A stretch of DNA of 64,000 nucleotides from Physcomitrium patens (lineage: Eukaryota > Streptophyta > Bryopsida > Funariales > Funariaceae): the NCBI RefSeq assembly GCF_000002425.4, contig NC_037270.1:4489915-4553914 (forward strand), given 5' to 3'. This document shows, piece after piece, positions 1-64,000 of the stretch. The notes under the pieces were generated by a model that was given only the letters and a program-made list of their open reading frames with translations, did not search any database and had not been told where the DNA came from. Position numbers and translations under genes: made by a program. Position 1 is the stretch's first letter; each line of letters opens with the position of its first letter.

Positions 1-813
1 GCTCTTGCATTTGTGCCATTGCACTCTTCATTTCAACAAGCTCTGCCATAATGACACTAAGAAGAAAAATTTGTTTGATATTGCTCAAGACAAAAAAAAA
101 GAAAGACTTGATAACAAAGAAGATACTAAGAACAATATCAGTTTAGAAGTGGGTAATCCGCAAACTTCTAATATGCTTATGTCTTGTCAAGAGAAAGGGG
201 TAATCCACTCTTACTCAAGAAAAAACAAAGCTCTGATATTGTAAGTGTACTCTTGTCAATCCGTCAAGGACAAAGACTCGATGAGGGAAAATATACACCA
301 AAAGGCTATCTCGATATAATAAGTCAAAATATAAACAAGTAGGTATATTAAAAGGAAACTGGAATGGCTATTGCCACAAGACAAGAAACTAAAGACTCTT
401 GAACCTGGACTAGAAGCAAGAAAGGAGTTGACAAGAGTGAAGAAGCCTTCACTCTTGTCTCTATATATACTATCTAACTAGGGGCTACGTGGCGACGTTC
501 TATAGGACCTCCAATATGTGTTGACTTTATAGGACACATGCCTTGACTTACAAGGCAAGTTTTTCTACGTGTGGACCACATAGTTAGCTTGATCTTCAAG
601 CTAACAACATGTGTGGCACATGGCCAACTTGTTGACCACGTTTCTAATCCAAAAAGTCAATTAAAGACACCTATGAAGTCAAAGCAGCGTCTAGGAAGTT
701 TCTAGGAAGCTTTTATATTAAATATTATAGAATTAACTTACTTTTATCTACTTTTACTTACTTCTACCTATTTTTATATGTAATTATTAGCTTACATGAT
801 TATGGCCGTGACA
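1..813 (-). mobile_element. 5' end of a minus-strand gypsy element (family A)
   Basis: This is the leader and 5' LTR of a gypsy element that reads leftward and leaves the window at base 1. Bases 1-261 match the leader of the complete copy at 33277-39616 (compare 38870-39072). A primer-binding site lies near 227-240: read on the minus strand it contains TATCAGAGC, the core of the initiator-Met tRNA site. No gag codons are visible before the edge. The plus-strand open frame in the first 244 bases is only the antisense of this leader. The element has inserted into the integrase region of a plus-strand relative, directly at 813/814. Confidence 0.8.
262..813 (-). repeat. LTR of gypsy family A
   Basis: The segment aligns along its length with the LTRs at 33277-33820 and 39073-39616. 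Its outer end is ACA at 811-813; its inner end is CGTCAAGGAC, where other copies have TGTCAAGGAC. A TATA-like run at 462-469 lies next to a perfect 13-bp inverted repeat (arms 430-442 and 447-459, loop AAGC). In element orientation the hairpin is just downstream of the TATA box, so it probably sits near the 5' end of the transcript. Confidence 0.85.
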
Positions 814-1490
814 TGTACCATCAACTACGAATAAGATGATTGGACAATTCTTTTGCCTTTGGCAAAGTTTACTTATAATAAAATAATATATTCTTCTACA
901 AAACAAACACCTTTCTTTGCTAATTTTTATTATCATCTATGACTTGATATTTTTAACTTTTCAGAAGCTCGTAATCTTATGGTAGAAGATTTGGCAAATC
1001 ATTTATCAAAGTTACATACAACATTGAAGGTGCAGTTAAAAGAAGCTTAAGAATAACAAATGATCAATGCGAATGTCTATCAAAAAGAACAATTAACATT
1101 TCACGTGGGTGACAAAGTATGGTTACTTTGTTGTAATATTAAGACTATTCATCTTTGTGATAAGTTGGACTATTGTAGGCTTAATCCATTTCCTATTTCT
1201 ACACAAATCAATCCAGTTGCATATCATTTATACTTGTCGAAGTCAATGAAAATCCTCCAGTATTCCATGTGTCTCTTCTTGAACCATACAAGATAGTAGG
1301 TATATCAAGAAGAAGACAAGTGTCACATCTTCCTATAGAAGTAGATAATAATAAAGAATTTGAAGTAGAAGAAGTCTTAGACTCAAGGCGGTGCCAAAAT
1401 AAGTTTGAATATCTTATTCATTGGCACAAATATAATATTTGTGAATACACATAGAAGTCAACAAAGAATCTTGTAAATGCAACAAAGTAG
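814..1490 (+). pseudogene. Gypsy chromovirus integrase C-terminus and chromodomain, decayed
   Basis: The reading starts inside pol at a CTINYE..DDWT stretch that matches the integrase C-terminal part of the copy at 34900-35110. It passes a GDKVWLL-type motif near 1110 and a HVSLLEPYK stretch near 1268, and ends in a chromodomain: EFEVEEVLDSRRCQNKFEYL begins near 1359. Frames change several times, and a TAG at 1452 stands where family members have the Trp of the chromodomain T-W motif. The rest of this element's gag and pol is not to the left; the minus-strand LTR at 262-813 interrupts it. Dead copy. Confidence 0.8.
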
Positions 1491-2090
1491 GTGGATACTT
1501 TTCATCGATGACATCCATCAAAATGAAGATGAAGACCTTCTCTATAAAAGAAACAAGTTCTAAGTAAGATAACATTCTACTTTCAATCTTTATTTGTAGA
1601 TTCTTTATATTTGTGACGCTAAAGAGATGGAAAATTAACAACCAATGGATTCGACTAAAGAGCCTATGTTTATAGATCTGTTGGACGAGATATTATAATT
1701 GTCACAAACTTTAAGATGACACAATCAAGATGAAGATCATCAAGAATGACATGTTCTCATTCGAATAGATGGCAAGATACAATATGTTTGGTATCACGAT
1801 TTTGGAAGAAACTCCTAGTGTTTGGTGATTTTATTAGAAGTAGAAACAACTCCTAACAATATTCCAAATGTTTTATTTGAAAGAAGTTATGAAGGCCTCA
1901 ACAATGATCAAATAATAAGGTAGTCTTTCTACTCTAGTATAAGACACTATCAATGGCTGAGAAGGCCTATCAACTATCTTTGAAAAGAACAAAGATCAAA
2001 GTATGTGGCAAATATAATTTGGCACATCTTTGATTTTCTCAACATATAAAGATTGCTCCTCATGGAACTTGTCTCTAGAATGAGGGATAA
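1491..2090 (+). other. 3' untranslated part of the gypsy element with polypurine tract
   Basis: No coding capacity is seen. The stretch matches the region between chromodomain and 3' LTR in the copies at 33821-34480 and 57225-57900 (read on the other strand). It ends in a purine-rich tract, GAATGAGGGATAA, directly before the LTR, which is the expected plus-strand priming site. Confidence 0.7.
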
Positions 2091-2628
2091 TATCATGGAC
2101 ATACACATGTAAATCAATAATTATATATATGATTTAAATAATAGTCGATAAAAGTAGGTCAATTCCATAATATCTTCTATAGAAGCTTCATAGATGCTAC
2201 TTTGACTTTATAGGTATTTTTAATTTATTTTTTAGATTAGAAATATGGTCAATAAGTTAGCCATGTATTATATATGTTGATAGCTGAAAGAACAAGCTAA
2301 CTATGTGGTCCACATATAGAAAACTTGTCTTGTAAGTTAAGGCATGTGTTGTATAAACTCAACACATATTAGAAGTCCTATAGAACATCGCCTTATAGCT
2401 TTTAATTAGATAGTATGTATATAGATTAGAATGAAGCCCTCTTCACTCTTGTCAACTCCTTTCTTGCTTCTAGTCTAGTTTTAAGAGTCTCAAGTTTTCT
2501 TGTCTTTTGGCAATAAGCCTTTCCAGTTTCTTTTTAATATATGTACTTCTTTATTTCTATTTTGTCACTTTTTCTTCAACATGGATTTCACTGGTTTATA
2601 CATTATCTTTTAGTTCATGTCTTTGACA
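2091..2628 (+). repeat. 3' LTR of gypsy family A, plus orientation
   Basis: It starts TATCATGGACATAC (TG to TA at the terminal base compared with sister LTRs) right after the polypurine tract and ends CTTTGACA. It aligns with the solo LTR at 25026-25551. It is the 3' LTR of the pol remnant at 814-1490. Confidence 0.85.
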
Positions 2629-2745
2629 AGCTTTTAGAAAGCTTTTCTAGACAGTATTATAAAAATAATCCATTTTTATCTACTTTTATCTACTTCTATC
2701 TAATTATATAAGTATTTATTAGAGTATCTATGTATATCCGTGGCA
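2629..2745 (-). repeat. Fragment of a family A LTR, opposite orientation
   Basis: About 117 bp that match the outer end of minus-oriented family A LTRs (AGAAAGCTTT..., TTTATCTACTT..., ending ...TGTATATCCGTGGCA). It directly abuts the plus-oriented LTR on its left and Helitron helicase-like sequence on its right. So two oppositely oriented LTRs of one family meet here; the remainder of the minus copy is gone. Confidence 0.65.
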
Positions 2746-3264
2746 CTTAGTAGCAAAAATATTTGAACTTAAGTATTGTGCATTAATTGGAGATATTTAT
2801 AAATATCACATTTTAGAACATGCACTTGTAAGAGTGCATACAATTAAATTTCAAAAGCAAGATCTTTTGTACAAGCATTTTTTTTTTTTTTTGAATAAAA
2901 CAAGAAAGTAAAATATTTAATCAATGTATATAAGATTGTTTGTATAAAGTTTTCTATTAAAAAAAAAGATCTATTGTTATTTGAGATAACTAATACTTAG
3001 ATGGTTCATAGTCTATATGAACCTCAAGATATGAAAGTTCCATATATGAAGAATATAATATATCAAAAGAAATATTTAAAAAAATATTAAGAAATAACAC
3101 CAATGGATAGTAATGGTTATTTCCAATATCATAGAAAGAATGATAAAAGAACTTTCAATGTTAGCAATCATATTGTAGATAATTGAAATATTATTCTATA
3201 CAATCCTACTCTTAACAAAAAATATAATTGTCATATCAACATTGATACTTGGGCTTTAATTTAT

Positions 3265-3343
<79 letters not shown>

Positions 3344-5240
3344 GATTGTGTAACAAAAAAAATTAGAAATGAAGAGATGATGTTAAGCAATATATTCATG
3401 AATGGTATATTAAAACTCTACAAGTAGCATGGCATTTGTTTGGAATGAAAATGCATGAAGAAGTTCTAAATGTGGTTTGATTGGCATTGCATCTTTTTAA
3501 AATAAATGAAGTAATTCATGATTTGAATTATCATACTGCAAAAGTCTTAGCTCATAAAAAGTAGCAAAAAATAATTTTAATAATAATTTTTAAAATATGT
3601 GAATCTATAGAGATTGCTTGATAATACAAATATCAAGAATTTCTATATCATTTTGTGTAGAAAAAGATCTCAAAGAAGTGGACAATAAGACAAACGTGGA
3701 TTTAGAATTGAAAGATTATATTTTATTAATCCTATTATAGAAGATTTTTTATTCTTTTGGCTTATTTTAATGATAGTACATAGACCATATTTATTTTAAG
3801 ATTTGTGTTCTGTAAATAAAATGCTTCAACCAAATTTTAAGAATACATGCTTAAAAATGAAATTATTAAAAGATGACAAAGAGTGGAATTAATAATTGAA
3901 AGAAGTCTCCAAAATAAAAATTTATAAGGAATTAAAAGCATTACTAAATTTTTGCTCTATCTTAATGAAGATTTATTTTGCAATATTACAAAAAAAATAT
4001 ACCATATGCGTATGTACTAGGAAGGACAATTCTTATTATTTATGATGAAATACCAATACAACATTGTCATTATATTGAAACAATTGATAGAACTCTCTAA
4101 GACATAAATATTACTAACAAGTTATTTGGTAAAATTACTATATTCTTTAGTAGAGATTTTGGTAAATTTTTTTTTGTTGTTGTTAAAGGTTTAAAAAAAG
4201 AAATTGTTGATGCTTTTTTGTAATGGTCAAAGATTTGATCTAATATTAAAGTGTACAAATTGACCAAAATTATGCATCTAGAAGGTGTATTTGATGAAAA
4301 TTGATTACTTTCTAAAGAGCTCTTGAAAGCATATATTATACAAGACTATTACTTTTGAAATTTTTTTTATGATATAATAATTTTATGTAATTTATCTAAA
4401 AAAATTTCTATTTACAAATTAAAAATGGATCAAGAATTATAGATCATTTTAAGAATAAAGTGATTCTTTTAGAATATATGAAAGTAGTTTCAATATCAAA
4501 TGGCTTAATTTAAAGTATTTATTTAGGATTGAATGAAGATGAGATACTTGAAAATGAATAATTCACTAATAAGTCTATTTTTCCTATACAAAATTATGAT
4601 ATTAATGATCTAAATAAGTATACAATGGAGAGATATTTTATATTTTATTTATTTATTTTAGTACAAATGTAGCAATTATAAAAGATGGTACAAATAATAT
4701 TAATTATTATCTGATTCAGTTTTTGAATAGCTTACATCTATGTAATTTTCTATCATTTAGCTTAGAGCTAAAGGTCAAATGTCTTATTATGTTATTGCAA
4801 AACATTCATCTGCATCAAAGACTTTGTAATTAATCAAGCATAATTATTATATAACTTACTAATTAAATTATTGAAGGAAGAGTTTTTATTTTAAGACTAT
4901 AAGGAATAATTGGCTTTTCTTTGAAAAATAACATTACGTCCATTATTTGTATAATTCTTTTTTAAATTTTAGTGAAGGAAATTTCCAATAAAAATAAGAT
5001 TTCTAATAACCATTAACAAATCTCAAGGACATATGTTGAAGAATGTAGGAATAAATCTTAGAACCTTGTTATTTGTATATAGATAGTTATATATTGTCAT
5101 TTCATAATATACTTCTTCAAATATGATCAAGATCCCATATCTTAAAAATTATAAAGATAAAAATTCTATCATAAATATATTATATTTAAAACATTTTTAA
5201 CTTAGCTATCTTTTTTTATAACAAATAAATATTATATTTG
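2746..5240 (+). pseudogene. Decayed Helitron Rep/helicase (PIF1-type)
   Basis: Conceptual reading in shifting frames recovers, in the right order, blocks typical of plant Helitron RepHel proteins: LVAKIFELK..IKFQK (about 2746-2860; compare the LVARVF..VEFQKRGLPHAH block), YEPQDMKVPYMKN (about 3018), the block DSNGYFQYHRKNDKRTFNV (about 3105) followed by YNPTLNKKYNCHINI (about 3200), LCSVNKMLQPNFKNTCLKMK (about 3800), and near the end NKSQGHMLKNVGINL (about 5008), the helicase motif normally read NKSQGQTL. Stops and frameshifts are dense, and an (AT)n run at 3270-3337 interrupts the Rep-like part. Helitron termini (5' TC, 3' CTRR with hairpin) were not located. Very old copy. Confidence 0.75.
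3270..3337. repeat. (AT)n microsatellite
   Basis: A nearly pure AT dinucleotide run of 68 bp inside the Helitron remnant, just after the HINI block. Confidence 0.95.
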
Positions 5241-5276
5241 TCAATTATAATAAAGAAACAAAAATTATTCTATTTT

Positions 5277-5281
<5 letters not shown>

Positions 5282-5307
<26 letters not shown>

Positions 5308-5329
5308 TCTTTTCTTTTCTTTTCTTTTT
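5282..5329. repeat. (TA)n followed by (TTTTC)n simple repeats
   Basis: TA dinucleotides at 5282-5306 are followed directly by TTTTC pentamers up to about 5329. Confidence 0.9.
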
Positions 5330-5429
5330 GATCAATATTTCTTTAGAATTGGTCAATTTATGACTTAGCAAGTGCAAATTAAAGTTTTAAATCTTTTTTG
5401 TGGCCAATGGCATGGATTTCTACTCTAAT

Positions 5430-7180
5430 ATTTTAAAATATATATAATTTAGTATATAAAGCTATAAATATTTATTAGTTTATTTATTAATTTTGATTTG
5501 TAGAATGAAAAATTTTGAAAAAATTAAGTGTTTTGTTGTAGCAAATCATTGTAAAAAGTTATTTAAACATGATTAATAGGATATATAGATGTAAGTTTTT
5601 TTTTTTTTTTTTTTAATTGTGGTAACATATTGTGAAAGCATTGTGGCTTAATAGTTTAGTTAATTGAACTCTATTCATATTATTATATAATTACTTTGTA
5701 ATCTTAAGTAATATGATTTTATTAGAATTTTAAAATTATTTTCAATCAATGCAATAATTGTTATAAAATAAACCTAATTATAAGAATTTTATTTCCAGCT
5801 TTAATGTGGAATTTTCTATTTTCAACTTCATATGTGTAAATATGCACATATTTATGATTGTGTGTATAAAGTAATAAATAATTTTTAAGCTATATATGCT
5901 CATTTTTAGTTAAATAGGCACTATGTAATCTTAAGCAATGTGGTTTTATTGGAATTTTAAAAGTATTGTCAACCAAAGAAACAATTGTTGAAAAAAAAAT
6001 TGATTGTAAGAATTTTATTTTTAGCTTTTATTTTTCTTTCTTTGAGCTTTCTTTTGTTTTATTTGAAATTATAGGACTAATACTCTATAATAAATTGTTT
6101 CAATTTATCTTTGTATTTTGTTATATTTTCCATGATATTGTTAAAAAATTGCTCTTCAATTAACTTTGATAAGTGTTAAAGCTAGACCATTGACAATAGT
6201 ATAAGTTCAACCAAAAATATGGAATGAGCTTCTTAAAAAATATAATAAAAAATCTTGAATATGTGAAATCTTCATCCTTATCAAATTCCAATAAAACCGT
6301 AATCTTCAAGTGTTTGAAGAAGGTTATATAGTATGTATAAAATAAAAATGAATCTATACAGCTTAATTAATTAAATTATAATTCTCAAATGCTTTAATAA
6401 TATGTTATAACAATACAAAAATAAAGATCTTACATCTATATATTCCTACTTATCATTTTTGAATATATTTTTATAATGACTTGCTACAAAAATAATCTCA
6501 ATTTTTTCAAAAAACAATAATTTGAAAACTAAAATAAATAAATAAACTAACAAATATTTAAAATTCAATTTTTTTAATATTTTATTAAAAATATCAACTA
6601 AAAATTATTTATTATTTTATATATAAAAATAGATATAAGAATATATTTATACATATGAATTTGAATATGAAAAATTTCACATAAAAGTTAATAATAAAAT
6701 TCTTATAATTAGGTTTTTTTACAAGAATTGTTGCTCTAGTTAAAAATACTTTTTAAATTCCAATAAGATCTTATTGTTTAAGATTATATAATACGTATAG
6801 AATAAAAATGAGTGCATATAGCTTAATTAATCAATTTATGATATTATAGTGCTTTAACAATATGCTATAATAATATAAAAATAAAGATCTTACATCTATG
6901 TATTCTTAGTGGTTGTGTTTAAACATCTTTTTATAATGACTTACTACAACAAAATGCATATCTTTTTCAAAACATCATATTTTTTAATCTAAAACGAGTA
7001 AATAAATTAAAAAAAAATTATTACTTTATTTACTAAAAATTATTGACTAAAAATTATTTATTGCTTTATACACACAAACATATTTACACATATAAAGTTG
7101 AATATAGAAAAATTAAAGATCTTACATCTATATATCCCTATTGATCATGTTTAAATATCTTTTTACAATGACTTAATTTT
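5430..7180. repeat. AT-rich inverted and tandem repeat complex
   Basis: Three blocks share the signature AATAAAGATCTTACATCTAT (6421, about 6882, about 7117) and sit some 250-460 bp apart, with similar flanks (GCTTTAAyAATATG upstream, TTTTATAATGACTT downstream). The same material occurs inverted at about 5440-5760, where GGATATATAGATGTAAG is the complement of CTTACATCTATATATTCC. A sub-repeat with TTTTATTrGAATTTTAAAA is found at about 5718 and 5945 and inverted near 6750. No coding sequence. It looks like a decayed foldback-type or MITE-like unit that was duplicated in tandem; the family is not recognised. Confidence 0.6.
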
Positions 7181-8560
7181 GTTACTAAACCCTCTACATG
7201 TGCATTGTACTGATATGTACATTGAGTTAGTGTTGTCTTTATAATGAAAATAAGACACAAGTGCTAGAATTATTAATTTATACTGCAAATCAAACCTTTG
7301 GAAGAACCTTTGATGTCCAAAATTACTATATTAATCAATTTGAAATCACTTCAAAGATGCCCTATGAGAAGATGAAGGTAAAAAATTAAAGATTGCATGA
7401 AATCTACTATAATTGCAAAAACAATATTACTTTTTATAGCCTTGATTGAAAAGCTTCCAACCTCCATGCCCAATGATCTTATAATGCTACTCTTGACAAA
7501 CTATAGTATCAACATGCAAATGATTGATCAAAAGTTGAGTTGTTGCTTCACTTATAATGAAAAAAAAAATGAATTATACAACCAATGGTTTTTGTCTCTT
7601 TTGGTTTATTTTGTTGGTTTGTCTCTCCTCAATTGTTTTATATAAGAAATATATATACACACACACACACACATAAATATATATATATATATATATATAA
7701 AGAATATAAAATATTTTGTATAGTAAAATAAAATAAAAATATATAAATAAATTTATTTCCTTCAATTCATTTTTTAATGTTTTCTTTGCCTATTTTTATC
7801 TATTTATTTAATAATATTATCTTAATTTAATTTTAATTTCATAATACTATAAGAGTAATTTATAAAACAAAAGAGTATTTTCTATGTGAATAATTTCTTA
7901 TTTCATGATTATATTTTTGAGAATAATTAACACATTTTAAATTAGAACCTAAGCAAGAAATCGAATCAATAAATGCTGTAAATTAAATTGTTGCATTTAT
8001 TTTTTTTCACATCAAAAGAACTAGACTCAAGTGGATAAGTTCATTATTGTCAGCCTCAAATACATGAGGCAATTCTTGTTTTTAGCCGGACTGTTGGGCT
8101 TTTGAGCAATAATAATTTTTTAATGTTGGACAATTTTTATATGCAATAAAAAAACTCAAACTTCTCACACTGAAAGAACCAGACCAAACTTTTCAGATGT
8201 ATATTACAATGACAAATTCTACTAAATATCAACCTTTTTGTCATCTTAATTCTATTTTTCACATGCTAAATGATGTGAACTGCATTTGATATACAATTCA
8301 TAAATCATATTCCTAACTAGTAATGTTTGATTTCTTTATTTCGTGAAAATTTTATGTAATTCATTCACAAATACAATTTTCTCTAATATTTGTTTCAAAC
8401 TATTTTATAAGGAAAATAATATTATTTTATTATTTAAGAAATATATATATATATATAGATATATATATATATATACACACACACACATTGTGACTGAATT
8501 ATTATATGATTTCAAGAGCTTTTTGCTAAACTTGGATTAATCTCGAATCAATCCTCACGC
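7181..8560. other. AT-rich intergenic stretch without recognised gene
   Basis: Short open frames here have AT-driven composition and no recognisable domain. Simple repeats are present: (AC)n and (AT)n at about 7650-7700 and (TA)n then (CA)n at about 8440-8490. The composition rises abruptly in GC at about 8545. Confidence 0.6.
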
Positions 8561-10381
8561 CTCCAATGACCAACAAAAAAAACCACACAACAACAAAACC
8601 CACCAACAAAACCCAGACATCCACAACACCCACGACATCCATCCATCCACCCCTTCAAGGACCCCAGAAACTCGACCCCTAAAGCCATGTCACGCGAAAG
8701 ATTTCACCTCCATCGCAACAGACCTACGTGGCACCATCCAGTACAGAAACGCCGGGTGGCACGACGCAAGTGGCGGGGACCCGGGAGTGGCGCTGAGGGG
8801 GAAGGCCAATGGGAGGCCAATAATTGGAAGTGGGGAGGGGACGCGGAAGGGAGGTGTTTCATCTATCCATCTATCCATCCAGCAGCGTCATTGTGGACAC
8901 TGTGCTTTTGTCAGTCATGCGACGCATGCATGACCGGGCACTGCCACCTGGGCGAAATGCATTCGCCAAACCCCAAGCAGTGCCACCTGGCCTGTCTCCG
9001 TCACTGCCCCCCCTTCACCCCGCCCTCTGCTCCTCCACTTCTCCCAGCGAAGCCTTCCCCTTCCCTGCCCTTCCGCTCCCCTTTCCTTTCCCCTTCGCTT
9101 CGCTGGGTTTGCTTCATTGGGCCAGGGGGCGGGGGTGTATCGATCGTTACATGGCAAATTGGAGCAATCGGGGGAGTTGCTGTAATGTGAAGGGCCCTGA
9201 AGAAGAGTGGGCACTGCATCGGAGCTGGACTGTTGTGGAGGAGGACGAGGACGAGGAGATCACCGTGGGTTGTAGGCTAAGCTTTGGGTTCGTTCCCGAC
9301 GTCGGGCTTCGTTGTTGAGCTGTTGTTGTTGGTGTTGTTATTCCGGGAGTTTTATATTCTGTGGTTGTTGAGTTGTTGAGTTGTTGTTGTGGTGGTGTAT
9401 TGATTTTGTTTCTTCCTTGAGTGGTTCGTTCAATGCAGCGTGTCTTGATGTTGTAGTTTGGGCGTTTTCTGAGCTGCGACGGTACTGATGATGGTCGAGT
9501 GACGGTTCCTAGAGTATGGATTCGTCGATGGTGAGAGAATGTGGTGGGTGGGTGGATGGGTGGGTAGTGTGAGCGGTGGTGGTTTGTTTGGCTGGGAGCA
9601 GTTATTTCTGTTGGATTGTCGTGTGTGTAATCTGGAAAGAGGATGTCGTTTTTCATGGTGTTTTTGGTCAAGTACACACCGAGAGCGGAACTCTACTGTG
9701 ATTTTTATTTTTATGTTGCGTTGAACTGCAATTTCTTCCTTCTGGCGGGGTGCGATTTTTTTACTAATTAAAGTTACGAAACAGATTTTTTTTTTTTCTT
9801 TGCTTGTTTTTTCCGCGGCATGGCTGATACATGCTCGTTGCATTGCAGAGATCTGCACTTCTTTTCGATGGTTGTGACAATTGGGGACATGTAAGCGCCC
9901 TCACTGCTACTGAAATCATCTCATTGCTTAAAGATTTCTGGAGAGCTGAATGACAGAGGTTTGGAACTGTTATTACCCTTGGGAATTCGGCTTTTCCTGT
10001 GCACTGTATAGACGTCTAGCGTTCGAGGTTTTAGAGTTGCTCAAATGCTTTATTTTGGTTTTTCGAAAGGTCGTCTTCAATTTTTTTGAATCCACGTCAG
10101 GTTTGGAAAGAGATCCTTGGAGCCCTGTGTACATTTTCTTATGTTCCGTGGTCAAGATAGCATAATGGTAGACGATTGGTACTGCGTTGTTGGATTATTG
10201 TCGGACATGACAATGATTCTAAGCTTTTAGGTCATGTTCACCGAATATTTTTGTTGATTGCATTATGGTCACGTACGTGTATTGACATTGCATGCATGTG
10301 TTATTATGTAGGTTCGTTTGTGTGGAGAATTCAAAAGTGGAAGTGAATAACGACAACTGGACTAGACCTTGCTAAATCGTA
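8561..10381 (+). promoter_or_regulatory. GC-richer promoter and 5' leader region of the 10382 gene
   Basis: The stretch 8680-9320 is G+C- and CpG-rich compared with everything to its left, with many antisense-compatible open frames but no recognisable protein. GTT-rich runs occur at 9320-9400. Plausible 3' splice sites precede the start codon (TTGCATTGCAG ending about 9849 and TTATTATGTAG ending about 10312), so one or more untranslated leader exons are likely. The transcription start cannot be placed from sequence. Confidence 0.4.
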
Positions 10382-11679
10382 ATGGCAGGTACGCTTAAAA
10401 AATAAATAATAAATAATAAAAACCTTACATGTATCGGTACATCACGTATGTTATTTGATAAGAGTATTATGGTTTTGAGATTGATAAATTAGCCTTTGAA
10501 ATGTTTAGTCCTAACTAGAAGCAATTTCATGATTCTGATTCAATCGTCCTTGTGTGATCAGATCCTATCAAAGCCGAAGCGTCAGCTGATAGCGCACATG
10601 AAAGTATCACTTCCGTTGTTGTCCAATCTGAGCCAACAGATGCCGCTCGACCCCTTGCGGCGTTAGATGTGAATACTCCTATTGGTGGAGGTAGTCACCG
10701 CAAACGAGCTGTGCAACATGTTTCTACAAGGGCCACGAGAAAAGCTGTTGTTAGTTGGATGATTGAAGATGAGGCCATCAACGGGAAGAAACTGCTCATT
10801 TCACGAGCAGTGAGAGCTTTCCCCGAACATTTTTTTGGAGCCGACAAGTCTAACTTGCAAAAAGCTTCGTGTTGGTGGAAAAGGCGCGATGAAATTCTTG
10901 AAGATAACGACGATGACCATGACCCTGAAGTGACATGCAGGGTTCGAGTTAGTAGTCGTGGTAGCCTCAAGGCTCGAGCAGGGCGCGGACGCAAGCGTGC
11001 TGCAAGGATTATTCGTGCTCCAGTACTTGGAGTTTTAGATGCGAAAAGGGCGAGGCGTGGCCGCGTCACAAATCATGGCAGCAAGAACGGCAAGCGTGCC
11101 TTGCAACATGTTTCCACAATGGCTACGAGAAAGGCTGTTGTGAGCTGGATGATCGAAGATGAAGCTATCCATGGAGAGAAGTGCCTTATTTCACGAACCG
11201 TTAAAGCGTTTCCTGAACACTTCTGCGGGAACGATAAAGCTAATCTAGCGAAAGTTTCGCGATGGTGGAAAGCGCGGGATGAAATCCTGCAGGATGACGA
11301 TGAAGAGGGTGTTACTTCAGATAAGCACAGCTTGGCTCTGATTAACAGTCGTCCCCAGGTGCGATTGAAGGCAAGACCAGGCCGGGGACGCAAGCGAGCT
11401 GCCTGGGTTAGCTGGCTCCACACCCAACTTCTGGAGGAAACTGGGCGACTTCGCAAGATAGGAGTGAAGGTGTCGCCGAAGCTGTTGCAAGAGATTGCCT
11501 GCCATATCCTTCGTATGTCTAATGCAGAATTCAATGAAAAGACACTCGATCCAAAAGACAGCGTTCCTATCGTTCAGAAAATCACCCCCCAGTGGATCCA
11601 AGGGTTTATGAATCGAACAAAGGTTGCCAGGGATCCCGACGTCAAGATGATAACTGACTCGCAACCCGACGTATCATAG
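10382..11679 (+). CDS. Unnamed nuclear-type protein with duplicated W-rich domain, AT-hook-like motifs and CENP-B-like C-terminus
   Basis: Model: join(10382..10388, 10562..11679), 374 residues. A 7-nt first coding exon (ATGGCAG) ends at a GTACGC donor; the acceptor ...GATCAG ends at 10561 and restores the frame (M-A-D-P-I-K). Residues about 50-119 and 180-249 are two copies of one domain (ATRKAVVSWMIEDEAI ... AFPEHF ... WWKxRDEIL). Each copy is followed by a basic AT-hook-like motif (AGRGRKR near residue 145, PGRGRKR near 270). The C-terminal 90 residues (SWLHTQLLEE ... ITPQWIQGFMNRTKV) recall the second half of a CENP-B/Tc5-type helix-turn-helix. The basic motifs suggest DNA binding and a nuclear location; this is inference. 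The family is not recognised by name; a domesticated transposase DNA-binding part is one possibility. Long, intact and of balanced codon use, so probably a living gene. Confidence 0.75.
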
Positions 11680-13150
11680 AATGCTCTATGCTTCTGAAAA
11701 AAATATATATACATATATATATTTAACAAATCCAATGAGCATGGAGTTCTCTATGGCCAGTAAACGCATCAATTCATGTCCAGCACGTGAAAAGTTGTGG
11801 GTCAGGCATGTTTCTAAGAAAGAGGATTCACACATACTTCGGCGTTTTCAGTAGTTGCTACTCGGATGTGAAGGCTTGGGGTTAAGCCGGATGGTCTTCT
11901 CAAACCATGCTTTTCACGTGCAAACCCCGAGCTTCCGGCAAACCGAGGAGTTCTGCAGCACAACAGAAGACGTTGCTGCTTCTCTAATCTAGCCCAAGAT
12001 AGTATCCTGCTCTGTCTACATTGTGTGTATAATGTTACTGGTTGGGTTTGCGGGCTTCGGAGATCTGTTACAGGGCTAGTAAGAATTTTCAGCAGAATGC
12101 AAAAGCATTACTCTGTTCGTTCTCGCTCTACAAGCTTCAGCATTTGTACATTCTAATTCCATGTCATGCATTGACAAGAAAAAGCATTGCCGTCAATTAT
12201 GCACTGAGCTTTGGCTTGTCTTCACATTATCACTCTTTGAAAGTGTTTTAAACATGTTGATGTATGGTTTTGTATTCATTTGAATTCACTACTAAATAAG
12301 TCATGCTTTTTTCTGGGGTTGTACTTGAGAACTGAAGATGACAGTGCAATACACACTTCGGATCACACGTCTTTTGCAATTCTGTGCCAAAGCGCACATT
12401 AACATTTTCATTTTGGTCATGGTATTTGATTATACGAAAAGTTGGCATTGTGAGAAGTCTTCCTTTTTTGCGTTGGTTTGTCATTTTGAAACTCACAAGA
12501 TAAATCGCTGAAGTTCTCGCATTGAATTATTGAATGAATACTTCACGGAATTTGGTCTGTAAACAGAGTATGTGTGTACAAGTTCGTGAATATGTACAAC
12601 TCAACCAAACAAACACGAATTTATGTTGTGGGTGTGCACGGGAATTTGAATAACATAGAATTGATATGTGTTCTCAACTGCAAACTTTACTTTATTCTTA
12701 GCAGTACTGGTGAGATTATAAAAAAATAGGTAACTAAGCAAGGAAACTACTGCAACTTCAATTGAAACGGGGAAACTTGGCGTAGAATTTCGTAGAATTC
12801 GATATCTTGACCCCAGCAATACACAGCACTCTTTTTAATGCGAGGAAAGCTGTTTGGGGTTGAATTTGCCCCTACTAAAGTTTTTCACTTTTTATTTCTG
12901 GGGTTTTTAAGTTGAGTTCTGTGTATTCTTAATTCTGAAAGTTAAATGTAGTATTTCAGAGAAAAATGTATTTAATCTGTAATTAAGATTATTACAAAAT
13001 GAATGTTGATGTATTTAAAAGGAGAAGTAGCTATATTTTGCTCGGTTGGATTGACAGCCTCTGCACGTCTCTGGGTGGGTGCGTGTGGCGGCCTAGGAAA
13101 CCTAACCCTATTTGTCTCCGTATTTAAACCCTTCGCAGAGGCTACATAAG
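11680..13150. other. 3' UTR of the preceding gene and intergenic sequence
   Basis: Directly after the stop there is a short ATATATACATATAT run, then moderate-GC sequence with no persuasive coding frame. Part of it is likely 3' UTR (plant polyadenylation signals are too loose to place). A TATTTAAA box at 13119-13126 may belong to a downstream transcript. Confidence 0.4.
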
Positions 13151-13208
13151 GAATGGATTGTGGATAGAGGATGTGTTTTCAAGTGGAGCCATTGGCTTCG
13201 CTGCATTT

Positions 13209-13421
13209 ATGGTTCTCGTCCTTATCTCTTGGAATGCCCCTGCTTTAGCTATTGCTCCCGGCGTGAAGATGAGAGGAGAGCAGTTTGAGAAGTTACGAGC
13301 GAGAGAGCCTCTGTGTTTGATGGGTCGGTTTTCGGCGCCCGAAATTACTGTTACGGGACGTTGTAGTGATTCCTTTGAATGGTATCACTCTTCTCTGCGG
13401 TTGATGAACGTATTGCTGTAG
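13209..13421 (+). CDS. Possible small secreted protein
   Basis: A 70-residue frame that opens with a signal-peptide-like stretch (MVLVLISWNAPALA) and then a soluble part with two cysteines. The frame is open without ATG from 13158. A TATTTAAA box lies about 90 bp upstream at 13119. No family is recognised, and the first ATG of the inferred transcript (13153) would open a five-codon frame instead. It may be a chance frame or part of a spliced gene. Confidence 0.25.
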   Translation: MVLVLISWNAPALAIAPGVKMRGEQFEKLRAREPLCLMGRFSAPEITVTGRCSDSFEWYHSSLRLMNVLL

Positions 13422-15880
13422 AGGTGCATGAATGCCGCGGCGATTGCTCTTTTCAAATGTCTCGGTGCACGGCGTCGTCCTACGTGACGTGGTCGTTTCA
13501 GATTCCTACAATCGATTTATCATGCCTCGACACTGAATACAACTCAGATTGTTAGAAGGGTAGGCCCCCCTGATCTTTCCTTGCTTTTGTGAATGCTATG
13601 GAAATGCGGATCGTCAATGTTATGTTTTCATGTGGAGCCTTTTTTAGGTCTAGGTTAAAGTCTGGTCGCTACAAGGCAGTGCTCATACTATGATGCATCG
13701 GTTCTGAGTCTTCGCTCTACGTCGCATGGCGACCATGTATAAATATTCTGTGTAGTCGAAGGTCCTCGAGACTGAATGTGTTTGCCCGATGTGTACATGC
13801 CTTCAATTCGTAGAGGTATTAACTCCCGTAGTGATAAAGTGGAGATGAACCCAAATGATGAAGAGAAATCTCTATACCAACTGTCCTGGTTCACAGGGCA
13901 GCTTGTAAAGTGATAGGTCTTATGTCATAGTTACACTGATGGTTCTTCTCCATTTTTTTCTGTCTTGGACGATGATGACACTAATTAAGGTCTCGTTCGC
14001 CTGAAATAACCGTGCTGAGAATCTTAAGTCTGATGTCCGATGCTGCTGTTTCTTAGAATAAGAAGCGGCTCAGCTTGTTTTCATTCTTGTAATATGAATG
14101 GTGTTCGTTCATAACTGGAACTATCTCTATGGTTGCAACTCATCTGAGATGCTGTAACTGATATTGACAGAATTGACTGTACTACCATTGGTTACCAGGA
14201 GTGAATTGGAACCATGAATCACAGAACTAAACTACTCATTCGGATGCTTTGCATCTATGAATAGTGACCATTTCAACTCATTCCACGGGTAAGTTAAATC
14301 CCTGGGACTTTATATATTAGCCTTTCAACAGATTCCACAGAATTGTGAAGAAATCATATTATCCTTTCAACTCGCATGAAGACTGAACTTATCCTCAACA
14401 CTCCGAGTGACAAGCTGATGAAGTGCATTGTAGGCGACACAGCGATAACCTGGTTAATTGTCCCTCAATTTTGAGAATTACTTGGTCAACATCACCGTCA
14501 CTTACCCACACCCAGTCGATAATCCCTTCCAATCGAATGTCGAAGCATAGTTTTTATCGATAGTGTAATAATTCCACTCTATACAACAACAGTACTCTCT
14601 ACTTTAAGTATGCAGAGCAGATAGTGCTATTATCCACATATTAAAGAACCTCATCACAACACATTCCTAAAATGAACAAGTTTGGTTCGAATCACACACT
14701 ACCAGACTGTAGAATAAATTCTTTCAAGTGTAGCAGCTGTTATCTTCCATGCAATAGCATCCACACACCATGCGGGTAGGGAAAGAAACAAACATTGGGA
14801 CAAATCTAATCGCTTACGTCGTCAACAGCAGCAGCAGAGATCTCTACGTAAACGCAACAAGCGACAGACCCAGTCAAGTGTGACATACACCAGCTGCTTC
14901 TACAATGACAATTTGTTTGGCACTAATGAGAAGCAACAAATTGCAGACGGCTGACTATACTAAGTCAGGTGGAGGATTTTACCCTAACTGTGGTCACAAC
15001 CCCCACTCCACCACAACTGTTGATACTGTACTGTGCGAACATCCGCTTTGGTGGTAATGTGCCGTGCGGTGGCATCTTCATGTGTTATCGAGTGGTGCAG
15101 ATCATGAGCAATGTGGCGTTGGGTGGTCGGCGTTCTACAGGGCATTGGCCCCCGAATTCATGGGAAAGGAGTTTGGTGCTGAACTTTTTTGAGGAACAGT
15201 GCCAAAATATAAGGTTTTTATAATAAAAAAGTATCTGAATAATAATGTTAATGAGAAGATGGGTTGAACATGTAACTATTTAAATAAATGTTGATGCAAA
15301 TGTAACGTTAGGCTGTCAGAATGTGGACTTTTGAAAAAGTACATTGCTAACACGCTATCAAATAACTTCATGTGTGCATCTATACAATCTTATGTCTATG
15401 CTTTGAATTGTCACCTGTACACTAAAATGTATCATTGTTTAAGCTTGGTATTGTTATTGTTTACAGCTTAACAAATCTCAAAAACAATTACTCATATTAT
15501 GATGCAATTTTATGACAGCACAAACCAAAATAAATATATTGTTATTTATAACTGTTATTATTTTAACAGTGTTGAATTAATGGCTAGAAGTGAACGTAAA
15601 TAAATATCATCATTGGAGAAAATTTGATGATGACAAGCTTAGCCTCTTTACCACTTCAGATGATCGTAAAATTACAACATAAAAACAAGGAAAATAAAAG
15701 AAAATAAAAGAAACGAAGTGGTGGCACAAGTGCTGATTTAGATTTATTCAACAATTTTATCATGTTTAACAAGTTGATACCATGTTAAATAAAATAAAAA
15801 TCAGGGCCCGTAGTCACAAAAAATTAGTGAATCCAATACTACCACAACAGACTTGTATTAAAATCCACATGTGCCCTTAA
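13422..15880. other. Intergenic, no recognised gene
   Basis: Moderate-GC sequence until about 15190, then more AT-rich. Short open frames lack domains and clear codon bias. A transcribed non-coding region cannot be excluded. Confidence 0.5.
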
Positions 15881-15893
15881 GTAAAGTCCTCTA

Positions 15894-16157
15894 GTGTTGA
15901 GTAAGAACAAGTGTGAACACAGCCCTAGAAAGAATGTGGAGGCTTTCGTAGCAAGCACCATGCCTGATCCCAGACTTACGATAGTGGGTAGGTGTGCTAC
16001 CTTCTACCTGGGGAACGTGAGTGAAGACAGCCCCCTCTTCCACGCAGGCTTCGGGCAAGTTGATGGAACAATATTGATACCCGCTTTGTACCCGCGACAG
16101 GTGCGGCCGGTATTACAGAACGTGATCAAGTGGGTGCGCTTCAGCCACTCTGCTTAG
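15894..16157 (+). pseudogene. Coding-like fragment, possibly an acyltransferase C-terminus
   Basis: An 87-residue frame with protein-like composition and codon use, ending in TAG. The stretch FVASTMPDPRLTIVG followed about 30 residues later by FHAGFGQVDG is faintly similar to the C-terminal part of BAHD acyltransferases (where a DFGWG motif occurs), but the DFGWG residues are not conserved. The frame has no ATG at its start, only an internal one at 15960. It could be the last exon of an unrecognised gene or a gene relic. Confidence 0.25.
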
Positions 16158-17933
16158 AAAGCTACAATTGAGTGCGTAGTAGAAGGGTGGCTGTAGTGCT
16201 CAACTTGGTGAAGAGCTCGCTCTTGGCAGGTGTTAACGTTTTTTGTAGTTGTTGTCGCGCAATTCTCGTCCGCTCTTTCGGGACGCGGCGTTTTTCCGCA
16301 TATCCAATTGTTGGTTGAGGATCATCGATTTCTCGCCCCCTGCATTGGATGGTTTATCTTCCGCTTCTGCCTCAATAATAACGCCTGTACTAACTGTACA
16401 TCTCGTAATCCCCCCCCCCCCCCATGTTATTCGCTCATGGGGTACCAGTGGCCCAAATCGATGCTCCTCCCTTTTCCCGTGATGAGGTTTCGGTAAGATT
16501 TCTTGGCTTTTTGAGTTACGCCGCATCAGACTTGATGGCATGCATTAATTTCGGCCTCCAACTGTGCATGCGTGTGGGTGGACTCGGTTTTTCGGGCTCA
16601 TTCATAAAATTTCGTTTGTGGTACAGTGAACAAAATATGTGGTGTGACAAGGACGGATCGTGATAGTTGGTTGCAATCGTGGACGTGAGTTTGTAGTTCT
16701 TAAATTCTTTCCTTGGACGGTCGGGGTTAGAATACTTGAATAATGCTCTTAGCGTTTGTTTTGATGACCTTGAATGCGCCATAAGTCGCTCCTTCTCCTT
16801 GCTTTAAGACCGAGCTTTCAAATTGGCGTGCATTTAGTTTACTTGACCTTTTACTCTTTTATCAGGTTAGTTAGAGGTCGCTTGGCTGTGATTGGTTCCA
16901 TATTTTTCTCTGATTTCCGAGTGTTAGGCAATGGTGGATGCTTTTCTGTATAATTTCTTGGTCTGAAATCCGTCAACGTTATTCAGTTTATTCCCTGCGT
17001 CGTTACTGTACATTACATGCCTTCCATCTCCCATGACTTGCCTAGGTGGACTTCTTCTTTAATTGCAAATGGAATAATTCTCGTGTTTGAGCCATGCGTT
17101 GATTCTTCTTGATGGTTAGTCGTGAAGAATCACAATCTTCTCGTGGCTTTGCCCCTCAAAATATGTGAGTTATCGTGTCTACAATATCTTGGACGTCAGG
17201 GTTAGAGAAGAATAAGGAAACCAAGGCTTCGCATTCAGCGAGGATTAATCACGAGATTACTGTGGAGAATTCTTGCCGTCACGGCCCGAACTTCTTGCAT
17301 CTGTGGCGTTTGTACGTACTGAATAGGAAGCTTGAAGCACGGTGTGTATCCGTCAGCCGACACAATTGAGTGCTACCGAAGCTTTGTAGCGTGCTGGCGA
17401 CAGAGAGATTGGTTTATCAGGCTTGTTTAAGGGAGTAGTCTTCTTGATACATGCTGCGCATCAGATTCTCGTTTAGTTCTTAGTGCTGACAATAGAGATT
17501 CAAGTCTTTTCGCTGAGATTCTCAGAGATTCTCAACCTTTCCAGTTTATCCTGGGTCATTTCTGTGCAAGGGCGCTCTGGCTTTTCCTCATAATGCATTG
17601 ACGAACAGACGTAGAATGTAGACGCCGCTCAGTCCGGGAAAGTCTGGAATGTGTTGTCTTTGTTGTGACAGTCGTAACTGGGTGCAGCAGATATCTGAGA
17701 TATTCTTGTCTCGATTTAAATTAGCTTGGCGCCTGCTTGTTCCGTGAGTACGGTTGAGGGAATGTGCATTTCGCGCACCTCGGAGACTCGCCAAATTGTT
17801 CCGGTTTAGATTTGAAATTTTGGCTCTACATCAAACCGTCTTCGAAAACAGAGGGCCTGCGCAGCTCTAATCTTGTAATACAGCAGAGGAACGTAGCGTG
17901 TCTTGAATTTAACGTATAGAAATTGCCGCAGGT
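16158..17933 (+). promoter_or_regulatory. Upstream region and probable 5' leader of the carrier gene
   Basis: Moderate-GC sequence with no convincing protein frame. A poly-C run lies at 16410-16423. The sequence TTGCCGCAG directly before GTATG at 17932 looks like a 3' splice site, so the leader of the carrier mRNA is probably spliced and starts within this region. Confidence 0.4.
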
Positions 17934-19424
17934 ATGTCTGCGACGGAGGAGCTTTATCCTCTTCCGGACCGTAGCCAAGTTTTAATCCCGATGGAGTTCT
18001 GGCCGGAGTTTCTTGCGAACACCACCGGGACCGAGTTCCTTGCTGGAGGAATGGGGGGAATGGCAGGAGTTATCGCGGGCCATCCGTTGGATACTGTAAG
18101 AATTCGGTTACAACAGCCGCGGCTAATGGGATCTATGACGCCAACCACTGCGACAGGACTCATTAAGCACATTGTTTCAACCGAGGGGGCTATGGCACTG
18201 TTCAAAGGCATGGCAACACCCCTGGCCACAATAGCCTTTCAGGTTCGCAAATCACTTTTTCTGAGATTTTCCCTCCACGGATGTCTGTGTGCAGAGTTAT
18301 TTTTGCAGCTTGAAGGATCATTCAAAGCATAAAAATATCTATTTCATAAATGTTTATATGAAAATTTCAATAGAACTTATGGACAACTACTTACCTCTTA
18401 TGAATCTTACAGAATGCAGTCGCTTTCCAAGCCTACGCCCTCTTCTCTCGAGCCTTATCTGATCGTACAAGCCAAGAGGCTCTCTCGTATAGGAATGTGG
18501 CTATTGCAGGTATAGCAGCAGGTACCATACAGACGGGCATATTGACGCCTGTAGATTTGATAAAGATAAGATTGCAAATAGCCACGGATCGTCGGGCCCA
18601 AAGGAAAACTTTGCAATCTCCCCAAGCTGGACCGCTTGGACTTGTCCGGAATATTATGCGTAGAGAAGGTATTAAAGGGTTGTATCGCGGCTGGACGGCT
18701 ACGGTAATCCGAGATGCACCTAGCCATGCAGGTAGTACTTTTACTTATCCGCTGAAGTTCACATATGCAATAAATGACAGAATACCATGTTCAGACATGG
18801 CTTGCCATGCACGTCTTGTCATGCGCAATTCTGCGAGGATCTAGCTGTGAGAAGCGACACTGGCTCATCCTTCTAATTTCAGACAGTTTTGTATCATATT
18901 GAATGAATTGCCGTCGATTGTCTTTTTTGGACATATTGAGAAGTTTAACTTGTGAGTTCAGCTCTCAGAGCGCACTTCTCAGAAAAGAACAGCTCATTAT
19001 TTATTTATTAATCAATTTTTGTGTGATTCATTCTGCAGTATATTTCGGGACCTATGAGTACATGCGAGAGCTGCTGCATCCCGGCTGCAGAACGAATGGT
19101 GAAGAGTCCTTATCAACAATGCTCGTGTCTGGAGGTTTGGCCGGATCTCTGAGTTGGTTGTGTTGTTACCCTTTAGACGTTGTAAAATCAAGACTTCAAG
19201 CTCAGTGTGCAGGTGGCGCTCCTCCTCAATATAAAGGTATTATCGACTGCATCCGCACCAGTGCTAGTCAAGAAGGCAATGGAGTGTTTTGGCGTGGCTT
19301 GGGACCTTCATTAGCTAGGGCCTTTTTGGTAAATGGAGCTATCTTTTCTGCATACGAATTGTCCTTACGATATCTTACTCCTCGTTCTCCTAAAGACGAT
19401 CTAGGGTTCCAACCTATGTCGTGA
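17934..19424 (+). CDS. BAC2: Mitochondrial basic amino acid carrier, BAC2-like
   Basis: Model: join(17934..18242, 18413..18731, 19039..19424), 337 residues; intron phases 0 and 1, all GT-AG. It is a mitochondrial carrier (SLC25) of the inner membrane with three repeats; the signature PxDxxK/R occurs at residues 51-56 (PLDTVR), 149-154 (PVDLIK) and 254-259 (PLDVVK). The closest match I know is Arabidopsis BAC2: the opening MEFWPEFLA, TYEYMRELLHPGCR near residue 214 and the end of repeat 3 (FLVNGAIFSAYE) are shared. BAC2 exchanges arginine, ornithine, lysine and related amino acids, so a role in arginine catabolism and proline/urea metabolism under stress is likely. The ATG at 17991 (Met20) aligns with the Arabidopsis start and may be the real one; the 19 extra residues would be a moss extension. 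Gene appears intact. Confidence 0.9.
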
Positions 19425-20215
19425 ATACTGGGCCTTTGGAAATTGTACTGAGAATAGTATAAGGGGTCGTGCGAAGCATGATGAAAGAGATACAACCTTT
19501 TAATTTCGAAATAGTTTGAAGGTGAGTCTATCAGGTGGGTAGCATCAAAGTTGGTTGAATAGTTTTCAGGTTTAGGATATTTCTTGCAATGTACATTAAA
19601 TTTATATTTAATCCTTCAGGACAATGCCTGTCAGAGGATACATCAATACGTGGTTCTAACATTATGCAAGCAATGTGGATCGTATTTTTCATCAGAAGCC
19701 AGGTCTCGTAGCTCTGCTCATGAATCGTGAGAGTGCTCATGTGTACATTGTTTCATACCCTGATAATGAAGAAGAAACAGGTTTTTAACCATTTGATGGT
19801 TTGTATTCCAGAACTCTATTTCTTCGTCCTCATTTGACGTTGAATGTTCTAGATAAGGCTTCGCATCGACGAATGAGTACTTGCCATATGAGTCTGAAGT
19901 GGTTTATTGAACAGTGGCCTTTCGAAGGGTGAAAACTTGCAGCCGACTGCTGCCACTAGAAAGATTGAAATTTTATTTTACAGTATATTTTCACATGAAA
20001 GAGAAGTTTTTTGAAACCTGTGATTTTTTTCTAGAGTAGCAAGTCTCGTAGAACTCGGATCATCCGATGCCCTCGTTGTCTTCACGAGGATTCCCCCAAC
20101 ACTTGAGCAGTATGCAAGTGAGGACCCAGCAATGACCAGAACTCTCCTCTTAAATGCGATTTCTTTTCTGGTTTTCGTCAGCATCTTTCTCCCTTCCTCC
20201 ATCTATTGCGATTAG
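19425..20215 (+). other. 3' UTR of the carrier gene and island edge
   Basis: Moderate-GC sequence after the stop with no coding frame. The gene island ends abruptly at about 20215, where the sequence turns to long A/T runs. Confidence 0.4.
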
Positions 20216-21063
20216 ATCTCATTTTTTTAGGAGATTTATTTGATTATTTTGGATTTGTATTTTTTTTTCAAATGATAAATATGTTAAAAAATAATAATAA
20301 TTGACTCTCTTCTGTAAGACTTGACTGTTAAGTGAATCATTAATAATAATTAGTTGGTTGAGATGAATTTCTTTGATGAATATATTTTTGAAAGAAACTG
20401 CGATTATAAAATACAATATTACTCAACTTGATGATTTATGATCCAACATTTCTTCTACATCAAATTTCTTATAATTATCAGTTTTTAGAAAATAAAATAG
20501 TACTTGTAAAAATAAAATAAAATAAAATTCAATATCAATTTATAAAATACTTTGGTTTTTTTCAAAAATTCAAAGGAAAATATAAATTATAATATATTTC
20601 TCTATAGATATTGGTAATTCTAAATGTTGACTAAAAGATTAACTTGCTTTGAAATAATAAAATAAATCTGACTTTTAATAATCCTATAGTTTATAAAGTT
20701 AATTAGTCTTCTTTCTACTATTTATTTAACCTTAAATTAAACATAGAATTTTGAAAGAATCTCTCTCTTTCTTTCTTTCTTTCTTTCTATAAATATATAT
20801 GTATATATCTATCTATATTAAATTATGATGTTTTTTATTTTGTTACTATTTTATACAAAAGAACATATTATTTTTATGAATCAATCTACTACCAAATGTG
20901 TAATATTAAAAGTGTGTAAGAACAAGTAATTTATAAGTAGATTCTCAAATATTAAATATTACATTTTAATATTAATATTTAGTTGTATATAAATTTCTAT
21001 TTTTTCTTTACAAATAAAATAGAAGCTCTAATATAAAACATTTAAATATCAAACAAATATATA

Positions 21064-21099
<36 letters not shown>

Positions 21100-22128
21100 A
21101 TATGTTCATTGAATGCTATGTGTTTATTTAGTAATTAATATAAATAGGTCTAAAGTTTGTTGGATATTCTCTTAAATAACAATTATACAATTTTAATTCA
21201 CAAATTTTCTTATAATTTTGGTACAACATAAATTATAATTTTTTTTTGGCTTCTTTAGAATTTTGAATGTTTACATTAAATTTTTTTAAATGTTATAAAA
21301 AAAAGACATTCTTGGAGAAAATTTTAAAATATATTTCTTCTAGTATACTTATAAATTGTAGTTTTAAACCATAAAAGGTCTAAATCATTAAGACTAAATA
21401 AACGTTTTATGGTTCTAAATATAATCAAACCATAGTCATTATATAATCATTTATTTACTAAGTTTATTTTTTAAATATATATATGTTAAATTTAAAAAAA
21501 TTTGATAATATACTATAATATTTTAAATATTAATTTAATTTATAAAATATCTTTATTTTATAATTTTATTATAAAAAATTTGTATTGATTGCACCTTGCA
21601 CTAACTACACCATGCTTGGGTCTCTTCTACAAAAACTTATTATGACTTCATTTCTTGCAAATCTTTTAGTAAACTACGCCTTAACTGCCTTCTCTTTTGT
21701 AGATGATAACAAATGTCATTATTTGGCTCATTGATTTGTTTGGCTAGATTTTGGTTTGTTTCTTTCTTTATTTGTTGATATGTTGGTTTGTTTGTTAAGT
21801 GGACATCAATTGTAAAGAATTTGAAAAAAAAGATTTGCATGTAAAAAGTAACATAATGAAAGATTCTACTGAGAATATATACAAGCTTTTTAATTTGTTG
21901 ATGTTTTATTTATTTATTTTTTCTTATTTGTTTGTTTGTTTGTTTGTTTTTGTTTTATTTATTTTTCTTTATCACTTAGAATATTGACTAATATTTTTAA
22001 GAGATATTTTTAAAATAAATAAATATTATTATAGATTTTACATGAATTTCTTTTGTATTATTTTGAATAAATGGACAAATAAAATCAATTGACCTTTCAA
22101 ATCTTTAATATTGATCATTTGTGAATAT
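20216..22128. other. AT-rich intergenic sequence with simple repeats
   Basis: No gene or recognisable transposon protein seen. Contains (TTTC)n at 20766-20788, (TA)n at about 21058-21097 and (TTTG)n at about 21928-21950. Probably degraded repeat DNA of unknown type. Confidence 0.5.
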
Positions 22129-22547
22129 TGTTAATGTAAATAGATAAAAGTAAAATAAGTTACTTTATAGAAGTTATTACCTTAAGTAAGTTACTAATGG
22201 TCAAAGGATTGACTGTTAATATATGAAAAAAGAATCATATGGATATAAGATGAGGTCAAGGATTAAGAGTCAAAATTAAGAAGATAAAGTATCAATTAGA
22301 GAATATTCAAAGATTAAGTAAGAGTAATCAATATTGGACATAGGATATTCTTGTGGTAAGTTAGATACCAAAAGATCCTAGGACCATGTATATAAAAATC
22401 AAAGGGTCGAAGTTTTCTTTTAAAGAAGCAACTACTACCTATAAGTAATAGGTGTTTGAAGTGAGAGACATCTTACTCAATATTCTCTTTGTGTACAATT
22501 TTGTTGATGCTATTTGTTATTGACTTCAAAGTTCTTTTTATTTAATA
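22129..22547 (+). repeat. 5' LTR of the copia element
   Basis: 419 bp starting TGTTAATG and ending TTTAATA. It aligns end to end with the 3' LTR at 26781. The sequence after it, GGTATGGACC, is only a weak match to an initiator-Met primer-binding site. Confidence 0.85.
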
Positions 22548-22699
22548 GGTATGGACCCATTCATCTTTAATTGCAAGTTTTGAAGTTCTTTGGAGTCTTT
22601 CTTGTTTTGAGGAAATTTTATGGTTGTTGGTGATGTTATGATTTGATATCATCTAATTCCACTTTGCATTTAGTTGTTGATGTAGTTTTTCTCTTACTT

Positions 22700-25020
22700 G
22701 TTGTTAAGAGCACTCATGATCTTAGAGGTTGATAAATACCTTAGAATGATGTTTTAAAATACTAGTATTGTGTTTCTTTGGTGAATTACATCATTGGTGC
22801 ACTAATATTATGCTTTCATGTGCTTAAGTTCTTAAAAACTCTTCTTATAGTGATATGAGGTGTTTTATAAGATTAGAAGTATTATTTGATATTAGAGGTG
22901 ATTAAATAGTCAAAAAACTTATATAAGAGGTTTAAGTAGAGTATAAGACTTATGAAAAGTTTGATGACTGAAGTTAAAAGTGATTAAAGAATAAAATCAC
23001 TAGTTTATTCACAAAGAAGGCATTTTGGGTTTCTAAGGCAACAATATCTTTTTGTTGATTTTTAGGATTCTATCTTTTCTTTTCTTGATTTTCTTTGATA
23101 TATCTCTTCCTTAGATATAGCTTCAAGTGAAAGTGAGAGCTTTAGAGTTATTGAAAAGTATAGATGTGACAATTTCTACCATTGGAAGAAGAAAATGGAG
23201 CTTTTGTTGGCTTCATTGGACCTTTAGAATATTGTTGATGAAAGTGAAGAGCTTCTAAGTGACAATGCTGATGTGAAGGTGAAGAAGGAGCTCAAACACA
23301 TGAAAGAAAGGCTTTTTTCATGATTATAATAAATCTTGATGATGCCAACTTTTCATAGTTGCTTGCAATGAAACAACAAAAGCATGGAAGATTCTTTGCA
23401 ATATCTATGAAAGTAAAAATCTTACTAATATTCTATCGACAATGAAGAAGTTCTTAATGGTAAAGATAGAAGCTACTTCATCAATTATAAATAGGTGAAT
23501 AGAGTCGAAGTGGCAACATTTGTTGATTTTTCTCAAGATCAAGACAAGTTTGAAATTTGACATTAATAACTTAGTCATTTGACTGCAAAAAGCATGAAGG
23601 AGCTTCAATCCATGATAAGTGGCTTAAAACTTGCTCAATTTAGTCATATTACCATGACACTTTCTTATAAAGGTTCAAGGCAAACAACAAAAGACTTCAT
23701 TTTCAAGTAGAGTTATAATACATGCTAAAAAATTTTTGGAAATTGTATATTATGATATTTGTGGACCTATGAAGACAACATCAATAAATGGAGCAAGATA
23801 CTTTATCGCATTCATTGATGATTTTTCAAGAAAGATATGGATTTATATCCTTAAAGCCAAGAATGATTGTTTTTCAAGGTTTAAGGAGTTTAAGACATTT
23901 CTAAAGAAATAATATGAGTGCAAGATTAAAGTATTGCACACAAATAATACAAGTTAGTATATATTAAAATATTTTAATGAAATTTTAAAGATTCAAGGAA
24001 TTGTAAGACTAATCTCTACTACTTATATTCAATAAAAAATAAAGTTGCTAGAAGAGCAAATTATATCATTGTGGAGATTGCAAAAAATATGCTTCATGCA
24101 CAAAATCTTAAGGATGAATATTGGATAGAAGCCATAGTCACAATAGTGTATACAAGAAATAAATGTACTACAAGTGCACTTACATCAATGACTCCATAAG
24201 AAGCTTGGAGTAGCAAGAAACCTTGTATTTTAGATGCATTGCTTATGCAAAGACATCCAATTGTATGAGGTTCAAACTTAAGGCAAAAGGTACAAAACGT
24301 ATATTTGTTGGAAATTGTGAAGGTCGTAAGGCATATAAACTAATGTGTTTAAAAACTTAGAAGATCATTAAGAGTTGTAATGTAGAGTTTTTGGAGCATA
24401 ACAATGCTTGTGATTACTTGGAGATGTATCTAAGTAGAAGTAATGATGTCTTTATAGACACATTTTTAATTCTAGTAAAGAAAATAGAATAAGATGATAG
24501 TAATGAAGACAGTGGAAAATTAAATAAAGATGAAGAATCAAAGAAGATAGATCAAAGTATATTTACAATTGCAAGAATCAATAATGAAGACAATCAAGAT
24601 GTTGAAGATGATGATGATGATGTGGAATACCAACCTTTATTTATTTTTTCAAATAAATAAAAAATATGTGAATATTGTATTTTTTGCTAATACATTGAGT
24701 TTGACAGATGGTATGAAGTCAAAGAATGCTATGAAAGAAGAGTATAAAATACTCATTGATAATATAACATGGAAATTGACTCATTGTTTATTAAATAAAT
24801 CTTTAATTGATTTTTAAATAGATGTTTAGACCCATAAATGATCCAATGGACAATGTTATAAGATATAAATTTAGATTAATTTTGAAAGACTATTCATAAG
24901 TTTTTGGTATTAAATTCAATGAAATATTTGTTTTCATGACCAAATTTACTAATATTAGAAATATTATGGCAATTGGGACACTAATGAATTTGGAGATGTA
25001 TCAAATAGATGAGAAGATAT
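22700..25020 (+). pseudogene. Copia gag, protease and integrase region, decayed
   Basis: Only the integrase core is clearly readable: GPMKTTSINGARYF and FIDDFSRKIWIYILKAKND at about 23760-23870, then the downstream integrase helix around 23900-24200 with stops. Gag and protease to the left are too damaged to delimit. The part after 24400 corresponds to the variable linker before reverse transcriptase. Confidence 0.7.
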
Positions 25021-25025
25021 CTTTT

Positions 25026-25551
25026 TGTCATGGACATTCACATGTAAACTAGTAATTATTTAAATGATTAGATAAAAATAGATAAAAGTAGGTTAATTCT
25101 ATAATATCTTCTATAGAAGCTTTCTAGAAGCTTCATAGATATTGCTTTGATATTATAGGTGTCTATAATTAATTTTTTAGGTTAAAAACGTGATCAACAA
25201 GTTAGCCATGTACCACATATGTTGATAGCTTCAAGAACAAGCTAACTATATGGCTCACACATAGAAAACTTGCCTTGTAAGCTAAAATATGTGTCTTACA
25301 AAGTCAACACATATTAGAAATCTTATAGAATATTGTCACGTAGCTCCTAGTTAGATAATATATATAGAGGCAAGAATGAAGCCTTCTTCACTCTTGTCAA
25401 CTCATTTCTTGTTTTTACTCTAGATTCAAGAGTTTCTACTTTTCTTGACTTTTGGCAATAACCATTCCAGTTTCTTTTTAATATACATACTTCTTTATTT
25501 CTCTTTTGTTATACTTCTTTATTTATTTTCATCAAGTTCTTATCTTTGATA
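25026..25551 (+). repeat. Solo LTR of gypsy family A inside the copia element
   Basis: 526 bp running TGTCATGGAC to TTTGATA, homologous to the LTR at 2091-2628, flanked by CTTTT on both sides (25021-25025 and 25552-25556). The 5-bp duplication shows that a whole element inserted and later collapsed by LTR-LTR recombination. It interrupts the copia reverse transcriptase, so the copia element is the older one. Confidence 0.92.
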
Positions 25552-25556
25552 CTTTT

Positions 25557-26769
25557 TAAAATAGAAATTTGAAAGAAAATATCTGTATGGATCAACCTTA
25601 AAGATTTGTTGAAGAAGATAAAGAATATCTTTTTTGTAAATTGAAGAAATCCTTATGTGTACTCAAACAATCACCAAAGATATGGTACCAACATATTGAC
25701 GTATTCTTTATAAATTAAGGATTTATAAGAAGTAAAGTTGATCATTCCATATATGTGATATACTTAAATGAATTCATATTGATTGTCATTTTCTATGTTG
25801 ATAATTTAATCATCTTAATCATTACTTTGAAGATGATAGATTAATTGAAGGCAAAGTTAGAAAAAAAATATGAAATGAGTGATTTGAAAGAACTTTACTA
25901 CTATTTAGTGGTAGAGTTTATTAGAGATCATGCTAAGAAGACCATTACAATGAATCAAAGCAATTATATAGAAAAAATATTAAAATGATTTAATATGGAA
26001 GAATGTAAAGCCTATTGGAATACCTTTGGACATCAATTTGAAGTTGATGAAGTTCACAGATGACGAATTTTCTAAAGTTGAAGGTCAAATGTAAAATATT
26101 TCATATAAAGTAAGAATAGGCTCACTTATATATGCAATAATTGATAGAAGGATGGATCTTGCCTATGTAATGAGTGTTATGAGCCAACACATGTTTAAGG
26201 CTGGACCAATTTATTGGATAATTATTAAAACGATTTTGAGATACTTAAAAGGTACTTTGTATTTCAAATTGTATCTTGGAGGTGATAACATTACTTTGCA
26301 TAGTTATTAAGATGTGAATTGACTTAGAGATGCAAATAATAGAAGGTCAATACTGGGATATATGTTCTTTGTTAGAGTGGGAGCTATTTCATGGAATTGC
26401 AAGAAACAACCAATAATTACAAAATCAATAATAGAGATGAAATACAAAGCAGCAAGCCATGGTGCAATAGAAGCAATATGACTAAAATAACTTTTGGAGG
26501 ACATTGGAATAGTGCAAATGGAAGAAACTCCAATAGAGTGTGACAATCAAGGATGTCTTGCATTTGCAAAGAACTTAAAGCATTATTCAAGGACCAAATA
26601 TTTTGACATTCAACATCACTTCATAAAGAAGAAGATTAAAATAGAAGTGATTGATATGAAATATTATGCAACAGAAGACATGCTTGCTAATTTCTTGACA
26701 AAGGCATTAATAAAGGATAGACATCACATATTTACAAAGGTAATAAGATTGAAAGCCTTTGACCAATAG
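25557..26769 (+). pseudogene. Copia reverse transcriptase and RNase H, decayed
   Basis: The reading resumes after the solo LTR with a QPKGFV-like block, then a KSLCVLKQSPK block (compare the family KSLYGLKQSPR), a WYQHIDVF block and FYVDNLIIL at about 25790, where the second catalytic Asp is Asn. The RNase H end is the best preserved part (26494-26769, ending KVIRLKAFDQ). Frameshifts and stops are frequent between them. Confidence 0.8.
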
Positions 26770-26780
26770 TAAAGTAGAAA

Positions 26781-27199
26781 TATTAATGTAAATAAATAAA
26801 AGTCAAATAAGATATTTTATAGATGTTATTATTATAAATAAGTTACTAATTGTCATAGAGTTGATTCTTGGCATTTAAAAAGGACATCCTATAGATATAG
26901 GATGAGGTCAAGGGCCAAGAGTCAAAGTCAAGAGAATACCTTATCAACTAAAAAATATCAAAAGATTAGGTAAGAATAATTAGTATTGAAAATAGGATAT
27001 CCTTGTAGTAAATTAGATGCCAAAAGATTTTAAGACCATGTGTATAAAAGTCAAAGAGTAGAAGTTGTCTTTTAATATAGCAACCACTACCTATAAGTAA
27101 TGGATGTTGGAGGTGATAGACATCTTACTCCATATTCTCTTTATGTGTAACCTTGCTAATGCTATATATTATTGACTTCAAAGTTATTTTTATTCAATA
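26781..27199 (+). repeat. 3' LTR of the copia element
   Basis: Starts TATTAATG (TG to TA at the end) and finishes TTCAATA, then the AATAT target duplication. The two LTRs differ at many places, mostly transitions, which indicates an old insertion. Confidence 0.85.
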
Positions 27200-27204
27200 A
27201 ATAT

Positions 27205-28560
27205 ATGTCTTTTATGTTAAATACATAAATGGAATAAAATTGCTTCAATTTTTGTTACAAGTATTTATAAAGTTTTGACATTTTAATTTATTTTGTGAAT
27301 GATTTTTTTAATTAATAAATAATATAATATATTTATTTATTATAATTATAAGTATTATTGATTTATTATGTAGATCTTTTTATATTATATATGTTAAAAT
27401 ATTAATAGTACTAGTTTGTTTTTTAATAATATAAATTATTTATAATATTAATATGTATATATATATAGCAAATTTTATGCTACAAATTTTAATTAAACAT
27501 AAAATAAAATAATAATTTTGAAAAAAACAAAAAAAAGAAAGAAAGAAAGAAAGAAAGAAAAAACAAGTTCTGAAAATATTAACTAAGTATAAAATATTTA
27601 CTAGGATCTGTATGAAACATATACTTGTAAGGTTGTTTTTAACATATTTTCTAAGAACACTTCACACTTGTACTGCAAAGTAAAAGATCATTTTGAACAT
27701 CAATGCTTAGAATGTATATATTTTTTTATAAATCCATTAATTCATTTTAAAATTATGAATATTTTTTTAAAAAATATGTATAATCTTGCTAATTGTAACT
27801 CATCATAATTAATGAGCATTTGAATATGCATTAAATTTTCACACATTCTTATTAAAATCAAAAATTACACTATTATTCCACAGATTGGACCACTTCTTGT
27901 TTATTTGTTTGTTTATATTTTACATTTTTTGAAACTTATGCAGAACATTCATTTTACATATTTTTAAAAAATACATTCTAAAAAAAACTATAAAATCTCT
28001 TTTTAGTTAAGCATTTACCTCATGGTGTAGAATACATATCAATTCAAAAACACCTCCATTGGACATAAACAATAAAATTATCAATAATATGCTTTTATTG
28101 TTATATCAAAATGTTACCATCATAATCCATTAAATAAACAGATGTTCTCTCTGTCTATTTTTAAAATATTTATTAACTACCCATTTAGATTGGCATCTTT
28201 AATGGACGCTTTTGGATTACATTAAACATGTACTAATCCACGATATCACATTAATCACAGCATCTCAAACAAAAGCAAAAGAATGTATCATATGACTCCA
28301 CATGTACCAATTTCAAGACACATGCATATAAATTGTTCATAGCAGAAAAACACCAGAAAAAAGTTCATTCTGTACCTTTTGAATTTAAGAAATGAAATAT
28401 ACATAAAAAATGCTGCAAAAATTACTTTATTCTCAAAATTTTAAAGCAATAATGGCATCAAACCATATTGTTATATGTACACATTACATATTATAATAAT
28501 AACAATAATAATAATTTTACAAAGCTATAGAGATAATTTATGGGTTCAGGGGCCATGGAC
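27205..28560. other. AT-rich intergenic sequence, no recognised gene
   Basis: Long A/T runs, an (AAAG)n run at about 27536-27560 and (AAT)n near 28490-28515. No domain is recognised in any frame. Confidence 0.5.
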
Positions 28561-29597
28561 AACTTCAACACTAATGTCACAACATCAAGACCTCAGGTAT
28601 TAATATCAAAAACAGGATAGTTTGATCCAGATTAATAACCTTCTGAAAAAATAGGTTGTTGACCCTACACCATTTTATCCATACACTAAATAAGAACCAC
28701 AACGCCTCTGTTTCCACAATTAACAGCGGAGAATGGTTGTTCCTGAGTTGAGAACTTTTGTTCCCGAATTGAGAACGAAGGGAACTACGTCTCTCTCTGA
28801 CGGGAGCTTCGACGTCGTCTGTCAGTGAGTTTGGTTCGAGCTTTGCCAAATTGATGTTCGAGCTTGTTTCCTTGTTTCCCTTGCACTGGAACTGCATTTC
28901 ATGTTGCCGCACTGATGGGATCTCGAATTCCATTAGCTTATATAGCTGTGCAGACCCATTCTTTACCCGAGGATTTTCATGGGCTCCACGTCGAAAATAC
29001 TGTGAGCGGTACTACTTCTTGAGCATTCGTTTGCATTTGGGTTGAATTCGGCTGTCTGTGAGTTATCGAACAGCTCGAAATTTTTTTTATGGTTTTGGAT
29101 GGGCTGCTGAGAAAGAATCGGATACAGAGAGAGATCGTGGCTATGGTTTTGGAGTATGTTTGAAAATTGTATTTTAGGAGATTGTTATCATTCATAAGCT
29201 AGTGAATTTCTAAGGCGAGGCTGATTGGAGGTTGGTTGGAGACTTCTGGCGCAGTATTTGGGAGCAATTATGGAAGTATTTTTAGGGGACATTGTTCGGT
29301 TTGCGACTTGACATGAAGAACTAGTGATGGTTGCGGTATACATGAAGTGTGGAGTGTTGTAGCAGTAATGGCAAGTGATGCAATGGTCTAGGATTTAGGT
29401 TTTTAATGAGTGGTTTTACTCGGGTTTGACTATTACGTGTTGAAGAAATATCAGTTTGATTGCTGGGTTGTGTCATGCTGGGGTTTTACGGTACGCACCC
29501 GAGGAATTGCTGTATCCCGTTCCGGTTTGGCTCTTTAAGTGAATTGATCGTTTTTTTATGGATTCTGTGTTTCAGGGTTCTTGACGAATGAGCAAAG
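28561..29597 (+). promoter_or_regulatory. Moderate-GC promoter/leader-like region
   Basis: Composition and CpG content rise here as at the other gene islands. The sequence has no convincing protein on either strand; the minus-strand frame at 28933-28577 (118 codons) ends in unlikely hydrophobic, AT-driven residues. A 3' splice site (GTGTTTCAG ending at about 29577) precedes the ATG at 29598, so this stretch may hold a spliced 5' leader. Confidence 0.35.
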
Positions 29598-29753
29598 ATG
29601 GCATATGCACTGGTAGATGTTCTGGACCTACTGTCGAGCCACACTATCAAGGATGGAGACATTTTCGTTGCCGATCGACTTACGCTAATTAAGCACTTTA
29701 TATTTATTTATAAATGTATATATATACTTTTGTTGCCTTTTTTTTGTTAATTT
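29598..29753 (+). CDS. Possible N-terminal exon of a kinase/NBS-LRR-type gene
   Basis: ATG at 29598 opens MAYALVDVLDLLSSHTIKDG and continues to a HF-I-F-I-Y stretch before an AT-rich tail and a stop at 29751; a GT donor is possible near 29713. The first 35 codons have protein-like composition and normal codon use. From memory the pattern resembles the start of moss kinase-NBS-LRR proteins, whose further domains lie 1.5 kb downstream in decayed form, but this cannot be verified here. It could be the surviving first exon of that gene. Confidence 0.35.
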
Positions 29754-30320
29754 TGGTGAGAATGCCACTGTTTGTCGCCAGCGCCGCGTTTCTTTGATTC
29801 TCATGTGTCTCCAACACCTTAAATTGATTTCTGAGGCTTAGATACAAGAGTGGGTATTTTGCGAAGTCTTCGATGACAAGCATTGCAAAAGCCGATAGGT
29901 TTACGATTAGGTGATGACAATGCTTGGAGTGTGTATGTTCATGATTCTGAATTTACATTCCGAGTTATAACAATACCGGTTCCTTTGCCCATAGTGCCTG
30001 GTCTATTCCAGAGTCTGTAGCCACAATATGCGTAGTTGTATTATTATGGCTTAGAACGTTTGCATTTTATTGTCATGCGCATCTCACAGGTTTGAGAAAG
30101 TACTAGTTTTTCTGCATATGATTGAGGACTGAGGGTGGTAAAAAAAACAGTTATTGCTTGTGGGAACGAGGAAATATTTCTAACATGTGATGAACATCGT
30201 GGCAGGGTTGGGGTTTTGTTTAGGTTAGAATTGATAGAGATGGATGGGTGACATTTCTTTCTGAAGGAGGGGATTTGAGGAAAAGGAGGTCTAAAGGTAA
30301 AGGGTGGAAGAGAAAGAGAG

Positions 30321-30506
30321 ATGAGCTTAGACGGGTCGGAGTCACTAGCACCGGCATTATCACCATCATCCAGTTGTGGTGATTTTGCAGCTTTGCTTGA
30401 CGCTGAGCTATTTGTACATGAGCAATCAATGGCTGACAGGCCGGAAGACGAGGGTTTGGTTATCTATGGGAACATGAGCTCTTCTCCACATAGGTTCTCA
30501 ATTTGA
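30321..30506 (+). CDS. Short acidic serine-rich frame, unassigned
   Basis: A 61-codon frame from ATG (MSLDGSESLAPALSPSSS, then DFAALLDAELFVHEQ). The composition is protein-like (acidic, Ser-rich, like the N-terminus of a nuclear factor) and codon use is balanced. No donor, partner exon or family could be identified; after 30960 the sequence becomes AT-rich and unrelated. May be an orphan first exon. Confidence 0.3.
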   Translation: MSLDGSESLAPALSPSSSCGDFAALLDAELFVHEQSMADRPEDEGLVIYGNMSSSPHRFSI

Positions 30507-31239
30507 GCGTGTTGCCCTGGCACTTGGGCGATTTTCACCTGATAGTTGTCAATGTTTGTTGTCAGGCAATAGTACAAGTTATGTGTAGGTTTTTGGGTTG
30601 TTTCTAACGTTTTGTTGTTAACGGGCTAAGCAGACATTCAACTGGGTTAAGAGTTGGGTTCATAAGCCTATGACAATGGTTAGGAGAGTGCTTGATTTTT
30701 CATCAACTATTCTTAAATTCTTGCATCCATTAGAAATGTGAAATTGGTGAGTTGAAGGCTCTGACACACTCCAATATGGGGAGCTACCAGTCATAAAGTA
30801 GTGTGCGAAGCTTCTCCATGTCTGAGTAGACACTAAAAATCTCTGGTACTCTTTTATTGGCAATATTGTGAGTAGTGAAGAATCTCTTTGGGAAGACTTT
30901 GAACCATGTGGGTGGTGTTCTAAGGGGTTGGAATTGTGATCTCTCGACATTGTGATGGTCTGTGGAAGTCATTTAACTTTTTTGGATTATGATATAAGAT
31001 GAGTAATTTTAATATCAAAGTTATAGGTTGAAGTGAGGTTACTAAATGTTGGTTTTAGGTTTATTTGAGATTGATGGTTTAGTTTTAGAATTATAGATTC
31101 AATTTGTAGGATGGAAGATTGAATCAATGTAGAAAAAAGAGTGTTTGAAAAATATTTTTGAAATACTAAGCAAAACTTATGTGTAATTTTCTATAGGTGG
31201 TGAGAAGGCAAAATTGGAAATTATTTTTATTAAGCCATT

Positions 31240-32905
31240 TTGGAATATCTTTTGGAATCATTGAAGCAATATATATTCATAGTTTGGAGCTATTTCCATG
31301 GTCTTTTCATGCCAAGATTTTTAAGCACAATGGAACAATATGAAAAAAATCAAATGTGTAAGGTATTTGTGGAGATACTTGAGAATGATCTAAAGTCTAT
31401 GTTGGAGCATTTAAGGCTTTATTGAAAAAAAATAACTTATTGAATAGAAACCAATGTATTAATTTGTGCAAGAAAATTAAATATGTTACAAAGTTTTTTG
31501 ACCACTTGATGACTTCCACCAATGATGGATTAGAATTTGGACCTTTATTGGATGAGTTATTTTTTATATTAAACAAATTTTATTTTTTAGTAGAAAATTG
31601 TGAAAAAAAAAATTGATATGAAGAAGCTATCTTCCAATTGAATAATAAAAAAACTTTTAGAGAACTACTTTTGGATTTAAAATGTTGTAATATAGCATTT
31701 AATATACTTTTGATGCATTATTCCAACAAAGTTGACAACAATATCTTTGCTACTTTTAATGTTACAATACATGATGATGAGGAAGAGAATGTTGAGTTTT
31801 TATAGAAGAAATTGATCAATATAAACAAAGAAGAAGATTTTGAATATTTTGGATTACAAAGATTTGGAGACTTGCTTTGTATAGAAAGAAAGTTGGATAA
31901 TTTGAAACTATTGTCATACATGAAGAGTCTTAAAATTACAAAATGCATACATGAAGAGAATTATGGTGAAGTTTATAAATCAAAGTGGTTGGAACTTATG
32001 TGTGCAATTAAAAAGATGGATATTGTAATTGATAAAATGTTCATCAAAGAAATGAACATTCTAGTAATTTTAAGCTATGCCAACTTGATAATATATTATT
32101 TTGCAATGAAAGGTAGTGCCAATGGAAGTATTGAGTCTTTTGTAACAAAAGATAAAAAAGAATATTTGTATATTAGAATGGAATTGATGCAAAATAATTT
32201 GAGCATTATATTAGAAGATAAAAAGAGGTATCTCATATTTTTTTTATTAAAATTATACAACAAATTGCAAAAGAAATGTGTTAATTGTATGATATGCATA
32301 TTGTACATTGAGATCTAAAACTTGAGAATATTTTGGTTAATATTGTGGAATCAAAGATTATGAATAAGATCATTCGCCATACTATTGTAAAAGTGATTGG
32401 CTTTGAAATGTCTAAGATTGAAGTTGGAAGAAATTCAAAAGCCATAGAGAATAATTACATTTATTGTGGTCTTAGATATATGGTTCTAGAGGCATTGAGA
32501 ATTAAATTTCAAATAATGGCAATGTATCATTTCTAAGCCAATATTTATTCATTTGCAATGATTTGTTCTAAAATTCATTTTAAAAAAAATCCATTTTATG
32601 ATGTTCATGAGATGAAAGGGATATTTGAAAGAATTGAAAAAGATGAAAGATCAAACTTACCTTCAAATTATGATGACTTCATTGAACTTATCCAAGAATG
32701 TTGGAGGTTGAATCTTTTGCATAGACCAAATTTTGCAAATATTTGTGAAAGATTGGAATTACTAAAGAAAAATCATTTAGTTGGAATTGATATGGAAAAT
32801 TCTCCAAAGTTTGGAATATCAAAAAACAATTGTCATCAAAATATAGAATTTCAGCAAATATATAATGGATTGCCATTGGTAAGACTTGTACAAGTAATCC
32901 ATTGA
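31240..32905 (+). pseudogene. Kinase part of a kinase-NBS-LRR (PNL) gene, decayed
   Basis: Readable in two frames. 31240-31640 gives a helical N-terminal region (LEHLRLY, NQCINLCKKIKYVTKFFD). 31812 onward is a protein kinase: damaged glycine loop (NYGEVYKSKW near 31960), the ATP-anchoring lysine in CAIKK (about 32007), the catalytic loop IVH-stop-DLKLENIL (about 32290-32330) where the HRD arginine is TGA, then VIGFEMSK (about 32397) where the DFG-type Asp is Gly, and the C-lobe end ECWRLNLLHRPNF (about 32695-32735). Such kinases precede NB-ARC and LRR domains in moss immune receptor-type proteins, and those domains follow here. The lost catalytic residues and stops mean no active kinase. Confidence 0.8.
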
Positions 32906-33094
32906 ATTGATTGTATTGATGGTATTTAAACTTCTACACACTCTTCTATGCTATAATAATATTTATATATCTTATTATAATTTTAAGTTAGTAAGTCTAA
33001 GTTGAAATGTAGTATATGCATTATTTTGATTTTATTGTTGATTTTTGGATGAATTTTATAATTGTAGGTTGATATATTTGATTTTTTTTTTTAG

Positions 33095-33276
33095 TGGAGC
33101 ACATTATTTATTACAAATAAGATCACAATGTCCAAATAAATTGAAGTCATTATATCTTATTAGAGTGAATGAAGTAGATAAGACCACATGAGCAAATGCT
33201 ATATTAATTAGTGTAAAAGACTTATACAATGCTTCACACTTAGTTGAGTGCATTGAAAGTGGAGGTGATTGCTATA
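33095..33276 (+). pseudogene. NB-ARC domain, first part with P-loop remnant
   Basis: After a T-rich 3' splice site (TTTAG ending 33094) an exon reads RVNEVDKTT at about 33162, a P-loop in which the GxxGxGKTT glycines are changed; a TGA follows directly. The frame then runs through KDLYNASHLVECIESGGDCY and is cut at the CTATA target site of the gypsy element. It resumes at 39622. Confidence 0.7.
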
Positions 33277-33820
33277 TGTTAAAGACACAAACTGGAAGAA
33301 GATACATAAACTTATGGAATCTATATCAAAAGGAAAGTGACAAAATAAAAGAAAATATATATATTCAAAGAAGAATTAGAATGGCTATTGCCAAAGACTA
33401 GAAAATATAAGATTCTTGAAACTAGATTAAAAGCAGGAAAGGAGTTGACAAGAGTGAGGAAGGCCTTACTCTTGCCTATGTATATACTATTTAACTAAGA
33501 ATTATGTGGCGACATGCTATAAGACCTTTAATATGCATCTAACTTGTAAGACACATGTCTAATTTGAAAGGCAAATTTCCTAAGTATGTACCATATGTCC
33601 AACTTGTACTACAAGTGGTCAATATGTCGACACGTGTCCTCCTTGTTGGCCAAGTTTTCAATCTATCAATCACCTATAGTCACGAATAAAGGCAAAGTAG
33701 TATCTATGAAGTTTTTAAGAAGCTTTCTATAAGATATTATCATATTTATCTATTTTGACTTACTTCTACCTATTATTATTATCTAGATAATTATCAAGAT
33801 AAATATGTATGTTCATGACA
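33277..33820 (-). repeat. 3' LTR of the inserted gypsy element
   Basis: 544 bp, TGTTAAAGACAC to TTCATGACA on the plus strand, next to the polypurine tract on its inner side. Same length as the partner LTR at 39073. Confidence 0.92.
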
Positions 33821-34469
33821 TTATCCCCCATTCTAAAGACAAGTTCCACAAAGATGGGTGATTACATGTTGATGAAGCCCAAGATGCGTCAAATTATATT
33901 TGCCACATACACTGATCATTTTTTCTTTTGAAGATAGTTGATAGGTCCTTTCAACCAATAATAATGTCCCATACTAAGGCAATAAGACCATCATAATATT
34001 TGATCATTATTAAGGCCTTCATAACTTCTTTTAAACAAAAAATTAGTAATACCATCAAGAATGGTTCCTACTTACAAAAGTATTACTAAACACCAGGAGT
34101 CCCTTTCAAGGTTGTGGTACTAAACACATTGTATCTTGCCATCTATTTGAAGAAGAACATGTCATTTTTAAGGATCTTCATTTTGATTTTGTTGTCTCAA
34201 AGATTGTAGTAGTTGTAATGTCTCATATGGCAGCTCAGCAAATGATAGCTCTTGAGTTGAATCTGTTAGTTGTTGGTTCTCCATCTCCTAAGCATTAAAA
34301 AATCCAAAGAAACAATGATACAAGATAGAATGAAATCTCTATTGGGTTTGCTTTGTTTTATTGCAAAAAATTTCTTGACTCTTCATTTTGGTTTTTATGG
34401 ATGTCATTGATGAAAAGCTTTAACTTTGGGTGATACATTTGCTAGATTCTTGGATGGCTCCTATGTACA

Positions 34470-37400
34470 TTCATTAATGTCATATCCATGCTAATGTACC
34501 AAATATTTTAACCTATTTTGGCACTGCCTTGAATCAAAGACTTCTTCCATTTTAAATTCTTTATTATTGTCCACTTCTATAGGAGGTGGTGGCATTTGTC
34601 TCCTTCTTTGTGTATCTATTCTCTTGTTTGTCTCAAGTAAAGACACATAGAACATAAGATAGATTTTCATAGACTCCGGTAGGTATAATCGATGAGCAAC
34701 TCGATTGATATGTTCACAAATAGAAAATAGTCCAAGCCTACGATAATCTAACTTATTACAATGATGAATAGTTTTAATATTATAAGAAAGTAATCATATC
34801 TTATCCTCTACATGGAATTGAGGTTGTTCATTGCAATAGATATCTGCATTGGCTTTTTGTCATTTTTGAGCTTTTTTTAATTGTGCCCTCATTCTTGCAT
34901 GTAGCTTTGACAATTGATTTGTCACATCTTCTCCCATAGGATTATCAACTTTTGAAAAGTCAAAAGTGTCAAATTCTAGATGATAACAGTAATTAACAAA
35001 GAAAGGTGTTTATTGAGTGAAAGAATGTACCAAATTATTGTAAGCAAATTCTACTAATGGCAAAAGAGTTGTCAAATCATCTTGTTGATAGTTGATGGTA
35101 CATCTCAAATACTACTCTAAAACTTGATTTATTCATTTTATTTGTCCATCATTTTGAGGGTGAAAAGCAAAAGATAGTTTTATATCCACCTTCAATATCT
35201 TGAAAAGGATTTTCAAAAATTTCAATAAAAACTGTGTTCTTTTGTCTGATATAATATCTCTTAGTAATCCATGATAGCGACAGATGTTGTTAAGCAAGAA
35301 TTTAACTATTCCTTCACCTCTGATAGATTTTACACATAGTACAAAATGTACCATTTTGGTGAAACAATCTACAATCACAAATAAAGAATCATATGAACTT
35401 GAAATTGGAAGATCCATGATAAAATCCATAGAGACAAAAGACCATGGTTGTTTTGATATAGGTAATAGTTAGAAGAGTCTATAAGATCAATGATAAAGAC
35501 TTTTTGATCTTAAACAAATATCACATATCTGTACAAATTCTTTAGCAATCTTCCACATTTGAGGCGACCAAAAATCTCAAGATATAATCTCCTATGTCTT
35601 ATTATCTCCAAAATGTCCTGTTAGAGGAAAATTGTGACGAGCTTCAAGAGCACCTAATTGAGCTTCTTCTTCTGGAACATATTAGCATCTTTTAAAATAG
35701 AGTAGATTTTCCTTAAACTCTAACTTCAAAGTATCTTGAGACTTAGAAGAATTATTTTTAATATCATAAACAAGAAGGTCTAAGGACATACTTGCTTGGA
35801 TATGCTTAAGAAAATTCAAATCAACAGATAATGTTGATTTCATTGCTTGGAGATGAAATTGTTTTGGCTTTAGTAAAATTGTCTTTTGTTGGTCAAAAGT
35901 TGCTTCTCCTTCTTTTGATGCAAGATAAGAATGTCTAGAAAGGGCATCAAACAAACCTTATTTTTTTCTTAGCCGATAAGTGATATTGAACTCAAATCTT
36001 GACAGAGACATGCTCTAACGAGCCTAGCGACAATTCAAAACACATTATTGACATGAAATACTTTAGATTCTTATGATCTACATATATAATGATTAGACTT
36101 GAAGCGCCTTCTAAATAATGATGTTATTCTTGAAAAGAATCCACGATTGCAAGAAGTTCTTTGTCATGGAACTTATAATTGATCTTGACTGCTGAAAATT
36201 TTCTTGAATGAAAAGCTACTAAATGAAGTTTGTCATTTGTTCCTATTTGTGACAAAATTGCACCTAAGACAAAGTCAGATGCATCTCTCTCCATAAAAAA
36301 TGCTTTAGCAAAGTCGAAACGATGCAAGTTTGGTTCAGAAATAAAAACTTTCTTCAAAGTTTCAAATGATGCTTCTGCTTCTTTATTCTATTCCAGCTTG
36401 TCTTCACAAGTTAATGATGTAAGTGGCACTATAACTTAAGAAAAGTTCTTGATGAAGATTTGATAATAATTAACAAATCTCAAAAAGTACTGTACATCTC
36501 TTATTGTTTTTGAAATCTTCCAATCTATGATTGTGTGAATTTTTTTAGGATCCATCATTAGACCATCGTTTGAAATGATGTATCTTAAGAAATCAACTTG
36601 AGTAGTATGGAATACACACTTTTCCATCTTGACGTACAATCCCGCATTTCTAATTTTTTGTAACACATGACAAACATGAACTTCATGTTCTTCTCCATTT
36701 TTAGAATAGATTAAAATATTGTCTAAATAATAAACAAAAAAATCATCTAGAAATTTGTAAAAAATATCATTTATAAGCTGTCGAAAAGAAGTTGATGCAT
36801 TCGTGAGTACAAAAGACATGACATTATATTCAAAATGTCCATACCTTGTTTGAAATGTAATTTTCCATTCATCTCCTTTTTTAATTGTACACTCCTTATA
36901 GATCTATTTTTGTATATATCTTAGCTTGATTTTATTGATCAAAAAGTCCAGATATCAAAGGGAGAGGATATCTATTCTTGATGGTAATCTTGTTGAATCA
37001 TCGATAATCTACACACATTCACAATGATCCATCTTTTTTCTTCACAAATAAAATAGAAGCTCCCTCAAGAGATTTTGAATGGCATATGAAATTCTTGGCT
37101 AAGTTCTCATCAATGTACTTCTTGAGTTTAGCTAACTCATTTTATTATAAACTATAGATTGGACCAAATAGGTACTCAATTCCTTCTATAAGATCAATTG
37201 AGCAATTATATGGATGATACTTTGGAAGAATATCTGCATTTTTTTTCTCAAAAATATCTTAAAAATCTTCATATTGACTTGGAATTTCACTTGAAATCTT
37301 TCCATCATTTAAAATGGGTGTGGTATAAATAACAAAAGACGGTCCTTCTTTTGCAACATGTAAAAAAACTTTTGTACCTATAAGTACAACTTTGGCTATA

Positions 37401-37490
37401 CTAAACTCATGGCTTTCTATTGGATTAGAAAAATTCTTAATGATATTTGAAAAAAAGTCAAGTTTATGAAAAATCCGATCTATCACAGGA
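34470..37490 (-). pseudogene. Gypsy pol: reverse transcriptase, RNase H, integrase, chromodomain (decayed)
   Basis: Reverse transcriptase: the block before the active site is readable (LPLISGLFDQ, AKIYTKIDL) and the catalytic box reads YYLDNILIYS at about 36720, with Asn for the second Asp. RNase H: SEPNLHRFDFAKAFFMERDA at 36345, HSRKFSAVKINYKFHDKELL at about 36200. Integrase: MDFIMDLPISSSYDSLFVIV from 35429, IISDKRTQF, and HPQNDGQIK where the catalytic Glu is Lys. The chromodomain reads EFKMEEVFDSRQCQNRLKYL near 34550. Protein is separated into pieces by many stops. Confidence 0.85.
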
Positions 37491-37499
37491 TTATACTTT

Positions 37500-38830
37500 T
37501 TTAACTACAATAAACCTAAAATGACTAGATTAAAAAGAGATCTAGTTATATTAAAATTTATGCAACTATTATGACTATTTATTACTACATTTATAGGAAG
37601 TGTTTCATGAATAACATCTCTAGAAGATAATGGACGACCGTTTATAATTTCTATGTGTACGGGTTTAGTTTTTCGTACTAACTATATATTATGACTTTTA
37701 ATAAATTCTTCATCTAAAAAATAAGCTAAGGCTCTCAAATCTATTAAGGCTTTGTGATTATTAGATCCTAAACGTATATCTATTATAAAACAAGGAGAAG
37801 GTTCTGAGGAGAGAATAAGACCTTTATTAAGAACTGTACAAGATTTCAGCCACATGATCTCTATTGTAGCTAGACAAATTCATTTTTCGACATGTTTTCA
37901 TCTTTGACAGTAATACTCCTCATTTTGTAGTTATATCATTTTTTAAAATAATATTGAGTTGTGTGCTTAGCTTCTCCACAATATAAATATAATCTTTCTT
38001 GATGATGATGAATTTTTTCTTATTTGGTAAGAGGTTTAAAACATATTGCATCAATTTGTATGTCTTCTACTTCCAAATGTTTAGATTGAAAAGTTGTTGG
38101 TGTTGTCATTAAATTCTACTAACATTGAGGTTTTCTTGTGTGATTCTCAGATCAAAAATCAAAAAGCCAATTATCATATTTCACAACAAAGTGAATTTCT
38201 TGACTCAATGTTTGAGGATCAAGTAAATTAAGCATCAATTTCTTTATTTCATATTGTAATTTGTACAAAAATTAGTTTATGAGTGATGTATCATCCTACT
38301 TGATATCTGTCGTTAATTGTCAAAATTGTGAAGTGTCTAATGTCATTCATTGATTGCCTTATCAGAAGATATAAATCTTGTTAGTTGCAACTCAAATTGC
38401 ATCATGTTTTCCATACATAGATCGAAACTCTATTAAGAATGCTTCCAAATTATCCAATATTGGATTATGTCATTCAAAAAATGATGAAAACAATGATAAA
38501 GCAAAACTTGAAAGTAATGTTCTAATAAACTTGACTTGAGATCCTTTAGTTGGATAACTTTGAGGTTGTAGTTCAATCACCAATTGTACTTGATTGATGA
38601 ATCCTTGAAACTTAGATCTTGTGCTATGAAACTTCTCAAGCAATCCAATTTTTGGTTCCTTGAAACTTGAACGATGTTCCATTGTAGGAACAATAGTATG
38701 GCTTAGTATAGATGTTGAAGCAATTCCAATCATCTCTATATTTTCATTGCCTAATATTCTTGTTGCTCCTTGTGGTGGTAGATTGAGTTGATGCATTGCA
38801 AGCATTAATTTTCTCATTTTTTCTTATATT
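37500..38830 (-). pseudogene. Gypsy gag and protease, decayed
   Basis: Gag is best seen at 38817-38470 (MRKLMLAMHQLNLPPQG ... STRSKFQGFINQVQLVIELQ). Further on the strand a damaged Cys-rich stretch near 37960 may be the zinc knuckle. The protease motif near 37740 reads ALIDLRALAYFLD, where family proteins have a DSGA-type active site, so the catalytic turn is lost. Confidence 0.65.
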
Positions 38831-39072
38831 TTAGCCATTGTATTCTTTATTTTAGCAAGCTTTGCTATGCTAGTACAATAAAAAGAAAGGTGTCTATTTT
38901 CACAAAATATAATATTTAAGAATCAAGAAAAAAAAATCTAGAAACAATATCAATTCAGAAGAGGATAATCCGCAACTTCTAATATACTTATGTCTTATTA
39001 AGAGAAAAGAAAAATCCACTCTTAATCAAGAAAGGACAAAGATCTGATATTATATGTGTACTCTTGTCTATT

Positions 39073-39616
39073 TGTCAAGGACACAAAGTAGAAGAAGATA
39101 CATAAACTCGTGGAATTTGTGTCAAAAAGAAAGTGACAAAATAGAAGAAAGTATGCATATTCAAGGAAGAATTGGAATGGCTATTACCAAAGACTAGAAA
39201 ACATAAGACTCTTAAAACTAAACTAAAAACAAGAATGGAGTTGACAAGAGTGAAGAAGGCCTCACTCTTGCCTCTATATATACTACTTAACTAAGAACTA
39301 TGTGGTGACATGCTATAGGACCTCAAATATGTGTCTAACTTGCAAGACACATGTCTTATTTACAAAGCAAGTTTCTTAAGTGTGTGCCATATGTCTAATT
39401 TGTACTTCAAGTGGTCAACATGTCGACATGTCACTTCTTTATTTTCTAAGTTTTCAACCTATCAATCACCTAAAGACATGTATAAAGGAAAAGCAACATC
39501 TATAAAGTTTCTAGAAAGCTTTCTACAAGATATTATCATATTTATCTACTTTGAGTTACTTCTACCTATTCTTATTATCTAGATAATTATTATGATAAAT
39601 ATGTATGTTTGTAACA
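39073..39616 (-). repeat. 5' LTR of the inserted gypsy element
   Basis: 544 bp, TGTCAAGGACAC to TTTGTAACA on the plus strand, followed by the CTATA duplication. The TATA-like run (TATATATAC, about 39284) and the adjacent inverted repeat GACAAGAGTGAAG...CTCACTCTTG (about 39242-39271) are kept in slightly decayed form. Confidence 0.92.
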
Positions 39617-39621
39617 CTATA

Positions 39622-40500
39622 TAACTTCTTGCAATATTTTAGAACAATTTAAAGTCAAATGAAAACAAAAGGATATAAAAAAAGATCAAAAAATGTTGAA
39701 ACCATTCTTAAATGAAAACAAAATCATCTTGATCTTTGAAGATGTGAAGAATCAAAGTCAAATTGAAGATATTATATTTATGGATGACCTATTTGCTAGC
39801 AATGATAGCACATTAATTGTAATAACTTGAGATTCAAAAATAATAAATTATTATGGTGATAAAATTTGTAATATAAATATTAAAGAACTCAATGAAGAAA
39901 CAAGTATGAAGTTGTTTATTATATATTCTTGTGACCAAGAAAATCTATCCAATGAACTTATTGAAGTTGACAAAAAAATTATAAGAGCTTTTAATGGCCT
40001 ACCATTGAATTTAAAAGTTATGAGAACATTTTTAAGAGTGAATAAGAGATTGAGATGTTGGAAGCAAGCTTTATACAAGTCAAAAATGGGAAGAGAGTTG
40101 GATGGAGATGAAAACAATAGTAACTATAAGATTTGAAAGATATTAAGAGTCAGCTTTGATAATTTGAAAGTTGAAGAAAAGAGTATGTTTTTGGACATAT
40201 GTTGTTTTTTTTGTAGTGATGTGTGTTTACAAGGCATGTCAAAAGAACGAGCATTGTAAATATAGACCAATAGTCAAAAAAACATATTTGAACAAGATGT
40301 AGAATTTATATTAGATATATTGATTAATCAATCATTGCTAAAAGTAGACAAAGATGGAATTATAAGAATACATGATCAACTACTAGATATGGATAGAAAT
40401 ATTATTGAAAAAGAGATGGAGTATAAATACACAAGAATATGGAAGTTAAATATAGATCCATTTCACAAATTAGCAAACAAGGTAATTTTACTTAACTATT
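39622..40500 (+). pseudogene. NB-ARC domain, second part
   Basis: Continues the frame broken at 33276. Motifs in order: Walker B-like ILIFEDVKN (about 39733), LIVIT-stop-DSK (about 39815) where plant proteins have T-x-R-D and the Arg is TGA, GLPLNLKVM (about 39995), the RNBS-D-type MFLDICCFF (about 40181), and IIRIHDQLLDM (about 40358), the MHD-type motif with Ile. This is a STAND ATPase switch domain of plant immune receptors; the damaged P-loop upstream and internal stops show it is not functional. Confidence 0.8.
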
Positions 40501-40740
40501 AATTAAATGGCATGCAAAAAACTATTGATAATAAAAAAGAATCATTATATAAAGATTAGATTTTTTATTTAGTTATATACATCATATAATATTTATTATA
40601 TTTTTGAGATGAATGTTGATGTAAAGATATAATATAATAAAAATTAATCTTGTATTATAATTAGATTTATATGTACATTAAGTATATTTTTAATGTAGAA
40701 ATTCTAATCTAATTTTGTATTTGATTATGTTGATTTATAG

Positions 40741-41810
40741 TTGGAGAGATTATTTTACAACAACACAAATAACAACAATATAAATGAAATAAGAAATACT
40801 TCTTTTTCATCACTTAGATTTTTAAGTTATAATATTGGTGTTTTTGCTCCCAAAATTATAATAAGGATACTAAGCATCTTCTTTATGTTAGCAAAGTATT
40901 TTCTTAGTTTGAAATTTTTTCTATTAGATATATCATGGGAATATAAATTAAAAGAAGAATTAATAGACAAAGCATTACAAATGCTACATGACAAAGATGT
41001 TTGGACAAAGTTTAAGAGTTTAAATGTCTTTCAATTGAGAAATTATTCTTTTTTAGAGAATTTTCTAAATTTATTCTTTAGAATTCCTACATTATTGAAA
41101 CTTGACTTAGAAAGATGTTCAAACTTAATTATGCTACCAAATGAATTGGAGTATATATTTTTTTTGAAGATACTTAATTTAAAAGATTGTAATAGATTAA
41201 GATTATTTCCAACATCAATAAAAAGTCTTCTTGCTTTAAAAAATCTTAACATTAGAAGGTATTCAAACTTGACATTATTTCCAAATGAATTGGGCAATCT
41301 TACATCTATGACTACCTTTGACATCAGCTAGTACTCGAGCTTAACATCATTGTGGAATGAATTAAGCAACCTCACATTTTTTACTATCTTTAATATAAGC
41401 TAGTATTTAAGCTTGAAATCATTGCCAAGTGAATTAGACAACCTCACATCTTTGACTCACTTTGATATAGAGGGGTGCTAAAGCTTGATATTATTACCAA
41501 ATAAATTTAGTAATGTCACATCTTTGTCTACCTTTAAATTAAATGGGTGCAAACAACTTAACATCATTGCCAAATGAATTAGGTAACTTCACATATTTGG
41601 CTATCTTTAATATAAGTCAATTTTTAAGCTTGACATCATTACCAAATGAATTAGATAACCTCACATCCTTGATTATTTTTAAATTGAAAAGATGCAAAAG
41701 CTTGACAATATTACCAAATGAATTGGACAACCTCAATTCATTTGATTTGTGGAATTTAAAGTCCATTAAATTATTTTCAACCAAATACTATAACCAATCA
41801 TGTAATTAAT
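40741..41810 (+). pseudogene. Leucine-rich repeat part of the PNL gene, decayed
   Basis: A 3' splice site (GATTTATAG ending 40740) opens an LRR exon. From about 41110 the repeats of 24 residues are regular: LIMLPNELEYIFFLKILNLK, then several with SLPNELxNLTSLTxFxI, the pattern typical of moss NBS-LRR proteins. A 196-codon frame is open to the TAG at 41329; a second block is open 41543-41809. Stops (TAG at 41329 and 41401, TAA at 41479) interrupt the rest. LRRs would sense ligand or restrain the switch in a living copy. Confidence 0.85.
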
Positions 41811-43140
41811 CATGATTGTATATTCTTTTGGTATGAAAGATTTTTAATACTTAATCTAAGTACTTGATTGTAATAATATATTATTTTTTAAAGAAAAATA
41901 AACAAAGATGTATGAAGAATTCATTGATTATAAAAAAATTATTTATAGAAGATGGTATCATTGGAATAAATTATAGAAAATAATTAATTTGGTTGCAAGT
42001 ATTGCAACTAAGACTAAAAAATAACAAAAATGACATAAATACAATGTAATTTAGTTGCTAGTATTTATATTTTAAATAATAATTAAAAATAAGGTAGAAG
42101 TTGATACATAGTAAAAATTTATATGTATATGTATTAGAAAATATTTGTATATGAAAATAATAATTTATTATGTATATTTTGATCAAAAAAATAACAAATA
42201 TAGTATAAGATAATTTTAGACTTATATAGTTATAAAAATCATTTATAAGGTTTTTGTTAAATAAACACTCTTATCTTTTGATTTTTGGAAAAATTTAAGA
42301 ATTTAAAAATAAAAAATATATATTTAAAAATATTAAAAATATTTATTTAATTTTTTATAGAATTAATTTAAAAAAAAATTGATGAATCTTTTATAATGAA
42401 TTTCAAAAAAAAATTATTATTAATAATACTTATATCATTTAAATAAGTAGAAATAAGTCAAATTATAAATATAGATTAGATAAACAAAATCTTCTTCAAG
42501 AAATATTAATGAAGTTTTTTAGATGTAGATTGGATTAATAAGTGTGTCATGTGAATGTAGAAGCTTTTCTAAAAAATTGATATTTCTAAAGAACTAGAAT
42601 AGCAGAGTTATATAACATTGGCATTTGACCATTCATCTTGTAGTCTTTTAGAGCCTTCTATATCGTCTTTTTGTGAACTAGTATACATAGAAGCAAGATT
42701 GAAGTCATTCTTGGACTCATCAATGCTATTCTTTTACTGCAATTTTGATTTAAGATTCTTTAGTTTTTTTGTATTTGGCTATAGTTATTTTAATACCTTT
42801 CTATTTTAAAGATTCACTTTATTTTATTCTTCTTATTAATATCTAATATTAAATGCAAATATTCATAGCACACAACTATACAATATTACAATCAATTTTT
42901 TTTTAAAAAATTATTTAGTAATATCAAATGTACAACATACAATGTACAATGTACAAAAAGAATCAACTGGTGAAATTTTTTACATTTCTCAACATTAGAA
43001 CTCATTTAACATATGCATTAAAAGAATAATTCTGCATTGCCCATTGCTAGAATTTGTTTGTAAAACTGTCAACCATCAAAGATAACTGCATTGTGTAAAC
43101 TTCCTTTCAAATATAAATTTTAGACACAATTAAAAACACA
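41811..43140. other. AT-rich sequence downstream of the broken resistance gene
   Basis: No domain is recognised in any frame. Composition stays AT-rich until about 43150. Confidence 0.5.
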
Positions 43141-43348
43141 CACACAGAAGAGGTTCCTCTTTTCAATTGAACCAGCCTATTGGGCACACAACCGCTTCAT
43201 CTTTGGCGCCCTGCATCATGATTTCTCATGGATTTGCAATGTTACTTGCTTTTGTCATCTAAAAGGTTTAGGGTACAGGGTTCTAGAGAAAACTTTCCAC
43301 CAACAGTATAGATAGGGATCCTAAGGAAGGCCTAATTTAACCACCAAT

Positions 43349-43969
43349 TCACTTGTAATTGGCAGAGAGAAGAGATCCTCTTCCGAGAGCAATGAAGGGA
43401 TTGTTTCTTTTACACCCTTCTGTTGTGGAGCTTAAATGCTTCGCAACACAGTTTATGCCTTGTTTTGGTCCAACAACATGCCTAGACCTAAATGACAACA
43501 TTCTTTCGAGAAAAGAAAAAAGAAAAAAGAAAAAAACCTTTTGAGAAACATAGTCCTTCATGGAAAAAATGCTGCATAGTTCACTCTCCTCCATGTCCAA
43601 AAGTGCACCGCGCCGCAGTGTGCTTGCTTGCGAAGCTTCAGTGAGATAGAAATCCAGCACTAAGGGTGGAGAATTGCATTTCGTTGCTTGAATGAAAACT
43701 ATGGTGTGTTCTTTTATGATCATCTCGCCATCTCCAGATTGTGGACCAGTCTCCGATCTGACCACACTACCATTCGTCGACATTACGCTGAGTCGCACAG
43801 CCTGCCACATGACTGGTGGGCCATTCTGCAGGGTGCCGATGCCTATAGAATTGGCGGTCCCATCAGTTCTCGGATTTAGTTGTGTGATGCGGCTTCGGAG
43901 AACCATGGACCTGTCGGAGGTAACACCGTCACTTGCATTTTCTTGCACTAGCAGCGGGTTTCCTGGCAT
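43349..43969 (-). CDS. Possible coding exon, unassigned
   Basis: A 206-codon frame from ATG at 43969. The first 115 codons (MPGNPLLVQENASDGVTSDR ... PPLVLDFYLTEASQ) have balanced composition and codon use; the last 90 include a poly-Phe stretch from a GAAAAA-type tract and look non-coding. A CAG/G site just before the second codon could be an acceptor, so this may be an internal exon of a minus-strand gene beginning right of 44000. No family recognised. Confidence 0.3.
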   Translation of the reverse strand: MPGNPLLVQENASDGVTSDRSMVLRSRITQLNPRTDGTANSIGIGTLQNGPPVMWQAVRLSVMSTNGSVVRSETGPQSGDGEMIIKEHTIVFIQATKCNSPPLVLDFYLTEASQASTLRRGALLDMEESELCSIFSMKDYVSQKVFFFFLFSFLERMLSFRSRHVVGPKQGINCVAKHLSSTTEGCKRNNPFIALGRGSLLSANYK

Positions 43970-45820
43970 GAGTGGTAAGTGGTGTGGTTTTCAATTTTAC
44001 AGAACCGTTAACCAGGTGGGTTAGGGTCAGGACTGGATGATTCTGGCTTCGCAAGGTTCACGTGGAGTTAAGGAACATTGCACTGATCTTGTCGGATTCG
44101 AAGACAAGGGCGTGTTCAGGATGCTGGTTTGCTCCAGCGTAAGATCTGGGTTTTTGGACTTTATCTTACTGGCCACTGTTTCTCTTATTGGTTGGGTGAA
44201 GCGCACAGCCATCGTAGTGTTTTACTCAATGAGCATATTCTCTTGGACCAATCTGGATTTCAGGGCTATATTTATCCTCTTGTCAGTACAAGAATATGTG
44301 ACACATGTAACGCGCTCCAAGTTCAGTGACCTTCAAGAAGTACAGATGCTGCTTGTGACTTTTAGTTTTTGAAGTTTAAACTGAGCCAATTAAGTTCACC
44401 TTTCTGGGATCTTTACACCTATTTTCAATGTGAAAAAAACCCGTTACGACAAAAACCTGTTACAATAATTATATAATATTCTCTTTAAAAATCAATATTT
44501 TAAATTCAACTCCATGACGCCTACGAAGTAATTATAACTAATGGTTAGACTTAACTTTCCGTCTTTGTGGCATGATCTCTGTTTTCCATCAGATCTTTAT
44601 TTACGAAGGCCCTAAAAGAAGATCTGACTATGAGATCTTCTTTTGGGGCCTCCCTGAGCATCAGAACTTTGGATAGGACGGCCCCAAAAGCAACCAGACT
44701 GTTATTCTCACGTTGCCTGTCTGTACCACATAACTGTCCTGAATCGAAGATTCAAACCCATGCAAGAGCGATTTTCTCTCTGATTGACATCATTCACCCG
44801 GTTGAGCGTTGATGTGAGATTTAAACAGGGACGGTAGTAATATATAATTTAAGCAAATGTCTTTTTGCACAAGCGTCAATCAGGGGTGTTCGTTACATGT
44901 GTGTCTTGGCATATGATTGATTGACTTAATCAGTGATGCAAAGCCTTTATGGTGAAGATTTTACCAAGTAGCCAATGAAAAATTTAGTAGCGAAAGTACA
45001 TCGCCTTGTGTATAGATCGTGATAGCATTCATGGTGACGACAGTTCATTTAGCAAAACAAGCCCACAGACTCCCCATCAGGCAACGCCTTCCGTAAGTGT
45101 TGTCTAGTGAATTGATGTGGTGTTGTGGTAATTAAGCAGTGAAGTTGACAGAGTCTGCACTCACTGGATACCACTTTGTCCCAATTGGAAACCTCTAACC
45201 ATGACCCATTGCTCACCAGCCTCTTCGCTCAAGCAGGGAAAATTCTCGAGATCTCTGTCTATCAACATGGCCAAACATTCCTCAACCAATAGCACATTGA
45301 GTGTTTACTATGATGGAGATCGAAGAGAAAGCTGCACAATGCTGGTGGAAATGTACAAGATGGAGATTCATGAGTACAACGCCGTGTAGAATTGATCTTT
45401 CCAGTATGTAATTAAGAGCTAAATAGCTGCATTGATGTTGAGCAGGACTTTGCCGACTCATACACGTGTTCGAAGTCTGAAAAAGTGGTCTGAGGTACAT
45501 ATATATGAAATGCAATGAGGAATTGCAATGAGGAATTGCAATAGGATGGTCTTCACTTTATTAAGAGCTTTGTTAAAACATACGTCAAACAAGTACGATG
45601 CATGTACTTTATATCCACGCTCTTGTTAGAGTGTTCTGGTCTTTGAAAAAAATGCAGCTAAAGTTTTATGACTGCTATAGTGGCGATCACTTAGTACCGA
45701 CATCCAGTTAGGTGGGAAGAATGTCCCCTAGTACTTTCCATGAACGCACTTGCCCTCTCTGTCATTCATATCAACACATTCAACCCACACGTTAGTTCTC
45801 GATTAAAGTAAACACAGAGG
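43970..45820. other. Intergenic, no recognised gene
   Basis: Moderate-GC sequence with short frames and one AT-rich patch at about 44430-44510. Nothing with a recognisable domain. Sequence left of 45824 is expected to include the 3' UTR of the minus-strand cysteine-rich gene. Confidence 0.45.
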
Positions 45821-45823
45821 AAA

Positions 45824-46725
45824 TTAAATAGGTAGATCACCCATAAAACTAACTGAATTGGGTTTTCTACAAGCACACTAGTAGAGCAAAATCATACATA
45901 TGACGACTGATTGAAAAACAAGAGAACGACCTAGAAGCATGAAGCATGGATAAAATCTCAACACAGAATGTAACAATTGTTGGCGTGGAATACCTGCAAA
46001 CGGGTTTGCCTCCATACTTCTTGTAGACTTTGCATTCATTGTCACATTCTCCACAGTTTTTGACATCTGAATACAGACACACCTCACAACCATCCTCGAT
46101 ATCCTTGTTGCAGTCAGCGTATCCGGGGTTGCACGTAATTTCGCACTTGCCTTTGTAGCACTTAGAGCTGGAGTTTGGATACTTCCCGCACCTGATCACG
46201 GCACATTTGTCCAAGTACACGCACTTGCCGTGTTCGCACGACGCGATTTCATAATATTTTGGTTTGCATTCTACACCACATTTGCCGCAATTCTCCACAG
46301 TCTCCAAGTCGGTCTCACAGCCATCGTAATATTTGCCGTTGCAGTCGCCGAATCCTTCATAGCAAGAACAAGAGCACTCTCCATACTTGCATGTGCTGTA
46401 TCCATTCGCAGGCCGAGGACAAATGACCCCAGCACAACTGCCACTACCACCGTTTGCAGTAGCCGAACCTGAGTTGAGGGACCAGAGATCATGTCAATAG
46501 TTTTCTCCACTAAAAAAATACCTCATACCACATTCCACAATGCCCGATTTCTGAAATAGCTCGCTGGGATTAGTTTTCGAACGCTTCGGTACACTCCAAG
46601 AATCGCATAGAGTAATGCAGCCAAATATTAATAGGGACACTGACTCACGAATTACCTATGAAGAGCACTGCTAGAGTAGCAGCTACTAAGAGCACCGCGG
46701 GTTGCCATTGCTGAAAGGGCCCCAT
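45824..46725 (-). CDS. Small secreted cysteine-rich protein with DGCE/NCGxC repeats
   Basis: Model on the minus strand: 46725-46656, 46468-45994, 45866-45824; 195 residues, both introns GT-AG. Exon 1 encodes a signal peptide (MGPFQQWQPAVLLVAATLAV, then LFIG) and its phase-1 end joins cleanly to exon 2. The mature part has 25 cysteines and two related units: CKYGECSCSCYEGFGDC, DGCE, ENCGKCGVEC (about residues 48-90) and CYKGKCEITCNPGYADC, DGCE, KNCGECDNEC (about 121-164). The NCGxCGxxC pattern is known in plant STIG1-type proteins and, with the DC-N-DGCE lead, in repeat proteins of myxobacteria. Likely an apoplastic disulfide-rich protein; function unknown. The last exon is short (14 codons); reading into intron 2 would instead add about 40 hydrophobic residues. 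Confidence 0.75.
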
Positions 46726-48237
46726 CTTGGTGTGCGTTCCAGCTGCCTCCAACGAGAAGCAAAAGTATACGAATATCTACTGGACTCAGTGAGAGACGAT
46801 GGGAACAGCCTGCGATGAATATTGGAAAGCAGAGGACAAGCTTAATAAAGTGTCCTTCAAGTGGATCCTTTCGATGTGCTAAAGTTACACTACGTGACAA
46901 TTGATGATGAAAACGCTAGCAATCCAGCGTAACCGGTCATTGGTCATTCGTGAGTGTGAATGTCGGGTTCTCCGAAATAGATTGCCCTATCACGACACAT
47001 GTATTGACTTCGCCCGGACAGAAAACTCTTCTAGAAGTCTTCGACAGATGTTCATCGAAGAGACAAATTTCGATCAACTTGCGGATCTCGTGTATACTAG
47101 GATGACATAGGCACTCACGCATACACAGGCTCATAGTTAGTCACATGCATCGACTTGCGTAAGTGCGCAATAGCTTATCGTCAAGGATTTCGAAGCTTTT
47201 GTTCTTTTTAATTTTTCTTAACACAAAAATGGAGAGCATCCGATGCACTAATAGAATAAATCACAGCATGGTTTTGTAAAGTTCCATTTAATTACTTAAT
47301 GAACTCTTAAGCCAAGCAGGTGTCTTCAGAAGAATTTGTCCCATTTCTTGAGAAGGCTTGAATTTCTGCGCATTTCACTCAGGTTGGCGGTGCGGCCTTC
47401 TGGGTAAGCTGGGATTATATCAAAAGTGCTCTACTTCATGGGCATGAACACTCGCACACATTTTTAATGCAACAAATTCAGAGGTCCAAAAGTTGCTGTG
47501 TCGTTGACGACAGTGGTCGCTCGTTTCGAATTGGTGCAGTCGTTTACCCAACAAGCTTCGAACTCACTGCTTAGGTTCTCCTGACATAAATTTGGAGGGA
47601 TGCGCTTAATGCTGATCCAGCCGCAATGTTCTAACCAGCTTTCACACCTGTCAGTGATGCCTCAGCGTGCCGAACTCGTTGGTAGACTATAAGTATCCGA
47701 CAGGACAACCGGTCGGATGGATTTGTACAGTTGATTAGCACAGTTGGCTCAACTGGGTTGTCCGAAAATGGTCCTTCTGCTACGTTATCACGTCTTGGAC
47801 AATACGACTAAAATATCACAAATAACAATACACGTAGAGGTGACTATACGATATCAGGTCATGGTTACATGTATTGCCAGAAATCCATTTAGGACATGTT
47901 TGCATCAGAAAAGAATGAACACGAAGTTGACAGCGACCTTGGTCAAACTTCCTACTATCTATTTAGGTGAGCAGCTCGGAATTTTAAAATCATGTTACAT
48001 TGAGAGTCCCCACTGTTGCTCAGCACTGCGTCATCTCTACAAATCCTCATACCGGTTCAATAAACTCAGCTCTGATGAAATCTACACAAATTGAAAACCG
48101 GCTACTTGGACATTTCCCCTTAAGGTCAAATACTTACAGTTTTCTCATTGATGAGACATAAAATAGTGATCAAGTTTTACAGGAAAGGTGAAACGTGCAT
48201 CTGACACCTGACGAGTGAAATTCAGAAAATAAATACT
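46726..48237. other. Intergenic between two minus-strand genes
   Basis: Contains the promoter of the cysteine-rich gene on the left and the 3' UTR of the hydrolase gene on the right. No convincing additional frame; the plus-strand frame 47744-48094 shows no domain. Confidence 0.45.
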
Positions 48238-51200
48238 TCATGTCGATTTCGGCTTCGATGCAAGTGGCCTCGATTCAAGCAGCTCTTCCGCAATCCTAGT
48301 TTCCTGCACCAACACATTTTGATTGTTCGTGGAATCGCTGTTGGAGGATTTGAAATTACGTCTCTGTCTGAAGGACTTGCGAGAAAGCGCCCCAGTCAGC
48401 TTCTTTGAACTTTGTGTTTCTTCAAGAGGCTCGATGATTTTTCCAGGAACAGGATCCACAAGTGATAAACGAGACGAGACATAGGCCATAAGCTCTTCCC
48501 GATTAGCAAAAGTGAAATCCAGATGAGCGAACCCAAACTCCGCATATGATGCTTGACAACCCCCACTTTTCAAAGCTTCGTAGTGTTTTCTGACCATACT
48601 TGGTGGAATAAGCTTATCCCTCTGGCCTCCTACTAAATCCACAGGAATATCAATCACATTATAGTTCGCCGCAATGTCCAGCGGGTACGGACTGCCATAG
48701 GCCTCAAAATTCAACTCTTTGCTTCCAAAATTGTACATGATGAATCGTTTAGCTCGCATCATCTGTGATAAATGGACAGCAACTCGAACCGATACCCCAG
48801 GCATATTATTCATGTTGTAGTGCGACACACCGATTGCTCCGACCCAATTAGAGCTATCTCCTCCAATGACGTAGCTAAGTACAGCTTGGACTAGACCTCC
48901 AACCGCAGGATAATTTTGGAAGTCTCTAGATAACTTGTTGAATAGCGCTCGAAAGAATCTAGTGGGTATATATATGCCAGGCATGAGAAGATTAAGGACA
49001 GGAGCTAAAAGCGGGATGATAAACTGTAACACTTTAAGAGAAAAAGGAGCATCCTCATGAAACCCAGCTGGAGATAGAAGGATAAGTCCTGAAAGATAGT
49101 GGGGCCTCTTTGCTAGGCATCTCGTCACAACATATATCAACATTGCAGCACCGCCCAAGCTGTGTGCTATCCCACACAGCGTGTAAGGAAAATTCTTGGA
49201 ATCATATTTCACAGATTGAGAAATTTCACCATACTCAATCTCTGAATGTACTGGACCTCGTAACTCCAACATTTTGAGTTCGTGTATCTTGGTTATCATA
49301 GCTGGAATGTCTTCTATGCCATGCTCGTTCACAGTAAAATCCCAGTATCTACAGTTACAACACAACGCTTACAAACAATATACAATATACAAACAACAAA
49401 AACAATTCTTCACTTACCTGCTTTGTGAGCCTGAGATGCACAGAATTCATAGCTGCGCTCATGATCACTCATTAGGAGTGTAGTACTCGCAGAATTTAGT
49501 GATCCAGTTCAACAATTTATCATCCAGCATAGGAGACATTGAAATATGGAAAGAGAGAAGAACATACTTCTGAGGTGAGATATGTTTGTTCGCGTGTTCT
49601 CTTGCCGCCAAACCCCGCAGATTGCCCAAGTATACATCATAACCTGCATAGAAGTGATAGGTTAGTTGTACATCACAAACGATGGGTACCAACTTGGCAA
49701 TGGAAGGATGCCAAAGTTGGCTAGCCAAAGTTCAATTGCACAATACCCTCCCTACTGCGATCTACAACTGCAATGTTCACTGGAGTCACAATTAGAGGTC
49801 TGAAGCAAGTTAGCTTTCCAAGTTGGATGATTGATGTCACAAATTTCAGACCTTTCAGCGACTGGAGAGCTAACAAAAGAGAAGGAACAACTTTCATACA
49901 TAAACACCCGCATATATTACCTTGGTCAAAAGCTGCAAAGGCTTGAGATCCAACGACTCCATTAGAAACCCAGCTGTCATCAAATAATTCAAAAAGTAAG
50001 GTAGACAACATTCCAAAACTCACCATTCAGTACTAGAAAAGCTGCGGACTAAACATTGTTCTGCAAAACAAGACTTAAACTTTCTGAGCTTACTGAACTT
50101 ACTGCATCTAAGAAAAGTAATTCCCGAAAGATTTCTGAGACTATGAGCCATGAAATAAGGTCCAATTCAGTCCAAAGAGTACAATCCTATCTAAATTCAT
50201 GATCCTTTACTCCAACAACGACAAGAAAAGGCACTCATCTAGTTGCAGGGCACATGTAGATCCATAAAATATAACGAAAGATAAAGATTTAGCTAACCTA
50301 ATTGAAGAATCTAGAACTCCATGCTGTAGAAATACAACCTTCCTTGATTCTCGCCTACAAGGAACAGTAATACATTATGCAAGAATTATAGTTATCTCTT
50401 TATGAGCTTTCATAAGAATACATGAAGCAACTCAAATAGTTCATTGCACAATAAGAATAATTACAAAGATGTGTACATATATTCCTTGTAAGATATAAAA
50501 TTGATGATATATTCATTGCATTAAAACCAAAACTGCAATCATTCTAACCAAATTCCATCACAGAAGGATGATGACGATGACTCCCAAGACAGACATAACT
50601 CAACCGCAAAGCTGAACAAGAGGTCCTAAGTATCTCGAATGAGATGGCTGACCTGGGTATCCTTTCAAGGAGGAGTATATGACCATCCTCTGTAGTCACA
50701 CGATATGCTTCGTATGGATACCTGAGGCATGTAAAAAACAGATAAGCTCACCTCACTGTAGATCATAGGACACACGATAACGAGAGCAGCCGTGTTAGCA
50801 GATCATGAAAAACTACTATAGCAGTTGATTGCAAACGTATGGTTCATTGGAAATCACACTGAAATCACGTATCTCTTGAGTAACATGAAGACCTAACAAG
50901 AAAAACCTAACAATCAAGATAGATTGCAAGTACTATAACGGAAAAAAGAACTCTGTAATGATACTAGAAGGTAAGCTGCACTAGAGTGTAAGATCATTTA
51001 CAAAAAGCAAGAACTAACCCCAAACTTGTGATGATATCCTGACATGTGCGGTTATCTGTATTCAGAGGATGATGTGGAACCTGCTTCTGCTTTGGAGCAT
51101 CGGGATCCGAGTTACCTAAAGTGGCCATGTCTGCGAGGTCTGTGTCATCATTGTAACTCGTATCACGAAAGAAAGCCCAGTAGAGAAACTCTCTAAGTGT

Positions 51201-53172
51201 TTTAAATGGTGATAGAACGTGATGTACTAACGAACGCACTACCTCAAACACTCGCTCGATCAGGAGCTCCACAACAAGTTGCAAGTCCTGCAAGACGTGA
51301 TTATATATTTTAAAAATAGACAGAACAAAAAAGCTTGAAAAAATCCTGTCAGATTCTCTTCAACCTGAAAATTAAATATATACCCAGTAACATTACGGGA
51401 ATTTAGTTCTCACAAGAATAAACTCAATTATGTACCTCTATGATACCACGTCTGCGATCAGCTGAAAACTTGGGCGCTGGAAATTCTCTGATTCCACTTA
51501 ATTCCACGCCGTCACTCAAACGGCGAGCCAAGTCCCTGAAACCACCTGAGTTCGATCTCGGGGATTTTGGAACATTCGGAAGTCGCCTCGATCCCTGATT
51601 CCCTGACCACCTGTCACCCAAACCCATGTGTAACCATGATCTCATTCGATTAGTGGTTTAACATCTAGCCCTATTAATGATTATGGCCTCTTAATGAAGA
51701 AAATCATAAGCTTATCAAAAGAAGTTGACTCTTGCTCCCGATGAACTGTTTCAGTAGGCACGAACGATTAACATACTTTATTTGCACTACAATGATCTTG
51801 CTGTGCGTTCATAGATGGGTGACTTAGAAAACTAGTAATGTAGAAAGCCACCGACTTCCAATATCTAAGTACAGTATCTCCAACCGAGAAGATTTCAAAG
51901 AAAGATGCAAAATATCAGAATATAGAAGACTCAACATACCAACGACGGAAAAACTCTAGAAGGATTCGTAATGGCCATAGAATCCATAGAAGAAGACGCT
52001 GCGCTAGAGTCCTATTGCGCCGGTTGCGTCGTCCTGAACTTCCCGATCGAGAAAAATGGGAACATTCTGAGGATGGTGAAGGTGGTGCCGTGCTGTCGAT
52101 ATCTTCAACACCAAATTCATGTTCAAACTCATCACTTGATTCGCTGTCAGTATCATAATCTGCTAAGAATGTGTTGAACGAAGAGACCCCTCTGCAACAA
52201 TTTACAAATCGACTAACCATCAGCTCATGGTTAAAATAGCAGATTAAAAGTAAAACCTGCTTGTCAACGACCTTGTAGCAGGTTGAGCTCAGATTTCAAA
52301 AACTTACTCTTCCATCCAACGTGGCATGCGAGGGGGACGAAATGTAGAATGCGACTGGATTCCATCCCAAGCAGGGCCTCTCCCTGGAAAAATAGCAAGT
52401 ATATATGCCGAAATTCCATTAATCGCTCTAACTGTGTTCTGGAAAGACTCTTGTGTGAACGTCTTTATTGATCTGCAGATGCATCTCAAAGTTAACCACT
52501 TTCTAATCATACTTTCTTAACAACCAGTAACATTTTCCTGATCCAGTGCACGTAAATGAGCTGGAGAACTCCAAATTTAGAGAGTATGAGGTTCAACACG
52601 CAAAATCACCGCCATTCGACACTCTCAACCAACATTTTGTTTGATAAAAAGAATCTCAAAATCCAGCGTTCAGATCCAAATACAGAAAATCATATTTACA
52701 TTGATAACAATAATAGATGATATCTTCATAATCGACGCAAAGGATATAAAACCTTGTGGGCAATATGCCGGACTGAGAGAATCAACACAGCCACACACAC
52801 TACATAAATAACAAAACATATATTTTAACGAGAATAAATAACAGTCACAAGATCTTACTCCCAGCCATCTCTAGCATTAAGAACTGTGTAACACACGTTT
52901 GACATTCACAATTGCCCTGATCAAAACAATAGCGACCGAACATCGTCCCTACTCTGAAAAGCTTGCCGAACGGCAAGTAATACAGGTTATAATATTGAGC
53001 TGAAATTCATCTCATTGACGTTCCTGTAGATCCAAGAGCCCCGCTGCTTTGAGATTTCCAACGCAGCAATACAATTGTTCAGTACAAGTTGGAAAATATC
53101 AAATAAACCCACGCCAGCTCAAATCACTCACTCTTTCGCATTCCCTAAAACATTGTCGACAAGCCGCTGCAT
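48238..53172 (-). CDS. Alpha/beta-hydrolase (lipase-like) with N-terminal membrane-linked region, ten exons
   Basis: Minus-strand exons: 53172-53132, 52472-52308, 52191-51940, 51610-51436, 51287-51019, 50721-50653, 50354-50298, 49973-49921, 49643-49568, 49348-48238; 2268 nt, 755 residues, all GT-AG with matching phases. The whole chain follows Arabidopsis At1g73920/At1g18460, including the start (MQRLVDNVLGNAKES), PRWMEE near residue 64, an acidic Ser-rich stretch, a hydrophobic segment LLLWILWPLRILLEFF near 130-145, TCQDIITSLG near 291 and the C-terminal hydrolase fold. The putative triad is Ser449 in AHSLGG, Asp630 in GQRDKLI and His661 in FAHLDF. The first Gly of the usual GxSxG elbow is Ala. 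The family is annotated as triacylglycerol/acid lipase-like; substrate unproved. A basic tail ends the protein. Appears intact. Confidence 0.92.
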
Positions 53173-53990
53173 CGTTGCCTCCAACCAACCATTACCCTTT
53201 CCTGACCCTAGCCACCACAAACTTGATCTCTTGCTTCGCCTCCAAAATCGTCTCCCAAAACTTTCACCAACGTCTTCAATCACCGGCCCAAGCTAGCCAA
53301 AAATATTCCCACCAATCTCCTCCTCGAACGCAACCCACCACCATCACCTCCTACCCTCGAAACCAGTTTAGCAATACACGAAAGCACACAAAGCTCTCTG
53401 GATCCATCCCCTCTCCAAACCTCTCATGCCAATAACGCTACCGTAAACCAAAATTCCTCTGCAAGCGTACACGCCACTCTCCCACCTGAGATTCATAGCC
53501 ACCGAACCCGAAACCCCTTCATCACCGACGCATCACCGCCTCACGAAAAACACCGGGAAACCCAGGTGAGTGCGCAATTGGGAGGGAATGTTTTCGAGTG
53601 AAGTGCACAATCCGAGGCTCTTCTCCAAGGTGCTGGTTGTGGTGGTAGTGATGGAGCGAGGAGTGTGCAGCTTTCGCGTCGGGCGCGCAAACCAAGGTGC
53701 CAGTCCACGAATCCCGCTTTCCAAGGCAGAGCCACAAAAAAGGGGGGATTGGGGGGGGGGGGGCTTGGAGGTGCCTGGGTCACGCGCGGCACCCGGCGCC
53801 TCCTCGCGGTCGGAGAAAAGTTTCTTTCAGCGACCGGTAGTCGTCTGCCAGATGGCGCCACGGTCTTGGGAGACGGATTGAGATGAATGGGGGGCTTCGA
53901 AAGTGGAGCTCCGTGGATGATATTCGTTGCGAGGGCCGAAGTTCCCCATTGAGGTCGACGTTCGTTTGTGCCTCTCAATGTGACCTTCAA
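53173..53990 (-). promoter_or_regulatory. GC-rich promoter and 5' UTR of the hydrolase gene
   Basis: The 800 bp before the start codon are G+C- and CpG-rich with a 13-bp poly-G run at 53751-53763 and several overlapping open frames on both strands that read as low-complexity Pro/Arg protein; none is recognised. The region ends at about 53990 where AT-rich repeat DNA begins. Which part is transcribed cannot be told. Confidence 0.45.
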
Positions 53991-54736
53991 ATTATTAGTT
54001 GTAGGTTAATCAACTGTATTTACGAGATCTTTCTACATAATTTTATTTTTTTTATTTACTATACAAATTAGAATGATAAGTTATCATTTATTCAATTTAA
54101 AATCTTCTTATTTAGTTTACATTTTATATTAATTATTCTTGTTATGTAAACAAAGATTGTTATACACAACATATAGAATACTACAAACTAATCACAAAGT
54201 ATGTAATTTAAATCAAATAAAAATGCACAACCAACACACTCTCAAGGATAGATTAGAAATCTATACAAAACTAAGTGAAGCTATCTCTCACACCACAAAT
54301 GAGAATCCAAAAATACAAATGTGAAAATAGAGAAAATCCTAAAGCTTTACTAAAATATCTAAATTACCATAGCCAAGAAAACCCTTATAATAAGTTATTT
54401 CTCTTTCAAAATCACTCATAAGACTTGACTTGACAAAAATGTCAAGTCAAGGATTTTTTTTCTATCTAAGTATCCAAACTTTAGTTGACATTAACAAAAT
54501 CAATGAATAAAACAATCTCAATAGATGAAAAACTACTAAATAAACTAAACTACATATATTCGACAAGATTTGGTATATAATATCATAGTACATGACAATT
54601 GTTATATAAAAAAAGATTATTACACATAATACATCAAATGCTACAAACTAATTATAAATTATGTAATCTGAATCAAATATAAATATACAACTAATACATT
54701 TTCATGTCCTCCTTCTAGTTGATTAAGATCCTCTCT
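53991..54736. repeat. AT-rich stretch with paired direct repeats and a perfect hairpin
   Basis: About 95 bp at 54145-54240 recur at about 54600-54700 (GATTrTTAyACAyAAyA, then CTACAAACTAATyAyAAA, ATGTAATyTrAATCAAATA) in the same orientation, 450 bp apart, as short terminal direct repeats would be. Between them lies a perfect 12-bp hairpin (arms 54424-54435 and 54440-54451, loop AAAA). No coding sequence. It could be a short LTR-type (TRIM-like) element or a decayed fragment; primer-binding site and target duplication were not found. Confidence 0.45.
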
Positions 54737-55289
54737 TGTAACAAAGTATAGATAAGATAATTATATAGATAGTTAGAAATATGGAAGTTTTTAAAATTGA
54801 AGTTAAGTTAGTGGACTAGGTAGAATTCACCATGGAACATCCTAGAAAAAATTTAAGGCGATTATTTAAATAGGGTCTACCGTGGAACTTTCTAGAAAAG
54901 ACTTGGAGCGGTTATCTAAGTAGAACCTATTATAGAATCTTCTATAAAAGGAGTCTAAGGCAGTTATTTAGGTAGAGTCCACTACCTAAGAATATTCTAG
55001 AAAGTCCATGGTCATAGGACAAGATATAAATAAGACTGGCCAAGGCCTTTTGGAGCATCTACTTAGGTATGGCTTTGGATCTTTTTTCTTAGGAAAATTT
55101 GATTTTCCATCTTTCTATTCAGTTCAGCTTTGTTTTTTTTTTATTTGTTCAATTTTGTCTTTCACGTACTATTTTGTTTAGTTCTATTTAGTTTTATTCT
55201 GGATTGTTTCATCCTATTTTGTGATGAAGCTTAATACTATTGTGAATTAGAAAGATCTTAGATTTTTGAGATAGTTTGGTCCTATTTCA
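54737..55289 (+). repeat. 5' LTR of gypsy family B with internal tandem repeat
   Basis: Begins TGTAACAAAG, ends TTTCA, then one base and the primer-binding site. Inside, at about 54815-55000, a unit of about 51 bp is repeated nearly four times; each unit has a TAGGTAGAnTyyAC-like start, a GGAAC..TCTAGAAAA core and a GGCGrTTATyTA-like end. The 3' LTR is not in the window. Confidence 0.75.
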
Positions 55290-55394
55290 TTGGTATTAAA
55301 GCGAGTGTTAGATTATTTAATTTTGGTAGTGTATCAATAATCATCATTTAGTCCAAGGTTAGTTGTTATAGTCACACTAGGTATTGTGTTGAGG

Positions 55395-56660
55395 CTACCA
55401 TGAGCTATTCTTAAAAAGTCAATTGTAAATGATATTACAATAGTCAAGTCCATTGGAAAAATTACAGTATGAGAGATATAGAAGAGCAATCTTAGATGGA
55501 GGCTCATATAGAACACTTTTTAGGCCAGATAACTACTTTGCAAGAGTAAATAGAAGCCTCAAAGATAAGAGAGTCAACATCTGCTAAGTTGAAATTGAAT
55601 AAGCTTAGTACATACTCTAGGACTTCAAGACAAAAAGATGTAAGTCAATGGCTCTTCAATATGCAACAATACCTCCAACTATTTGAGACAAATATCATTG
55701 AAGGAATTATATATTTTGTCAGCTATTTGAAAGATACAACAATCATTTGGTAGTGACATTAAGTCCAAGGCTATGGAGGTCAAGGTTGATTTTGTGATTG
55801 GAAGGAATTTGAGATGGAGTTTAGGAAACAATTTTGGTCCATCAATGTGGAGAAGATAGTATGTGTTTAATTGGCAAATCTTATACAAGCTAGGTCGATG
55901 CAAGATTAATGTCTATGGATTTAAGTTCCTATGTCTCCAAATTAGTAATGTTTTAGAGGCAGAGATGATGGATTGATTCCTATGAGGTTTGAAACTTGGG
56001 ATCCAGTAAGACGTGGAATTAAGGGATCTACAAACATTTAAAGAGGTAATTCGGATTGTAAAGAGAATCAATAGTATGGATTTTAGAAATCGTAGAGTAT
56101 GACCTATAGTACAAAGTCCTATGCCACTATTTAATACTACAGCACATCAATCAATGCTAATAGAGATTGTTGCCCTACAAGGATCATTGACACTACAAAG
56201 ACGACAAATATTGGTACAAAAGGAATTATATTTCTATTGTCGAGAGCTAGGCCATCAGATTAGAGATTGTTTTAAATGTCAAAATTCAAGCATCAATAAG
56301 ATAAGGTGGATTCATAGTCTCAAAATTCACCAAGTTGATAATGAATCAAAGGAAGAAAACGAGGCTCTTCAATAAAGACATTGAGGGCCAATATTGAAGA
56401 TAGTTACTATATTTCAAAGACAAATGGTATGGCCTTGGAAAACTAAAAAAAAGAGTAAACTATGAATAAAACCATGTCAAGTACTTGTAGATTGTGGCTT
56501 TTTAGAAAATTATATTTTAATTGAAATTGCCAACCAGTTTGGAATTAAAACTAAAGCAATCAAGGGAGGAAGCATATACACCTAAGAGATGACCAAGAAA
56601 ATATAATAAGTGAGATGTGTGAAGAAAAAACCTTAAGATTGATAGATGCCTATGTCTTAA
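55395..56660 (+). pseudogene. Gag and protease of gypsy family B, decayed
   Basis: Readable gag blocks: KDVSQWLFNMQQYLQLFE near 55640, EFEMEFRKQFWSINVEKI near 55808, QLANLIQARSM near 55870. A zinc knuckle near 56230 reads YFYCRELGHQIRDC, with the first Cys of CX2CX4HX4C changed to Tyr. A protease start VLVDCGFLENYILIEIANQF lies near 56480. Stops and frame changes throughout. Confidence 0.7.
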
Positions 56661-56683
56661 GAAAGAAATTCAAGGTGATAAAG

Positions 56684-57224
56684 TATCAAGGACATGAATC
56701 TCAAAGAAACAGAATCCTCAATATACTCTTCTATCATTAAAGAGAACTAAAAAGTCACTCAAAAGATGATGTAATATTAATTATAATGGCTATTGCCAAA
56801 AATAAGAACATTAGAAAATCTTAAAACAAGACTAAGACTAGAAAGGCATTGACAAGAGTGAAGAAAGCTTCACTCTTACCTCCATATATACTATCTAACT
56901 AAGAGCTACATGGCGATGTCCTATAAGACCTCTAACATGTATTGACTTTGCTAACCACATATCTTATCTTGCAAGGCAAGTTATTTATATATGCACCATG
57001 TAGTTGGCTTGTTCTATAAGCTACTACATGGAGATAACTTGTTCTATAAGCTACTAATACATGGTTAGCTTTTTGGCCAAGTTTCTAATACATCTAAAGT
57101 TAAAACCGCATCTATGAAGCTTCTAGGAAGTTTTTCTAAAAGACTTTATGAAATCATTCTATATTTATCTACTTCTACTTAATTATATAAGTAACTATTA
57201 AGGTAATTATATATGTCCTTGACA
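56684..57224 (-). repeat. 3' LTR of gypsy family A (third minus-oriented copy)
   Basis: 541 bp, TATCAAGGACAT to CCTTGACA on the plus strand, with the conserved inverted repeat GACAAGAGTGAAG/CTTCACTCTTAC at about 56850-56880 and a TATATATAC box at about 56884. Confidence 0.88.
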
Positions 57225-57859
57225 TTACCCCCCCTTCTAGGGACGAGTTCGATGAGGAGTGGTCTTCATATGTTGAAGAAGTCAAAGATGCAGTGAATTG
57301 TATTTGCTACATACTCCGATCTTTGCTCTCTTTGAAGATGGTTGATAGGTCCTCTCAACCATCTTTAGTGTCTCATACTAGGACGAGAAGACCATTCTAT
57401 TATTTGGTCATTTTTGAGGCCTTCATAACTTCTTTCAAATAAAACATTTGGAACACCGTCAGGAGTTGTTCCTACCTCTAATAAAATCACTAAACATTGG
57501 GAGTCTCTTCTAAGGTCGTGATATCAAACATGTTGTATCTTGCCATCTATTCAAGGAAAGATATGTTGTTCTTGAGGATCTTCATCTCAATTTTGTCATC
57601 TTGAAGGTTGTAACAATCGCAATGTCTTGTCTAGTAAGTCCACAAATGAAAGCTCTTGAATTGAATCTATTGGTTGTTGGTATTCTATCTCATCACAAAT
57701 ATACAAAAGCTACAATGAAAGATAGAAGGTAGAATATTATTTTCTTTTGATCTCATTTCTTTTATAGCAAAGGTTTGCTATTCTTCATCTTAGTTTTGAT
57801 GGATGTCGTTGATGAAAGACTTCAACTTTTTTTGTTGCATTTGTAAGATTCTTTGATGG

Positions 57860-58868
57860 CTCCCATGTACATTTACTATTATCATATCCATGCTAATGAA
57901 CAAGATATTCCAACCTATTTTAGCGCCACCTTGAATCTAAGACTTCTTCTACCTCAAACTCTTCATTATTATCCACTTTTATCGGAGGAGGTGGCATTTG
58001 TCTTTTTTCCAAGATATTCACTATCTTATACGGCTGCAAAAGAGACACATGAAATATATGGTGGATCTTCATAGACTCCAGTAGATGTAATTGATAGGCA
58101 ACATGATTGATTTATTTAGAAATAGGAAAAGGTCCCAACGTACAATAATTTAATTTATCACAAAGACGAGAAGTCTTGATATTATGATAAATTAACCATA
58201 CCTTCTCACTCATATTATATTGTGGTTACTCCTTGCAATAGGCATCCGCATTGATTTTTTGTCATTCTTAAGCTTCTTTTAATTGTATCTTTTTTTTTGC
58301 ATGTAGCTCTAACAAGCGATTTGCTAAATCTTTCATCATAAGATTATCAACTTTTGAAAAATCAAAAGTATCAAGACGTGGATGATAACCATAATTGACA
58401 AAGAAAGGTATTTATTGAGTGGAAGAATGTACTAAATTATTATATGCAAACTCTGCCAATGGTAAAAGAGTTGTCCACTCATCTTGATGATAGTTGATGG
58501 TACATTTTCAAATAGTGCTCCAAAACTTGATTTATCTATTCTGTTTGTCCATTAGTTTGAGAATAAGCTAAAGAAAGCTTTATATCCATCTTTATAATCT
58601 TAAATAAGATTCTCCAAAATCTTGATACAAATTGAGTCCTCCCATCTGATATAATATCCTTTGGTAATCCATAATAGTGATAGATATTGTCAATGAAAAG
58701 CTTAGCTGTTTCTTTACGTGTGATAGATTTTGTACATAGTACAAAATATTTCATCTTGGTAAAATGATCTACTATCATGAATATAGAGTCATAAGAACAT
58801 GAGATTAAAAGATCCCTCATCAAATCCATAAAAACAAAAGACCATAGTTGTTCTAGAATAGGTAACGG
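57860..58868 (-). pseudogene. Gypsy integrase and chromodomain region, decayed
   Basis: The integrase core is the best kept piece: 58829-58536 reads MDLMRDLLISCSYDSIFMIV ... IISDGRTQFVSRFW ... SLAYSQTNGQTE, so the DDE residues of this part (Asp, Asp, Glu) are all present. Toward the left, chromodomain-like sequence near 57960 and the 3' UTR follow with stops. The catalytic polymerase part is absent, cut off at 58868. Confidence 0.8.
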
Positions 58869-59767
58869 TGTCGTGTTGTAACACGAGTATACAGTGAAAA
58901 TAAAAAGAAAGGGGAATTTTATTAATATTCAGTTACCTCGAATATTGGGAGCATCGACCAACTCCAGTACAAATACTGAGTGGTCAGGTTCAGTGACTCC
59001 GTTACAGTCAGCCGGGGCATACTGGAATGCTCCGTTCGATTCCAATAACGGGAGTCAGCAGGAAGAGAAGGACCAATTCACACGACGGGTTCGAGGAGCC
59101 AATTGGATCCAATTTCGATAATCCAATCCGGGTCCTCTTACCCAATATGAGACCTGTATTGGTGGGGCAACCCAATGCAGTCTAGTTACGGGAAATCCAG
59201 GTCTTACTACGGGTCTTGGCCAATCTGACGCGAGGACCAATTTGACCCAATTACGGGAACATCCAGATTACTACGGGCATCTTTACCAATATAGGACCTG
59301 AATTGGTCGGGCGACTCAATGTGGTCCCGATTACGGGGTTCGATTCTGTTTCAGGCTGTCCTGTTCTCTGTGCCGTCTCAGGGAATGTTGTTTTCGGTAA
59401 ATGGATTCTTAAAGGCAAAAACGGAGGAGAAAGCTTGACGGCGAGAGCCAATTTCGGATCCAAGCTTGAGGTGGGAGCCAATTCCGGATCTAAGATGGAA
59501 GATTGAAGAAATTCAGAGGATAAGGTTAGGTGGGATATAGTTTTGGGGGTGGTTTTTTTTTTGAGGGGGAATCGAGGGGAGCGAGTTTTCAAGCTTTTGC
59601 AAGGTTACTAGTTCGGTTTTCATTGGAGGTTTTTTTGAAGATCAAGGGAATTAGAGAGAAGAGCTTCATGCTTCGGGTCGGGGAAGGAAAGACATAGAAT
59701 TTGGATTTTTCTTCTTCGTAGAGTTTTGGGGAAGACTGAGGCAATCGCTGCTGAAGTCAGTGTTGTA
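58869..59767 (+). repeat. Probable 5' LTR and leader of gypsy family C
   Basis: No coding sequence. The end of the LTR cannot be fixed without the 3' copy; GTGTTGTAA before TGGTGAATCGGG at 59768 is one candidate for an LTR end followed by a primer-binding site. Two diverged copies of a 120-140 bp unit lie at about 59095-59235 and 59236-59340; both have CCAAT boxes, an ACCAATATrrGACCTG core and a GATTACGGG-type end. Confidence 0.5.
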
Positions 59768-59861
59768 ATGGTGAATCGGGATTTTTAAATGAAGTGGGTT
59801 TGAATACTCTTGACTGTTTTGTAAAATCGAGTTACGTTTGTTTCAAGCTTTCTCATTGTCA

Positions 59862-61114
59862 ATGCAGCAACAACAAAGCAATGATCGAAAGGAAGCTTTG
59901 GCAACCAAAGCATTGCAAGCAGTGGTCAATAAAATTGATCAATTTGATGGGAGGAATATTTCAAGGTATTTAAGATGTTATGTTCGTGAAATGGAATTAA
60001 ATCGGGTTTCTGAGAAGAAAATGGTTGCACTATTTGGACTTGCCACGATACCGGAGATAAGGGACCACATTACATCGATTATGGATCGTTGTGGGAATTC
60101 ATGGGAGGATTTTTCACATGCATTGAAAGACGAATATTTCTTGGAAGATGCTGATCGCGTTACTAAGAAGCTATTTCTGGGATGGATTGAACGGCCCAAT
60201 AAGAATTTGCAAGCAACAGAGCTACTAAGGGAATCTGAGAGGCAGTACTCTCAATTATCGAAGGTAGAAAAATTGACATTGGAGCCGAACAGAGTTGATC
60301 TATTTCTTCAAGCTGCTGATGGAGAATTGCAAGAGAAATTAGAACCCCTTCTTGAAGACAAGAAGAAGATGAAGGATTGACAACGATGTGGAAGAACGTT
60401 GAAGATGCGGTGGGGTTGCTTACAAAAGAAGAAAGGAGGAAGGATAGGAGCAATATTCTGAAAACAGTACAAGCACCCAAAGCTCCAGTACGTACAACAC
60501 CACCGACAATGCCTACAGTTCAACCTTCGACATCCTTGTCAAAGAAAGCAGATATGGGTATGGAAGAAATTATACGAGGAATGCGAGATCTTCAAATCAA
60601 ATTGGCAAGACTTGAAGAGAATACTTCTATAAACAATTCGAAGAATGTTTCAAAACAAGGATATGTACAAAGATGCATTTGGTGTGATGATGCTTCACAC
60701 ACTAGAAAAGATTGCAATGAATTTAATAATATGATACGGCAGGGAATTATTTGCTGGAAAGATGTGAAGATAGCATTGAAAGATAGGGAGGATCTTCTTC
60801 AAACCAATTTTGGCAAGGAAGGAATGAGAGCATTGGTTCAAGATTACTTAAAAGAGCATGAAACAGTAGTACGAGAAAGTGCAAGTTATGGTGCTAGAGT
60901 AGATGATGAAATTGGTGGAAGTACGGAAACTAGTGAGTTTTGGGCTTCTGCCGTTTCTACAATGCAAGAAGGGAAATTACCTCGAGAAGCGTTATTGAGA
61001 ACTGCAGCTACAATACGAAGAAGAACAGGTTGGGAGGATCCTGTTGAGTCTCTTTCAGTTCATGCATATATTGCTAAGAGCCAACATGAAGCTTTGATGG
61101 AAGAAAAAAGATGA
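59862..61114 (+). pseudogene. Gag of gypsy family C, frameshifted
   Basis: The first frame opens at ATG 59862 (MQQQQSNDRKEALATK) and ends at 60380 after EDKKKMKD. The protein continues one frame back from 60377 (LTTMWKNVEDAVGLL) to a TGA at 61112; a -1 change, either a lost base or a recoding site, joins them. A zinc knuckle at about 60669-60715 reads CIWCDDASHTRKDC (CX2CX4HX4C, intact). The N-terminal capsid-like region is rich in helices (VNKIDQFDGRNISRYLRCYV). Confidence 0.8.
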
Positions 61115-62107
61115 GGAAATTTTGATGATACTAGAGAAGGAAATTCTTTTAAGAGGCAAACTCCAGGAGACAAGGCTCGGGAGGCAGCTTCACAAGAATT
61201 GCCTGTAAAGGATACCTCAGCATCATTGGGAGAAAAAACAACGGAGACAAAAGATAAGGGCAAATCAATTGCTTATAAGCTACTTTCTGACATTGAAGCG
61301 GCAACAAATTTGAAAGGGGTGTTAGAAGAACGTATATTAAATGCTAAGGTGGAATTCACATTGAAAGAAGTCTTGGAAATTGCAAAGAAGGAGTTTCATG
61401 ATGTTATCATTGACAGCATTAAGCAAAAGAGGCAATTAATGAGCGAAACTGGAATGAGTCATGCTATTGATGCAAGAATATGTAGAGATGAAGAAGAGGT
61501 TGATATTGGTTACAAGCAACCAACAAATGAAAAGAATGGGTATAATCAGCGAGTACGTTTCGAAGATTCTAGTGACAAGGGAATGGAAACTTTGAGCCAT
61601 TATACTCGAAAGCATTGGGCAAGGGCAACTACTGAGGTATTGGTGAAGGTAGGAGATATAGAAGAACCAATAGTTGCTTTGGTGGACCATGGTTCTGAAA
61701 TAAATCTCATGTCTAAAGATCTTTATAAGAAGCAAAAATGGCCAATTGATATGGAACATGGATGGGCAATACGAGCAGCTAATAACACACGAGGCGAATT
61801 ATATGGAGCTTGTCCAGATGTCAAAATTCGGATTGGGGATGTTGCGACGGAGCAACATTTCTTCGTTCAAGATACAACGTCTTATCCGTTGATTTTAGGA
61901 CAACCTTATATCACGGCAACACGGATGGAAACAAAGGTACTTGACGATGGTTCTGCTTATGCAAGGGTACGGAGCGAAGATGGGAGGAAAGCTGTACAAT
62001 TTCTAATAGTACTTCGTAACCATGAACTGAATCGAGATAGGTTGAGGGAGAAACCATTGCCAAAGATTGTTGAAGGATTTAAGGATTTTGGGGAGGTACC
62101 ACTGTAA
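61115..62107 (+). pseudogene. C-terminal gag and aspartic protease of gypsy family C
   Basis: Same frame as the second gag part, after the TGA at 61112. The retropepsin begins near 61640: EVLVKVGDIEEPIVALVDHG is followed by SEINLMSKDLY; later LILGQPYITA (about 61890) is the conserved hydrophobic-Gly stretch. The active-site triplet is Asp-His-Gly where retropepsins usually have Asp-Thr/Ser-Gly; from memory related bryophyte elements may also carry His here, which is not checked. Ends at TAA 62105-62107. Confidence 0.8.
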
Positions 62108-62201
62108 AGCAAGATTATGGAGGTACAAAAGAGGAGGTACTCTCGTGAGATGAAGGTGCCTTTGATGCGAGTTTTATTGGTAATTGGAGAATGGAAATAT
62201 T

Positions 62202-64000
62202 ATGTATAAGAAAGTTGATGATTTTAAAAGAAAAGAAAGAAAAAGATTATATGATATTGAAGGACAGTTACGCAAGATAGGTACATTGCAAGATGATGAG
62301 AGGATTTTGGGTGTTTATGAAGAAAATGGGCTGGAAGATTCATTGGAATTGATTACATCTATTGGGTTAGGGGATAATGATAAGATTGTTGAGATTCATT
62401 CGAGAGAGGTTTATACCATGCTTGAATCTTTTCAAGCACCAGAAGTCACAGTAGAGACGAGATATAAAACGGCAGATAAGAAGGTAAAGCCTGTTGTCGG
62501 ACCATTACCAGAGGATTCTAAAGAACAAATGGGAGAAGCATCAAAAGAAGCAAGTTTAAGAGATCCAATGAGTATTGGACATCAGTTTACTGAAGAGACT
62601 TTTGAAGAATTGAAGATTGGTTCTGATGGTTCTTTATTGCCGGAGGAAATTACTTGCTTCAAAAAGATGTTGGCTAAACAAGGTAGATCGTTTGCCTTCG
62701 AATCTCATGAAATTGGGTGTGTGGATCCAAATATTATAACACCTATGGTTATCTTCACTGTACCGCATGTACCTTGGAATCTAAGACCGATTCAAGTACC
62801 GAGGACACATTTACCTAAATTGGTCGAACTATTGAAAGAAAAGATAAAGATGAAAATATTAGAACCTTCATTTGCGCCATATTCTAGTCGATGGTTTACG
62901 GTACCTAAGAAGAATGGGTCACTACGGTTTATTCAAGATATGCAGCCGGTGAATGCTTTAACTGTCAGGAATGCAGGAATTGGACCTATTGTGGATGAAT
63001 TTGCTGAGGCGTTTGCTGGAAGGGCGATCTATTCAATGGGTGATTTGTATTCAGGTTATGATCAATTTCAACTTGCCGAAGGAAGTAGAGATATGACAAC
63101 GATGAGGACACCGCTTGGATTGGTTAGAATGTGCACTCTTCCTCAAGGCGCGACCAACTTAGTTGCGCATATGATGAATGGGATGAATAAGGTATTGAGA
63201 GATTTTATCCCGGAAAAGACTATGCCTTTTCTGGATGATGTTCCTATAAAAGGGTGCAGAGAAGGAGACAAGGATGAAACTTTAGATACGAGGGGGTGTC
63301 GCAGATATGTTGTTGATCATATACAAGATTGTGAAAAGATTTTAACTCGGCTTGGAGAAGTTCATCTTACATTATCGGGTATGAAGTCCATATTTGGAGT
63401 GCAAGAGGCTGTAATTGTTGGACATTTATGCGGATCTTACGGAAGAAAACCAGATCCGACTAAAGTTGATGCAATTGGAAGGATGAAAGAGGATTGTGGT
63501 TCTTTAACAGAGGTTCGCAGGTTTTTGGGTGCATGTGTATTTTATCGAATCTGGATCCCTCATTATGCTCACATAGCGGATCCATTATATGAACTGTTAC
63601 GCAAGGATTACCGATTTGAATGGAAAGAAAGGCATATTCAGGCAATGCAAAGATTGAAGAAATTATTGATGTTACCTCCAATATTGAGGAAGGTTGATTA
63701 TAAGTGCAATAGACCAGTGATTCTTACTGTAGACGCTAGTCCAATTGCCGTTGGATGGGTGGTGGGTCAAGATGATTCGAATGGGAGTAGATTTGCAGTT
63801 CGATTTGGGGCTAAAGTTTTAAGTATTCGTCAGCGTGCATATTCGCAAGTCAAAAGAGAACTTTGGGGAGTCGTTTCGGCTATGAAAGCTGAAAAGGACT
63901 ATTTGATTGGGGCAGTAGTAGTAATTGAAACAGATTGCTTGCCATTGCTTGGAATGATTATTAACTGTTCAACGCCAGATATTGCAATGTTGAGATGGAT
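62202..64000 (+). pseudogene. Pol of gypsy family C: reverse transcriptase and RNase H start (open to window edge)
   Basis: Frame open from ATG 62202 (in-frame stop upstream at 62181) to the end, about 600 codons, but separated from the protease by a stop and a frame change. Reverse transcriptase: WFTVPKKNGSLRFIQDMQPV near 62890, YSMGDLYSGYDQFQLAEGSR near 63033, LPQGATNLVAHMM near 63140, and the catalytic FLDDV near 63228. The RNase H begins with TVDASPIAVGW near 63726. Integrase would lie beyond the window. This 1.8-kb stretch has no stop, so the RT itself could still be functional if expressed. Confidence 0.85.

What the first reader, a model, noticed from the sequence alone, without database searches (positions are those of the whole stretch)
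31240..41810. Kinase-NBS-LRR gene split inside its NB-ARC domain by a gypsy element with exact target duplication
Seen: kinase motifs (31812-32740), a P-loop remnant (33162), then 6340 bp of LTR element with CTATA on both sides, then Walker B, GLPL, MHD-type motif and LRRs in the same order as a plant receptor. Known: mosses carry a kinase-NBS-LRR class that is absent from most seed plants. The broken copy records a kinase-NBS-LRR allele with its full domain order.
Basis: partly seen in the sequence, partly recalled or inferred. Interest (0 to 1): 0.75.

Follow-up and report, generated by a model that had tools for sequence, protein, structure and literature searches.

The report
Moss immune gene broken by retrotransposon
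A moss immune-receptor gene of a known type (kinase, nucleotide-binding domain, leucine-rich repeats) was split by an old retrotransposon and is now a decayed pseudogene; the case is clean but ordinary.

Summary
One moss kinase-NBS-LRR (PNL) gene relic spans 31240 to about 41809; Physcomitrium patens PNL proteins align along it in order. A Ty3/gypsy LTR element (33277-39616, antisense, 544-bp LTRs) sits inside the NB-ARC domain between exact CTATA duplications, and the flanks rejoin in frame without a gap. Kinase and NB-ARC parts independently place beside the same P. patens protein, P0003 (support 91 and 99), so they are one gene. The kinase/NBS intron appears to be phase 0, the published PNL signature. 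The gene is dead: 14 in-frame stops in 1076 mapped codons, frameshifts, and 68 of 277 family-invariant residues changed, against 0-10.8% in the relatives. LTR divergence (K 0.171) predicts about 17% changed and 10-18 stops: the stops fit, the residues are somewhat in excess. Death at about the insertion is likely, but earlier decay is not excluded. The host looks like a moss other than P. patens. The PNL class and LTR insertions are known kinds. New member of a known kind; interest low. The own-genome search never ran.

The parts
31240..32878 (+). exon 1 relic: PNL N-terminal region and protein kinase domain; start codon lost, stops and at least two frameshifts
   Evidence: tblastn of P0001/P0002/P0010; Pfam PF07714 on 32537-32905; stops listed
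32879..33067 (+). intron 1 relic (189 bp, GT-AG, phase 0) between kinase and NB-ARC; boundaries assigned by eye
   Evidence: splice-site bases; relatives' proteins; BLAST alignments run on to 32893 and resume at 33090, and a second GT at 32894 is also at a codon boundary; Xue et al. on phase
33068..33276 (+). exon 2 relic, first part: degenerate P-loop region up to the insertion; apparent frameshift in a T run near 33080-33092
   Evidence: tblastn to P0001-P0003 from 33090; reading frames; motif table
33272..33276 (.). target-site duplication CTATA, left copy
33277..39616 (-). Ty3/gypsy LTR retrotransposon relic, 6340 bp, antisense to the gene
   Evidence: LTR pair; Pfam RVT_1, RNase H, rve, SH3_Tf2-1 on the minus strand
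33277..33820 (-). 3' LTR of the element (544 bp, TG...CA)
34491..34793 (-). Tf2-1-type SH3 domain remnant after integrase
   Evidence: PF24626, 38.8 bits, cutoff 30
35133..35468 (-). integrase core remnant
   Evidence: PF00665, 27.1 bits, below cutoff 32.6
36124..36387 (-). RNase H remnant
   Evidence: PF17919, 86 bits
36436..36903 (-). reverse transcriptase remnant
   Evidence: PF00078, 56.7 bits
39073..39616 (-). 5' LTR of the element (544 bp), 85.1% identical to the other LTR
39617..39621 (.). target-site duplication CTATA, right copy
39622..40481 (+). exon 2 relic, second part: kinase-2, RNBS-B, GLPL, RNBS-D, MHD-type motifs; five in-frame stops
   Evidence: tblastn; PF00931 on 39831-40136; stops and motif table
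40482..40740 (+). intron 2 relic (259 bp, GT-AG, phase 0) between NB-ARC and LRR
   Evidence: splice-site bases; homologous segments on both sides
40741..41809 (+). exon 3 relic: leucine-rich repeats with 72-bp spacing; stops and a frameshift near 41534-41559; the end is taken from the last ORF
   Evidence: repeat family D1; last ORF; tblastn to P0001/P0002; stops in frame 1

Best explanation
This is a dead copy of one moss kinase-NBS-LRR (PNL) immune-receptor gene. A Ty3/gypsy LTR retrotransposon integrated, antisense, into exon 2 between the P-loop and kinase-2 motifs of the NB-ARC domain, and repair of the staggered cut duplicated CTATA. Shown here: gene identity, collinearity, one family for all parts, exact duplication, in-frame junction, stops and frameshifts on both sides, equal decay left and right. 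Inferred: the insertion removed function in an intact or nearly intact gene, and the rest decayed neutrally. At a rate used for P. patens elements the LTRs give roughly 9.5 million years, with large uncertainty.
For: Search with the right NB-ARC piece: 14 hits, all with a Physcomitrium patens name, best E 1.6e-123 at 70% identity; 13 of 14 with kinase domains. Collinearity with P0001/P0002, break at the same residue on both sides. The junction of 63 nt of each flank reads through one CTATA into a segment that matches P0001-P0004, P0010 and P0012 without a gap; the text pattern did not match the other 8 of 14. Kinase and NBS trees both give P0003 as sister (91, 99); identity-rank rho 0.91 kinase/right NBS (13 proteins), 0.76 kinase/left NBS (11), 0.86 left/right NBS (12). 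Kinase/NBS intron in phase 0. Invariant residues changed 68 of 277: left 46/182, right 22/95, Fisher p 0.77. Expected from the LTR divergence: about 17% changed and about 10-18 stops in 1076 codons; observed 24.5% and 14.
Against: 24.5% changed exceeds 17% (binomial p 0.0013). Adding about 5% ordinary divergence removes the excess (p 0.17 against 22%), but decay that began before the insertion would explain it too. The expected stop rate was computed on the make-up of invariant residues, not on the gene's own codons. The window's residue before the P-loop Lys is Asp, as in P0003, which hints at an already weak lineage; yet the window shares only 3 of P0003's 19 private changes, against 3 of 16 with P0001 and 4 of 15 with P0014. 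A first rank test on bit scores, confounded by protein length, was weak in all five pairings (rho 0.12 to 0.48, p at least 0.105). No empty site and no transcript could be examined.
Confidence: 0.95

Rival explanations
1. The gene was already a pseudogene, or in decline, when the element landed; the insertion is a bystander in an AT-rich, transposon-rich stretch.
For: Invariant-residue change of 24.5% exceeds the 17% that the LTR divergence alone predicts. The stretch 32001-44000 has 28-29% GC against 38-45% in most gene-bearing stretches of the window, and other relics of the same element family lie in the window. Most P. patens NBS genes are shortened (47 of 65). P0003 and P0014 also have a changed residue before the P-loop Lys.
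Against: Stop density (14 in 1076 codons) is no higher than expected since the insertion (about 10-18). Decay is equal on both sides. No excess of changes shared with P0003.
Confidence: 0.35
2. Kinase and NBS-LRR parts are unrelated fragments brought together by rearrangement or misassembly.
For: Little: the parts lie in several reading frames, and a bit-score rank test between parts was not significant.
Against: Same proteins, same order, no gap at the junction, same sister in two trees, strong identity-rank agreement.
Confidence: 0.02
3. The element acts as a large intron and a receptor protein is still made, or one half survives as a truncated gene.
For: PNL genes lacking one or more domains are common in P. 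patens (39 of 45), so half-genes are annotated as genes.
Against: In-frame stops and frameshifts on both sides, with lost catalytic motifs in the kinase and P-loop.
Confidence: 0.02

Closest known systems
PNL (PK-NBS-LRR, also kinase-NL or Pkn-NLR) class of mosses; P. patens members P0001, P0002, P0003 here, PpC24 in the literature (PMC3991678)
   Same: Domain order, phase-0 kinase/NBS intron, sequence along the whole length (kinase 57-71%, right NB-ARC 66-74% identity to P0001-P0004, P0010 and P0012)
   Different: This copy is interrupted and full of stops; it appears to come from another moss than P. patens
Ty3/gypsy LTR retrotransposons of plants
   Same: LTRs with TG...CA, 5-base duplication, RT-RNase H-integrase order, Tf2-1-type SH3 domain
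   Different: Only fragments of its reading frames remain; no chromodomain among the Pfam matches of the 7 element pieces scanned; not compared with named moss families such as RLG1
Roq1-type TIR-NLR receptors
   Same: Best solved-structure match of the relative P0001 is Roq1, over its NB-ARC part (7jlv, 224.9 bits); a window piece matches the Roq1-type winged-helix model weakly (17.3 bits, below cutoff 24)
   Different: Kinase instead of TIR at the N terminus

Membership tests
PNL (kinase-NBS-LRR) class | N-terminal protein kinase domain | tested here: met
   PF07714 26.5 bits (cutoff 23.1) on the C-lobe piece and alignment to PNL kinases; the N-lobe piece alone had no Pfam kinase hit
PNL (kinase-NBS-LRR) class | NB-ARC domain in the same gene, after the kinase | tested here: met
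   PF00931 27.4 bits (cutoff 23.5); collinear with P0001/P0002
PNL (kinase-NBS-LRR) class | C-terminal LRR | tested here: met
   P0001/P0002 align to 40741-41559 at 60-62%; Pfam: none for one piece, LRR_14 below cutoff for the other
PNL (kinase-NBS-LRR) class | phase-0 intron between kinase and NBS | tested here: met
   GT-AG 32879-33067, donor at a codon boundary; boundaries assigned by eye from relatives, no transcript; an alternative donor at 32894 would also be phase 0
PNL (kinase-NBS-LRR) class | NBS clusters with PNL rather than TNL, CNL or HNL | tested here: inconclusive
   13 of the 14 relatives found carry a kinase domain; no outgroup classes were put in the tree
PNL (kinase-NBS-LRR) class | functional open reading frame | tested here: not met
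   14 stops in 1076 codons, frameshifts, lost HRD, DFG and P-loop motifs: a pseudogene of the class
Ty3/gypsy LTR retrotransposon | paired LTRs with TG...CA and a short target duplication | tested here: met
Ty3/gypsy LTR retrotransposon | RT - RNase H - integrase order | tested here: met
   minus strand 36903-36436, 36387-36124, 35468-35133; the integrase match is below Pfam's cutoff, but a Tf2-1-type SH3 domain follows it
Ty3/gypsy LTR retrotransposon | primer-binding site and polypurine tract | tested here: inconclusive
   a GGGGGA tract lies next to the 3' LTR; a TATCAGA-like site lies about 20 nt after the 5' LTR; both judged by eye against recalled motifs
Ty3/gypsy LTR retrotransposon | autonomous coding capacity | tested here: not met
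   among ORFs of at least 80 aa, the longest inside the element is 155 aa

The most novel reading that the evidence does not exclude
The element struck a working receptor gene of the P0003 lineage in a moss outside P. patens, and the copy is a calibrated fossil: element age, stop density and loss of invariant residues all date one loss-of-function event, and the P0003 lineage would predate the split of the two mosses.
Probability: 0.4. Interest if true: 0.3.

Novelty: new member of a known kind. Interest (0 to 1): 0.15.

Why it matters
It documents one route by which moss PNL genes can become the shortened genes that dominate the class. It also adds a PNL sequence, dead but with its full domain order, that appears to come from a moss other than P. 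patens. It changes no general view of NLR evolution.

Tried and rejected
Own-genome searches for intact paralogs and the empty site never ran: the genome search answered busy or unreachable (11 of 11).

The host was not identified. The carrier gene's three best hits (79-91% over three exon pieces) have no name, and the best named one is Sphagnum compactum (60-76%); 6 of the 28 hits were aligned in full.

A rank test on bit scores was confounded by partial proteins and was replaced by identity per aligned residue; both are reported. In one search the leave-one-out control counts near-identical relatives against each other, which lowers their values (0 for five of 14); with three groups of near-duplicates left out of their own comparison the values are 0.5% (1 of 191) to 10.8% (13 of 120). 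Dating uses a rate from a passage of PMC7466625 for P. patens; transitions dominate (63 to 18), so the age may be inflated. Two-gene and misassembly readings were rejected. No dN/dS was possible, since no coding DNA of relatives was held.

Five literature searches listed 20 of 226, 20 of 56, 20 of 102, 12 of 64 and 8 of 8 papers. No listed title or abstract opening reports a moss PNL gene broken by an LTR element; that does not prove absence.
Full report
What was checked. All are present. The direct-repeat search and blastn show a 544-bp LTR pair, 33277-33820 and 39073-39616, both TG...CA, 85.1% identical with no gap, and identical CTATA outside both ends. The element is exactly 33277-39616. 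It reads on the minus strand: reverse transcriptase (56.7 bits), RNase H (86 bits), integrase (27.1 bits, below the cutoff of 32.6) and a Tf2-1-type SH3 domain (38.8 bits), in the Ty3/gypsy order. Among ORFs of at least 80 aa its longest is 155 aa, so it is a relic.

One gene. A search with the right-hand NB-ARC piece, among 2965 candidates, gave 14 proteins, all with a Physcomitrium patens name, the best at E 1.6e-123 and 70% identity; 13 of 14 carry a kinase domain. Compared with the window by tblastn at E 1e-4, every row of these proteins falls within 31240-41800. P0002 runs through it in order: N-terminal region from 31240, kinase to 32881, P-loop region ending at 33275, NB-ARC resuming at 39618 at the same residue, then LRRs from 40741; P0001 does the same from 31704. 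Joining 63 nt of each flank with one CTATA reads in frame and matches six of the 14 relatives without a gap; the text pattern used did not match the other eight.

Do the halves belong to the same family? Identities of the relatives to the kinase part and to the right NB-ARC part rank alike (rho 0.91, 13 proteins); kinase and left NB-ARC give rho 0.76 (11 proteins), left and right NB-ARC 0.86 (12 proteins). An earlier test on bit scores was weak in all five pairings, because many relatives are partial proteins (rho 0.12 to 0.48, p at least 0.105). Separate maximum-likelihood trees of kinase and NBS, without outgroup classes, both place the window beside P0003, with support 91 and 99.

Gene structure. 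A GT-AG intron at 32879-33067 (189 bp, donor at a codon boundary) separates kinase and NBS, and another at 40482-40740 (259 bp) separates NBS and LRR. The first was placed by eye from the relatives' proteins: BLAST alignments run on to 32893 and resume at 33090, and a GT at 32894 would also be phase 0. Xue et al. 2012 (PMC3352924; abstract and sections 4 and 12 read) give a phase-0 intron between kinase and NBS as distinctive of PNL genes. They count 45 PNL genes in P. patens, of which 6 are complete.

State of the gene. In the mapped codons of the receptor (1076 codons, within residues 1-1090 of P0002) there are 14 in-frame stops, with three more further into the LRR (frame 1 near 41329, 41401 and 41479) and frame changes near 31305-31347, 32222-32273, 33080-33092 and 41534-41559. 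The catalytic-loop HRD, the DFG and the P-loop motifs are lost (motif names HRD, DFG and MHD recalled). Of columns invariant among relatives the window breaks 68 of 277 (24.5%); leave-one-out values for the 14 relatives are 0 to 10.8%, or 0.5 to 10.8% when three groups of near-duplicates are left out of their own comparison. The left side breaks 46 of 182 and the right 22 of 95 (p 0.77), so both halves decayed alike.

Timing. LTR divergence is K2P 0.171 with 63 transitions and 18 transversions. Applied per lineage it predicts that about 17% of invariant residues would change, and about 10-18 stops in 1076 codons, the stop rate being computed on the make-up of the invariant residues. The stop count fits; the residue count is higher (p 0.0013 against 17%), which ordinary divergence of about 5% would cover (p 0.17 against 22%). 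With 9e-9 substitutions per site per year, the rate in a passage of PMC7466625, the age is about 9.5 million years. The rate is for P. patens, and the transition excess suggests methylation, so this is rough. The data fit a gene intact until about the insertion, but do not exclude earlier decay. The window has Asp before the P-loop Lys, as P0003 does, yet shares no excess of P0003's private changes (3 of 19).

Host. A mitochondrial carrier gene at 17934-19418 matches three proteins from unnamed contigs at 79-91% and Sphagnum compactum at 60-76% (6 of 28 hits aligned in full). No row named P. patens appeared. With the PNL match this points to a moss other than P. patens. The species was not identified, and the own-genome search tool did not answer in 11 of 11 tries.

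Known or new. PNL genes (PMC3352924; PMC3991678, abstract and section 11 read), kinase-NLRs in non-flowering plants (PMC11218826, passages) and transposon insertions within or close to P. patens genes (PMC7466625, passages) are described. This locus is a clean further example.

Noticed in passing
window 3-2735, 25026-25500, 56779-58865: Further relics of the same gypsy family at about 68-77% identity, including what looks like a lone LTR near 25026-25500.
   Followed up: partly
window 59814-63998: A second, better-preserved gypsy-type element with long reading frames (up to 605 aa, RT and RNase H by Pfam) running off the window end.
   Followed up: partly
window 10558-11679: An ORF of 373 aa with a repeated module of about 104 aa (64% identical) and no Pfam match at E 0.01.
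   Followed up: partly
window 17934-19418: Mitochondrial carrier gene (some hits are named BAC2-like) in at least three exons, useful for identifying the host.
   Followed up: partly
window 48238-49368, minus strand: Alpha/beta-hydrolase (lipase-like) gene piece; best hit an unnamed contig at 78%, best organism-named hit Diphasiastrum at 61%.
   Followed up: partly
window 45867-46493, minus strand: Cysteine-rich ORF of 208 aa with spaced Cys repeats and no Pfam match at E 0.01.
   Followed up: no
window 33150-33206: The residue before the P-loop Lys is Asp in the window and in P0003, and Glu in P0014, so a non-canonical P-loop may recur in this receptor family.
   Followed up: partly
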